A DNA stretch of 64,000 nucleotides from Adineta ricciae (taxonomy: Eukaryota > Rotifera > Eurotatoria > Adinetida > Adinetidae): the NCBI GenBank assembly GCA_905250025.1, contig CAJNOJ010000114.1:186001-250000 (forward strand), read 5' to 3'. The notes beneath the pieces were generated by a model. It worked only from the letters and a program-made list of their open reading frames with translations. It did no database searches and was not told the origin of the DNA. Below, piece after piece: positions 1 to 64,000 of this stretch (within the stretch, counting starts at the first letter, position 1; each line of letters opens with the position of its first letter). The position numbers and the translations under genes were made by a program.

Positions 1-1213
1 GAAATCAATAATTCATCGTGATATGTCTGAGGTTCAAAAGTAAATACTGTATTCATTGAAAGTTCTTTAGTTGAATTTTATGTCATACCAATTTATGCGA
101 TCCGTCTGATCGTGTTTATTCAACTACTATAATGTTAGTGTCAACCGATGTGACTCGTTGCCACTAACTATATCGGTATTTATATTTATATATACACATA
201 TTCTTTCTTTCCTGTCCTTTACGTTTCCGTTCTGTGACTTTCGAGGACATCTTTGATGATCTTTTGTTATGCAATACTACGTCCGTATATTATTACGTCA
301 TTATATTGCGTAGTTGTTTTTCTGTTGTTTGTCCCAGTTACCTCTTTGTCTCGTTTCTCTCTTTCACTGCGACTTATTTTTATTTGTTCATTTATTGATT
401 ATCATCAGTACAAACATTTATATCCCTAATTGCACTTATTATCATTCACGGTAGGCTATTTTGTTTATTTACGTGAGTTGCCTTCCACTAGGACAGTTCC
501 TGATAGAATGAATAGAGTGATTGGCTTTATTGTTCGAAACAAAAATATATTTTTCTTTCATTCAAGAAATAATACGTTTCTATTCGTGCGAAGTTAGAAA
601 GCAAAGACAATAAAAATTACTCTCGTATATCTTACATAGAGAAAATACTAAAATCTGGAGTGTATCTGCGGTCGATATATACTAATACGGAGTTGACAGT
701 AACAGAAGTTCCGTTGCTTTCACAAACTTTGGTAGAAAAAAAATGTGTATTATTTTCGAGTGGGGGATGATAGATGCGATCTAGAAACAGTAGGATTAGA
801 CTATTCGGAAATTGTGAGGACAACAGCAACAGACAACATACTGCTGATTGGCTGATGACTTCTCTTCTATTTCCCAATGATGTTTAGACATTTGCTAGTT
901 CACGTCTTAGAATCTTAATCAGTATAAAAGAAGCTAGTGAGAAATAATCACAACTACTGCTTATATATACATGTCTCAAAAGGCAATTGCCATTTTATTT
1001 CAATATTGGCGTAGTTTTATAACCTCACGAACAAATCTACATCTTTCCTCTGTCATTTTAAGAGTAAAGTGTAATATTCTTTTGCTGCGACATCTCTTTC
1101 ACTTTTCACCATTGGTTATCGCTGATTTTTTTTCTCTGTTTATCATTACTCATTGCAAAGATATCGTTAGATAAAACTACAATTTTTCCTTCCGAATCGA
1201 AAAAGAACTAAGG
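1..1213. other. No gene recognised (left flank)
   Basis: A+T-rich sequence with only short reading frames (for example 632-877 minus and 971-1174 plus). None shows a domain, codon regularity or a conserved partner elsewhere in the window. The stretch probably holds the upstream region of the F-box gene starting at 1214. I see no RNA gene or mobile element. Confidence 0.5.
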
Positions 1214-2930
1214 ATGTCGCTACTGACATTTCCAACTGAACTCATTCATCACATCCTGGATCAACTGGGTATCGATGATATTTTGTTTTCATTGCGCAAC
1301 GTTTGCAGACAGTTTTATGCCCTTACCAATAGTTACAATCGGTATAAAATACGATTCACGAGCAGTACACCAAAAGCTGATATTTATCGAATATGTCGGA
1401 TAATTCGCCCGGAAAATGTGATATCACTTGCACTTATACAGGCACATTCCGACAGAGTAGTGGAACGCTTCAAACTTCTTCTTTCTCTCGTCAATATTCA
1501 TCAATTTACTCGTCTTCAATCGTTAGATCTTTATGAAGTGGACCCAGATACCCTCGACAATATTCTACAACATGTCATCACCGTTCCCATTTTCACAAAG
1601 CTGTCAGTCGCGGTAAAACTTTTTCAGCCTATGAGTGACCGTACGGTTGATCTTCTCTCATCAATACTTGCCGCAGAAAACTTTCGAGAATTTAAGCTGT
1701 ACGGTGCGACTGGCCAAATAGCAGCACTCTCGTGGTTAAGTAAATGCAGACTAGAACGATTAACGCTTGGCAGCTGCGATCAGAGAGTGTTATGTCACAT
1801 TCTTGACCGTTTACATAATCTTCGCAGTTTCCAAGCAGATTATTTCTACACCAGCGATCATAATCCATCTGATATAAGTCTGTCCACCGCTCATCTGTTA
1901 ACTTCACTAACATTGCGCAGTAACAAAAGGTGTATTTATCAATATGAATCTTTGCTTTCATATACACCCGCACTCGTTCATCTTCATTTGACTGATTATT
2001 TGACTGAATTTGCTTGTTTACAACGTCTATCCCAATGGGAATCGTTTATTCGCCAGAAACTGCCTTCATTGCAAACATTTAAATTTCATGTCAGTACAAA
2101 TGAATATGAACGTCACGATACCAACACCATAGAGTCACTTGTCAATGCGTTTCGCACCCCATTTTGGCTTCAACTCAAACGTTGGTATGTTACTTGTCTA
2201 TATACCGCTGATGGCACAAAACCGATGCTTAGTTTGTATTCGCGATCAGACTCGTATAACAATTTCCCTGATAATATGTCGCGAGGCTATTTATCATACT
2301 CGACGTCGACAACTGAGAATGACAATGTGATCGATATGAACATTAACTGGAAAGTTCGTTTAAATGCATCTGACGTGGTGGGTTCTATCGGCCTGCATGA
2401 AGTATGTGCAAATATGCATTATTCAATATCTTTCTCTTGTATTTTAGACTCACAAAAAGAATCGCTATACGTTTCAAAGTATAGCTCATTTAGCGCTCGA
2501 TTTGTATCCCTCTATCGCTTCGTACCAGCTTCTATCAGCACTGTCTGATTACTCACAATTAAGGGAAATCTGGTTATTCTTCAACGCAGACGATCATCAG
2601 CTTGGATGTAATGTCATGAGAGATATACTTAATTTAGTGGGTAATGTTCCTACCGTCGGTATCTCCTATACCAATGATTGGACGCTAATACCCGAAGGCA
2701 TCTTAGATGCGATAATCTCTCATCAAGTCAAACATCTTATCATACGAACGACATATGAGGAATGTATGCAATCAGTGGTGACATATGCTCGGCAACTGAC
2801 AACTATCACATTTATTCGTGACCAATGTTCATTAAATGCATGGACACATATGACGAGATGGCTGGACAATAACGGAAACAAATATTCCGTGAAAGATGAC
2901 AGTCGATCTCTTTGTGTATATTTCGAATAG
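1214..2930 (+). CDS. F-box protein with LRR-like C-terminal region (two exons)
   Basis: Predicted F-box substrate adaptor of an SCF-type ubiquitin ligase; no substrate can be named. The F-box is at residues about 3-45: it opens LLTFPTELIHHILDQLGIDD and continues with a bulky LRNVCRQFY-like stretch. The rest is leucine-rich, with degenerate repeat-like segments such as LVHLHLTDYL, and lacks a clean LRR consensus. Two frames are joined by a 46-nt intron at 2402-2447 (GTATGT..ATTTTAG, phase 0), giving exons 1214-2401 and 2448-2930 and about 556 residues. An AATAAA lies at 2940-2945, just after the stop. The gene at 3453 is a clear tandem paralogue. The F-box call is good; the role is inferred from the family. 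Confidence 0.75.
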
Positions 2931-3452
2931 ATTTTTTTGAATAAAGTTCGTTGATCTTCAGATGAGATTCAATCGGTTTTTCGGATACATCGATAGTAAA
3001 CGCAGTCTGATTGGAACATGTTCATAAGACGAATAACGAAAAAGAAGAAATCATTTTGAAATGAATAAATCAACGGTAGAATAATATAGACTAATTCGTC
3101 TTACTCCTTCTGTAGAAAAAGGACGAGGGAGAAATAATTGAGTGTCACTGGATTTTGTCTTTCATGAATAAGAACCATATCTTTCAAAATCCTTTACGAT
3201 TGTGGAATCTTAAAATCAGCTCTTTCCCTCTGATATTTCGCACCCAACTTTAGAATCGGATCGTAACTCAAGCAGTTTTATTTGAAATGGTATATCGACG
3301 TATCTTTTTTACTGCGACATCTTTAGCATACCTGTTCTACAACTGGTATTTTGTCTCTGATTGCATGAATTTTTCACAGGGGTAAAATACACAATGTACT
3401 TATGTAATATAGAAATTGCTGTGAAGTTGATTTTTTCATTTGTATTTTCGCA
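2931..3452. other. Intergenic spacer between the two F-box genes
   Basis: Contains an AATAAA polyadenylation signal at 2940-2945 for the upstream gene and, presumably, the promoter of the next. I see nothing else in it. Confidence 0.5.
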
Positions 3453-4594
3453 ATGTCAGTTGACAGTAGTGTATGCCTTCAGGAATTACCTGACCTAGTC
3501 TTTTACCAAATCTTGGATCAACTGGATATACACGATATATTGCTCTCGTTACGGAGAGTCAGTAGACATTTTTATAATATCGTTAACAGTTACAATCGAT
3601 TGAAGCTGAAAATTATCAGTACGTCGCCACGGGCTGGCATCCACCGAATTTCTCGGACCGTTCAATCGGGTAATGTGTTGTCAATTTCTCTGATGAACAC
3701 CATGGAATGGAATCAATGGAATGGAGTTCAAGTATTTGTTTCACTCAACAATTTGTCACAATACACCTGCCTTCGCTCACTATCTTTGTTTTACATCGAC
3801 ATGGACGTGCTTGAAAATATGCTGCAAGAAGTCACAAGTCTTCCTGCACTCGTCTCGCTGACAATCGAACCAGGAAAGATCAATAATTTAATTGAACGTC
3901 TAGCGATGCTGCTCTCATCGGCGATAGCCAGGTCAAACCTACGTAAACTAAGTTTATACGCCATGTGTGGATATATTTCAAGAATATCATGGAGCAAGCA
4001 GTGCAAATTAAAAGAATTGTTTCTTGACAGTTGTAGTCATAACCATATCTGCCACATTCTCGATCAATTACCCAATCTTGAAACTTTTACAACGCATGAT
4101 TATTGGCTGCCTATAGCCGAAACCCCGATTGTCCTAACATCTATTCACCTATTGACTTCGTTGAAATTATATTGTATGCAAATTCCAATCGGTTTGCTAG
4201 AGTCGTTACTTTCGTATATGCCTGCACTTGTTCATCTTCATCTATCAACTTATTTTACTACGTTTTACTTTTTGCAACGTTTATCACAATGGGAATATTT
4301 AATTCATGAAAAACTACCGGTGTTAGACACATTTAAGTTGTATGCTAGTACTGAACAGTATCAATATGAAGATGTGAAAGATATCGAGTCGATGTTCAAT
4401 AGATTTCGTACACCTTTTTGGCTTGAACTCAAACGATGGTATATCACTTGTGAGTATGTCAAAGATGGCAACACATCGAATATCAGGCTATATTCACGAA
4501 AGGACTCTCATCGGAATTTTCCTGCAAAATCTTCGCCAGCCATGTTAACACACTCTGCTTCGACAACGAGAAATGATGATATAACGGATATGTC
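3453..4594 (+). CDS. F-box protein paralogue, 3' end missing at an assembly gap
   Basis: Tandem paralogue of the gene at 1214. The F-box opens LQELPDLVFYQILDQLDIHD (about residues 10-29) and the same leucine-rich body follows, including a shared LVHLHLS..(Y)F..FLQRLSQWE block. About 380 residues are readable before the single N at 4595. Beyond it the frame no longer matches the paralogue, so the C-terminal portion (about 175 residues in the paralogue, part of it a second exon) is absent. The partial state is therefore probably an assembly break, not a biological truncation. The role, as an SCF substrate adaptor, is inferred from the F-box only. Confidence 0.7.
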
Positions 4595-4595
4595 N
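4595..4595. other. Single-N assembly join
   Basis: An isolated N interrupts the second F-box gene. The sequence to the right carries the minus-strand C39-like gene, itself cut at its 3' end. Both genes being truncated at the same base argues for a scaffold join of unknown real size. Confidence 0.85.
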
Positions 4596-5014
4596 GGTTT
4601 CAAACCCCGAACGACTCTCAAGACAGACACCAAATATTACAGGATGTCGATGGAGTATTGAGTTTTTCATCCAGTAACAAAATGATCGAAATTGCGGTTG
4701 AGGAGAGTTTTTCCAATCCCATTCATCGTAAGTAAAATGCAGAATAGATAATGTACGAAGTGGATCTCGACAATCGTCGTCTGATACGCGTTGCATAAGA
4801 TATTCACCTTGATTTATAGCTCGAACAAGCTTTTGCGAAAGCCAAGCGCCATAATATAGACCTAGACAAACAAAACTCATGTTTTCTTTTTGAAATTTCA
4901 ATAGCAAGATGACATATCAATAGACTGAATAGCCGTTTCACCACAGAAACCATTGTCGTTGTCCCATTGTAATCGGGAGGGAATATCAAGTCGTACCACT
5001 TGTTCTTGAATCAT
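4596..5014 (-). CDS. Partial peptidase-C39-like protein
   Basis: On the minus strand a frame starting near 5014 reads IPSRLQWDNDNGFCGETAI. The Cys in a GxCGE setting resembles the catalytic Cys of C39-like (papain-fold) peptidases. A second frame continues with GLYYGAWLSQKLVRAIN, then a YDEWDW..PQPQF block and HPVIFGV, the last resembling the family's catalytic-His strand. The two frames need a short intron or a frameshift near 4862-4915; I could not find a splice pair that joins them cleanly. The 3' end is lost at the N (4595). Family assignment is from motifs only, and the protein may be a pseudogene. Membership does not prove peptidase activity. Confidence 0.35.
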
Positions 5015-5549
5015 ATGAACGGTTTTTTTTATTATGCTGACAGAATATGTGAGTACAACAGGTGGAAACCTCAGCAACAAGTTAACAAAGAACTTACAAA
5101 TCAGCGTTTTTTTTTCTTTTCTTGCAATGCAAGCAAACATTCACAACTTTTTATATTTTGTTATTGCATGTACTTGCGCAACACAAGTGTAACTCTTTAA
5201 ACCTTAATATATCGGTATTAACTTATCAATAAAAAAACATCACCGACTAATTAATGAGAAAGATATTTTGTAGCATTCCGGAACATGATTTTCTTTGCTG
5301 TGTTAAGAATATTGACGGCAACAGAATCTATTCATTAAATAGTATTTTAATAAACGGAATGTGTTCAAGAGTAATATTTATTCACGATTGAGCTGTCAAA
5401 ATGATATCATGTTAGATTTTCTCCGATCATAAATATTAGAGATAAGAATTGACATGTTTTCATTTGTTCTATTGTTTGACGGTCACAGTAAGATTGATCT
5501 GCACAAAATCCATAGCAATTATCTTCAGAAGTGAGACAAAATAAGAGAT
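5015..5549. other. Intergenic spacer between divergent genes
   Basis: Lies between the 5' side of the minus-strand C39-like fragment and the plus-strand kelch gene, so it should carry both promoters. An upstream exon of the C39-like gene (for example a signal peptide) could lie at 5015-5140, where the frame stays open. Nothing else is recognisable. Confidence 0.45.
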
Positions 5550-7010
5550 ATGCGAGTATTAGCATGTTTTCAAAATACGAAGAAAAGATCGGTTTACATT
5601 GGGATCGCTATCTCTCTCGGATGTGCGATTTTGGTGGCTGTAACTATTCCAACAGCTGTCATCATCCGGAATAAAAGGAAATCAATGAATGCGTCAATAA
5701 TCTCAATGGAAATAACACAAATGAGAATGATTTCCACAACACTACTTGGAAAAATCCCTGCTATTTCAAATGACAGCAAATACACAATCAACAACTTTGA
5801 GGATATTTCTCCTTCAAAAGTAACGAGATATGAATCGGTGACATCCACATCAGCTATGAAATCTACGACAGCAAAAGCTAACACTGGCCCACTACCAACA
5901 ATGAAAGGTGCTTCGTAAGACATAGTGTAAAAGATCCCGTGTATTTTTACATACTCTTATCAATGACTAAGGAAACGGCTTGAAGACAAACTCTGTTGCC
6001 TTTTAGGTTGGTCTCGAACTAGTTCAATGAAGTCACCTCGTTGCGGTCACACAGCATCTGTTTTGCAGAACGGAAAAGTGTTGGTAGTTGGTGGTAGAGA
6101 TGATAATCATACTTTTGCTAGTGCTGAATTGTATGACCCAATTACAAAAACATGGACATGGACAGGCAATATGACAAATGCGCGTTATCTGCACACGGCA
6201 TCTGTATTGCCGAATGGAAAAGTGTTGGTTACTGGAGGAGTAAATAATGTTGATGATTGTATGAATACAGTTGAACTCTATGATCCATCAAGTGAAACTT
6301 GGTCAGCTATAGCGTCAATGAAAGAGAAAAGAGTCAACCATACGGCCACGCTAATGATTGATGGCAACATATTAGTTGTTGGTGGACATAATGGAAACAA
6401 GGCAATCAGTACTACTGAATTGTTTCGTTCATCGAAGAATGGTTGGGAAGCTGCTAGGAAAATGAATAACAATCGACGCATGCATAGAGCGTCTGGGCTT
6501 CTAAATGGAAACATATTAATCACCGGCGGACAAAGTGTAAGTAAGATTTTTAACGCAGTTGAACTGTACAATTCAACCACAAATAATTGGGGAAATACGA
6601 AACAGATGGCTATGGCACGGATTCAACATACTGCATCTTTGATGAGTGATAGTAATGTATTGATTGCTGGTGGTAATGGCGACAAAGGTGTCGAAAAGAG
6701 CGTCGAACTGTTCCTTCCATCTAAGAATAGATGCACAGCTCTTCGTCCAATGACCATTGGTAGATTTACACACACAGCAGTCACATTAAAAGATGATACA
6801 GTGCTAGTGGTTGGCGGTCAAAACAGAGAGGGCATACTAAACCATACTGAATTATACAATCCGACAGATAACAAATGGTCTGATGCGGGGACTATGGCCT
6901 ATCACCGGAAAGATCATACCACTTGTCTTTTACTAGATGGCACAGTATTGGTAGCTGGTGGACAGAATTTCAATGCAGTTTTAAATAGTGCTGAACTGTA
7001 TGGTTCATAA
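5550..7010 (+). CDS. Membrane-anchored seven-blade kelch-repeat protein (two exons)
   Basis: Exon 1 (5550-5907) encodes a short basic N-terminus, one hydrophobic segment at residues about 15-39 followed by RNKRK, and a Ser/Thr-rich linker. Exon 2 (6007-7010) encodes seven kelch motifs, each with the pattern M...R..H(T/R)A...(N/D)G..L(V/I).GG, enough to close a seven-blade propeller. The frames join through a 99-nt phase-1 intron (5908-6006, ending CCTTTTAG), giving about 453 residues. A seventh repeat without an enzymatic signature suggests a binding or scaffold propeller tethered to a membrane. Which side it faces is not clear: positive charges flank the helix on both sides. AATAAA at 7067-7072. 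The call is firm; the partner is unknown. Confidence 0.8.
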
Positions 7011-7405
7011 AAACATATTTTCTCAAGACTTTTCATATTCAACATTGCAAAGACCATATCAAATTAAATAAAATATAGGAGCTCCAATCATTATCTGCTT
7101 AATGTATTTGCAACATTCGCTTTTTCTAGAATTCAATCTGGAGCATCGATTTCAAGATTTGAATCCTATTAAATAAAACGCAACTTTGAAGCTTTATGCA
7201 TGTAAGACTTGGTAGTCAGTATTAGATCACTTTACATAGTAGATAGCAAGTTAACTAACGTGTTCTGATGAAACAAAACATCCAAAAGTGTGCAAAACAC
7301 AAAATCTTCTTTATTTATCAGCGAATGAAACAACTTATGTCTTTACGATGAAGAAAGAACAATAGCATTCGTTTGTATTTGGTAGTTAGATAGATATCTT
7401 TATGA
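7011..7405. other. Intergenic spacer
   Basis: Carries the kelch gene's AATAAA (7067-7072) and the 3' flank of the broken receptor gene on the minus strand. It does not match the corresponding flank of copy B (22956-23285), so recognisable A/B similarity begins at about the 3' end of the receptor gene. Confidence 0.5.
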
Positions 7406-8201
7406 TCAGGCGTCATCATCTTTACACAAATATAACCACTTGTTTGCTAATGACCGTAGAGATGCTAGACAGGCTTTTCGAAACATCATGCTCGAATAAT
7501 AATTAACGTAAAATGCCATGCCATACTTTGCGTAATAAATCACATCGCTCACTTGAACGATAAGATATTCGATCTGCTGTCGTTCCACGCTCTTTTTTAC
7601 AGAACTAGTAAGCATCGAGTATGTGAAAGTAGCCGTGCGTTGAGCTTCTATTACACTAGCCAGAAACGCATATGGAAATATTACAAGAAACAGTTGACGA
7701 TTTGTTCGTCGAACGGTAAGCGTTTGATCATTGGAGATAGAAACAATCACAATACGACGTTTGAATCGTTGCAGATGATTCCATGTAATGACACCAAACA
7801 TGAGCATGCCACTATGTGGCAGGCGGTTACGAAAATGTTACCGTACAGAGAGGATATGATTGTTTGAAAGCCAGGAAATTATGTACATGTACGATTACGG
7901 ATGTCGAAGCCATTGCTGGTACACATACGAAAGAATAAGTGCGCACTTTGCAAGTATCACTGTTCATCAAAGAGAGATTGTTTCCAAAGTATTCAGTGAA
8001 AAAACGTAGTATGATACCAAAATTGCTGAAGAACAGATCAAACAGCGACGAGCAAACAAGATAAAAGATGCAAGCTCTCGTCCGAAAGTCTTTCGAGAAA
8101 ATTGTAATAAGATTAAGTACATTGCCAATGTTGCCTAATATGAGTAGTGTGAACAGACTGTGGATAACGAAGTAGGATGTGATTTCTGGTATGGATGCCA
8201 T
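7406..8201 (-). pseudogene. Broken 7TM (rhodopsin-like GPCR) gene, copy A
   Basis: Degraded copy of the intact receptor at 23286-24242. The 5' part (from 8201) keeps TM1 with the GNIGNVLNL signature through TM3. The 3' part keeps the region from about TM5 to TM7. Relative to the intact copy, a 154-bp block is missing, covering the end of TM3, the DRC motif, TM4 and the second loop. The break lies at a GTCGA that occurs at both ends of the block in the intact copy. Because 154 is not a multiple of three, the frame is lost, and an extra in-frame stop follows. It is 3' of the NRPS gene on the same strand, as in copy B. Confidence 0.8.
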
Positions 8202-8428
8202 GACAATCGAGGATACTGAGTGAATATTTCGAGATTTACATTCATATAATGCGTGACGTGACGAATGAGACTATATAAGTGTAAACTATAGCAACAAAAT
8301 AAAAATTCTTTTAAAATCCTTCTTTTCCTAACAATTATATCGCGAAGAGTTTATTATTATGAAAATGAGTGAGTAGAGAACTTCATTTGTCGTTAAGAAA
8401 GAACAGATATAACTATGAAAAATTAATG

Positions 8429-11400
8429 TCAATGGGCGAGAGAAAAATCGAAGTAATTTTTAAGTATAGCCATGCTTTGTTTATCATTTTGTTTCTCGGC
8501 TATGTCGAGAGCACTTTGTCCATGATTATCTTGCGCATTGATATCTGCACCAAGTTCAATGAAACGTTGCAGTAGAAAATAATCCTGATGATGAGCGGCA
8601 TGTAACAGATGTCGAGATTCACAAGACAGATCAACCTTCAGCAAGACAGGGTCAGCTATTTGAGTCGATAAGACATATTTCAAGCGAGTAGCTACCTGTT
8701 CAACATTTTCCCTTGCGAACATTCTATGATGTTCGCAATTTACACTAAAGACCTCCAATTCAGATTGCATTATATTTTTACATCCATTGAACGGGTCGAC
8801 GAAATCCGTGTCATTCTTATTATGATTGACGGAAGCTTTGATCAGAACGACACGTCCGGAATAAGATCGCGCCTTGTACTTGGACGATAAAAGCAAGTTG
8901 TTTCTTATCTCATTCTTTAAATATTCGGCTTCCTTTGAACATAATTCTACACCTTGATTAACAACATGCTCGCGAATAGATTGCTCAAATGCTTCATCAT
9001 CGCATATATTGAATTCTCGGTATGTTTCAGTTAGATAAGAGTCTAATAGGATGAGAACTTCGGTACGCTCATCAAGTTTTTCAAGTTGACAGGCCATTTC
9101 GAAGGCAACTTTACCTCCAAAGCTCCAACCACCGAGACGGTAAGGGCCTTTCGGTTGTTTTTTTCTTATCAATGATATATAAAACGTAGCCATACTTTCA
9201 ATATCGTTGAATTTGTTCTCAACATTCGTAAACATAGGGTCATTCAAAGCAATCACAGTGTGTCGACCATGAAAGTACGGCGCCAACGAAGAATATATGA
9301 ATGAAATACCTTCTATCGCATGGATCAAGAAGAGAGGCGTTTCGTCCGTTCCCGAACAGATCGACAATACTGAATCGTCATCAGTCTCTTGAAGTTCTTG
9401 ATTGATATATTTACTCAATTTCTCAATAGTCGGGTTGGCAACGATGGATGTTACGGTAACAGCACGTGTAAAGACTTGTTTGATTTGAATAATCATTGAA
9501 ATGATTAACAAGGAATGCCCTCCTAATTCGAAGAAATTCTCGAGTATTCCGAAGCTGTTTGTGCCTAAAATTGACGACCATATCTGATAAAGACGAAATT
9601 CGGTTAAATTTCGTGGATAAACATGATTTGTCTCATGGGTTTTCAGATAGCTACTGTCTTTAGCGAGATTCATAAGGAATGTCGAATCGACTTTGTCATT
9701 TGTCGTCAAAGGAAACTGATCTATAAAGACATACAGTTGAGGCCGCATATATTCCTGTAGTGTAGAATTGAGATGATTACGTAAATCGAATTCAACTTGT
9801 GAGTGATTTTCTCGGAGACTGCCGATGAAAGCAATTAGTTTTGATGTGCTATCCGTACTTTTTAGTACATGGACTTGAGTCAGGTTCAAATACGATTTGA
9901 TTCGATACTCGATTTCACCTAGTTCCACACGGTAACCACGAATTTTTACTTGATGATCGACTCGACCGGCACACTGTACATCCATGGTCGACAAATAGTA
10001 CACCAGATCGCCTGTTCGATACACACGTGTCTTCGTACTTCCAAGTTCAATTTCAACAAAACTTCTGTGCGTCAGATCATCGCGATTTAGATAACCTCTA
10101 GCAAGACTGGGCCCACCAATGCATAGTTCGCCAATGAGTCCTCTTGGTAAAACTTCGTTGTTTCTATCGAGAATATAGAACGCTGTATACGGATAAGGTT
10201 TGCCGATCGGTAGACCCTTTTCGTGCGCGGCCACATTTGTAACACTTTTCGCATTAGCAAGAAACTCCGAAGCGCCCACGGTTGTTTCGGTCGGGCCATA
10301 TTCGTTGAAAATTTTGTGGTGAGGAAGCTTTTCAAGCCATTGACGCACTGAATCAACGGGCAGAATCTCCCCACCAATAACGAGCGTCGTTAAATAAGGT
10401 AATTGGATCTTATCATCGCTACATAGAGCATTGACCATCTGTATAAAAAAACTTGGTGTGCATTTAATTAGCTGGATACGATTTCGCTCGAGATGATCAT
10501 GAAATTTGAAAATATCACGCTTGATGTCGTCATCACAAATGATCACAGTTCCAGCAGCTAGCATAGGAATCAAGGTACTGGTGACGGACAAGTCAAATGC
10601 AATTGACGAAGAGAAATCATAGAGCATGCCGTCTGTCAGTGAATAGCGATGTTGTAATGAATCATAGTACCATAAAATGTTTTGATGCTCAATAAGAACG
10701 CCTTTTGGAACTCCAGTCGAGCCCGATGTGTAGATTACATAAGCGAGATTACGAAAGATGACAGGTTCGCATCCGGAGGGTAGAATGTATTCGAGTGTTG
10801 TATCATCCTCGCTGCTTTCAAGTAAAACAGAGTCAATCTGACACACAGCAATCTGTGTAGAGAGCCGTGTCTGGCATTCGGACACTCGTTGTTCTGAATC
10901 GACAAGTACCAGACGTGTTTTTGTATCGTTCACAATGAAGAGAAGACGTTCCAAAGGTGTCGCGATGTCAACTGGTACATAGGCACCACCAGCTTTCAAG
11001 ATCGCCAAAATAATAACAAAAAAATTAATAGATCGATCGCAGGAAACGACAACAAGATCGTCCGGTTTTTGTATATATCCTTTAAGGATAAAAAATTGAG
11101 CCAGACAATCTGCCGCTTTGTTTAGTTCACTATAACTAATGGATATCTGGTTATGAACGATAGCTATGCGTCTCGAGTGGCACTTCGCGACGTCCTCTAT
11201 GAGTCCATGAACGGTCGAATTCGGCTTTCGTTTGTACCAAGGATTCTCAACTGTTTGATTGTTCCACATTACCAATTGTTCATTCAGCTCTTCGTTCGAT
11301 AAAAGACGAACATGTTGCGGCGAACAATTTGGCTCAGTGACAATATTGTCTAAAACAGTCAGATAGTGTTCCGCTAAACGTTTGACAATCGATGATGACG

Positions 11401-14400
11401 ACGGAAAATACTTTGTTTTATAGTTGAGAGTAAGTCGAGTGCTTTTATCATCGAAAGTAATACATACAGTAAGAGGATACTCTGTCTTTTCAATTTCACC
11501 CAGAGCATGTTGATCACATTTCAAAGAATACGTATGTCGTTTCGAAACGTCAGGATAATTTTCAATGATAAAAAGAGTATCGAAAAGAGGTTGTCCATTA
11601 CCCAGTTTTCCCCACGATTGAATCTCGCCCAATGATACGGCAGTACCCATTTCTTGTAGACGACAAAGTTGTTCTTGAATGGAAATCAACATATCGATCG
11701 ATTTGTTGTAAGCTGTAGATATACATAGAGGTATTGTATTGATAAAAATACCGATACTACGTTCAATAGATGCGACTGGTACAGTGCGACCTGAAATTGT
11801 TATTCCGAATACGATATCTATACGTTGCAAGCATCGTGAGAGAATGATTGCCCAACATCCAAGCAATAAGTTACTCATCGTGATGGGACAACGGCGACAA
11901 AAAGCATCGATAGATCCGAGTAATTGAGAAGGTAAATGAAGAACAATCTCATCATGGTTTTGTTCGCTCGAAGTTTTTTCAGTATTGGTAATCAGATGTT
12001 GAAAAGCCGATGTCAAATAGCACGGTTCCTTGAGATCTTGCAAATAAGTCTGCCAGAATGTTTTGATATTGTTTAAGTATTCGGTTTTTTGCGTTTCAAT
12101 GTATTGGATAAATTCACCGTATTGAGATCCTCGACAAATGAATTGATGACGTCGATCATAAGCTTTCAAAAACTGTTCGAGTACTAGCGGAGTACTCCAT
12201 CCGTCGAGAAGGATATGATGATGCGTGAAAACAAGTAAATATTCACCAGAGGATAACTTGATTAATGTAATGCGGCACAAGGGTGCTGCATGGAGATCAA
12301 ATAGTTGACCACGATCAGCTATTAAGAAATCGTTCAGTTTCGTTCGTTCGACAGACCAGTCGAGAAAATCAAAGGGGATCCGAATACCAACAGGTTCTAC
12401 TCGTTGATATAGTCCAGCAGTCGCATCCCAATGAAAACTCGATCGAAGTATGTCGTACGAATCGATCAGTATTTGCCATGCATTCAGCACACGCTGTGTA
12501 TCGACGATACCGCTCAATTTGAACACACCTTGAACTAGATACTCATCCGAATGTGGATACTGCAAACAGCGGTATAACATCCCTGACTGCATAGGTGATA
12601 AAGGATAAGATACGACTGGAATACAACTAATTGGTTCTGACGTCGAACAACTCAGTTGAAAGTTACTTATTTCTTGGATAGCTGTTGAAAAATTCTTCAC
12701 TAATTGTTCGATTGTCTTAGATTCAAAATGATTCTGACTGTAAGTAACATAGACATGTAACTGATCGTCTATGATATAACTTTCGAAATCAATCAACCGT
12801 TGACGATGATTCATTGGCCCAATCTTGTCAAGTGCTGGACAACCTTTTGTTTCAATTAACTGTCGATCACTCTTAGTCTTCCATATTCCAAGATAATTAA
12901 ATAGTATATCTGGCTCGGGCAATGCTGCGAGAACGTCGTGTATGTTGGCATTTTCATTTAAATATTTCAGTAGACCAAAACCGAAACCTCGATTAGGGAC
13001 AGCTTGCAGTTGATCATGCACATTTCTCAAATGGTGTATACTCAGTTGTTGATGAGTGCAGTTAAAGTCGAAGAAAATGGGAAATTCTGTTGTAAACCAT
13101 CCGATTGTTCGAGATATGTCCACGTCAGCGTCAACCGCTTCTCGCCCATGCCCTTCTAAAACCAAATAGAATTGATCGTGATGACACCACAATCGAAGAC
13201 TGAATAGTAATGCTGTCAAAAGGGCGTCGTATATGGTGATACTGTAGGATGAAAGCATAGGTAATAGAAGATCTGTAACTTTTTGATCTAGTGTTGTGTG
13301 CACAACACTACTCTGCTGCATAGTGTTCGTTCCGTGATCGAAGTCACGTGGTATTTGTGCGGCATTTTTCGACTTTGAATTCATCTGAGACCAGAATTCA
13401 AATTCATCTGTAATCGTGGTAGATTGAGCTTCGTTTACTAGAGCTGCAGCCCATTCTGAAAATGAGTCTGATGTAGAAGGTGACATTTCGTTACGACCGA
13501 AACAGTGTGAGTTTAGTATATCTTCGAGATCTTCGGTGAAAATTCTCCAAGACACGCCATCAACTACCAAATGATGTATAACAATGTAAAGTCTCAGCCC
13601 GACATCGTCACCAATTGATACTAAAAGAGCATGCCAAAGTTTGCCAATAGTAATATCAAGAGAACTATCAGCATGTTCAATTTTATTTGCTAAGATAACA
13701 TCTCTTTCATTTGCAGGCAAATTTACTAAATTTAGAAGTTCTAGGCTTGTTTCGAGATTAACGGTTGAGGAATCGAAACATGGCAGATGTAACCAACGAT
13801 TTGAAGTTTCATCTTTGTAATACTTTGAAAATAGACCTGGATGTTTGCGTACTAATTCGAACAAACCTTCTTTGGCATGACTAGACTTGATTTCGATGGG
13901 AAATGTCATTAAAGCACATTGACTCCAATGGTTGAAGTTCTCGAAATTTTGTTCGAAAAACCATTGTTGGATAGGCGTAAGTGGAATAACACTATTTTCG
14001 TTAGTCGTTGCTTTTTTTTCACGACAGTTTTGACTTGCATATGAAACTGACGAATCCTTTGGCAATAAAGGTTGAAGTTCATCTGCTAATTTCCGAATTG
14101 TCGGCGACCGGAATAGCTGATTAGTTGTCATCGGTATTCGATACATTCGCCGAATGCTGGAAATCAGTTGAATGGCCAAGATCGAATCACCTCCGAGTTG
14201 AAAAAAATTGTCATTGAGACAAATCGTAGTTCGATGCAGGACACGTTGCCATATATTAAGAAGATCTTTCTCAAGACGAGTTTCGGCTTGAATTTGATTT
14301 TCATCTGATACTCGGTCTAGAAGTCGATCAACGTCATTCGGCATTGGTAATGCCTTTCGATTGACTTTTCCGTTAGGTAAAAATGGAAAACATTCCAAGA

Positions 14401-17400
14401 TAACGTAGGCATTTGGCACCATATAAGCTGGTAGATGTTTCATAGCATGATCACGAAGGGTACGGCGAACTGCTTGTTTCTTCTCACTGTCGAATTCGGT
14501 CCTGAGAAGAACATAAGCAACAAGTGAGATCTGTTCAGCATTGTCTTTTTGAGCCATTATGATTGTTTGCCGTATTTCAGGTACTTTCGACAGAATGCAT
14601 TCGATTTCGGTCAATTCAATCCGATAGCCACGCACTTTGATCTGCTCATCTATACGACCAACAAATTGGAGTGTCCTTCCATCAGAAAGATAACGTACAA
14701 GATCTCCTGTTTTATACAGGCGATTATTACTCAAATGTTTCTTAAATGGATTTACAAGAAATCGTTCGTCCGTCAATGTTGGATTATGTAAATAACCTCG
14801 AGCTACCGATGGTCCACCAACAAAAAGTTCACCTGTAACACCGCATGGAACGTGCATAAAATGCGCGTCAAGTACATATATTTCAACTCCGGGGAAAGGA
14901 ATGCCAATGGGAACTGTTGCAGTTTCATTGTTCCAAGTTAATGTATTACATTCGAAGTATGTCGAATCAATTGTTAGCTCAGTAAGACCATAAGAGCTGA
15001 CAAGTCGTGCTCCAGCACGTAAGCTTTTTCTGATATTTTCATATTCATCTATCGACCACTTTTCCGATCCGCAGATCATCAACGATAGCGATGCCAGATG
15101 GCGTTGTCTCTCAACAAGACTGGTATTCTCAATAATAGCACGCACACTTGCAGGAACGAATTCAGCGCATGTTATACGTTCACGTTCAATGAGAGTCAAT
15201 AATTCTTTTGGTTGAAATAGAGTTTCTCTAGGACAAAGAATCAAACAACCACCGAAGCAGAGAGATCGAACGATATCTCCAACAAATACGTCAAAGGCGA
15301 CATTTGCCATGGAAAGATGGTGCATTTCTGGAGATAATCGATAAATGGTTTTCCATGCCTGAGCAATATTCTGTAGACTTCTGTGTTCGATCATCACTCC
15401 TTTTGGAGCACCAGTCGAACCTGATGTGTATATAACATAAGCTAAATTATGATTTCTCACCGTTGGCAGGTGCTGGTCATCATCAAATCGAGTATTCTCT
15501 GGATTCTTCAACACGTCAAGTTCGATAATCGTACAAGTACCATGATCGATCATCAAATCAGAAAACACAGGTAACGTTTTGTCGATGACCATAAATTGAC
15601 AGCGACTGTGCAGAAGCATGTCACGGATTCGTGGTGATGGATGTTGATTGTCGATAGGTAGAAATACACCACCTGCTTTGAGTATAGCAAGAATCGTAGA
15701 TACAACATCAGAAGATCGATTAAGACATACAGCAACGATTGTGTCGGTATCTACACCGTACTGAGCAAGTGTTGCAGCCATTCTATGCGACTGCATGTTA
15801 AGTTCTGCATACGAAAGAATATGATTAAGATCTGAAACGGCACGAGCGTTTGGACGAAGTGCGGCTTCGCGTTCGAACATCTGGTGTACAAGTAGCGTGT
15901 CATCATACTTCTGAGTTTGGTATGTATCTTTCATCTCAAAGGTATAGATATTCAGTTGTGAGATTGGAATTTGTAAATTTTGAACCATTGATTCAAGTAA
16001 TTTGACGAGATTATTTCCAATGGAGACAACTGTAGATTCATGATAAAGTCCTGGATTATAATCGAATTCAAGAACCAAAGAACGATATGTATCGTTGATC
16101 AACCACAAACATTCCTCGTGCACGGTTACAAACATATCATACAAACAAGTGGTACGTGGTACATGATGCATAGACACTTGAACTTGTTCGCCGAGAATAA
16201 AACTATTTACCGGAGAAGACGATGCATACTCGACATTGAAAACCATTTGAAAGATTGGGTTATAATTAAGTGCGCGATTGACTTCCAGTTGATCAATTAT
16301 CTGTTCGAACGTTACATCTTGGTGTGCATAAGCTTCGATGAGTGTTTCATTGATTTGACGAAAGAATTCGATGAAGTTCAGTTGATTGCCACAGGACATA
16401 CGTACAGGAAGAATACTAACGAAGGAGCCAAGCATATTATCAACATACGGATATTGTCGATTAGCAACGGGAATTCCAATAATAACATCATCCTGGTGTG
16501 TGTATCGATATACTAGAATACCAAAAGCTGTGAGCATCAGTGTGAAAAGTGTCGTGCCGAATTGTTCAACCATACTCAGAAGAGTGTTAGTAAGAAATTG
16601 TGGAAGAGGAAGTTTTACAGTTGCACAGCGATGTTTCATTGTCACTGGTCGAACAGCATAATCGCTGGGGAATACAGATGTGTCCGGTGCCTCGTGAAGT
16701 TTCGTTTTCCAATAATTGAATTGTTCGTCAACAATCTTACCTTTTAACCATCGATGCTGCCAAACTGCAAAATCAGCATAATGAAATCGAACTGGTTGGA
16801 TCAACGGTGGTGCGGTCGACTCATCTTCTCCCCATATATTGTAAAACGACGATAATTCTCGAAGAAAAATTCGTAAGGACCATGTATCCATGATGGTCGG
16901 ATGAAAAACTAGGACGAGCATATGTGTCGACTCGTTGATACGATAGGCAGTTGTTCTCAGGAGAGGACCATATTCTAACGAAAAAGGTTTGTCTAGTTCA
17001 TCTCGAATTAAATCATTTAGACATTTTTCATCATTGACAGTATCGATAAATTGAAATGCAAGTTTCATTTGGGAATACGAAACGATCATTTGCTCACGAT
17101 GCTTAACATGTGTATCCTGTGCTTTATTTTCATCATTTTTCTCGATACGTTCTACAAACACAGTGCGTAGTTCTTCGTAACGCTCGATCATATAGGCTAG
17201 CGCAGCTCGAAAGCGAGCTACATGAAACGGACCATGCACTCGCAATGTAATATGAAAATTGTCTGCATGATCTACACACCAGCGTTTTTCTTGTTGATAT
17301 GCCATTGGGAGTGAAGAAGTGCGATCAAATCGTTGCATAACGGTTGAATTGTACTTGCAAGCTGTATTTTGAAGCTGTATATGCGTACACAGAGCACTCA

Positions 17401-19060
17401 ATGAAGCATCGCGTATCAGTTGGCTGAATTCTAATTCTACTTGATGTTGCTTACGTAATTGTACAATAAGTTGCATAGCAAGAAGTGAATGTCCACCAAG
17501 AGAAAAGAAATTGTCATTCATACCGATCTGTTGAAGAGACAGAAGATCGCACCATATCTTTGCAATTATTTGCTCGATTTCAGTTGCCGGTTCAATGTAA
17601 ACATTAGCTTGAACAAAATCGCTTGTAACAGCATCTGGTAGGAGATTTCGATCAATCTTCCCACTCGGTGTTAGTGGAAAATCAGCAAGGAGCACGAAAG
17701 CGTTCGGTAGCATATAGTCAGATAGAGTTCGTTTTAATTGCTCATAGAGTAGAGAGATTAGTTTAGTTTTCGAATAGGAATATTCCATGTTTCTTTTGAC
17801 ATAAGCAATTAATACATTACCATCATTGGAAGATAGGCAACGTGCGAGTACAATGACATCTTCTATGATAGATGTAGCTATGAGAGCTTTTTCAATTTTT
17901 CGTAAAGAAACCGTGTGACCTGGTGTTTCCACTTGATCGATAGTGCGACCTATGAACTGTAGGTAGCCACTGAGTGAGCAGCAAACAATATCACCTGTAC
18001 CAGTACCGTCAATGTATAACTCTCCGTGTGAAGCGAGTTGGTGGTCATTCGAAAGGATGTATGCTGCACCATTCATAATAGGCTCTCCAATTGGAACGTA
18101 GTCGTCTTCATTATTGGATCCGAATGGATAAGCGTGACTATAAACTTCGTCGTGTCCGTAAACATTGAGTAGTGTTGCTTGAGGAAATGTATGAATAAAT
18201 TGAGTTGCCACAGAAGTTGGCAAAGGTTCGCCACTTGAGATCATCAATGACAGTGCACTCCAATCAATCATAGTGGATTTTTGCAATTTCACTAGAAGCT
18301 TCAGAAGCGATGGAGTCATTGTTAGACGGTTAACACTATATTTGATCATTAACTTGATCATTTCCAATGGATTGTTTTCGACGTGTGACGGAATCACCAG
18401 TAACGGTATACCTTGGAGCAATCCTCCTAAAGTTTCCCATAATAAATCTGAGAAACTTAGTGCAGTCTTGTAGCAACAAACATCACGTTCAATTACGAAT
18501 GGATAGTGTTGCCACATCCATTCAAAGCGATTTTTCAAGTTCTTTATTGTTCCTAAGATTCGCTTTGGAGAATCTGCTGATCCAAATTTATAAAAAATAT
18601 AACCGATCGTAGTTGGTTCATCTACTATATGTTTCGCCTTCACAGCACGCACATTGTCTGCATCAGAATAATCAGATTCCGTATTGAAATATATTATATG
18701 CACCTGATCTTTATAATCATATTCGAGAAAATCGTACGGTTTCTCAGACAATATCCAGTTGAGACCAGTATCCTGTACAATGTAATGAAGCTGTTCTATT
18801 GAATAAGTTAAGCCGAGTGGTACTATCGTACAGTTCATTTTCAATAGAGTTATTAGACATACGATCGAATCGATTGAACGGCACACATTAACACCAACAA
18901 GATTCTGTTGGTCGATCCCATGACGTTTCAATTGAGCTTCCAATTTGTGAATACGTTCGTTAAGATCAGCAAAGGTTTCCCGTCTAGCACCATATATCAA
19001 CGCTGTACTGTTTAGTACGTTTTGAACTAGACGATCAAGAGTTTCTTCAATCCAATTCAT
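8429..19060 (-). CDS. Non-ribosomal peptide synthetase A*-T-C-A-T-E-C-A-T-TE-ANK, copy A
   Basis: Multimodular NRPS of 3543 residues in one uninterrupted exon. Order: degenerate starter adenylation (1-480), carrier (Ser525), condensation (580-1037), adenylation (1055-1575), carrier (LGGDS, Ser1626), epimerisation (1690-2135), condensation (HHILLDG at 2281-2287), adenylation (2612-3130), carrier (Ser3183), thioesterase (GWSFGG, Ser3313), ankyrin repeats (3478-3540). Start: the ATG at 19060 is chosen because copy B shares it; the open frame upstream begins only at a TTG. On the minus strand AATAAA lies at 8350-8355. It should build a short peptide on carrier-bound phosphopantetheine, probably cytosolic since no signal peptide is seen. 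Absence of introns beside intron-dense genes supports horizontal origin. Bdelloid NRPS/PKS genes have been reported to respond to fungal attack; whether this one does is not known. Confidence 0.95.
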   Translation of the reverse strand: MNWIEETLDRLVQNVLNSTALIYGARRETFADLNERIHKLEAQLKRHGIDQQNLVGVNVCRSIDSIVCLITLLKMNCTIVPLGLTYSIEQLHYIVQDTGLNWILSEKPYDFLEYDYKDQVHIIYFNTESDYSDADNVRAVKAKHIVDEPTTIGYIFYKFGSADSPKRILGTIKNLKNRFEWMWQHYPFVIERDVCCYKTALSFSDLLWETLGGLLQGIPLLVIPSHVENNPLEMIKLMIKYSVNRLTMTPSLLKLLVKLQKSTMIDWSALSLMISSGEPLPTSVATQFIHTFPQATLLNVYGHDEVYSHAYPFGSNNEDDYVPIGEPIMNGAAYILSNDHQLASHGELYIDGTGTGDIVCCSLSGYLQFIGRTIDQVETPGHTVSLRKIEKALIATSIIEDVIVLARCLSSNDGNVLIAYVKRNMEYSYSKTKLISLLYEQLKRTLSDYMLPNAFVLLADFPLTPSGKIDRNLLPDAVTSDFVQANVYIEPATEIEQIIAKIWCDLLSLQQIGMNDNFFSLGGHSLLAMQLIVQLRKQHQVELEFSQLIRDASLSALCTHIQLQNTACKYNSTVMQRFDRTSSLPMAYQQEKRWCVDHADNFHITLRVHGPFHVARFRAALAYMIERYEELRTVFVERIEKNDENKAQDTHVKHREQMIVSYSQMKLAFQFIDTVNDEKCLNDLIRDELDKPFSLEYGPLLRTTAYRINESTHMLVLVFHPTIMDTWSLRIFLRELSSFYNIWGEDESTAPPLIQPVRFHYADFAVWQHRWLKGKIVDEQFNYWKTKLHEAPDTSVFPSDYAVRPVTMKHRCATVKLPLPQFLTNTLLSMVEQFGTTLFTLMLTAFGILVYRYTHQDDVIIGIPVANRQYPYVDNMLGSFVSILPVRMSCGNQLNFIEFFRQINETLIEAYAHQDVTFEQIIDQLEVNRALNYNPIFQMVFNVEYASSSPVNSFILGEQVQVSMHHVPRTTCLYDMFVTVHEECLWLINDTYRSLVLEFDYNPGLYHESTVVSIGNNLVKLLESMVQNLQIPISQLNIYTFEMKDTYQTQKYDDTLLVHQMFEREAALRPNARAVSDLNHILSYAELNMQSHRMAATLAQYGVDTDTIVAVCLNRSSDVVSTILAILKAGGVFLPIDNQHPSPRIRDMLLHSRCQFMVIDKTLPVFSDLMIDHGTCTIIELDVLKNPENTRFDDDQHLPTVRNHNLAYVIYTSGSTGAPKGVMIEHRSLQNIAQAWKTIYRLSPEMHHLSMANVAFDVFVGDIVRSLCFGGCLILCPRETLFQPKELLTLIERERITCAEFVPASVRAIIENTSLVERQRHLASLSLMICGSEKWSIDEYENIRKSLRAGARLVSSYGLTELTIDSTYFECNTLTWNNETATVPIGIPFPGVEIYVLDAHFMHVPCGVTGELFVGGPSVARGYLHNPTLTDERFLVNPFKKHLSNNRLYKTGDLVRYLSDGRTLQFVGRIDEQIKVRGYRIELTEIECILSKVPEIRQTIIMAQKDNAEQISLVAYVLLRTEFDSEKKQAVRRTLRDHAMKHLPAYMVPNAYVILECFPFLPNGKVNRKALPMPNDVDRLLDRVSDENQIQAETRLEKDLLNIWQRVLHRTTICLNDNFFQLGGDSILAIQLISSIRRMYRIPMTTNQLFRSPTIRKLADELQPLLPKDSSVSYASQNCREKKATTNENSVIPLTPIQQWFFEQNFENFNHWSQCALMTFPIEIKSSHAKEGLFELVRKHPGLFSKYYKDETSNRWLHLPCFDSSTVNLETSLELLNLVNLPANERDVILANKIEHADSSLDITIGKLWHALLVSIGDDVGLRLYIVIHHLVVDGVSWRIFTEDLEDILNSHCFGRNEMSPSTSDSFSEWAAALVNEAQSTTITDEFEFWSQMNSKSKNAAQIPRDFDHGTNTMQQSSVVHTTLDQKVTDLLLPMLSSYSITIYDALLTALLFSLRLWCHHDQFYLVLEGHGREAVDADVDISRTIGWFTTEFPIFFDFNCTHQQLSIHHLRNVHDQLQAVPNRGFGFGLLKYLNENANIHDVLAALPEPDILFNYLGIWKTKSDRQLIETKGCPALDKIGPMNHRQRLIDFESYIIDDQLHVYVTYSQNHFESKTIEQLVKNFSTAIQEISNFQLSCSTSEPISCIPVVSYPLSPMQSGMLYRCLQYPHSDEYLVQGVFKLSGIVDTQRVLNAWQILIDSYDILRSSFHWDATAGLYQRVEPVGIRIPFDFLDWSVERTKLNDFLIADRGQLFDLHAAPLCRITLIKLSSGEYLLVFTHHHILLDGWSTPLVLEQFLKAYDRRHQFICRGSQYGEFIQYIETQKTEYLNNIKTFWQTYLQDLKEPCYLTSAFQHLITNTEKTSSEQNHDEIVLHLPSQLLGSIDAFCRRCPITMSNLLLGCWAIILSRCLQRIDIVFGITISGRTVPVASIERSIGIFINTIPLCISTAYNKSIDMLISIQEQLCRLQEMGTAVSLGEIQSWGKLGNGQPLFDTLFIIENYPDVSKRHTYSLKCDQHALGEIEKTEYPLTVCITFDDKSTRLTLNYKTKYFPSSSSIVKRLAEHYLTVLDNIVTEPNCSPQHVRLLSNEELNEQLVMWNNQTVENPWYKRKPNSTVHGLIEDVAKCHSRRIAIVHNQISISYSELNKAADCLAQFFILKGYIQKPDDLVVVSCDRSINFFVIILAILKAGGAYVPVDIATPLERLLFIVNDTKTRLVLVDSEQRVSECQTRLSTQIAVCQIDSVLLESSEDDTTLEYILPSGCEPVIFRNLAYVIYTSGSTGVPKGVLIEHQNILWYYDSLQHRYSLTDGMLYDFSSSIAFDLSVTSTLIPMLAAGTVIICDDDIKRDIFKFHDHLERNRIQLIKCTPSFFIQMVNALCSDDKIQLPYLTTLVIGGEILPVDSVRQWLEKLPHHKIFNEYGPTETTVGASEFLANAKSVTNVAAHEKGLPIGKPYPYTAFYILDRNNEVLPRGLIGELCIGGPSLARGYLNRDDLTHRSFVEIELGSTKTRVYRTGDLVYYLSTMDVQCAGRVDHQVKIRGYRVELGEIEYRIKSYLNLTQVHVLKSTDSTSKLIAFIGSLRENHSQVEFDLRNHLNSTLQEYMRPQLYVFIDQFPLTTNDKVDSTFLMNLAKDSSYLKTHETNHVYPRNLTEFRLYQIWSSILGTNSFGILENFFELGGHSLLIISMIIQIKQVFTRAVTVTSIVANPTIEKLSKYINQELQETDDDSVLSICSGTDETPLFLIHAIEGISFIYSSLAPYFHGRHTVIALNDPMFTNVENKFNDIESMATFYISLIRKKQPKGPYRLGGWSFGGKVAFEMACQLEKLDERTEVLILLDSYLTETYREFNICDDEAFEQSIREHVVNQGVELCSKEAEYLKNEIRNNLLLSSKYKARSYSGRVVLIKASVNHNKNDTDFVDPFNGCKNIMQSELEVFSVNCEHHRMFARENVEQVATRLKYVLSTQIADPVLLKVDLSCESRHLLHAAHHQDYFLLQRFIELGADINAQDNHGQSALDIAEKQNDKQSMAILKNYFDFSLAH
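8441..9613 (-). other. Carrier T3, thioesterase and terminal ankyrin repeats
   Basis: T3 has LGGHSL. The TE is a type-I alpha/beta-hydrolase with GWSFGG, a following LLLDSY Asp and a CEHHRMF His, so a full triad is likely. After it (about 8629-8441) comes HLLHAAHHQDY..(L)..ELGADINAQDNHG, an ankyrin repeat, then a partial second one. NRPS proteins normally end with the TE, so the ankyrin tail is an added protein-binding module. Copy A lacks a 108-bp in-frame block of this tail that copy B has. Confidence 0.85.
9671..12613 (-). other. Condensation C2 and adenylation A3, predicted asparagine
   Basis: C2 begins YPLSPMQSGMLY and has HHILLDGWS, the style of condensation domains that accept a D residue from an upstream E domain. 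A3 has intact YTSGSTGVPKG, NEYGPTE, YRTGDLV and GRVDHQVKIRGYRVEL. Its last motif is NDKVDS in place of NGKVDR, but the Lys is kept. The hand-read pocket is D-L-T-K-V-G-E-V-G-K, nine of ten with the asparagine code DLTKLGEVGK; the Asp code DLTKVGHIGK is next closest. Copy B is identical at these ten positions. Confidence 0.75.
12656..14287 (-). other. Carrier T2 and epimerisation domain E
   Basis: T2 has LGGDSI, the Asp-containing form typical of carriers that precede epimerisation domains. E carries HHLVVDGVSWRI (catalytic His and Asp), EGHGRE, RTIGWFT, a PNRGFGFG variant of the PxKGxGYG motif, and FNYLG. All are diagnostic of E domains rather than C domains. The residue loaded by A2 should therefore be converted to the D form. 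Confidence 0.85.
14336..15898 (-). other. Adenylation domain A2, predicted ornithine (basic residue)
   Basis: All core motifs are intact: YTSGSTGAPKG, SYGLTE, YKTGDLVR, GRIDEQIKVRGYRIEL, NGKVNR. Aligned by eye to the phenylalanine domain of gramicidin synthetase, the ten pocket residues read D-V-G-E-M-C-S-I-D-K. The published ornithine code is DVGEIGSIDK, a match at eight of ten. Copy B gives the same ten residues. Lysine or another basic amino acid cannot be excluded. Confidence 0.7.
15950..17599 (-). other. Carrier T1 and condensation domain C1
   Basis: T1 has the LGGHSLLAMQ phosphopantetheine site (Ser525). C1 has FHPTIMDTWS where HHxxxDGxS is usual: the second His (720) and the Asp (725) remain, the first His is Phe and the Gly is Thr. 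The essential His is present, so activity is possible. Later condensation-domain motifs (DDVIIGIPVANR, the MLGxFV region) look normal. C1 would join the starter to the Orn-like residue. Confidence 0.75.
17612..19060 (-). other. Starter adenylation-like domain, degenerate
   Basis: Fold-level match to A domains but with altered core motifs: YKFGSADSPK in place of YTSGSTGxPKG, NVYGHDE in place of NxYGPTE, GTGTGDIV at A7, and GRTIDQV..GH at A8. The terminal SGKIDR with its Lys is kept. In the A4 region SFSDLLWE aligns Ser where amino-acid-activating domains have the Asp that binds the amino group. It may therefore load a substrate without an alpha-amino group, or be inactive. Copy B shows the same changes, so they are not recent damage. 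Confidence 0.7.
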
Positions 19061-20126
19061 CACTGTAGAGCAAAAATCATAATTTCCCCAGCATGTACCT
19101 TCAAAATTTTTTGTCCTCAAAGTAGCTCTGAAACGAAGAATATTTCACGACGTTAAAAACTACTTTCTTTTAGATATTCCCAACAGAAAAAACCGAGCGC
19201 TGAATGCATCTACACTTACGAGTTACTCAGTGGAATCGTTTCTATTAGAGAATACTACTTTCATACGAATCAGTCGACGAGAAACAATCTACTGCAGTAT
19301 AGTTAAGTACGCTCCGACGAAATGAAAGCACAAAAGCCTCTTTTACTTTCGCTTCATTTTTCATCTCACGAAAGCAAAAGAACACTTCACTGTATTTTGT
19401 TTATTCACCATTGGTTGAGCATCACGCGTATGCAACACTCTAACAAAAAAAATGTACCTCGCACTAGTTCCGTGGAGTATATGGCTCAAACAAGTAACAT
19501 GCTACAATGCTTCTGGAGATTAACTTCGTTATGCGAAAATGTCTCGATACAGATGAAAACATCAGTTAACCTCCTCTCCTAAAGAAAAGTTTGCGAACTT
19601 CGATCTCTGTGAAAGGGCAAAAAAAGAACATTTGTGTTTGTATAGCACACACACACACATGGGTGAGAAAAAACCATTGTTTATTTTTTCTATTCTGTAT
19701 AGACGATCAGTTTGAATTGGAATTTCACTGAGAAAATGACGTATTCTCAATTATTGCAAACACGAATCTAGTGTAATATTCATAACCAGAGCGTACGTTA
19801 TCAAGTTGAAAAAAATTGATCTTTATCACATAAGAATATCCGTTTTTATTTTTTAATTAAGTTATTTGCTTGTAAACAATATCCTATAAGCTGGGGTTAA
19901 AGAGAAAGGATTTTTATTGTTGACATAGAGATGTTTCTGTTTTCATAGGGAGACTCTTTTCCATCTCTTATAATAATTATTCATCACATTGTATATGGTG
20001 AGACAAGATAATTAGAATTTATAATTGCAAAAAAAATGAAGAGTGTTCATTCCGATAGAACAACGAAAGTCTTTTTATATCCTCAAAAAACCTCTATCTC
20101 ACATCAACAACAGCTCTACAGACAAG
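19061..20126. other. Divergent intergenic region between NRPS and 7TM genes, copy A
   Basis: About 1.07 kb shared by the NRPS (minus) and the 7TM receptor (plus), conserved in copy B at 35295-36397. It includes a short CA run near 19646-19660. Two bases before the NRPS ATG, the minus strand has TTTTTGCTCTACAG, which looks like a 3' splice site and is the same in copy B. No TATA box could be assigned with confidence. Confidence 0.45.
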
Positions 20127-21071
20127 ATGATGAGCACTGTTGCGTTTGTGCTTAACATCATTGCACTAATTATCGATCTATGTACCTGTGTGATTATATT
20201 GTTCATTATGGGTATCATCATTTACCATATTGTTTGTAAAAATCTCAAACAAGAAGATCGAGTAGTTAGTTGTGTTTGTTTAACAATCTATCCTGTGATT
20301 TTTCTTTTCACCATAATCGCAGTTTCATTTCACATTCAAACACTTCTCGGTGATCTATACGGGAAAACGTTCAATTCAGCATCATGTACTCCCATTGGAT
20401 ATATATCTTATATTCTTCTCAACATGTTTTACTGGGCTTTTATCAATCAAGCTCTATTCCGTCTCTGTCGAATCAGCTATTCGCGATACCAATATCTTCA
20501 ATCTTTCTGGTTTTACATAAGTTTATCTCTGATTGAACTAGTTTTCAGTATCATTGTTTTATCTCCACTTCTGTTCTGGCATGCCATTGTTTATCTAACA
20601 GAGGATTTCTATTGTTATGTGAAATTCACACATACTCGAGGCATACTCTGGCTTGCATTCGGTATTTACGGAATTCCACTTTCAGTATTATCGTTGATCT
20701 ATTTACGTATTGTCATCTTTCTTCGTCGACAACCAAAGAATTTAGCAGTAATCGTCCAACAAAAGCAACAACGAGATTTAGTCGTTTTCCAACGTATTCT
20801 CGTAACTATCGGTATTCTAGTCATTCTTGGAATCGCACCAATCATCTTCTTAATAATGGCACAGATAACCGGTGAAGACTATTTCCTCGCTTTTCGACTT
20901 ATCTGGCCTTTTATTAGTTTGACGATGATTGGATCAAGTTTAGCATTGCTTCTATTTACACCACAATTAAAACATATGATTTTAGAAATACTCCATCGAA
21001 CTCAAATAGTACCTTTTGACAGTGCTGCAGTGAACTCAGTCGAACAGCAACGCGTTACAACAAGAGTATAA
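20127..21071 (+). CDS. Orphan seven-transmembrane receptor, copy A
   Basis: Single-exon protein of 314 residues with seven strongly hydrophobic segments and short loops. I chose the ATG at 20127 because copy B (36398) starts there; the open frame upstream begins with GTG. A conserved Cys (SASCTPIGY) precedes TM3. The end of TM3 reads FRLCRI in place of DRY, and TM7 ends SLALLLFTPQLKHMIL. The topology fits a rhodopsin-like GPCR, but none of the strict family signatures is complete, so the ligand and coupling are unknown. It is transcribed away from the NRPS. AATAAA at 21190-21195. Confidence 0.65.
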   Translation: MMSTVAFVLNIIALIIDLCTCVIILFIMGIIIYHIVCKNLKQEDRVVSCVCLTIYPVIFLFTIIAVSFHIQTLLGDLYGKTFNSASCTPIGYISYILLNMFYWAFINQALFRLCRISYSRYQYLQSFWFYISLSLIELVFSIIVLSPLLFWHAIVYLTEDFYCYVKFTHTRGILWLAFGIYGIPLSVLSLIYLRIVIFLRRQPKNLAVIVQQKQQRDLVVFQRILVTIGILVILGIAPIIFLIMAQITGEDYFLAFRLIWPFISLTMIGSSLALLLFTPQLKHMILEILHRTQIVPFDSAAVNSVEQQRVTTRV

Positions 21072-21366
21072 TTATGTATGTAGGTGTTTTTCGATCGAAA
21101 CAGAACTATGAAAATCAACCATTTACACTCGACACGGTTTGTTCAGCGTTTACTTCGCAGTAATAAGCCATACCTACGAATTTCTTTCTAATAAAACATC
21201 AATTAAGTTATTCATATTCGTGATATACACCCGCGTCGTCTTGCACTTTTTTCTTCGAGAACGTACTGTTTGATAACGAGGAAGATATTAATATCAGCAT
21301 ATATTTATAGAATTGAAGTTGACGCACATGTAGACAAGTATGCGTAAAATCGAGAAAAATCAACAT

Positions 21367-21440
21367 CGCACAAGAACAGAATAGAAACGATCGCGCACAA
21401 CTACCTGCTGACGTCGTTTATTTGTTGTGACGAACAAGGC
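21367..21440 (+). repeat. Degenerate repeat shared by PSME4 and PLC upstream regions
   Basis: Begins GCACAAGAACA and ends GACGAACAAGGC. The same ordered blocks (GCACAAGAACA, AACTAYCT, a TATT-GT-GT run, GAACAAGGC) occur upstream of the PLC-like gene at 45775-45848 and 55477-55552, and in copy B of PSME4 at 37641-37713. Two unrelated genes share it on the same strand, about 190 and 260 bases before their ATGs. Confidence 0.5.
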
Positions 21441-21492
21441 AATCAATGATAGAAAAAAGGAAGCGCACAAGTCGATGCGTTCGCACGACAGA

Positions 21493-21499
21493 TGAGTCA
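21493..21499. promoter_or_regulatory. TGAGTCA, AP-1/CNC-type bZIP site candidate
   Basis: Perfect TGAGTCA about 130 bases before the PSME4 ATG, kept in copy B at 37769-37775. In animals, proteasome genes are commonly induced by CNC-bZIP factors through related sites. A 7-mer also arises by chance, so this is a candidate only. Confidence 0.3.
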
Positions 21500-21625
21500 C
21501 ACGCTTGCCAGTAGATAAATACACCTTGTAATTATAATTTCAAACATTAATATATTTTTTCCAATCGTCTGAAACTTGCTACACAGCAAAATTGTAACTG
21601 TGTGTTTCGTCTCGGCATAATAAAA

Positions 21626-22954
21626 ATGAATAATAATTCAAGTAACCTTGAACGGTGTGCAGATGCCGATAAAGACAATCTGCAAAAACCGGATATTTAT
21701 CTTCGCCATCTACCATGTCCCGAATCGATTCCACAACAAGCATTCACTTTCTTCGAAAAGATTCGTGAGAACCTCTCACGAACGATTCAAGTTGGTGAAT
21801 ATCATCCAGGTTTTATTCTCTGGTCGAAAAAATTGAAAGAATTCATTTCACTCTACGGATTCTCGTTTACCAAAGAGGATCATATCAAACTAATTAAATT
21901 GTACTTATCGATTATATCTTCAACTGATATAAGTTATTCGGTTGCACAGATCTGCTTCGATTCGCTGATAGAACTGTTACAGTACGTAGATACTTTTTTC
22001 TCTCACTTCTTCCACATTGAATCATTTCGTCTCTCAGGAAGATTGAATTGCTCACTCGAGATGATTTGACAATTGATTGGTGGATATTTTATCGATGGGT
22101 GAAACGTATTAAAAATCATCAACACAAAACTTTTGTCATGGTACCATCATTAAAGTTAGTATATTTGTCAATTACCGAAAGTAAATGGTTAACTCTTCGA
22201 TTGTTGTTCGTTTCCATAGAGAATTTGAAACAGTCATTCTTCACTGTACACAAAGTTGTTCGCCATACTTTTCATCGACGGCGACTCAAGAACTCCTCGA
22301 TGAATTTTGTCCACATCTATGTCCTTTTGATCGAATTGCAATTTGTGATACCATGCAAATATTTGACTATTTCCTACCGATGAACTTACCACCACACCTA
22401 CATGATCAAGGATTCAAGTAAGCTCATTCGTGGGTTCCTTTTGTCAACGTCTGACCGTCTTACTACTCGTCTTAGATTATGGTTACCAGAATTCTTTAAT
22501 CTTTGGGAGAATATCAATAACGAAACTATATGGGAAGCGGTAAGTTTAATTAAAATAACGATGAGTTCATTATTTGTTCGAATGGATTCATTTTAGTATC
22601 TTGTTAATCTTTTCTCACGACTTGCTTGGTACAATATCGGCTATATCGACTGGACACCATGGTTAAATCAGGTTTGATTATTTTCCTCTTGCATTTATGT
22701 TACTTAAGTTTTTTCGATTACAGATTTTTACACATTTTCTTCGAGGTTTTTCATTACCTATCGGTAAAACCCAAAAAACAACAAAGAAATTCATCTATTC
22801 AATGGGTGATGTCGCACAATGGATTGTCGCTATGATAGGCAATGGCAGCTCTTGTCTCGAACATCTTCAGGATTTACTCACGGCTGTGCGAAGTTTTTAT
22901 TATCCATCGAACACGGGATATTTTCAGAAACAACTTGTTGAGTTTCTTTTCGAG
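21626..22954 (+). CDS. PSME4: Proteasome activator PA200 (PSME4), 5' part, copy A
   Basis: First exons of the PA200/Blm10 HEAT-repeat protein that caps the 20S proteasome. Recognisable blocks in the order of animal PSME4: PGFILWSKKLKEFISLYGFSF, LTRDDLTIDW, CSPYFSSTATQELLDEF, LCPFDR, LPMNLPPHLHDQGFK and DVAQWIVAMIG. Short introns interrupt it (for example one starting GTACGTAG after LIELLQ, and GTAAGC.. after the HDQGFK codons). The start is the ATG at 21626. It runs into the N at 22955. It is nearly identical to copy B: I count about 3 differences in the first 118 residues. The rest of this haplotype's gene probably continues at 49354. Confidence 0.85.
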
Positions 22955-22955
22955 N
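22955..22955. other. Single-N assembly join between copies A and B
   Basis: The N falls inside a PSME4 exon. The sequence to its right is not PSME4 but the 3' flank of a second receptor gene, and from about 23286 the gene order of 7406-22954 starts again. Confidence 0.9.
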
Positions 22956-23285
22956 TCGTTCTGGATCAAACGTTTTGTACGTGATTCCGATATAACAATT
23001 TTCGCATAGCATCGACCGACTTAAGAATGATCTATGTTCTCGACGCTAACGTTAATAGTGGAGAGTGTTGTTTCACGCTGCCGTTAACATAGCGTGTAGA
23101 ACGGATGAGATCGAGAATTTTTCTTGTTCTAAAGCGAGTTGTATATTTGTATGTATAATGTGGACAGCAAAGATGGAACGAATCGGTTCGACGTCCCACA
23201 AACCCATTCTCTGGTCAAATCTACGGTAATCCAGCATAGCAACTACCAATCATTCTGTGTTCGTATGCTTTTAAAATTAATGTTT
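22956..23285. other. No gene recognised (3' flank of receptor gene)
   Basis: Start of copy B. It lies downstream of the minus-strand receptor gene. Unlike the genes around it, it has no clear match to the equivalent flank of copy A (7011-7405). Confidence 0.45.
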
Positions 23286-24242
23286 CTATGGTGATGCGCC
23301 ATGACGTTTACATAAATATAAGCACTTGTTTGCTAATGATCGTAGAGATGCTAGACAGGTTTTTCGAAACATCATGCTCAAATAATAATTGATGTAAAAT
23401 GACATGCCATACTTTGCGTAATAAATGACAACGCTCACTTGTAGAATAAGATATTCGATCTGTTGTCGTTCCACGCTCTTCTTTGCCGAACTAGTAAGCA
23501 TCGAGTATGTGTACGTGGCAGTACGTTGAGCTTCTATTACACTTGCCAGAAACGCATATGGAAATATCATGAGAAGCAGTTGACGATTCGTTCGTTGAAC
23601 GGCAAGTATTCGATCATCAGGGATGGAAACAGTCGCAACACGACGTTTGGATTGTTGTAGATGCTTCCAGGTCATGATACCAAACATGATCATGCCACTA
23701 TGAGGAAGGAGAGCAACGAAAATGTTACCGTACAGCGAAGATATAATTGCTTGAAAGCCAGGCAATGATGCACACGTACCATTACGAATGTCGAATATGA
23801 ATAAATGAAAGCTGCCTAAGAGTAACAAGAAGAGCATGGTGAGAATGAGAGCACGCTGAGCAAACTGAATCGAACTCAGTCGCCGCCAACGATCAAGTGA
23901 TGATGTGGACGCACATCGATCGAATGCTGCCAGCAAAACACACGTCGATGCCATTGCTGGTAAACATACGAGAAGATAAGTACGCATTTTGCAAATACTA
24001 CTGTTTATCAAAGAGACATTATTTCCGAAGTACTCAGTGGAAAAACGTAGTATGATACCGAAATTGCTAAAACATATATCGAATAGTGACGAGCAAATGA
24101 GATAAAGGACGCAGGCTCTCGTTCGAAAGTCTTTCGAGAAAAATGTAATAAGATTGAGTACATTGCCAATGTTGCCTAGGATTAGTACTGTGAACAGACT
24201 GTAGATAACGAAATAAGAGGTGATTTCTGGTAGAGATGCCAT
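23286..24242 (-). CDS. Rhodopsin-like 7TM receptor, intact copy B
   Basis: Single exon, 318 residues, seven hydrophobic segments. TM1 contains GNIGNVLNLI, matching the class-A GN..N pattern. A Cys precedes TM3 (INSSICKMRTY) and TM3 ends AAFDRCAST, with DRC in the place of DRY. The third intracellular loop is short and basic (KHLQQSKRR), and TM7 leads into MMFRKTCLASL, like the post-TM7 helix of class A. It is therefore a probable G-protein-coupled receptor of the plasma membrane; the ligand is unknown. It is downstream of the NRPS on the same strand. The copy A version is broken by a 154-bp deletion. Confidence 0.75.
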   Translation of the reverse strand: MASLPEITSYFVIYSLFTVLILGNIGNVLNLITFFSKDFRTRACVLYLICSSLFDICFSNFGIILRFSTEYFGNNVSLINSSICKMRTYLLVCLPAMASTCVLLAAFDRCASTSSLDRWRRLSSIQFAQRALILTMLFLLLLGSFHLFIFDIRNGTCASLPGFQAIISSLYGNIFVALLPHSGMIMFGIMTWKHLQQSKRRVATVSIPDDRILAVQRTNRQLLLMIFPYAFLASVIEAQRTATYTYSMLTSSAKKSVERQQIEYLILQVSVVIYYAKYGMSFYINYYLSMMFRKTCLASLRSLANKCLYLCKRHGASP

Positions 24243-24541
24243 GACGATCGAGAATACTGAAAAAAGGATTTTGAAATTCAGATCTATAAAGCTTGACGAA
24301 TGAGACTATCGAAGCGTGAAATAGCAACAAATGGAACAAATGGGAAAGCTTTTTAAAGTTCTTTTTTTTCCTTTTAATTGCTTCGTGAAGAATGTATTCT
24401 CAGTTCATTTATATCCATCGGTACTTTACCTTTTTAAGCATGCACCAATTAATATTTCTTTTTTATTCGGAAAATAGAGAACTTCGTTCATTATTAAGAA
24501 AGAGCAGGTATAATTATGAAAAAGTTGGTCTAATCTGAATC

Positions 24542-27500
24542 CTAATGTTCATGAGTGTAAGAAAAATCGAAGTAGTTTCTAAACAGAGTCATGTCTTGTT
24601 CATCGTTATTTTTCTCAGCTATGTCGCGAGCACTTTGCCCATGAATATCTTTTTTGCTGAGGTCAACTTTGTTGGCACATTGACGCTTTAGAATGTCGAA
24701 AATCTTGCCATCGTTCAAATGTGCAGCCCAGTGTACAACAGTTCGTCCGTGATCATCTTGCGCATTGATATCTGCGCCGAGTTCGATGAAGCGTTGCAGC
24801 AGAAAATAATCCTGGTGATGAGCGGCATGTAACAGATGTCGAGATTCACATGACAGATCGAACTTTACCAAGACAGGATCAGCTGTTGCAGTTGACAACG
24901 CATATTTCAATCGAGTGACTATCTGTTCAACATTTTCACTAGCGAACATTTTACTATGTTCGCAATGCACGCTGAAGACCTCGATTTCAGATTGAATTAT
25001 ATTTTTACATCCATTGAACGGATCGATGAAATCTGTGTCATTCGTATTATGATTGACAGAAGCTTTGATCAAAACGACACGTCCGAAATAAGACCGCGGT
25101 TCGTACTTTGACGATAAGATAACGTTATTTTTTATTTCATTTGCTAAATACTCGGCTTCTTTTGAGCATAATTCTACACCTTGATTAGTAACGTACTTGC
25201 GAAGAGATTGCTCAAATGCTTCATCATCGCATATATTGAATTCACGATATGTTTCAGTTAGGTACGAATCTAATAGGATGAGAACTTCGGTACCTTCACC
25301 GAGTTTTTCAAGTTGACAGGCCATTTCAAAGGCAACTTTACCTCCAAAACTCCATCCGCCGAGACGGTAAGGACCTTTTGGTTGTTTTTTCCTGATTAAT
25401 GATATGTAAAACGTAGCCATACTTTCAATATTATTGAACTTATTCTCAGCATCCGTAAACATTGGGTCATTCAAAGCAATGATAGTGTGTTGTTCTTTGA
25501 AATACGGTGCCAATGAAGAATATATGAATGAAATACCTTCTATCGCATGGATCAAGAAGAGAGGCGTTTCGTCTGTTCCCGAACAGATCGACAACACCGA
25601 ATCGTCATTAGTCTCTCGAAGTTCTTGATTGATATATTTACTCAATTTCTCAATAGTCGGGTTGGCAACGATGGATGTTACGGTAATAGTACGCGTAAAG
25701 ACTTGTTTGATTTGAATAATCATTGAAATGATTAACAAGGAATGCCCTCCTAAATCGAAGAAATTCTCGAGTATTCCGAAGTTGTTTGTGCCTAAAATTG
25801 ACGACCATATCTGATGGAGACGAAATTCAGTTAAATTTCGTGGATAAACGTGATTTGTCTCATGGGTTTTCCAATAGCTGCTGTCTCTAGCGAGATTCAT
25901 AAGGAATGTTGAATCGACTTTGTCGTTTGTCGTCAAAGGAAACTGATCTATAAAGACATACAGTTGAGGTCGCATATATTCCGGTAATGTAGAATTGAGA
26001 TGATTACGTAAATCCAATTCAATTTGTGAGTGATTTTCTCGGAGGCCGCCGATGAAAGCAATTAGTTTCGACGTGCTGTCCGTACTTTTTAGTACATGGA
26101 TTTGAGTCAGGTTCAAATACGATTTGATTTGATACTCGATTTCACCTAGTTCCACACGGTAACCACGAATTTTTACTTGATGATCGACTCGACCTGCACA
26201 CTGTACATCCATGGTCGACAAATAATACACCAGGTCGCCTGTTCGATACACGCGTGTCTTCGTACTTGCAAGTTCAATTTCAACAAAACTTCTGTGGGTC
26301 AGATCAACACGATTTAGATAACCTCTAGCAAGACTGAACCCACCAATGCATAGTTCGCCAATGAGTCCGCTTGGTAAAACTTCGTTGTTTCTATCCAGAA
26401 TATAGAACGCTGCATATGGAAAGGGCTTGCCGACCGGTAGACCCTTTTCGTGTATTGCCACACTAGTAATACTATTTGCATCAGCAAGAAACTCCGAAAC
26501 GCCCACGGTGGTTTCGGTTGGACCGTATTCGTTGAAAATTTTGTGGTGAGAAAACTTCTTAAGCCATTGACGCACGGAATCTACGGGTAGGATCTCTCCG
26601 CCAATAACGAACGTAGTTAAATATGGCAGTTGGATCTGATCATCGTTACATAGAGCATTGGCCATCTGTATGAAAAAACTTGGTGTGCATTTGATTAGCT
26701 GGATGCGATTTTGTACGAGATGATCATGGAATTTGAAAATATCACGTTTGATGTCATCATTGCAAATGATCACAGTTCCAGCAGTTAGCATAGGAATTAA
26801 CGTACTTGTGACGGACAAGTCAAATGCTATTGACGATGAGAAATCATAGAGCATGCCGTCAGTCAGTGAATAGCGATGTTGTAATGAATCGCGGTACCAT
26901 AAAATGTTTTGATGCTCAATGAGAACGCCTTTTGGAAGTCCAGTCGAGCCAGATGTATAGATTACATAAGCGAGACTACGAGAAGTAGCAGGTTCGTATC
27001 CGAAAGATAGGATGTATTCGAATGTTGTATCCGCGTCATCGTTGCTTTCGAGTAAAATAGCGTCTATCTGGCATACAGCAACTTGTGTAGATAGACGTGT
27101 TTGGCATTCGGACATTCGTTGTTCTGAGTCGATAAGTACGAGATGCGTTTTTGTATCGTTAACAATGAAGAGGAGACGTTCTAAGGGTGTCGCAATGTCT
27201 ACTGGCACATAGGCACCACCAGCTTTCAAGATCGCCAGAATCAGAATAAAGAAATTAATGGATCGATCGCATGAAATGACAACGAGATCGTCCGGTTTTT
27301 GTATATATCCTTTAAGGATAAAAAATTGAGCCAGACGATCTGCCACTTTGTTTAGTTCACCATAACTAATGGATCTCTGATTATGAACGATAGCTATGCG
27401 TCTCGAATAGCACTTCGCAACGTCCTCTATGAGTCCATGAACAGTCGAATTCGGCTTTCGTTTGTACCAAGGATTCTCGACTGTTTGATTGTTCCACATT

Positions 27501-30437
27501 ACCAATTGTTCATTCAGCTCTTCATTCGATAAAAGACGAACATGTTGCGGCGAACAATTTGGCTCAGTGACAATATTTTCTAAAACGTTCAGATAGTGTT
27601 CTGCTAGACGTTTGACAATCGATGTTGACGACGGAAAATATTTTGTTTTATAGTTGAGAGCGAGTCGAGTAGTTTTATCATCGAAAGTAATACATACAGT
27701 AAGAGGATATTCTGTCTTTTCGATTTCACCCAGAGCATGTTGATCGCATTTCAAAGAATAAGTATGCCGTTTCGAAATGTCAGGATAGTTTTCAATGATA
27801 AACAGAGTATCGAAAAGTGGTTGTCCATTGCCCAGTTTCCCCCACGATTGAATCTCGCCCAATGATACGGCAGTACCCATTTCTTGTAGACGACAAAGTT
27901 GTTCTTGAATGGAAATCAACATATCGATTGATTGGTTGTAAGCTGTAGATATATACAGAGGTATTGTATTGATAAAAATACCGATGCTATGTTCGATAGA
28001 TGCAACTGGCACAGTGCGACCCGAAATTGTTATCCCGAATGCGATATCTATACGTTGCAAGTATCGTGAGAGAATGATTGCCCAGCAACCAAGCAATAGG
28101 TTACTCATCGTAATCGGACAACGACGACAAAATGCATCGATAGATTCGAGTAATTGAGAAGGTAAATGAACAACAATTTCATCATGGTTTTGCTCGCTCG
28201 AAGTTTTTTCAGTGTTGGTAATTAGATGTTGAAAAGCCGATGTCAAGTAGCACGGTTCCTTGAGATCTTGCAAATAAGTCTGCCAAAATGTTTTGATATT
28301 GTTAAAGTATTCGTGTTTTTGCGTTTCAATGTGTTGGATAAAATCACCGTATTGAGATCCTCGACAGATGAATTGATGACGTCGATCGTAAGCTTTCAAA
28401 AACTGTTCGAGTACTAGCGGAGTACTCCATCCATCGAGAAGGATATGATGATGCGTGAAAACGAGCAAATAGTCATCGGACGATAACTTGATTAATGTAA
28501 TGCGACACAATGGTGCCGTATGAAGATCAAATAGTCGACCGCGATCAGCTATTAAGAAATCATTCAGTTTCGTTCTTTCGACAGACCAGTCGAGAAAATC
28601 AAAGGGAATCCGAATACCAACAGGTTCTACTCGTTGATACAGCCCAGCAGTCGTATCCCAATCAAAACTCGATCGAAGTATGTCATACGAATCGATCAAT
28701 ATTTGCCATGCATTCAGCACACGCTGTGTATCGACGACACCGCTCAATTTGAACACACCTTGAACCAGATATTCATCCGAATGTGGATACTGCAAACAGC
28801 GATATAACATGCCCGACTGCATAGGTGATAAAGGATAAGATATGACTGAATTACAACTAATTGGTTCCGATGTCGAAGAGCTCAGTTGAAAGTTACTTAT
28901 TTCTTGGATAGCTGTTAAAAAATTCTTCACTAATTGTTCGATTGTCTTAGATTCAAAATGATTCTGGCTGTAAGTAACATACGCATGTAACTGATCGTCT
29001 ATGATATAACTTTCGAAATCAATCAACCGTTGACGATGATTCATTGGCCCAATCTTGTCAAGTGCTGAACAACCTTTTGTTTCGATTAATTGTCGATCAC
29101 TCTTGGTCTTCCATACTCCAAGATAATTGAATAGTATATCTGGCTCGGGCAATGCTGCGAGGACGTCGTGTATGTTGGCATCTTCATTTAAGTATTTCAA
29201 TAGACCAAAACCGAAACCTCGATTAGGGACAGCTTGCAGTTGATCATGTACACTTCTCAAATGGTGTATGCTCAGTTGCTGATGAGTGCAAGTAAAGTCG
29301 AAGAAAATGGGGAATTCTGTTGTAAACCATCCGATTGTTCGAGATATGTCCACGTCAGCATCAATCGCTTCTCGACCATGTCCTTCTAAAATCAAATAGA
29401 ATTGATCGTGATGACACCACAATCGAAGACTGAATAGTAATGCTGTCAAAAGGGCATCGTACATGGTAACACTGTAGGATGAAAGCATAGGCAATAGAAG
29501 ATCTGTAACTTTTTGATCTAGTGTCGTGTGTACAACGCTACTCTGCTGCATAGTGTTCGTTCCGTGATCGAAATCACGTGGTATTTGTGCGGCATTTTTC
29601 GACTTTGAATTTATCTGAGACCAGAATTTAAACTCATCCGTAATCGTGGTGGATTGAGCTTCGTTTACTAGAGCTGCAGCCCATTCTGAAAATGAGTCTG
29701 ATGTAGAAGGTGAAATTTCGTTACGACCGAAGCAGTGTGAGTTCAGTATATCTTCGAGATCTTCAGTGAAAATTCTCCAAGACACGCCATCAACTACCAA
29801 ATGATGTATAACAATGTAAAGTGTCAGCCCGACATCGTCACCAATTGATACCAAAAGAGCGTGCCAAAGTTTACCAACAGTAATATCAAGAGAACTATCA
29901 GCTTGCTCGATTTTATTTGCTATGATAAAATCTCTTTCATTTGCAGGCAAACTTATTAAATCTAGAAGTTCTAGGCTTGTTTCGAGATCAACGGTTGATG
30001 AATCGAAACACGGCAGATGTAACCAACGATTTGATGTTTCATCTTTGTAATACTTTGAAAATAGGCCCGGATGTTTGCGTACTAATTCAAACAAACTTTC
30101 TTTGGCCTGGCTAGACTTGATTTCTACGGGAAATGTCATTAAAGCACATTGACTCCAATTGTTGAAGTTCTCGAAATTCTGTTCGAAAAACCATTGTTGA
30201 ATAGGCGTAAGTGGAATAACACTATTTTCGTTAGTCGCTGCATTTTCTTTACGACAGTTTTGACTTGCATATGAAACAGACGAATCCTTTGGTAATAAAG
30301 TTTGAAGTTCTTCTGCTAATTTCCGAATTGTCGGCGACCGGAATAGCTGACTAGTTGTCATCGGTATTCGATACATTCGCCGAATGCTGGAAATCAGTTG
30401 AATGGCCAAGATCGAATCACCTCCGAGTTGAAAAAAA
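24542..30437 (-). CDS. NRPS copy B, 3' part: T2-E-C-A-T-TE-ANK (after frameshift)
   Basis: Continuation of the copy B NRPS in a shifted frame, starting at the LGGDS carrier motif. It contains the E domain (HHLVVDGVSWRI, FNYLG), the C domain (HHILLDGWS), the Asn-type A domain with pocket DLTKVGEVGK, the carrier LGGHSL, the thioesterase GWSFGG, and a longer ankyrin tail than copy A. The tail reads GADINAQDDHGRTVVHWAAH, then DILKRQCANKVDLSKKDIHG, making at least two good repeats. The stop is at 24542; AATAAA on this strand lies at 24462-24467. Every catalytic residue seen in copy A is kept, so the gene appears intact apart from the single-base shift at 30431-30438. Confidence 0.85.
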
Positions 30438-33400
30438 ATTGTCATTGAGACAAATCGCAGTTCGATGCAGGACACGTTGCCATATACTAAGAAGATCTTT
30501 CTCAACAGGAGTTTCAGCTTGAATTTGATTTTCATCTGATGCTCGGTCTAGAAGTCGATCAACGTCATTCGGCATTGGTAATGCCTTTCGATTGACTTTT
30601 CCGTTGGGTAAAAATGGAAAAAATTCCAAGATAACATAGGCATTTGGCACCATGTAGCCTGGTAGATGTTTCATAGCATGATCACGAAGAGTACGACGGA
30701 TTTCTTGTTTCTTCTCACTGTCGAATTCGGTTCTCAGAAGAACATAAGCAACAAGTGAGATCTGTCCAGCATTATCTTTTTGAGCCATTGTAATTGTTTG
30801 CCGTACTTCGGGTACTCTCGACAGAATGCATTCGATTTCGGTCAATTCAATTCGATAGCCGCGCACTTTGATCTGCTCATCTATACGGCCGACAAATTGA
30901 AGTGTTCTTCCATCAGAAAGATAACGTACAAGGTCTCCTGTTTTATACAGACGATTATTACTCAAAGTTTTCTTCAACGGATTCACAAGAAATCGTTCGT
31001 CCGTCAATGTTGGATTGTGTAAATAACCTCGAGCTACCGATGGTCCACCAACAAAAAGCTCACCTGTAACACCGCGTGGAACGTGCATAAAATGCGCGTC
31101 AAGTACATATATTTCAACTCCGGGGAAAGGAATGCCAATGGGAACTGTTGCAGTTTCATTATTCCAAGTTAATGTATTACATTCGAAGTATGTCGAATCA
31201 ATTGTTAGCTCCGTAAGACCATAAGAGCTGACAAGTCGTGCTCCAGCGCGTAAGCTTTTCCTGATGTTTTCATATTCACCTATCGACCACTTTTCCGATC
31301 CGCAGATCATCAACGATAGCGATGCCAGATGGCGTTGTCTCTCAACAAGGCTGGTATTCTCAATAATAGCACGCACACTTGCAGGAACGAATTCAGCGCA
31401 TGTTATACGTTCACGTTCAATGAGAGTCAATAATTCTTTTGGTTGAAATAGAGTTTCTCTAGGACAAAGAATCAAACAACCACCGAAGCAGAGAGATCGA
31501 ACGATATCTCCAACAAACACGTCAAAGGCGACATTTGCCATGGAAAGATGACGCATTTCCGAAGATAATTGATAAATGGTTTTCCATGCCTGAGCAATAT
31601 TCTGTAGACTTCTGTGTTCAATCATCACTCCTTTTGGAGCACCAGTCGAACCTGATGTGTATATAACATAAGCTAAATTGTGATTTCTCACCGTTGACAG
31701 ATGCTGATCATCATTAAATAGAGTACTCTTTGAATTCTTCAATGTGTCAAGTTCGATAATCGTACAAGTACCATGATCGATCATCAAATCCGAAAAGACA
31801 GGTAACGTTTTGTCTATGACCATAAATTGACAGCGACTGTGCAAAAGCATATCACGGATTCGTGGTGATGGATGTTGATTGTCGATAGGTAGAAATGCAC
31901 CACCTGCTTTGAGTATAGCAAGAATCGTAGATACAACATCAGAAGATCGATTAAGACATACAGCAACGATTGTGTCGGTATCTACGCCGCACTGAGCAAG
32001 TGTGGCAGCCATTCTATGCGATTGCATGTTAAGTTCTGCATACGAAAGAATATGATTAAGATCTGAAACGGCACGAGCGTTCGGATGAAGTGCGGCCTCA
32101 CGTTCGAACATCTGATGTACAAGTAACGTGTCGTCGTACTTCTGAGTTCGGTATGTATCTTTGATCTGAAAAGTATCGATATTGAGTTGTGAGATTGGAA
32201 TTTGTAAATTTTGAACCATTGATTCAAGTAATTTGATGAGGTTATTTCCAATAGAGACAACTGTAGATTCATGATAAAGTCCTGGATTATAATCGAATTC
32301 AAGAACCAAAGAACGATATGCATCGTTGATCAACCACAAACATTCCTCGTGTACAGTTACGAACATATCATATAAACACGTGGTACTTGGTACATGATGC
32401 ATGGACACTTGAACTTGTTCGTCGAGAATAAAACTATTTATTGGGGAAGACGATGCGTACTCGACATTGAAAATCATTTGAAAGATTGGGTTATAATTAA
32501 GTGCGCGATTGACTTCTAGTTGATCAATTATCTGTTCGAACGTTACATCTTGGTGTGCATACGCTTCGATGAGTGTTTCATTGATTTGACGAAAGAATTC
32601 GACGGAGTTCAGTTGATTGCCACAGGACATACGTACAGGAAGAATATTAACAAAGGGGCCAAGCATATTATCAACATTTGGATATTGCCGATTAGCAACG
32701 GGAATTCCAATAATAACGTCATCCTGGTGTGTGTATCGATATACTAGAATACCAAAAGCTGTGAGCATCAGTGTGAATAGTGTCGTGCCGAATTTTTCAA
32801 CCATACTCAAAAGAGTGTTAGTAAGAAATTGTGGAAGAGGAAGTTTTACAGTTTCACAGCGATGTTTCATTGTCACTGGTCGAACAGCATAATCGCTGGG
32901 GAATACAGATGTATCCGGTGCCTCATGAAGTTTCGTTTTCCAATAGCTGAATTGTTCGTCGACAATCTTACCTTTTAACCATCGATGCTGCCAAACTGCA
33001 AAATCAGCATAGTGAAATCGAACTGGCTGGATCATCGGTGGTGTGGTCGACTTATCTTCTCCCCACATATTGTAAAACGACGATAATTCTCGAAGAAAAA
33101 TTCGTAAGGACCATGTATCCATGATGATCGGATGAAAAACTAGGGCGAGCACATGTGTCGACTCGTTGATATGATAGGCAATTATTCTCAGGAGAGGACC
33201 ACATTCTAACGAAAAAGGTTTGTCTAGTTCATCTCGAATCAAATCATTTAGACGTTTTTCATCATTGACAGTATCAATAAATTGAAATACAAGTTCCATT
33301 TGAGGATACGAAACAATCATTTGCTCACGATGTTTAAAATGTGTGTCTTGTACTTTATTTTCATCATCATTTTTCTCGATACGTTCTACAAATACAGTGC

Positions 33401-35294
33401 GTAGTACTTCGTAACGCTCGATCATATCGGCTAGCGCAGATCGAAAGCGAGTGACATGAAACGGACCATGCACTCGCAATGCAATATGAAAATTGTCTGC
33501 ATGATCTATACACCAGCGTTTTTCTTGTTGATACGCCATTGGGAGTGAAGAAGTGCGATCATATCGTTGCATAACGATTGAATTGTACTTGTCAGTTGTG
33601 CTTTGAAGTTGTACATGCGTACACAGAGTACTCAATGAAGCATCGCGTATCAGTTGGCTGAATTCCAATTCCACTTGATGTTGCTTACGTAATTGTACGA
33701 TAAGTTGCATAGCAAGAAGCGAATGTCCGCCAAGACAAAAGAAATTGTCATTCATACCGACCTGTTGAAGAGACAGAAGATCGCACCATATTTTCGCAAT
33801 TGTTTGCTCGATTTCAGTTGCCGGTTCAATGTAAACATTAGCTTGAATAAAATCGCTTGCAACAGCATTTGGTAGGAGATTTCGATCGATCTTCCCATTC
33901 GGTGTCAGTGGAAAATCAGCAAGGAGTACGAAAGCATTCGGTAGCATATAGTCAGGTAGAGTTTGTTTTAATTGCTGATATAGTAGAGAGATTAGTTTAG
34001 TTTTCGAATAGGAATAGTCCATGTTTCTTTTGACATAAGCAATTAATACATTACCATCATTGGAAGATAGGCAACGTGCGAGTACAATGACATCTTCGAT
34101 GATAGATGTATCTATGAGAGCTTTTTCAATTTTTCGTAAAGAAACTGTATGTCCTTGTATTTGTACTTGATCGCTAGTGCGACCTATGAACTGTAGATAG
34201 CCACCGAGCGAGCAGCAAACAATGTCACCTGTACCAGTGCCGTCAATGTATAACTCTCCGTGTTGAGTCAGCTTGTGATCATCCGAAAGGATGTATGCTG
34301 CACCATTCGTAATAGGCTCTCCGATTGGAACGTAGTCGTCTTCACTGTTGAATTCCAATGGAAGAGCGTGACTATAAACTTCGTCGTGTCCGTAAACATT
34401 GAGTAGTGTTGCTTGAGGAAATGTATGAATAAATCGAGTAGCCAAAGAAGTTGGCAAAGGTTCGCCACTTGAGACCATCAATGATAGTGCATCCCAATGA
34501 AGTATATCGAATTTTTGTAATTTCACTAGAAGCTTCAGAAGCGATGGAGTCATTGTTAGACGATTGACACTATATTTAATCATTAACTTGATCATTTCTA
34601 ATGGATTGTTCTCGACGTGTGACGGAATCACCAGTAACGGTATGCCTTGGAGCAATCCTCCTAAAGTTTCCCATAATAAATCGGAGAAACTTAGTGCAGT
34701 CTTGTAGCAACAAATATCACGTTCAATTACGAATGGATAGTGTTGCCACATCCATTCAAAGCGATTTTTCAAGTTCTCTATCGTTCCTACGATTCGCTTT
34801 GGAGAATCTGCTGATCCGAATTTATAAAAAATGTAACCGATCGTAGTTGATTCATCTACTATACGTTTCGCGTTCACAGCACGCAAAGTCTCTGCATCAG
34901 AATAATCAGGTTCCGTATTGAGATATATTATATGCACCTGATCTTTATAATCATATCCGAGGAAATCGTACGGTTTCTCAGACAATATCCAATTGAGACC
35001 CGTATCCTGTACAATGTAATGAAGCTGTTCTATTGAATAAGTTAAGCCGAGTGGTACTATCGCACAGTTCATTTTCAATAGAGTTATTAGACATACGATC
35101 GAATCGATTGAACGGCACACATTAACACCAACAAGAGTCCGTTGGTCAATCCCATGACGTTTCAGCTGAGCTTCCAATTTGCGAATACGTTCGTTAAGAT
35201 CAGCAAATGTTTCCTGTCTAGCATCATATATCAAAGCTGTACTGTTTAGTACGTTTTGAACTAGACGATCAAGAGTTTCTTCAATCCAATTCAT
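30417..35294 (-). CDS. NRPS copy B, 5' part: A*-T-C-A-(T)
   Basis: Starts at the ATG at 35294, the counterpart of 19060. It contains the degenerate starter A domain, carrier LGGHSL, the C1 domain with FHPIIMDTWS, and the ornithine-type A domain with pocket DVGEMCSIDK. The frame ends shortly after LNDNFF at the second carrier because of one extra base in an A8 run (T8 on the coding strand). In the first 160 residues I count about 15 differences from copy A, far more than in the neighbouring PSME4 pair, yet the ten pocket residues are unchanged. If the frameshift is real, this reading gives a 1625-residue product lacking the release domain. Confidence 0.85.
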   Translation of the reverse strand: MNWIEETLDRLVQNVLNSTALIYDARQETFADLNERIRKLEAQLKRHGIDQRTLVGVNVCRSIDSIVCLITLLKMNCAIVPLGLTYSIEQLHYIVQDTGLNWILSEKPYDFLGYDYKDQVHIIYLNTEPDYSDAETLRAVNAKRIVDESTTIGYIFYKFGSADSPKRIVGTIENLKNRFEWMWQHYPFVIERDICCYKTALSFSDLLWETLGGLLQGIPLLVIPSHVENNPLEMIKLMIKYSVNRLTMTPSLLKLLVKLQKFDILHWDALSLMVSSGEPLPTSLATRFIHTFPQATLLNVYGHDEVYSHALPLEFNSEDDYVPIGEPITNGAAYILSDDHKLTQHGELYIDGTGTGDIVCCSLGGYLQFIGRTSDQVQIQGHTVSLRKIEKALIDTSIIEDVIVLARCLSSNDGNVLIAYVKRNMDYSYSKTKLISLLYQQLKQTLPDYMLPNAFVLLADFPLTPNGKIDRNLLPNAVASDFIQANVYIEPATEIEQTIAKIWCDLLSLQQVGMNDNFFCLGGHSLLAMQLIVQLRKQHQVELEFSQLIRDASLSTLCTHVQLQSTTDKYNSIVMQRYDRTSSLPMAYQQEKRWCIDHADNFHIALRVHGPFHVTRFRSALADMIERYEVLRTVFVERIEKNDDENKVQDTHFKHREQMIVSYPQMELVFQFIDTVNDEKRLNDLIRDELDKPFSLECGPLLRIIAYHINESTHVLALVFHPIIMDTWSLRIFLRELSSFYNMWGEDKSTTPPMIQPVRFHYADFAVWQHRWLKGKIVDEQFSYWKTKLHEAPDTSVFPSDYAVRPVTMKHRCETVKLPLPQFLTNTLLSMVEKFGTTLFTLMLTAFGILVYRYTHQDDVIIGIPVANRQYPNVDNMLGPFVNILPVRMSCGNQLNSVEFFRQINETLIEAYAHQDVTFEQIIDQLEVNRALNYNPIFQMIFNVEYASSSPINSFILDEQVQVSMHHVPSTTCLYDMFVTVHEECLWLINDAYRSLVLEFDYNPGLYHESTVVSIGNNLIKLLESMVQNLQIPISQLNIDTFQIKDTYRTQKYDDTLLVHQMFEREAALHPNARAVSDLNHILSYAELNMQSHRMAATLAQCGVDTDTIVAVCLNRSSDVVSTILAILKAGGAFLPIDNQHPSPRIRDMLLHSRCQFMVIDKTLPVFSDLMIDHGTCTIIELDTLKNSKSTLFNDDQHLSTVRNHNLAYVIYTSGSTGAPKGVMIEHRSLQNIAQAWKTIYQLSSEMRHLSMANVAFDVFVGDIVRSLCFGGCLILCPRETLFQPKELLTLIERERITCAEFVPASVRAIIENTSLVERQRHLASLSLMICGSEKWSIGEYENIRKSLRAGARLVSSYGLTELTIDSTYFECNTLTWNNETATVPIGIPFPGVEIYVLDAHFMHVPRGVTGELFVGGPSVARGYLHNPTLTDERFLVNPLKKTLSNNRLYKTGDLVRYLSDGRTLQFVGRIDEQIKVRGYRIELTEIECILSRVPEVRQTITMAQKDNAGQISLVAYVLLRTEFDSEKKQEIRRTLRDHAMKHLPGYMVPNAYVILEFFPFLPNGKVNRKALPMPNDVDRLLDRASDENQIQAETPVEKDLLSIWQRVLHRTAICLNDNFFSTRR
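30431..30438 (-). other. Homopolymer frameshift in NRPS copy B
   Basis: Eight A here against seven in copy A (14201-14207). It falls within the codons just before the LGGDS carrier motif. Either a real allele-specific break or a one-base sequencing or assembly error; the intact frame on both sides favours an error or a very recent change. Confidence 0.8.
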
Positions 35295-36397
35295 CACTGT
35301 AGAGCAAAAATCATAATTTCGCTAGCATGTAACTTTAAAATTGTTTGTCCTCAAAGTAGCTCTGAAACGAAGAATATTTGGAGGCGTTAAAACAACTGTC
35401 TTTTAGATATTCCCAAAAGATAAAATCGAGTGCTGAATGCGTTTAGACTTACGTGTTACTCTGTAGAGTCGTTCCTATTAGAGAATACTACTTTCAGACG
35501 AATCAATTGACGAGAAACAATCGACTGCTGTATAGTTAAGTACGCTCGGATGAAATCAAAACACAAAAGCCCTTTTTACTTTTGCTTCATTTTTCAAATC
35601 ACGAAAGCAAAAGAACACTTCACTGTATTTTGGTTATTCACCATTGGCGGAGCATCACGCGTATGCAACACCCCAACAAAAAAAAATGTACCTCGCCCTA
35701 GTTCCGTGGAGTATATGGCTCAAACAAGCAACATGCTACAATGCTTCTGGAGATTAACTTCACCATGCGAAAAAGTCTCGATACAGATAAAAACATCAGT
35801 GAACATCCTTTCCTAAAAAAAAGTTCGCGAACTTCGATCCCTGTGAAAGAGCAAAAAAAAGAACATTTGTGTTTGTATAGCACACACACATGAGTGAGAA
35901 AAAAGCCATTGTTTTTTCCTATTCTGCATAGACGATCAGTTCGAAATGAAATTTCATTGAGAAAATGATGTATTCTCAGTCATTGCAAGCACGAATCTAT
36001 AGTGTAATATTAATAACCAGAGCGTACGTTATCATGTGGAAAAATTGTTCTTTATCACATAAGAATATGCATTTTTATTTTCTAATCAAGTTCTTTGCTT
36101 GTAAACAACATCCTAAGCTGGGATTAAAAAGGAACGACTTTATTACCGACATATAGGTGTTTCTGTTTTTATAGGAAGATTCTCTTCCGCCTCCTATAAT
36201 AATTATTCATCACATTGTATACTGTGAGACAAGGTAATTAGAATTTATAATTACAAAAAAAAAATGAAAAGTGCTTTAAACAGATAAAAGTGTTTGACTT
36301 CATCTATTCAAAGTGCTCATCCCGGTAGAACGACGAAAGCCTTTCTATATCCTAAAAGAAACCCCTATCTCACATCAACAACAGCGCTACGGACAAG
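35295..36397. other. Divergent intergenic region between NRPS and 7TM genes, copy B
   Basis: Counterpart of 19061-20126 with small indels. It keeps the TTTTTGCTCTACAG before the NRPS start and a shortened CA run near 35880. No gene is seen. Confidence 0.45.
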
Positions 36398-37342
36398 ATG
36401 ATGAGCAATGTTGCATTTGTGCTTAACATCATTGCATTAATTATTGATCTATGTACCTGTGTGATTATATTATTCATTTTGTGTATCGCCATTTACCATA
36501 TTGTTTGTAAAAATCTCAAACAAGAAGATCGAGTGGTTATTTGCGTTTGTTTAACAATCTATCCTGTGATTTTTCTTTTTACCATAATCGCAGTTTCATT
36601 TCACATTCAAACACTTCTCGGTGATCTATACGAGAAAACGTTCAATTCAGCATCATGTACTCCTATTGGATACATATCTTATGTTTTTCTCAACATGTTT
36701 TACTGGGCTTTTATCAATCAAGCTCTATTCCGTCTCTGTCGAATCGTCTATTCAAGATACCAATATCTTCAATCTTTCTGGTTTTACATATGTTTATCTC
36801 TAATTGAACTAGTTTTCAGTTTCATTGTTTTATCTCCACTTCTGTTCTGGCATGCCATTGTTTATCTAACAGACGATTTCTATTGTTATGTGAAGTTCAC
36901 ACACACTCGAGGCATACTCTGGCTTGCATTCGGTATTTACGGAATTCCACTTTCGATATTATCATTGATCTATTTGCGTATTGCCATCTTTCTTCGTCGA
37001 CAACCAGGAAATTTAGCAACAGCCGTTCGACAAAGGCAACAACGAGATTTAGCCGTTTTCCAACGTATTCTCGTAACTATTGGTATTCTAGTCATTCTTG
37101 GAATTGCACCAATCATCTTCTTAATAATGGCACAGATAACCGGTGAAGACTATTTCCTCGCTTTTCGACTTATCTGGCCTTTTATTAGTTTGACGATGAT
37201 TGGATCAAGTTTAGCATTGCTTCTATTTACACCACAATTGAAACATATGATTTTAAAAATAGCCTATCAAACTCAAATTGTACCTTTTGACAGTGCTGCA
37301 GGGAACTCAATCGAACAGCAACGCGCTACGACAAGAGTATGA
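36398..37342 (+). CDS. Orphan seven-transmembrane receptor, copy B
   Basis: Counterpart of 20127-21071: 314 residues, one exon, the same seven hydrophobic segments and FRLCRI at the end of TM3. Differences from copy A cluster in the third intracellular loop (RQPGNLATAVRQRQQRDLAV) and the C-terminal tail. AATAAA at 37460-37465. Confidence 0.65.
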   Translation: MMSNVAFVLNIIALIIDLCTCVIILFILCIAIYHIVCKNLKQEDRVVICVCLTIYPVIFLFTIIAVSFHIQTLLGDLYEKTFNSASCTPIGYISYVFLNMFYWAFINQALFRLCRIVYSRYQYLQSFWFYICLSLIELVFSFIVLSPLLFWHAIVYLTDDFYCYVKFTHTRGILWLAFGIYGIPLSILSLIYLRIAIFLRRQPGNLATAVRQRQQRDLAVFQRILVTIGILVILGIAPIIFLIMAQITGEDYFLAFRLIWPFISLTMIGSSLALLLFTPQLKHMILKIAYQTQIVPFDSAAGNSIEQQRATTRV

Positions 37343-37902
37343 TTATGTATGTAGGCGTTTTTCGAGCGAAGTAGAACTATGAAAATCAGGCACCTACACT
37401 CGACATGGTTTGTTCCAGCATTTACTTCAGTAATAAACCATGCTTATGAATTTCTTTCTAATAAAACATCAATTATTAAGTTATTCATATTCGTGATATA
37501 CACCTGCGTCGTCTTGCACTTTTTTCTTCGAGAAAGTACTGTTTGATAACAAGGGAGATATTAATATCAGCATATATTTATAGAATTGAAGTTGACGCAC
37601 ATGTAGATATGCATGCGTAAAATCGAGAAAAATCAACATCGCACAAGAACAGAATAGAAACGATCGCGCACAACTACCTACTGACGTCGTTTATTTGTTG
37701 TGACGAACAAGGCAATCAATGATAGAAAAAAAAAGGAAGCGCGCAAGTCGATGCGTTCGCACTACAGATGAGTCACACGCTTGCCAGTAGATAAATACAC
37801 CTTGTAATTATAATTTCAAATAGTAATATATTTTTTTCCAATCGTCTGAAACTTGTTACACAGAAAAATTGTAACTGTGTGTTTCGTCTCGGCGTAATAA
37901 AA
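37343..37902. other. Intergenic region upstream of PSME4, copy B
   Basis: Contains the receptor's AATAAA (37460-37465), the shared upstream element (37641-37713) and a conserved TGAGTCA (37769-37775). Otherwise unremarkable. Confidence 0.5.
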
Positions 37903-40900
37903 ATGAATAATAATTCAAGTAACCTTGAGCGGTGTGCAGATGCCGATAAAGACAATCTGCAAAAACCGGATATTTATCTTCGCCATCTACCATGTCCGGA
38001 ATCGATTACACAACAAGCATTCACTTTCTTCGAAAAGATTCGTGAGAACCTCTCGCGAACGATTCAAGTTGGTGAATATCATCCAGGTTTCATTCTCTGG
38101 TCGAAAAAATTGAAAGAATTCATTTCACTCTACGGATTCTCGTTTACCAGAGATGATCATATCAAACTAATTAAATTGTACTTATCGATTATATCTTCGA
38201 CTGATATAAGTTATTCGGTTGCACAGATCTGCTTCGATTCGCTAATAGAACTGTTACAGTATGTAGATACTTTTTTTTTCTCTAACTTCTTTCACATTGA
38301 ATCATTTCGTCTCTCAGGAAGATTGAATTGCTCACTCGAGATGATTTGACAATTGATTGGCGGATATTTTATCGATGGGTGAAACGTATTAAAAATCACC
38401 AGCACAAGACTTTTGTCATGGTACCATCGCTGAAGTTTGTATTTTTGTCAATTATCGAAAGTAAATGGTTAACTCTTCGATTCTTGTTCGTTTCCATAGA
38501 GAATTTGAAACAGCCATTCTTTACTGTACACAAAGCTGTTCGCCATACTTTTCATCGACGGCGACTCAAGAACTCCTCGATGAATTCCGCCCACATCTAT
38601 GTCCTTTTGATCGAATTGCGATTTGTGATACCATGCAGATATTTGACTATTTCCTACCGATGAACTTACCACCACACCTACATGATCAAGGATTCAAGTA
38701 AGTTCATTCGTGGGTTCCTTTTGTCAACATCTGACTGTCTTACTGCTGCTCATCTTAGATTATGGTTACCAGAATTCTTTAATATTTGGGAGAATATCAA
38801 TAACGAAACGATATGGGAAGCGGTAAGTTTCATTAAAACAACGATGAGTTCATTATTTGTTCAAATGGATTCATTTTAGTATCTTGTTAATCTTTTCTCA
38901 CGACTTGCTTGGTACAATATCGGCTATATCGACTGGACACCATGGTTAAATCAGGTTTGATTATTTTCCCATTGCATTTATGTTACTTAAGTTTTTTCGA
39001 TTACAGATCTTTACACATTTTCTTCGAGGTTTTTCATTACCTATCGGTAAAACCCAAAAAACAACAAAGAAATTCATCTATTCAATGGGCGATGTCGCAC
39101 AATGGATTGTCGCTATGATAGGCAATGGCAGCTCTTGTCTCGATCATCTTCAGGATTTGCTCACAGCCGTACGAAGTTTCTATTATCCGTCGAACACGGG
39201 ATATTTTCAGAAACAACTTGTTGACTTTCTTTTCGAGCTCACTCAACAATTCGTCAATCGAGTCCATTTGTAAGTAATGAGAACTTAAGATAAAAGACAA
39301 AAATTCCTGATAATCAAAAATGTTTTAGAGAACGGCAAACTACTTCGATTTGGTTCTTTGCACCGCATGAATCATCTCGCCTTACTGAACAGGATATTAC
39401 AGATTTTGTCAATTGCATCAAGGAATATGTATTCATATCGATATTCAATAAAGATCATTCGGAGAAAGCCGCAGAAATTTGCCAAGATTTATCGATTTTA
39501 CGGCCAGAACTCATTGTACCGACGATTGTCGACAAGTTCGTCGTTTTTACTGAATAGTTCGAAATTTACACGCATTTTCCTTTAGACTCTTCATATCGAT
39601 CGATGATATCGACGAAGCACATCGTTTCACGTCATTGATGTATTGTGTGACACGTATAAGTCGTCAATTAGTGCGTCAAAGCCCATCTTATTCTCAGGGG
39701 CAAACTTATGTTGTGCCCTTACTGTTGTCTGTGTTAACCGGCATCGATGTCAATGATATTGAAAAGACATCGGTGACAATCGATTTTATTGATGCCATTC
39801 TCATGCTGATTACATGTGTTGACTGCTCGTCAGCAACAGAAGTTCGAACCGATCTGACTGAGGTAATATGTCCGTTCAATCTTTCGATAATGAAGCTTAC
39901 TTTGATTTAATTTAGGTGGAGAAAGAAGTTTGTCTATCAACAGCAATGTTTGAAGAATTTATCACAAGATTCCTGAATGAAACCTTTGAAGTTATCGATA
40001 GTCTATCGACAGATTATACGGATGCGTCGATTATCAATGAACATTCAACCGAATATGATACCTTTCAAAGAAAATTGATATCGATTGTCACGAGTATTGC
40101 CCAACAGTGTAGTACCAGCATCTTTCAAGTACGTATCGATTGTTAGAAGAACAGTATCTTCGAAATAAATGTATATATGTTCAGATCGTACGACAGAAGA
40201 TCATCAATTTTGTCACTGGTTCAATTTTCTCCTCGAAAGTTAGATCATTGGCCATTGGACTTGTTCGAGCGATTGTTAAATGTCATCCCGAAGACACACT
40301 CAAGTATTTACTACCACAGACATGTCAAACTATCGAAAAAATCTTTCACAAGGCGGAACGAAATCTCTTGCATGATCATAAAGGTGATCAAGAACTAACT
40401 TGGTATATATGTTTGTTTGCGGAACTTCTTCAAGCTCGTGGTGATGTTCTACTTGAATACAAAGAAATGATTCAAAACTGTTTTCACAGTTGCGTTCGTA
40501 TTCTTCACATTGATTCCTATGAAACTGTTGCTCTAGCAATTAAATATTTACTTCAATCACTAATAAATGTCTATCCGATTGATTCGAGTTTGATCATCGA
40601 AAATCTCGACGGATCATTCGCAGACTTTCTGCCGATTCGGGTGAGTTCATTGGAATGGCTAGACTTAAACGTAATGTATTCGTGTTTAGGCATGGGGTCA
40701 AAGTGTTGATTTTGATCGACTTCAAGTTCGTTATCATATTCCCACTACAGATGAAGTCAATTTTGCTTGCGAATTTGTCAATGATTTTCTCTATGCAGAA
40801 TTATCGCTATTGAGCGATATGAAATCAAAACTAGCGAAGGAAGAACGAAGACGATCGCTAACGATTATACACAGTATCGCCGTCGGATGTTTTCGTATCG

Positions 40901-43900
40901 TACCACGAATCGAAAGCAAAACCATAGAATATCTGTAAGAAAGAAGAGCATATTTTATGAATGTACCATCGATTTGTTTCTCTTCTTGTTATAGGTCTCA
41001 ATCGATGGTTTCGTTCGATTCACCATCTCAAAGTCGATATTCAATCTACTATCGAGATGTAAAACCAAGTACGTATGAAATTCGTCAACAAGATCTCGAT
41101 AGTTCGTCAATTCTTTTAGACTTTCATGAAAATCTGCGAATGCGTTTACTCCTCGATATTGGCAAATTGCTTGGTGAGTCAGTCTCGCATATTGTATAAA
41201 ATGCAACTCATTCTCATTCTTATTTAGATAAACTAATTGAAATTCAATCACATGATGTCCTATCCATCCGTTTAGCACTCTCCGTATGCATTTCACTCAA
41301 TCCATTCGAGTATCGTCTAAGTTTCTATGTAGATTTGTGTCTTATCATCTGAATACTATGGGATCTTTGCTCGTGAAGTCGATCAAATGCGTGAAGATAT
41401 TCGATCAATCACCAGCTTAGTTCAAAGTCCTATTCTTGGTAAACGAGATTATCCTCGGTTTTTATCGATCAAACAACTTCAATTGCAAATCGAAGCATTT
41501 GAATTACATAACTTCCGATTGTTGACTGAAACTGACCAACAAATCGGATTTAAACTGTTTGATTTATCAATCAGTCGACATAGTGAAGTAAGGTCTACAT
41601 GCTAAAAATGATTCTTGCAAATTGTTTGTTATTAGATTCGTTCCAAAGCTCAAGAAGAACTGTTTCATTTTATCAATCATTATAATTTATCTTGGATAAA
41701 ATTTCTCGATCGCATCGTCGAACAACTTTCAACATCTAATAAAACTAATCATCATCAAGTTAAAGTTCGTTCTCGTATTCAGTTACTCTCCTCTTTTTAT
41801 CAATTCGTTTTTAGGGTTGCTTATATATTCTTCTCGGCAATGATACATTCTTCTTACCAACGAAGCATTCATGGTCAATGATGAGTAAAATCTGGCCGTT
41901 GATGGTTAAGATCAACCATACGAATAGACTTAGCATTCAAAATCTAATCGAACGTATTAGACAGAACGTTGAGAAAGATTTTGAACCGTTGGAACTGAGT
42001 TTGGATATCGGACACGATGCTCAATGTGCAGCTGTTGACCTTTGGCACGAACTAGAAAACGACGAGCTAGAACGAAGCCAACAAATCCGCGAAAGACAGC
42101 GTGAAAGCAATCTTCAATCATACCATCATCTAATTGATACACTTCACTCCTTACTTCGAGATGAAACTTTGTATGTATAGCTCCGCCACCTTTGGTTTTG
42201 TATTTGTGTATGGAAATTTTAGAACTTGGGGACAGGAGAAGATTGCCATGTCATTTTTACACTTACTCCTTCGAAAAGATGTGCCATTGTCCGCATCATG
42301 CGTTAAAACATGCGTTGATTTTCTCATTCATGACAACGCAGAATTGCGAGAGGTAAGGCGATCCATTTTAATCAATGAATCGAAAGACATGCTTTCGTTT
42401 AGTATGCTTTTAAAATCATGACGACATTTTGTCGTATACAAAAACCACCGCGAATATTTATTGAAAAATCAATTGAAGAAATCTTTCGCGATGCTGGCCA
42501 ATCATTAGCAGTGCCCGATAAAGATCAATGTCAACCGGGCGCACGCGAAGATAATCTATGGATCACATTCAACGATTACGAACTTCCAAAAACCCAAGAT
42601 GAATGGGAACAAACATGCTTTCTGGATGATGTGTTCTATGGTTATTATCAATGGCCGAAGACAATTAAGTATGCAATGAACAAACGAGAACGTTATACTA
42701 TAAACAATATGCCCAAGGAAGTCTCGATTATATTCAATCGTTTTATGGATAAGAATTTTGTAAAACAAATGTTGAAAGTCAATGTTAACAATGAAAATAC
42801 GACACGATTCGATAGAAGTCGATTTGAAATGTTTAAAGTAAGATAGGATGCATTTCTTTCATAGTGTATTCTAAAGGCTTCATTTTTAGGCTCTCTTTCG
42901 AAATTTTGGTCTTGCATTTGTTGATAATTTCCTGGAAGAATTGACTGCGCTCATGCGTAAAAGAGCACAAATCCGACAAGAACATCGACTAGTGGCTGAA
43001 ATTATCGCTGGTATGATTCGTGGTTCGAAGTATTGGACATTGGAGATGGTAAGACAGTGGGTGCAACTTTCATTCTTCTCTTAGTACTTCATTTAGCTTG
43101 ATACATTTTGGCAAAAGTTAACGCCATTTCTCAATGAAGTTATTGCTAATCTTAACCCCGATCTCTTCATTTACTGGGGCTCCTGTCTTCAATTTAGCAT
43201 GGTTTGTTTGAATCAATTTGATTTGAACTGTTTCTTTACAAGTCTTTTTTTTTATCATTTCAAAGGAAGATCAAGATCCTCGTCGAATGTTTCACGCAAT
43301 AGAGTTCACTCTCAGTCTCATTGACAACCAGACATGGGTCAATACATTCAATGAAGCATCCCGTTGGTATCTAGTACAAAGTCTCGCTGTGTTTCAATGG
43401 CGTATTCCATCCATCTGGTGCACTATCTATGAAAGTGCCAAAGAACTCATTGATCACCCGTCGAAATTAATACGACAATTAGTTACCGTGTAAGTAGAAA
43501 GATTTCATCCACGATCAAGTTTCATTCTTCATTATTAGTACATTACCATTGACGCTCAAATTTGATTTGACATTGTTCGAAGGAAAATCAACATACCATC
43601 CTACGTTTAAACAGTTAATTGAAGATATACGCGAACGATTAGACCGAGCTATAGCAATTTGTGAAAGCAAATCACGAAGTAAGATATTGCTCCTTGATTA
43701 GATTTTTACACAGAAATCTTCTTTAGTTAATCATGCGGCGGAAATCGATATACTTGACAACGAAGTTAGCCAAGCATTGAGCTTGATCCAATCAGGTAGA
43801 AATACTCATAATACATCTACTCGTTCTATTTCGTCTAAATATGCTCTAGTGATTGCAATACAAGGACAATTATTCGCTCTGTGCCATCAGCCCATTAGAG

Positions 43901-44876
43901 ATACTACCCTTCAAATGTTTTCCTACGTACGTGTATTCACACGAATATTGAGATAATTATAGATTTTGTTTAGTTTTGTGACACTGGAAGTATCATGGTT
44001 AATGATGATGGTTTCAGAAATCATTTAGCAGGTATTCGAACATACATCGGTATGGCTTATTTGCACACAGACCTATTAGAAGCATTGATTGAACAAGTTG
44101 AACATGTGTGTATAGATATCAGCCGAGTGTAGTATTCATTTTTACATTTTGTGAATATACACATAGGTTTGTACGAAAAGCAAGTGGCAAGCCCGTCTAG
44201 CGGCTATGGAATTCATTCAATACTTTGTATTTTGTAATTTATTCAACATTCGTCCTTATTTGCGACGATTGCATAAACTTGTGGTTGCATGCTTGTTTGA
44301 TGACCGATTGGAGGTACGTTTAACAGCGTCTATGACTCTCTCGGTCTTCTACCAATGCAGCTACACTCCAGTTACGGATGCAGATCTGGTAGGAAAGATT
44401 TTGTTTTGTATTATTATTGGTTAAATTCTAAAATAGAAACATTTTCGCCTGATGAGCAAAACGCCTTACCGCTCAATTATAAATGGCGAGAAAGTTGTAT
44501 CTACAAAAGATATTGTCAAAAGACATGGTGGTAAGTACGATTATCGTTCTATAAATTCTTATTACTTCGCGTAACATTAGGCATTTTGGGCTTGTGTGCT
44601 ATCATTCAAGCTAATCCTTATGATATTCCAGCTTATGTACCAGACACATTGATGATTCTATGTGAACATTCACACGATCCTCATCTAATACAAGTAAGAG
44701 ATTGTATTCTAGTCGATGATATGTAAAAACATTTCGTTTAGCGATCCATCAAACAATGCTTGTCGGAATTTCGTCGTACTCATCATGATTCTTGGCATGA
44801 GCATCGAATGAAGTTCACCGGCGATCAACTTGGAATTTTGGCTGATGTGCTCATCTCACACAACTATTATGTTTAA
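37903..44876 (+). CDS. PSME4: Proteasome activator PA200 (PSME4), complete, about 27 short introns
   Basis: Blm10/PA200 HEAT-repeat solenoid that binds the ends of the 20S core and promotes ubiquitin-independent degradation, largely nuclear in animals. Blocks match animal PSME4 from end to end: PGFILWSKKLKEF, CPFDR, LPPHLHDQGFK, WFAPHESSRLTEQDITDF, DCSSATEVRTDLTEVEKE, the NCKR-like HEAT core, LRDETL..NLRTWGQEKIAMSFLHLLLRKD, DDVFYGYYQWPKTIKYA, AEIIAGMIRGSKYWT, and a C-terminus FRRTHHDSWHEHR..(DQLGILADVLIS)HNYYV. The ending HNYYV resembles the mammalian CYYA tail that docks on the 20S alpha ring, with a Tyr next to last replaced in position. I count about 27 introns, mostly 40-100 nt, GTAAGT/TTTAG type. 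Start ATG 37903; stop 44874-44876; AATAAA 44913-44918. Confidence 0.9.
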
Positions 44877-46100
44877 CATAGCAAAAGAATAACGCTTTTT
44901 TTTTCTTTTGTAAATAAATATTTATCGAGTAGATGTTATTACGTAGAAACTATACGTAGGTATGCTGATGTCGCACGACGTAAGACTGAATTTTTATCAT
45001 TCGTATGGTAAAATAACAGTTGATTCATTCATAAATCTGTCGAGTATAGCATTAGTTTTTACTCTTCCTTTTATATGGATTCAAATTGGTTGTATTGTTG
45101 AAACTCCCCATCATAAACAATGCAGATAGAGTAGCATAAATGGAAACACATACGTCTTCTTTCATTCGCTTTGCTTACCTTTTCCTCCAGAGACGATATC
45201 AATCATTTGTTAAGTTTGGACATCTAGAAAGATTTACACGAGACGAGACGAGCTACTCATTGAAAAATAACTCATATTAAATAAATTCCATTGATGAGTT
45301 GTTTTCACAAAAGCATAAGTTCGCTTCAAAACGAAATGTACTTGTTTGAGAACCATAGTGAAAGTACGTCAATAGTAATCTCAATGACAACAGTGTACTT
45401 TCAAATAGAATTTGTACAGTATCAGTGAAAGAGACGAAAAAACACTCTTTCCTACTTTTCTTCATTTCGAAGATTGGACAAAATTTCGCTGCCGTACAGC
45501 AATGAATGAAATCCTTTATTTGGAGTCGACTATCATCAGCACTGACGACAGCCACTCTATTTGAGATACTAATCGAAACGAAGTGATCACAACGTCATCA
45601 ATAAATAGTGTGTCGATGCAATTCAAAAATACAACATTATTCAGACTTCAACACACTTTCGAAAAAAAATATCATTAGACGTCGATAACCATAAGAGTGT
45701 GTGTCTATGAAATTGATTCCAGTGCATGCGGAGATGTAAAGCAAATATGTAAACCTTTTAAAAAACACCAATCGTGCACAAGAACAAAAAAAAGCAATTT
45801 CACGAAACTATCTACAGATGTATTTCTATTCGTCGTAATGAACAAGGCGAGCGTAAAAGAATATTGAGAACGAGACGCAACAGCGAATTACAAAGACAAT
45901 AAAAAAAAAGGACGCAAAGGAGTAGACTACGAACAATACATCATTTATGTGTCGACATTGATGTCTCCTGTTCTCTATTATACTTTTTTCTCTCTTTCGT
46001 TCGTTTTGTCGTCTAGTATATTATGAAGTAGATATACAGACAACGAGTACTCGAAAAGAAAGTTTCAGTCTAAGTTGAAGTCTCATTCACTGAAGTTCCA
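44877..46100. other. Intergenic region between PSME4 and PLC-like gene, copy B
   Basis: About 1.2 kb, conserved at 54581-55803. It carries the PSME4 AATAAA (44913-44918) and the shared upstream element at 45775-45848. A minus-strand frame at 45277-45555 is not preserved as coding in the other copy. No gene is recognised. Confidence 0.45.
45775..45848 (+). repeat. Degenerate repeat shared with PSME4 upstream region (PLC copy)
   Basis: Begins GCACAAGAACA and ends ATGAACAAGGC, with AACTATCT and a TATTCGTCGT run between. It matches 21367-21440 in order and spacing. It lies about 250 bases before the PLC-like ATG. Confidence 0.5.
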
Positions 46101-47276
46101 ATGACGTTGTTCATCTTCCTACTTCCGTGGATCTTCGTGTTATCATCGGTTCAAAGCAGAAATTATTCAACATGGATGGCAGATAACGCGCTACTACTTT
46201 CATCTAAAACATTGGGAAGTATATGCTTAGCTGCAACACATAACTCAGCAGCCTATAACCTATCGAATAAAGTAATCAATACGGAGGCGCATGAGTCGTC
46301 TTTTGCGACATTTTATAGTAACCTTAACAATATTGTCAATGCGACTGGTCGATCATCTGATCAGCTCGTTAGACTGTTTACAGATGGTATTCGAGCTGGA
46401 AGTGAATGTATCACGAAAAGTATCTATTCTCAGTTGACGGATGGCAATCGTGCATTGGATCTTCGTTTGAGCGTATTTGAGAACGACATTTACACCGCAC
46501 ACGTACTACAGGGACCTTCTTTGTCTGATGTGCTTGCACAAGTTTGGAAGTTTTTATATGCAACAAACGGTGAAATTGTGTTCATGACTTTGGGACATCC
46601 CTACGGATTTAATCGAACGTATATCGATCGACTTGCTTTGCTCCTTGATCTATTTGTCACTAGCGGATTAGCCATCACGCCAGCTGCCTATCCGAATGAT
46701 CTATTGAGTTACACTTATGAGCAATTGGTTAGCAAAGGCCGTTCACGTGTTATCATTGTCATTGATGATACTATCAATCCTGATTTTAAATCTTTCTTCT
46801 CTACTTCCCTTTATTCACCACCTGATGGAGGCAGTCACAAATTGTATGGATCATACACCAATACTAATAATATCAATACAGTTATAGATCATCAAACTGC
46901 TAATTACGCTCATGCTCGAAAGATTTCCGCACCAGCAGCGATGTACATGACTTTGACACCGACATATAATGATATGATCAGTATTATTGTTTCTACCGTC
47001 GTAGCAGACTTTCATCCACTGATGAGACCACTCGTACTTGCTGGCCTTCGAGCTATTTTAGCATCTGAGAATATGAGTGATATTGACCTTACCTGTACGT
47101 CACTGTCTGATATCTATCTTCGACAAAATATGATTTCAAGACGTACTAGTATCCTCACAACTATTCAGTCAACATCGCTCTCCTTGACTAAGAATAGTAT
47201 TTTTCTTATTTACACCGATTTCTATGAGAACAACAGAGACATTATCGACCTAGCTATTTCGTACTCACTCATCTGA
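46101..47276 (+). CDS. Secreted PI-PLC-X-like phosphodiesterase
   Basis: Single exon, 391 residues. N-terminal signal peptide (about residues 1-19, ending SSVQS). The body resembles the PLC-like phosphodiesterase TIM barrel: LAATHNSAAYNL holds the first catalytic His (47), and ALDLRLSV..NDIYTAHVLQG holds the Asp-x-Arg and the second His (134). This is the arrangement of bacterial-type phosphatidylinositol-specific PLC X domains. Several N-glycosylation sequons (NYS, NLS, NAT, NRT) fit secretion. No Ca-binding EF/C2 modules are present, unlike cytosolic animal PLCs. Substrate uncertain: phosphatidylinositol or a GPI anchor is possible. AATAAA at 47582-47587 is distant. Its partner in copy C (55804) is cut by an N. 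Confidence 0.7.
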   Translation: MTLFIFLLPWIFVLSSVQSRNYSTWMADNALLLSSKTLGSICLAATHNSAAYNLSNKVINTEAHESSFATFYSNLNNIVNATGRSSDQLVRLFTDGIRAGSECITKSIYSQLTDGNRALDLRLSVFENDIYTAHVLQGPSLSDVLAQVWKFLYATNGEIVFMTLGHPYGFNRTYIDRLALLLDLFVTSGLAITPAAYPNDLLSYTYEQLVSKGRSRVIIVIDDTINPDFKSFFSTSLYSPPDGGSHKLYGSYTNTNNINTVIDHQTANYAHARKISAPAAMYMTLTPTYNDMISIIVSTVVADFHPLMRPLVLAGLRAILASENMSDIDLTCTSLSDIYLRQNMISRRTSILTTIQSTSLSLTKNSIFLIYTDFYENNRDIIDLAISYSLI

Positions 47277-48021
47277 AATGGCTAACCTTATTTTATTTGT
47301 TGTTCATTTTGATGACAGAAAAGATAAAACGAAATAAGTTTATTGTCAAATATGTATCTCCTTCCAAATCGAAATATTGCATTGTGTATAAAAACAGGAT
47401 CATAGTTAGTTCAATCGAACACCATACAGTCCTTGGTTTCGTCATTTACACGAACGATGATTATACTATAATGATGACAAGAAAGTTTTCTGCGTCATTC
47501 GATGTTTTTATGTTCATACATACGCACAACGTGTGCGCTCGTCATGATCGACTAAAATAGCATTATGAGTACTCTGTGATGAATAAATAAGTGCGATCAG
47601 GGCACGAAACCGGTGTAAAATTTACTTGTAAAATAAATATCCAGTTTTTTTTTATTTACCTTGCACAAGCAGCATTGACGTCAGCAGCAATCTTTCAAAA
47701 AACAAGATCAGCATCAACATACGAATTCAGTCAGCAGGAAGCAAAAGCTCCATAATACATACAATGCAACTGAATTTGACGCGAGAAAAGTGAATAATGT
47801 GCATGTCAGTAACCGGTACGAGAACAAGGGAAAGAGAGAGAGAGAGAGAAAGAATATTTACACAACCTTCTCTCATACGATTATTATCGATACAATGTTC
47901 CCCCAATTCAGGTCAAGAAGAAACGCAAGCGTATATAAAAAAGAGATGAAAATGAAACATATTCATTAACGGCTCCAATCGAGCAGAAAAATACTTTGTC
48001 AACAGTATAGTTCCTCGACAT
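47277..48021. other. Intergenic region between PLC-like and ATPase genes, copy B
   Basis: Contains AATAAA at 47582-47587 and a short GA microsatellite at about 47834-47848. A plus-strand frame at 47297-47560 is not kept in copy C and is not called. Partly conserved at 56993-57518. Confidence 0.45.
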
Positions 48022-49352
48022 ATGTATCCGCAGAAGTTATCACTATCGGCTCCAGCATCTGCAAATGCTGGTAGGCGACATAACAAGGCCCATGATTCTG
48101 TTTATGCGCCCAGCACTACTGAAACGAATGTACATACTACTGATACAATACAACAAGATCGCATTGCTTGGCAAACTATGTCTCAATATTTGACTCTTCG
48201 GCTGATGCAAACACGACGATCCAGCACAACAAACCGTACCGATCGAGCATTTTCACAAGCAGACGTACCTTCACAATACATTCGAAAGCTTCCTCATAAG
48301 AGTAATCATTTAAAAGTGCCGCCATCAGCTATATCCGATGAAATATCGGAACGTAGCTTCAAACACTTGGATCCAGTTACATTGGAATTTGATGAAGATA
48401 TCGTCGAAGGCACACCAGCACTTGAAACTGATGTACATATCATACCATTGGACAGGCTAGTTGAACGTTTTAACAGTAATTTAACAATCGGACTGGCCGA
48501 TAGCATCGTAGAACAACAACGTACAATCTACGGAAAAAATAAACTAACACCATCACGTCCGCCAAGTCTTATTTGGATGTTCATCAAACAATTGCTTATC
48601 GGATTTAATGGTGTCTTATGGCTTGCTACTCTGTTTGCTTTTCTCAGCTACGTAAGTTTCCTATTTCTTCCATTGAATAGTATCAATAGAGGGGCACGTT
48701 TGTGAACAATTTGATTTTGTATAGAAACCATTTGGAGGTTCCGATCCTGACGTGACCAATCTCGCTTTAGCTGGCATACTGGTTTTTGTCATTGTGTTCA
48801 ATGCATTGTTTAACTTCTATCAGGAAGTAAAGTCAATGAAAATTGTCGCATCCTTTTCAAAAATGCAACCTGCACTTGCCACCGTTAAACGAAATGGTGT
48901 TGAAATGCAACTTAGTGCAGAGGAACTTGTGCCTGGCGATATCGTTCGTATTCGTCTCGGCGACCGAATTCCAGCTGACTGTCGATTGATTTCGTGCGAT
49001 GATCTTCAAGTAGACACGTCTCAATTGACTGGCGAGTCGCTACCGGTTACGTGTACGGTTAAATGCACAGATATGAACTTTATGGAAACGACCAATATGG
49101 TTTTCTACTCGTCCCTCGTTGTTCAAGGCTCAGCTGAAGGCATAGTAACTAATATTGGAGACAAAACTGCACTTGGACAAGTTGGTCAAATGACTCGAAG
49201 CACTGGTAATTCAGAAGTGACAGGACTTCATCGAGAAATCAACCGTTTTGTCCTATTTATCATCATCGCTGCATTCACATGTGTTATTCTCTTATGGATT
49301 ACTTGGGCTGCCTGGCTCAATATCGTCCATGAAGGATATATCACCGTTAATG
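48022..49352 (+). CDS. Na,K-ATPase-like P-type ATPase, 5' part, copy B
   Basis: Exon 1 (48022-48651) and part of exon 2 (48725-49352), joined by a 73-nt phase-0 intron. It holds a long, probably disordered N-terminus, the first membrane segments and the actuator domain with LTGES. The frame stops at the N at 49353, where unrelated PSME4 sequence begins. The full gene is readable in copy C (57519-61558). Confidence 0.85.
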
Positions 49353-49353
49353 N
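49353..49353. other. Single-N assembly join between copies B and C
   Basis: ATPase exon 2 ends here and the next base lies inside PSME4, at the position equivalent to about 39849 in copy B. Gene order then repeats from PSME4 through the PLC-like gene to the ATPase. Confidence 0.9.
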
Positions 49354-52300
49354 TCCACCCGATCTGACTGAGGGAATATGTCCGCTCAATCTTTCGATAA
49401 CAGAGCTTACTTCGATTTAATTTAGGTAGAGAAAGAGGTTTGTCTATCAACAGCAATGTTTGAAGAATTTATCACAAGATTCCTCAATGAAACATTTGAA
49501 GTTATCGATAGCCTATCGACAGATTATACGGATGCGTCGATTATCAATGAACATTCAACCGAATATGATACCTTTCAAAGAAAATTGATATCGATTGTCA
49601 CGAGTATTGTCCAACAGTGTAGTAGCAGCATCTTTCGAGTACGTATCGATTGTTAGAAGAACAGTATCTTCGAAATAAGCGTGAATATATTCAGATTGTT
49701 CGACAGAAGATCATCAATTTTGTTACCAGTTCAATTTTCTCCTCGAAAGTTAGATCATTGGCCATTGGACTTGTTCGAGCGATTGTTAAATGTCATCCTG
49801 AAGACACTCTCAAGTATTTACTACCACAAACATGTCAAACTATCGAAAAAATCTTTCACAAGGCGGAACGAAACCTCTTGCATGATCATAAAGGTGATCA
49901 AGAACTAACTTGGTATATATGTTTGTTCGCGGAACTTCTTCAAGCTCGTGGTGATGTTCTACTTGAATACAAAGAAATCATTCAAAACTGTTTTCACAGT
50001 TGCGTTCGTATTCTTCACATTGATTCCTATGAAACCGTTGCTCTAGCAATAAAATATTTACTTCAATCACTGATAAATGTCTATCCGATTGACTCGAGTT
50101 TGATCATCGAGAATCTCGACGGATCATTCGCGGACTTTCTGCCGATTCGAGTGAGTTCATTGGAATGGATAGAATTAAACGTGATGTATTCGCTTTTTAG
50201 GCATGGGGACAAAGTGTTGACTTTGATCAACTTCAAGTTCGCTATCATATTCCCACTACAGATGAAATCAATTTTGCTTGCGAATTCGTCAATGATTTTC
50301 TCTATGCAGAATTATCGTTACTAAGCGACATGAAATCAAAACTGTCGAAGGAAGAACGAAGACGATCGCTAACGATTATACACAGTATCGCCGTCGGATG
50401 TTTTCGTATCGTACCACGAATCGAAAGCAAAACCATAGAATATCTGTAAGGAAGAAGAGCATTTCTTACGAATGTACCATCGATCTGTTTCTCTTCTTCT
50501 TCTTCTAGGTCTCAATCGATGGTTTCGTTCGATTCACCATCTCAAAGTCGATATTCAATCTACTATCGAGATGTAAAACCAAGTACGTATGAAAATCCCC
50601 GAGAAAAGCTCGTTAGTTCTTCGATTCTTTCAGAGTTTCATGAAAATCTGCGAATGCGTTTACTCATCGATATTGGCAAATTGCTTGGTGAATCAGTCTC
50701 GCATATCGCATAAGATGAAACTCATTCTCATTCTTATTTAGATAAACTAATTGAAACTCAATCACACGATGTCTTATCCATCCGTCTAGCTCTCTCCGTA
50801 TGCATTTTACTCAATCCGTTCGAGTATCGTCTAAGTTTCTATGTAGATTTGTTTCTTATCATCTGAATACTATGGAGTCTTTGCTCGTGAAGTCGATCAA
50901 ATGCGTGAAGATATTCGATCAATCACCAGCTTAGTCCAAAGTCCCATTCTTGGTAAACGAGATCATCCTCGGTTTTTATCAATCAAACAACTTCAATTGC
51001 AAATCGAAGCATTTGAGTTGCATAACTTCCAATTGTTGACTGAAACTGATCAACAAATCGGATCTAAACTTTTTGATTTATCAATCAGTCGACATAGTGA
51101 AGTAAAGTCTGTATGCTGAAAACTATCCTTGCAAATTGTTTGTTATTAGATTCGTTCCAAAGCTCAAGAAGAACTGTTTCATTTTATCAATCATTATAAT
51201 TTATCTTGGATAAAATTTCTCGATCGTATCGTCGAACAACTTTCGACATCTAATAAAACTAATCATCATCATCAAATTAAAGTTCGTTCTCGTATTCAGT
51301 TACATTCCGCGTTTCATCAATTCGCTTTTAGGGTTGCTTGTACATTCTTCTCGGCAATGATACATTCTTCTTACCAACGAAGCATTCATGGTCAATGATG
51401 AGTAAAATTTGGCCGTTGATTGTTAAGATCAACCATACAAATAGACTTAGCATTCGAAATCTAATCGAACGTATCAGACAAAACATTGAGAAAGATTTTG
51501 AACCGTTGGAACTGAGTTTGAATATTGGATACGACGCTCAATGTGCAGCTGTTGACCTTTGGCACGAACTAGAAAACGACGAGATGCAACGAAGCCAACA
51601 AATCCGCGAAAGACAGCGTGAAAGCAATCTTCAATCATGCCATCATCTAATTGATACACTTCACTCCTTACTTCGAGATGAAACTTTGTATGTATAGCTC
51701 CGCCATCTTTGGTTTTGTATTTGCGTACGGAAATTTTAGAACTTGGGGACAGGAGAAGATCGCCATGTCATTTTTACACTTACTCCTTCGAAAAGATGTG
51801 CCATTGTCCGCATCATGCATTAAAACATGCGTTGATTTTCTCATTCATGACAACGCAGAATTGCGAGAGGTAGACGATCTATTTTAATCAATGAATCGAA
51901 AGACATGGTTTCGTTTAGTATGCTTTTAAAATCATGACGACATTTTGTCGTATACAAAAACCACCGCGAATATTCATTGAAAAATCAATTGAAGAAATCT
52001 TTCGTGATGCTGGTCAATCATTAGCAGTGCCAGATAAAGGTCAATGTCAACCGGGCACACGTGAAGACAATCTTTGGATCACATTCAACGATTACGAACT
52101 TCCAAAAACCCAAGACGAATGGGAACAAACATGCTTTCTGAATGATGTGTTCTATGGTTATTATCAATGGCCGAAGACAATTAAGTACGCAATGAACAAA
52201 CGAGAACGTTATACTATAAATAATATGCCCAAGGAAGTTTCGATCATATTCGATCGTTTTATGGATAAGAATTTTGTGAAACAAATGTTGAAAGTCAATG

Positions 52301-54580
52301 TTAACAATGAAAATACGACACGATTCGACAGAAGCCGATTTGAAATGTTTAAAGTAAGAATGAATGCATTTCTTCTCCGGTGTATCTAAAGACTTCATTC
52401 TTAGGCTCTCTTTCGTAATTTCGGCCTTGCATTTGTTGATAATTTCCTGGAAGAATTGTCTACGCTCATGCGTAAAAGACTACAAATCCGACAAGAACAT
52501 CGACTAGCGGCTGAAATTATCGCCGGTATGATTCGTGGTTCGAAGTATTGGACATTGGAGATGGTAAGACAGCGGATGCCATTTTCATTCTTCTCTTAAT
52601 ACTTCATTTAGCTTGATACATTTTGGCAAAAGTTAACACCATTTCTTCATGAAGTTGTTGCTAGTCTTAATCCCGATCTCTTCATTCACTGGGGATCCTG
52701 TCTTCAATTTAGCATGGTTTGTTTGAACCTGTTTGATTTGAATTTTTTCTTTACAAATCTTTTTTTAATCATTTCAAAGGAAGATCAAGATCCTCGTCGA
52801 ATGTTTCACGCAATAAATTTCACTCTCAGTCTCATTGACAACCAGACATGGATCAATACATTCAATGAAGCATCTCGTTGGTATCTAGTACAAAGTCTCG
52901 CTGTATTTCAATGGCGTATTCCATCCGTCTGGTGCACTATCTATGAAAGTGCCAAAGAACTCATTGATCACCCGTCGAAATTAATACGACAATTAGTCAC
53001 CAGTTAAGTAGAAAGATTTCATTCACTGCCAAGTGTACTTCTCCGTTAATAGGACAGTACCATTGNGTTGGTATCTAGTACAAAGTCTCGCTGTATTTCA
53101 ATGGCGTATTCCATCCGTCTGGTGCACTATCTATGAAAGTGCCAAAGAACTCATTGATCACCCGTCGAAATTAATACGACAATTAGTCACCGTGTAAGTA
53201 GAAAGATTTCATTCACGGCCAAGTTTCATTCTTCATTATTAGTACATTACCATTGACGCTCAAATTCGATTTGACATTGTTCGAGGGAAAATCAACATAT
53301 CATCCAACGTTGAAACAGTTAATCGAAGACATACGTGAACGATTAGACCGAGCTATAGCAATTTGTGAAAGCAAATCACGAAGTAAGATATTGGCCCTTG
53401 ATTAGATTTTTGCACAGAACTCTTCTTTAGTTAATCATGCGGCGGAAATCGATATACTTGACAATGAAGTTAGCCAAGCATTGAGCTTGATCCAATCAGG
53501 TAGAAATACTCATAATACATCTACTCGTTCTATTTCGTCTAAATATGCTCTAGTGATTGCAATACAAGGACAATTATTCGCTTTGTGCCATCAACCAATT
53601 AGAGATACTACTCTTGAAATGTTTTCCTACGTACGTGTATTCACACGAATATTGAGATAATTATAGATTTTGTTTAGTTTTGCGATACTGGAAGTATCAT
53701 GGTTAATGATGATGGTTTCAGAAATCATTTAGCAGGTATTCGAACATACATCGGTATGGCTTATTTGCACACAGACCTATTAGAAGCATTGATTGAACAA
53801 GTCGAACATGTGTGTATAGATATTAGCCGAGTGTGGTATTCATTTTTACATTTTGTGAACATACACATAGGTTTGTACGAAAAGCAAGTGGCAAGCCCGT
53901 CTAGCAGCTATGGAATTCATTCCATACTTTGTATTTTGTAATTTATTCAACATTCGTCCTTATTTACGACGATTACATAAACTTGTGGTTGCATGTTTGT
54001 TTGATGACCGATTGGAGGTACGTTTAACAGCGTCTATGACTCTCTCGGTCTTCTACCAATGCAGTTATACTCCAGTTACGGACGCAGATCTGGTAGGAAA
54101 GATTTTGTTTTAAAGTATTATTGATTAAATTCTAAAATAGAAACATTTTCGCCTGATGAGCAAAACACCTTACCGCTCAATTATAAATGGCGAGAAAGTT
54201 GTATCTACAAAAGATATTGTCAAAAGACATGGTGGTAAGTACGATTATCGTTTTATAAATTCTTATTACTTCTCGTGACGTTAGGCATTTTGGGCTTGTG
54301 TGCTATTATTCAAGCTAATCCTTATGATATTCCAGCTTATGTGCCAGACACATTGATGGTTCTATGTGAACATTCACACGATCCTCATCTAATACAAGTA
54401 AGACATTGTATTCTAGTCGATGACATGCAAAACCAGTTCATTTAGCGATCCATTAAACAATGCTTGTCGGAATTTCGCCGTACTCATCATGATTCTTGGC
54501 ATGAGCATCGAATGAAGTTCACCGGCGATCAACTTGGAATTTTGGCTGATGTGCTCATCTCACACAACTATTATGTTTAA
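49354..54580 (+). CDS. PSME4: PSME4 (PA200), 3' part, copy C
   Basis: Matches copy B from the DLTEVEKE exon to the stop (54578-54580) with the same exon-intron pattern, and ends HNYYV. AATAAA at 54618-54623. It is interrupted by an N at 53066 with a 125-bp duplicated stretch on either side, which looks like two overlapping contig ends placed in series. Copy A's 5' part ends about 0.6 kb short (by copy B coordinates) of where this one starts, so the two probably belong to a single gene. Confidence 0.85.
52877..53191 (+). repeat. 125-bp exact duplication around an N (assembly overlap)
   Basis: 52877-53001 and 53067-53191 are identical, separated by 64 bases and an N at 53066. The stretch is part of one PSME4 exon (GTTGGTATCTAG start, AATTAGTCACC end). 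Copy B has it once. The reading frame cannot use both copies. Confidence 0.85.
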
Positions 54581-55803
54581 CATAGCAAAAGAATAGCGCT
54601 TCTTTTTTTCTTTTGTAAATAAATATTTATCGAGTAGATGTTATTACGTAGAAACTATACGTAGGTGTGCTGATGTCGCACGACGTAAGACTGAATTTTT
54701 ATCATTAGTATGGTAAAATAACAGTTGATTCATTCATAAATCTGTCGAGTATAGCATTATTTTTTACTCTTCTTTTTATATGGATTCAAATTGGTTGTAT
54801 TGTTGAAACTTCCATCATATACAATGCAGATAGAGTAACATGAATGGAATCACATATGTCTGTTTTTCATTCGCTTTGCTTATTTTTCCTCCAGAGACGA
54901 TATCAATCATTTGTTAAGTTTGGACATCTAGAAAGATTTACACGAGACGAGCTACTCATCGAAAAATAACTCATTTTAAATTAAACTGCATCGGTGAGTT
55001 GTTTTCACAACAACATAAGCTCGCTCCGAAAAGAAATGTAATTGTTCGTGAATCATACTGAAAGTGCATCGATAGCAATCTCAATGACAACTGTGTGCTT
55101 ACAAATAGAATTTGTACAGTATCAGTGACAGAGACGAAGAAACACGCTTTCCTATACTTTTCTTCATTTCACAGATTGGACAAAATTTCGTTACCGTACG
55201 GCAATGAACGAAATTCTCTATTTGGAGTCGACTAACATCAGCATTGACGACAGCCACTCTATTTGAGTTACTAATCTCAACGAAGTGATCACAACGTCAT
55301 CAATAAATAGTGTGTCGATGCAATTCAAATATAACATTAGTCAGACTTCAACACATTCTCGAAAAAGAAAAATCATCAGATGTCGATAGGCATATGAATA
55401 TGCGTCTATGGAATTGATTCTATTGCATGCGGAGATGTAAAGCAAATATGTGAAACTTTAAAAAAACATCAATCCTGTACAAGAACAGAAAAAAAAGCAA
55501 TTTCACCAAATTATCTACTAATGTATTTCTATTCGTCATAATGAACAAGACGAGCGTAAAAGAATATTGAGAACGAGACGTAACAACGAATTACAAAGAC
55601 AATAAAAAAAAAGGACGCAAAGGAGTAGACTACGAACAATACATCATTTATGTGTCGACATTGATGTCTTCTGTTCTTTATTATACTTTCTTCTCTCTTT
55701 CATTCTTATTATCGTCTAGTATATTATGAAGTAAATATACAGACAACGAGTACTCGAAAAGAAAGTTTCAATATAAGTTGAAGTCTCATTCACTGAAGTT
55801 CCA
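54581..55803. other. Intergenic region between PSME4 and PLC-like gene, copy C
   Basis: Counterpart of 44877-46100, including AATAAA at 54618-54623 and the shared upstream element at 55477-55552. No gene is seen. Confidence 0.45.
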
Positions 55804-56774
55804 ATGACGTTGTCCATCTTCCTACTTCCGTGGTTCTTTGTGTTATCGGTTCAAAGCAGAAATTATTCAACATGGATGGCAGATAATGCGCTACTACTTT
55901 CATCTAAAACATTGGGAAGTATATGCTTAGCTGCAACACATAATTCAGCTGCCTATAACCTATCGAATAAAGTAATCAATACGGAAGCGCATGAGTCGTC
56001 TTTTGCGACATTTTATAGTAATCTTAACAACATTGCCAATGCGACTGGTCGATCATCCGATCAGCTCGTTAGATTATTTACAGCTGGCATTCGAGCCGGA
56101 AGTGAATGTACCACGAAAAGTATCTATTCTCAGTTGACGGATGGCAATCGCGCATTGGATCTTCGTTTGAGTGTATTTGAGAACGACATTTACACCGCAC
56201 ACGTACTACAGGGACCTTCTTTGTCTGATGTGCTTGCACAAGTTTGGAAGTTTTTACATGCAACAAACGGTGAAATTGTGTTCATGACTTTGGGACATCC
56301 CTACGGATTTAATCGAACGTATATCGATCGGCTTACTTTGCTCCTTGATCCATTTGTCACTAGCGGATTAGCCATCACGCCAGTAGCCTATCCGAATGAT
56401 CTACTGAGTTATACTTATGGACAATTGGTTAGCAAAGGCCATTCACGTGTGATCATTGTCATTGATGATACTATCAATCCAGATTTAAAATCTTTCTTTT
56501 CTACCTCTCTTTACTCACCACCGGATGGAGGCAGTCACAAATTGTATGGATCATACACCAATACTAATAATATCGATACAGTTATTGATCATCAAACTGC
56601 TAATTACGCTCATGCTCGAAAAATTTCCGCACCAGCAGCGATGTACATGACTTTGACACCGACGTATAATGACATGATCAGCATTATTGTTTCTACCGTC
56701 GTAGCAGACTTTCATCCACTGATGAGACCACTCGTACTTGCTGGCCTTCGAGCTATTTTAGCATCTGAGAATAT
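55804..56774 (+). CDS. Secreted PI-PLC-X-like phosphodiesterase, 3' end missing, copy C
   Basis: About 323 residues, closely matching 46101-47276 and keeping the signal peptide and both catalytic His motifs (ATHNSAAYNL, YTAHVLQG). It stops at the N at 56775, after ..AILASEN. About 65 C-terminal residues present in copy B are absent; unrelated sequence follows. Confidence 0.75.
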
Positions 56775-56775
56775 N
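56775..56775. other. Single-N assembly join in the PLC-like gene
   Basis: The PLC-like coding sequence ends at this N. About 217 bases without a counterpart in copy B follow before similarity resumes near 56993. Confidence 0.85.
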
Positions 56776-56992
56776 AAACATATTTTTTGAAAACCATACG
56801 GTCAAATTTCGAGTGAGAATCCTGATTTTTCGAAAACCTCGGTTTTTGTAGTATTTTGAAGATTTCTCCTCGAAGACGACTTTCTATGTCACTAAATTAT
56901 ACATATTCGGATTCAGCGCATCAAACTGCATCATATCACATAAAAAAAATCAACAAAAAAAAATTTGCTCCACTTTTGCCTGTCGCCAACCT
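56776..56992. repeat. Non-homologous block replacing the PLC 3' end; possible repeat fragment
   Basis: About 217 bases in place of the roughly 390 bases at the same position in copy B. It includes a short inverted motif (GAAAACC..GGTTTTTG) and A-rich runs. It has no long ORF and no match elsewhere in the window. It may be the edge of a dispersed repeat or mobile element that broke the assembly, or a misplaced contig. Confidence 0.4.
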
Positions 56993-57518
56993 TACTATAA
57001 TGATGACAAGAACGTTTGCTGCGTCATTTGATGTTTTTTTGTTCATACATACGCACAACGTGTGCGCTCGTCATCATCGACTAAAATAGCAGTATGAATA
57101 CTCTGTAATGAATAAATAAGTGCGATCAAGGTACGAAACCAGTGTAAAATTTACTTGCAAAACAAATATCCAGTTTTTTTTATTTACCTTGCACAAGCAG
57201 CATTGACGTCAGCAGCAATCTTTCAAAAACAAGATCAGCAGGAAGCAAAAGCTCCACATTACATACAATACAACTGACTTTGATGCGAGTAAAAGTACAT
57301 GATGTGCATGCCAGTAACCGGTATAAAAACAAGAAAAAGAGAGAGAAAGAATATTTACACAATCTTCTCTCATACGATTATGATCGATAAAATGTTCTCT
57401 AAATTCAGGTCAAAAAGGAACACAAATCTATATAAAAAGGAGATGAAAATGAAATATCTTTATTTACGATTCAAATCAAACAGAAAAACACATTGTTAAC
57501 AACATCACTCCCCGACAT
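56993..57518. other. Intergenic region upstream of the ATPase, copy C
   Basis: Resumes similarity with copy B (47466 onward). Short frames here are not conserved. No gene is seen. Confidence 0.45.
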
Positions 57519-60500
57519 ATGTATCCGCAGAAGTTATCACTATCGGCTCCAGCATCTACAAATGCTGGTAGGCGATATAACAAGGCCCATGATTCTCTTT
57601 ATGCACCCAGCACTACTGAAACGAATGTACACACTACTGATACAATACAACAAGATCGTATTGCTTGGCAAACTATGTCTCAATATTTGACTCTTCGACT
57701 GATGCAAACACGGCGATCTAGCACAACAAACCGTACCGATCGAGCATTTTCACAAGCAGAAGTACCTTCACAATACGTTCGAAAGCTTCCTCATAAGAGT
57801 AATCGTTTAAAAGTGTCGTCATCAGCTATATCTGATGAAATATCGGAACGTAGCTTCAAGCACTTGGATCCAGTTACATTGGAATTTGATGAAGATATCA
57901 TCGAAGGCACACCAGCACTTGAAACTGATGTACATATCATGCCATTGGACAGACTAATTGAACGTTTCAACAGTAATTTAACAATTGGTCTGACAGATAG
58001 CATCGTAGAACAACATCGTACAATCTACGGAAAAAATAAACTAACACCATCACGCCCGCCAAGCCTTATTTGGATGTTCATCACACAATTGCTTATCGGT
58101 TTCAATGGTGTCTTATGGCTTGCTACTCTATTCGCTTTTCTCAGTTACGTAAGTTTCCTATTTCTTCTATTGAATAGTATCAATAGAGGGGCACATTTGT
58201 GAACAATTTGATTTTGTACAGAAACCATTTGGAGGTTCCGATCCCGACGTGACCAATCTCGCCTTAGCTGGCATACTGGTTTTTGTCATCGTGTTCAATG
58301 CATTGTTTAACTTCTATCAGGAAGCAAAGTCAATGAAAATTGTCGCATCCTTTTCAAAAATGCAACCTGCACTTGCCACTGTTAAACGGAATGGTGTTGA
58401 AATGCAAGCTAGTGCAGAGGAACTTGTGCCTGGCGATATCGTTCGTATTCGTCTCGGCGATCGAATTCCAGCTGATTGTCGATTGATTTCGTGCGATGAT
58501 CTTCAAGTAGACACGTCCCAATTGACTGGCGAGTCGCTACCGGTTACGTGTACGGTTAAATGCACAGATATGAACTTTATGGAAACGACCAACATGGTTT
58601 TCTACTCGTCCCTCGTTGTTCAAGGCTCAGGTGAAGGCATAGTAACTAATATTGGAGACAAAACTGCACTTGGACAAGTTGGTCAAATGACTCGAAGCAC
58701 TGGTAATTCAGAAGTGACAGGACTTCATCGAGAAATCAACCGTTTTGTCCTATTTATCATCATCGCTGCATTCACATGTGTTATTCTCTTATGGATTACT
58801 TGGGCTGCCTGGCTCAATATCGTCCATGATGGATATATCACCGTTAATGGTAACGTAGTCAATTCCATTGGTATGGTAGTGTGCTTTATTCCTGAAGGTC
58901 TACCGGCGGCTGTCACTCTTGTCTTGACTATCGTTGCAAAGCGAATGTATAAACAAAAGGTGATGGTGAAAAGTCTAGTCACCATAGAAGCGTTTAATTA
59001 TGTTTCTGTAAGCTATTCTCTCATCGACTTTTATGCCAGTAATGATTTTTGTATGTTGATAGGTGATAGCTACAGACAAGACTGGTACTTTGACAATGAA
59101 CCAAATGACTATTACCGCTCTTCTTTGGGGAACTCAAGGAGAATATATGGTTCCTATACACAGCGAACATCAAACAAATATCACATCGGAGCACGAACAA
59201 CACCGTCTGATTGATCGAAAACGACCATCATTAACTGCAACCGATGTTCCCAGTGCTATGAAAGATCTAATTCTTGGTGCCTGTCTTTGTAATAATGCAA
59301 CAAAACAATCGTGTATTACACACAATAACGATAATGGAGTTAATAATCCAGTGTTAGACACCAGTGCTGATGATCAGACACCAGCAAAAGAAGCACAGAT
59401 CATTGGAGATGCAGCTGATGTGGCAATGTATCATATGTGTAACGAAAAATGTTCTATCAATATTGAACAAGTAAAGAAGGTTAATCCGCGTATTAATAGC
59501 GTTCCGTTCAATTCGAAAAATAAATTCATGATTACGGCCAATCTTCTAGAACATGTATCAAATGACGAGGAAATGGTGCTGATTACATTGAAAGGTGCAC
59601 CTGATTTTATTTTATCACGTTGTTCAACGTACAAAACCGACTGTGATGAAGACACGTTGCCGATGACCGATGAATTTCGAACTATCCTTCAGCAACGACA
59701 AGAAACATTAGGTGAATCAGGATATAGAGTGATAGCGATGATTCAACAAAAACTGACGAAACGGCGATACGATGCTATGATGGAGTCGTACAGGGCAGGC
59801 AAAAGCCATCCGCAATCAACCGAAGAGTCATCGTCTAGTGTACTCGACTTGAATGGATTACCAGCAGATAACTATTGCTTCATTGGTAAGTAAAAATACA
59901 AGTAAATTCTACAAATCAAGCCTATTTGATCAATATTCTACTTAGGTATGTTTGCACTGCTTGATCCAGCGCGTCCGGAAGTACCTGAAGCTGTGCTCAA
60001 AGCACGCCATGCTCATATTCGTGTTGCTATGGTCACTGGCGACCATCCGACGACAGCAGCGGCGATTGCCAAGAAGGTCAATATTTTTACCAAAGAAATC
60101 AGTATTGACGGTGGTACTGACAAATTCAAAATAGAATACAATAGTGAAACACAAGAAACTGTAGCCCATTTTCTACGTAATACACATACATTGCTTGAAC
60201 GTCATATTGTTGGAGATTTAACAACACCCACCAATATAAAGGGCATAAAATCAATTTCGAATCCGAAGAAAAAGTCGAACATTTTTAAAAGACTCTGGAA
60301 CGGGTTTCTCTACTACTTGCGCGATCCAAATCAAGTCAAAAGTGTGAAAAAACTTGATATTATTCCATACGGAGTCATTGTTACCGGTAGTGACATGCAT
60401 TCAATGGACGTATGTATCTTCATTAACAGATGGGAGTTCTATTTTTAGTTAAACGATTTCATTTCTTTAGGAACACATGTGGGATTGGGTCTTGTCTCAT

Positions 60501-61558
60501 AGAGAAATTGTTTTTGCTCGAACATCACCAGAACAAAAACTACAGATTGTTATGGCATTTTCCAAACGTGGTGAAGTCGTCGCCGTGACAGGAGACGGAA
60601 CAAACGATGCGCCTGCACTTAAACAGGCCGATTTAGGCGTAGCAATGGCAGCGGGAACAGAAGTTGCCAAGGAAGCGGGAGATCTGATCTTACTAGATAA
60701 CAACTTTTCATCAATTATCAGTGCAATTGAAATGGGTCGATTGCTAAGTGATAACTTGAAAAAAGTTGCCATCTATCTGCTACCAGGAGGTAAATATCTC
60801 ATCAACCTTGAGTTCGTATAAAACCATTATCTGATATGATAGGCACATGGTCTGAAGTAATTCCTGTACTTGTGAGTACTTGGATGGGCATTCCACTTTC
60901 ACTATCTCTTTTTCTTGGCGTTGTTTTCTGTATGTTTAACGACATTGTTAATTCTTTGGCAATGGTTTCAGAAAAAGCCGAGCAGGATATTATGTCTCGA
61001 CCGCCAGCCATTCGTCATAAAACTCATCTGATTGATTGGAAACTACTTGTGCACGCTTACTTAATTATGGGAAATATTGAATGTTTTACTGCGTTTTTCT
61101 GCTTTTTCTGGTATTATGCGTCGGAAGGTATTCCCGTCAGCAGTATCTTTTTCACTTACGCTAGTTTTGGTACCAATCCTCCCATCGATAAGTCAGCGGA
61201 TGAGCTCACTAGTATTCTACAAACCGGTCAATCAATATATTATGTATCGTTATGTATCATGCAAATGTTTAACCTTATTTCGACAAGAACACGCTATGTA
61301 TCATTCTTTAAACATAATCCATTCTTTGGAAAAACGCGTAATTTAACCATCTGTATCGGAGTTGTTTTCTCAACCTCTGTCGGTCTACTTATTACACTAG
61401 TACCTTGGTTCAACTCAGTATTTAAAACTAAACCAGTGCCAGTAAAGTATATCTGTCCAGCGCTAGGCTTTGGTGTTGGTTTATTTGTATTCGATGAAGT
61501 ACGTAAGTTTCTTGTGCGACGTTATCCAAAATCATTGCTGGCCAAAATCGCTTGGTAA
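57519..61558 (+). CDS. Na,K-ATPase-like type IIC P-type ATPase, complete (six exons)
   Basis: Cation pump of about 1245 residues from exons 57519-58148, 58222-59007, 59063-59885, 59946-60409, 60471-60789 and 60843-61558, all joined in phase. Motifs: LTGES in the actuator, PEGLPAAVT in TM4, phosphorylation site [30 protein letters not shown], and a C-terminal [12 protein letters not shown] like Na,K-ATPase alpha. The approximately 130-residue N-terminus before the conserved core is low-complexity and specific to this protein. TM6 has NDIVN, keeping the Asp equivalent to D808 of the animal pump, but Cys replaces D804; TM5 reads PGGTWSE in place of SNIPE. Ion choice is therefore uncertain. AATAAA at 61704-61709. 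Confidence 0.9.
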
Positions 61559-61968
61559 CATGGTACATTTCACATTTTAAACTTAACTTATTAATTTGAA
61601 GTAGTGTGGATTTTCATTTAGTTACATAAATATAGCTTTTCTGCAACATATTCCTTAGTATATTCTATTATTGTTTTTGCTTCTGTGAGAAATCGCTTTT
61701 CTCAATAAATATTTCAAAATTTGCCATACTTATCTTCATGAAAAAAACACAGATCAATTCTAAATAACTACGCAATGGAGAATATGACGAGGATAATCGA
61801 GTACAGTTTAAACATAGTCATGCAGTATTATCTATCAATGACGACGTTAAATAAAGAACAAGTCTCCATGACCATCATCTCTTTCTCTTTATATATAAAT
61901 ATATATATTCAAATATTTGTTCTTAATACATTACGCTATAAATCCTCGTCTACAGTTAAACGTACGCC
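61559..61968. other. Intergenic region downstream of the ATPase
   Basis: Contains the ATPase AATAAA (61704-61709). No gene is seen. Confidence 0.5.
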
Positions 61969-62839
61969 ATGATAATGGCTGGTACCGTAGCTGAAGATAT
62001 TAATTATCTTGATTCAACAACCGATGATTGTCTTCCTTGGCCAGTACAGCTGTCCATACCAGCAACAATGCGAACAAACTTTGCACACACACCGACTCAC
62101 GTTCCCATCCATGATTTACCAGGCAAAGAAAATAATTTTACTTTGAATGCAAATGCTATCGAAGTAGTGCACTATGATGATTCTATACAAACAGAATTTG
62201 AACAAGATAGTGAAGAGCAAAAGATTTATTTAAGGAGATGGAAGAATTTCTCAAAAATCACCTGCATGCATCTCGTGTCATTGCATATCATCAGAGTTTT
62301 CGTTCTCGTGCAGTTCATCAAGAGCTGATGACGACTGTGATAATAAACATAGAAATCCTGTTTATTATCCTCATGTTGATGTTGACTCTACTCAAGCTTA
62401 GAAAACATTGAATAAAGAGCTCGATAGACATGGTGAACGAACAGATCTAGACGACAAAATCAAACGATTTCAAATAATCAATCTTTGGCGTTCATTAAGT
62501 CCCAACCCAATTACAGACAATCCATTAACCATCTGTGATTATCGTTCGATTGATCCAGTTAAGAATGCTCATATGCTGACCGTTCGTGGAGAAACTGACA
62601 ATACAACAGCGTACACAATCTCGGAAAGTGCACACGATACTCATATGTAGTATTATTTAAGTGAAGTGCGTTCTAATGAAATGTTTGTTTTGAGAACGTG
62701 CGATAGCAAATCTGATGTCGCTCAATATGCATCTCACACTGCTTTTCATAATAGTAGTGCGTCCGTATCAAACGGAGAACAGAAAAGCTTGGAGATTCGT
62801 TGTATAGTTTTGTTTGCATTCATTCACTGGAGATATTAG
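61969..62839 (+). pseudogene. Broken CmcJ/NvfI-like oxidoreductase gene
   Basis: Damaged tandem copy of the gene at 63067. The frame matches from GTVAEDINYL to SEEQK, then loses one base near 62220-62240. The sequence equivalent to the metal-binding HTDID region is changed: the DNA around 62360-62400 gives HVDVDS only in another frame, and a stop follows. Later LWRSL..PLTICDYRSID is in frame, but the expected WYYLS has a TAG for the Trp (62648-62650). Downstream similarity runs on to SLEIRCIVL. At least two disabling changes, so non-functional. Confidence 0.8.
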
Positions 62840-63066
62840 TCATAAATAAATATCCAATAAAAAAGAGGGGAGTGATAGGATAAAATTTTATTCATAGCTT
62901 TATCAACCGATGACGACATGGGATAGAAAAGAAAAATGCATCTTTTGTGCTGATTTACGTATTCGACCTCCAAATCGATTGGTTGCTTTACATTTATCAT
63001 TATACATAAACAACGATACATTCATTTACTTTTCTTTTTTCTCTTCTCTTTTTCGCACATCATAAT

Positions 63067-63915
63067 ATGGTTGCTGACGTGCTTGGTGATATTAATTATC
63101 TTACTTCCACTACAGACGGATGTCCAGCGTGGTTAAAAACGTATTCCGAAGCTGCATCACAACGGTCAAATCTCGTACAAGCTCCTACCAACATTCTCAT
63201 CCATAATTTACGTGGAAAGGAGAATAGTGTTGATTTCGACACAAATGCTTTTGAAGTGCTCAAATACAATGGTTCTATACAAGCAGAATTTGAGGATGCT
63301 AGTGAAGAACAAAAGCGTTGCTATAAGGAAATGGAAGAATTACTTGAGAAGCACCTTGGTGCTTCTCGTGTGATCGTCTATCATCATAGTTTTCGCTCCC
63401 GTGGTAAGCCGCGGCCAAATGAAGAATTAAATGATACTCATAGAAATCCAGCTTATTATCCCCACACTGATATTGACGGTTTTGGTGCCGAAAACTTAGT
63501 TAAACGACTAATCGATGAAAACAACTGTGAAAACGAAAAGGTCACACGAGCGCAAATAATGAATGTCTGGCGTTTGTTGGGTTCTAATCCATCGACTGAC
63601 AAGCCGTTGACGATTTGCGATTATCGTTCGATTGACACTGAAAAGGATGTTCATTCACTCGAAATTCGCGGAAATTTGGCACATAAAGAACATCGCACAG
63701 CTCGTATTTTGTCTCGAAATCCAGAAGACGCACACAAATGGTATTATCTTAGTGACATACGTCCTGATGAAATGTTTGCCTTTAAAATGTATGATAGCAA
63801 ACCTAATGTGGCTCAATATGCATTTCACACAGCTTTTCATAATACTAGTGTGTCCGCATCAGATGAAGAACAGAAAAGCTTGGAAATTCGTTGTTTAGTT
63901 TTGTATTATAATTAA
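63067..63915 (+). CDS. CmcJ/NvfI-family 2-oxoglutarate/Fe(II)-type oxidoreductase
   Basis: Single exon, 282 residues. It matches the family of cephamycin CmcJ, fungal NvfI/AsaB and GA4-desaturase-like proteins: an N-terminal ..INYL.. segment, NVWRLL followed by PLTICDYRSID, then WYYLSDIRPDEMFAFKMYDS. The likely metal triad is H133-x-D135 (HTDID) and H254 (AFHTAFHN), with R275 in SLEIR as the 2-oxoglutarate ligand. No signal peptide, so probably cytosolic. In fungi and bacteria these enzymes modify secondary metabolites; the animal substrate is unknown. The lack of introns and the mainly microbial family suggest horizontal gain. A broken tandem copy precedes it. AATAAA at 63951-63956. Confidence 0.75.
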   Translation: MVADVLGDINYLTSTTDGCPAWLKTYSEAASQRSNLVQAPTNILIHNLRGKENSVDFDTNAFEVLKYNGSIQAEFEDASEEQKRCYKEMEELLEKHLGASRVIVYHHSFRSRGKPRPNEELNDTHRNPAYYPHTDIDGFGAENLVKRLIDENNCENEKVTRAQIMNVWRLLGSNPSTDKPLTICDYRSIDTEKDVHSLEIRGNLAHKEHRTARILSRNPEDAHKWYYLSDIRPDEMFAFKMYDSKPNVAQYAFHTAFHNTSVSASDEEQKSLEIRCLVLYYN

Positions 63916-64000
63916 TACTGAGTTCTTTCAGTCTAATAATTTTACGGTTCAATAAAAAGCCTTAACTTATTTGAAGGTACAAAACTGCTCATATATGTTA

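What the first reader, a model, noticed from the sequence alone, without database searches (positions are those of the whole stretch)
8429..19060. Intronless animal NRPS with a readable, unusual assembly line
Domain order A*-T-C-A-T-E-C-A-T-TE is seen directly. The hand-read pockets DVGEMCSIDK and DLTKVGEVGK sit close to the published ornithine and asparagine codes. With the E domain after the first, the predicted core is X-(D-Orn)-(Asn), released by TE as a linear peptide, lactam or diketopiperazine. I know of no described metabolite of this kind from rotifers.
Basis: partly seen in the sequence, partly recalled or inferred. Interest (0 to 1): 0.85.

Follow-up and report, generated by a model that had tools for sequence, protein, structure and literature searches.

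The report
Animal peptide-assembly enzyme, first module decayed
An animal genome, probably that of a bdelloid rotifer, carries a bacterial-style peptide-assembling enzyme that most likely joins D-ornithine to asparagine, while its first module looks dead yet still seems kept by selection; such enzymes are already known from these animals.

Summary
Window 8429-19060 (-) is one open frame of 3543 residues, A*-T-C-A-T-E-C-A-T-TE, in an animal genome (Wnt genes present). Corrections: (1) the A2 pocket was read one column off; it is DVGEIGSIDK, exactly a printed ornithine signature, and A2 stays among Orn/Dab-type codes (support 99) with pocket residues masked. (2) A3, DLTKVGEVGK, fits asparagine by code; its phylogeny is unresolved once the pocket is masked. 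Module 1 looks inert, so D-Orn-Asn is likelier than X-D-Orn-Asn. A1-T1-C1 is still constrained (omega 0.32; rest 0.17). (4) An ankyrin-like tail follows TE. (5) The second copy (24542-35297) is probably the other allele: the homology breaks fall on single-N joins. Bdelloid NRPSs are known (PMC11258130, PMC10531068): a new member of a known kind, with no close bacterial relative found (A2 45% identical at best). Product, expression and bdelloid identity are untested.

The parts
8429..19060 (-). NRPS copy 1, 3543 aa, one uninterrupted frame, A*-T-C*-A-T-E-C-A-T-TE-Ank
17618..19051 (-). A1, degenerate adenylation domain (residues 4-481): P-loop KFGSADSPKR, about 35 residues missing between core motifs A6 and A7, A8 broken, A10 Lys kept; best blastp relatives have VDxVxSLAD-type codes
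17336..17548 (-). T1 carrier domain, LGGHSLL with Ser intact
15956..17269 (-). C1, LCL-type condensation domain with HPTIMDT instead of HHxxxDG
14324..15940 (-). A2, pocket DVGEIGSIDK (ornithine)
14021..14248 (-). T2 carrier domain, LGGDSIL
12611..13945 (-). E, epimerisation domain, HHLVVDGVS intact
11261..12565 (-). C2, condensation domain in the clade of most after-E (D-accepting) domains, HHILLDG intact
9650..11233 (-). A3, pocket DLTKVGEVGK (asparagine by code)
9356..9583 (-). T3 carrier domain, LGGHSLL
8681..9340 (-). TE, thioesterase with Ser (GWSFGG), Asp and His conserved in 11 of 11 aligned sequences
8432..8629 (-). C-terminal ankyrin-like tail (about 36 residues shorter than in copy 2; below the Pfam cut-off here)
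24542..35297 (-). NRPS copy 2, 91% identical protein in two overlapping frames (30417-35321 and 24542-30547) separated by a one-base length difference in a T run within T2; probably the other allele
22956..49352 (.). Piece B between the single Ns at 22955 and 49353, collinear with pieces A (4596-22954), C, D and E: probable alternative-haplotype contig

Best explanation
This is an NRPS of bacterial descent, resident in an animal chromosome, that works as a two-residue line. A2 loads L-ornithine on T2, E turns it to D-ornithine, C2 joins it to asparagine that A3 has loaded on T3, and TE releases D-Orn-L-Asn, as a linear dipeptide or a ring (diketopiperazine). The N-terminal A1-T1-C1 part is the remnant of a former starter module (nearest to VDxVxSLAD-type domains, which I recall as beta-alanine type). 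It no longer loads or condenses, but is kept as a folded part of the machine: C1, for one, should sit against A2. Shown here by sequence: order, motifs, codes, clades, constraint. Inferred: substrates, inertness of module 1, product, release mode.
For: Open 3543-aa frame with omega 0.20 between the two copies over 3542 codons. A2 code DVGEIGSIDK; PMC3992020 gives the same string as an ornithine signature, itself a sequence-based assignment (passage). A2 sits in an Orn/Dab-code clade, SH-aLRT 96 (13 rows) and 100 (16 rows), and 99 (17 rows) with pocket residues masked. A3 code: DLTKIGEVGK, one residue away, is named in the Asp/Asn section of PMC12283262 as 'also compatible' with cyano-alanine (passage); that Glu rather than His in this code means Asn rather than Asp is recalled. 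E and C2 clades. TE triad kept in 11 of 11. A1 motif loss against 246 bacterial A-domain stretches, 226 without contained repeats. C1: Pro at the second His in 0 of 284 other readable C-type domains, contained repeats removed. Omega A1-T1-C1 0.322 (95% CI 0.233-0.437) against 0.169 (0.140-0.201) for A2 to TE. Two phosphopantetheinyl-transferase-type stretches in the genome.
Against: No expression, activity or metabolite data. T1 keeps its Ser, and A1 keeps the A10 Lys and TGD, so module 1 might be rescued in trans. A3 is not placed robustly once pocket residues are masked. 30 of the 284 other C-type domains also lack the second His (heterocyclisation, PALxAD and HQ types among them), so its absence alone does not prove inactivity. 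Pairwise omega cannot say which copy is constrained.
Confidence: 0.55

Rival explanations
1. Tripeptide line: T1 is loaded in trans by another A domain (or a weak A1), C1 still condenses, product X-D-Orn-Asn.
For: T1 Ser intact; A1-T1-C1 still under purifying selection; trans-complementation of inactive A domains is described for albicidin, ramoplanins and enduracidins (PMC8949500 passages).
Against: C1 has lost the second His and the Gly of HHxxxDG in both copies; the motif is described as essential for peptide-bond formation (PMC8949500 passage).
Confidence: 0.17
2. C1 (with or without A1-T1) is a recruitment platform for a tailoring enzyme, as X domains are in glycopeptide synthetases.
For: LCL-related domain with a broken motif kept under constraint; X domains are inactive LCL-related domains that recruit P450s (PMC8949500 passages).
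Against: X domains sit in the last module before TE (recalled); no P450 or other tailoring gene was recognised among the non-NRPS frames of the window that were given to Pfam, which are a part of all its genes.
Confidence: 0.1
3. Different substrates from the predicted ones, because pocket codes drift in diverged animal copies (A3 above all: Asp or cyano-alanine).
For: A3 branch is long and its masked placement unsupported; trees holding it with Asn-code or with Asp-like (GH) domains are both not rejected, p-AU 0.795 and 0.982, and both scored better than the free quick search.
Against: A2 is 10 of 10 with the Orn code; A3 has Glu where the Asp-like codes have His.
Confidence: 0.13
4. The locus is decaying and makes nothing.
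For: Module 1 motifs lost; copy 2 frame broken; ankyrin tail shortened in copy 1.
Against: Copy 1 is fully open; omega 0.17 over A2-TE; core motifs of A2 and A3, the E and C2 motifs and the TE triad are intact.
Confidence: 0.05
5. Copies 1 and 2 are true tandem paralogues, not alleles.
For: They are adjacent in the assembly, 92.6% identical over 11.5 kb.
Against: The homology of A, C, D and B stops at single Ns; D matches B over its full length and C over all but 5 bases; a PSME4-type gene that runs in order along B would be cut in two between A and C.
Confidence: 0.08

Closest known systems
Bdelloid NRP/PKS genes of Nowell et al. 2024 (PMC11258130)
   Same: Multidomain NRPS in an animal genome, bacterial-like, low similarity to bacterial proteins; passes that paper's three-domain screen
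   Different: Their focal cluster is a PKS-NRPS hybrid predicted to make a cyclic heptadepsipeptide, flanked in A. ricciae by transporters and a P450 (passages); this is a pure NRPS next to GPCR-like, PSME4-type and ATPase genes. Whether it is in their tables is unknown (supplements not readable).
Rotifer NRPSs of PMC10531068 (12-79 NRPS clusters per bdelloid species, its Table 1)
   Same: Same kind; variable architectures and predicted substrates
   Different: The held text does not contain the whole words orn or asn; its substrate figure is not held
GrsA/TycA-type D-initiation (A-T-E followed by a D-accepting C), recalled
   Same: A2-T2-E then C2 would work the same way if module 1 is inert
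   Different: Here a broken C and a degenerate A-T stay attached in front, and the residue is Orn, not Phe
Two-module lines in L077 and L080 (genomes of a cyanobacterial-phylum search)
   Same: Same two pocket codes in L077 (DLTKVGEVGK and DVGEIGSIDK); one residue off each in L080
   Different: Opposite order (Asn-type code first), separate proteins, reductase-type end instead of TE
Bacilli-class NRPS in L075
   Same: Same order: A(DVGDIGCIDK)-T-E then C-A(DLTKIGEIGK)-T
   Different: Part of a longer line on two proteins; not especially similar overall (ranks 29 and 83 of 187 bacterial frames for A2 to TE)

Membership tests
Modular NRPS | Condensation, adenylation and carrier domains in modules, with release domain | tested here: met
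   3 A, 3 T, 3 C-type, 1 TE
Modular NRPS | At least one full set of C, A, T and release motifs intact | tested here: met
   A2, T2, E, C2, A3, T3, TE intact; A1 and C1 are not
Modular NRPS | Activity | not testable with these tools
   needs biochemistry
Bdelloid NRP/PKS set (PMC11258130) | PF00501, PF00550 and PF00668 in one protein at E <= 1e-5 | tested here: met
   criterion from passage
Bdelloid NRP/PKS set (PMC11258130) | Host is a bdelloid rotifer | tested here: inconclusive
   Wnt genes show an animal; 82 condensation-domain matches in 130 Mb fit a bdelloid; TGTGGG search was uninformative because its control is the same repeat
Bdelloid NRP/PKS set (PMC11258130) | Member of the bdelloid condensation-domain clade; subtelomeric; induced by fungus | not tested
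   No bdelloid reference sequences or expression data held
Ornithine-activating A domain | Pocket code DVGEIGSIDK | tested here: met
   code from a passage of PMC3992020
Ornithine-activating A domain | Groups with Orn/Dab-code domains with pocket residues masked | tested here: met
   17 rows (one domain present twice, L062 and L074), support 99
Asparagine-activating A domain | Pocket code of DLTKxGEVGK type | tested here: met
   the Asn-Asp distinction in the code is recalled
Asparagine-activating A domain | Groups with such domains with pocket residues masked | tested here: inconclusive
   (unmasked) support 98, 8 rows; (masked) unresolved
X domain (glycopeptide synthetases) | Inactive LCL-related C domain in the last module before TE, recruiting P450s | tested here: not met
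   LCL-related with broken motif, but it lies in module 2, not the last; recruitment not testable
Ankyrin-repeat protein | Ankyrin repeats above family cut-off | tested here: inconclusive
   Copy 2 Ank_4 27.5 bits over cut-off 22.7; copy 1 21.1, below it; AlphaFold confidence low there

The most novel reading that the evidence does not exclude
An animal has turned a three-module bacterial synthetase into a dipeptide machine by silencing loading and condensation of module 1 while selection keeps the dead A-T-C part as a scaffold or docking platform, and has added a eukaryotic ankyrin tail behind the thioesterase that places the assembly line in the cell.
Probability: 0.22. Interest if true: 0.68.

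Novelty: new member of a known kind. Interest (0 to 1): 0.42.

Why it matters
Bdelloid NRPSs are thought to make antimicrobial compounds, but PMC11258130 calls what they make a key question, and the products in the passages I saw are software predictions. This gene is one uninterrupted frame and has one exact substrate code and one near-standard one, so its product can be predicted and tested. It also shows how a captured assembly line is remodelled inside an animal: a module silenced but conserved, and an ankyrin-like tail added.

Tried and rejected
Donor hunt: 40 bacterial loci match the whole protein at 23-34% identity. A2 reaches at best 42% in 398 genomes of the class of G001 (3 of 398 at E <= 1e-110) and 45% in 386 genomes of the phylum of G004 (9 of 386) (at most three candidates scored per genome, groups sampled). 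On plasmids 2812 records match, all under 60%; the six listed are at 29.6-31.3%. No donor is named. Module order Orn to Asn was sought in the 12 neighbourhoods: 1 of 12 (L075) has it, 2 of 12 (L077, L080) have the reverse with a reductase-type end; L075 is not otherwise closer.

A1 ancestry: the two best blastp hits are VDWV(I/V)SLADK domains (228 and 220 bits, next 196); for residues 151-310 a third domain with code VDAVFSLAD (L059) ties with the best. FxDxxWE and YGxxEV stretches match. The masked tree does not place A1 with the two VDWV domains (L059 was not in it). The beta-alanine label is recalled; no held paper has the codes I searched. In this group position 235 is not Asp anyway, so its absence in A1 is not counted as decay.

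Telomere repeat search: none in the window; the genome control is uninformative. AlphaFold of A1 (mean pLDDT 76) gives an A-domain fold, which does not decide activity. The tail of the TE model is of low confidence.

The first idea that the window holds a tandem gene duplication was dropped after finding the single Ns. The ankyrin-NRPS literature search gave 8 papers, seen as a listing with abstract starts only; none names such a fusion there.

Full report
What is there. Window 8429-19060 (-) is a single open frame of 3543 codons from the first Met, 3571 from stop to stop. Pfam finds three adenylation, three condensation-type and three carrier stretches and one thioesterase. With models built from the window and refined on bacterial relatives, the order is A*-T-C*-A-T-E-C-A-T-TE, followed by an ankyrin-like tail.

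Where it lies. The window is G000:C114:186001-250000 of a 130.46 Mb assembly with 1033 contigs and 82 condensation-domain matches, a lower bound. The Wnt family model gives 20 matches there and none in 14 prokaryote controls. Contigs C8 and C85 carry both Wnt and condensation-domain matches, so NRPS genes sit in an animal genome. Near this NRPS lie GPCR-like frames (my reading; no Pfam match), a PSME4-type HEAT gene and a P-type ATPase. A bdelloid host fits the published counts (12-79 NRPS clusters in four bdelloid species, 0 in Brachionus; PMC10531068) but was not proven: my telomere test was uninformative.

The second copy. A 91% identical copy lies at 24542-35297, in two overlapping frames because of a one-base difference in a T run. 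The window has five single Ns: 4595, 22955, 49353, 53066 and 56775, which I read as assembly joins. Piece B (22956-49352) is collinear with A (4596-22954), then C, D and E. Homology with B runs to the very last base of A, over all but 5 bases of C and over all of D, and ends on the last base of B; about 350 bases at the start of B, about 610 of B between the A and C matches, about 390 between the D and E matches, and the first 217 of E are unmatched. A PSME4-type gene runs in order along B (mid-HEAT profile positions 1-40, 110-193 and 293-437 in the frames at 38950, 39554 and 40113); on the other haplotype A holds the match to the first part, and C resumes at profile position 291. A tandem duplication would have to cut that gene at a join. 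I therefore read B as the other haplotype, placed between A and C by the assembler, and copy 2 as the allele (probability about 0.9). Its broken frame may be a sequencing error or a real allele; copy 1 is intact. A search with residues 1041-3543 finds no other close copy among the candidates scored (19 of 191): the rest are 23-38% identical.

Pockets. In alignments with bacterial domains A2 reads DVGEIGSIDK. DVGEIGSIDK is given as an ornithine signature in PMC3992020, itself a sequence-based assignment (one passage). A2 groups with Orn/Dab-code domains at SH-aLRT 96 and 100 (76 rows), and at 99 when the ten pocket residues are masked in all rows (66 rows). A3 reads DLTKVGEVGK. PMC12283262 names DLTKIGEVGK in its Asp/Asn section as also compatible with cyano-alanine, and says that Asp and Asn domains can share a code (passages); the reading GE = Asn, GH = Asp is recalled, and no held paper has DLTKVGEVGK. 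Unmasked, A3 groups with D(L/A)TK(I/V)GEVG domains (support 98, 8 rows). Masked, it does not: supports are 53 and 75/73 for mixed groups, and holding A3 with Asn-code or with GH-code domains is not rejected in either case, both scoring better than the free quick search. So A3 = Asn rests on the code.

Condensation domains. In a tree of 298 C-type domains, E falls in the E clade (72 rows, support 100) and C2 in a clade of 70 rows (support 100) that holds 24 of the 26 other domains found right after a C-type (E) domain; one of the two left falls in the E clade and one in C1's. C1 falls with LCL-type domains (124 rows, support 84). Its motif is HPTIMDT, and HPIIMDT in copy 2. With contained repeats removed, 254 of 284 other domains have the second His; 30 do not, and none of the 30 has Pro. 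Of 8 distinct other rotifer C domains held, 7 keep HHxxxDG and one is of the Cy type; 14 of 14 readable P-loops of other rotifer A stretches keep Thr and Lys (loci partly overlapping). That sample is of best hits and so leans towards intact ones.

A1. Against the bacterial consensus YTSGSTGxPKG it has YKFGSADSPKR; about 35 residues between A6 and A7 are missing; the A8 stretch is broken; the A10 Lys and TGD are kept; copy 2 shows the same losses. Its best blastp relatives are two VDWV(I/V)SLADK domains from the cyanobacterial-phylum search (31% and 28%), and over residues 151-310 a third of code VDAVFSLAD ties. I recall VDWVISLADK as beta-alanine, but no held paper contains it, and the masked tree leaves A1 unplaced.

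Selection. Between the two copies omega is 0.20 overall. A1-T1-C1 has 0.322 (95% CI 0.233-0.437), A1 alone 0.376 (0.238-0.582), and A2 to TE 0.169 (0.140-0.201); module 1 differs from the rest (Fisher p 0.0005). So the silent part is under weaker but real constraint, in at least one copy. Ks goes from 0.13 in A1 to 0.48 in TE, with dips in the short T2 and T3, which may reflect uneven gene conversion.

Thioesterase and tail. Ser, Asp and His of the TE are invariant in 11 of 11 aligned sequences; 0 of 9 bacterial relatives in that alignment has the tail. The tail scores as Ank_4 above cut-off in copy 2 and just below it in copy 1, which is about 36 residues shorter there. Its AlphaFold model is poor; the TE part matches AB3403, NocB and EntF thioesterases.

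How it works. With A1 and C1 silent, A2-T2-E can start the chain with D-Orn, as A-T-E starters do (recalled for GrsA/TycA), C2 adds Asn, and TE lets D-Orn-Asn go, linear or as a diketopiperazine. C1 may be kept because it packs on A2 (C-A platforms, recalled; inference). The chief rival is trans-loading of T1, described for other lines with a dead A domain (PMC8949500 passages), but it needs a working C1.

Known or new. NRPSs in bdelloids, their horizontal origin and their response to a fungus are in print (PMC11258130: abstract and 12 passages; PMC10531068: 12 and 7 passages). My searches found one held paper with bdelloid, ornithine and NRPS together, on a springtail (listing only), and none tying an ankyrin tail to an NRPS in what the listing shows. 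Supplements could not be read, so this gene may be listed there. I file it as a new member of a known kind, with an unusual silent but constrained first module.

Noticed in passing
window 22955, 49353, 53066, 56775 (and 4595): Single Ns, read as assembly joins; four of the five coincide with breaks of apparent tandem duplications, so the assembly probably places alternative haplotypes head to tail. Other 'tandem duplications' read from this assembly deserve the same check.
   Followed up: yes
window 38950-42846 (piece B), 49626-50321 (piece C): PSME4 (proteasome activator PA200) type HEAT gene in several exons, in order on piece B and split over pieces A and C.
   Followed up: partly
window 48725-49350 and 58174-61558: P-type cation ATPase gene; the second copy runs on to the C-terminal domain, the first is cut at a single N.
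   Followed up: partly
window 8429-19060 against 24542-35297: Ks between the copies is 0.13 in A1 and 0.48 in TE, as after partial gene conversion of the 5' half.
   Followed up: no
L077 4222-12094 and L080 4625-12398: Pair of NRPS genes in genomes of a cyanobacterial-phylum search: C-like domain with PALCAD motif, A(DLTK(V/I)GEVGK)-T, then C-A(DVGE(I/V)GSIDK)-T-reductase; suggests an Asn-Orn aldehyde.
   Followed up: partly
G000:C768:8906-12319: Another uninterrupted NRPS frame of 4163 codons in the same genome.
   Followed up: no
window 1214-2548, 3453-4661, 6027-7010: Two F-box genes and a Kelch-repeat gene at lower coordinates than the NRPS.
   Followed up: no
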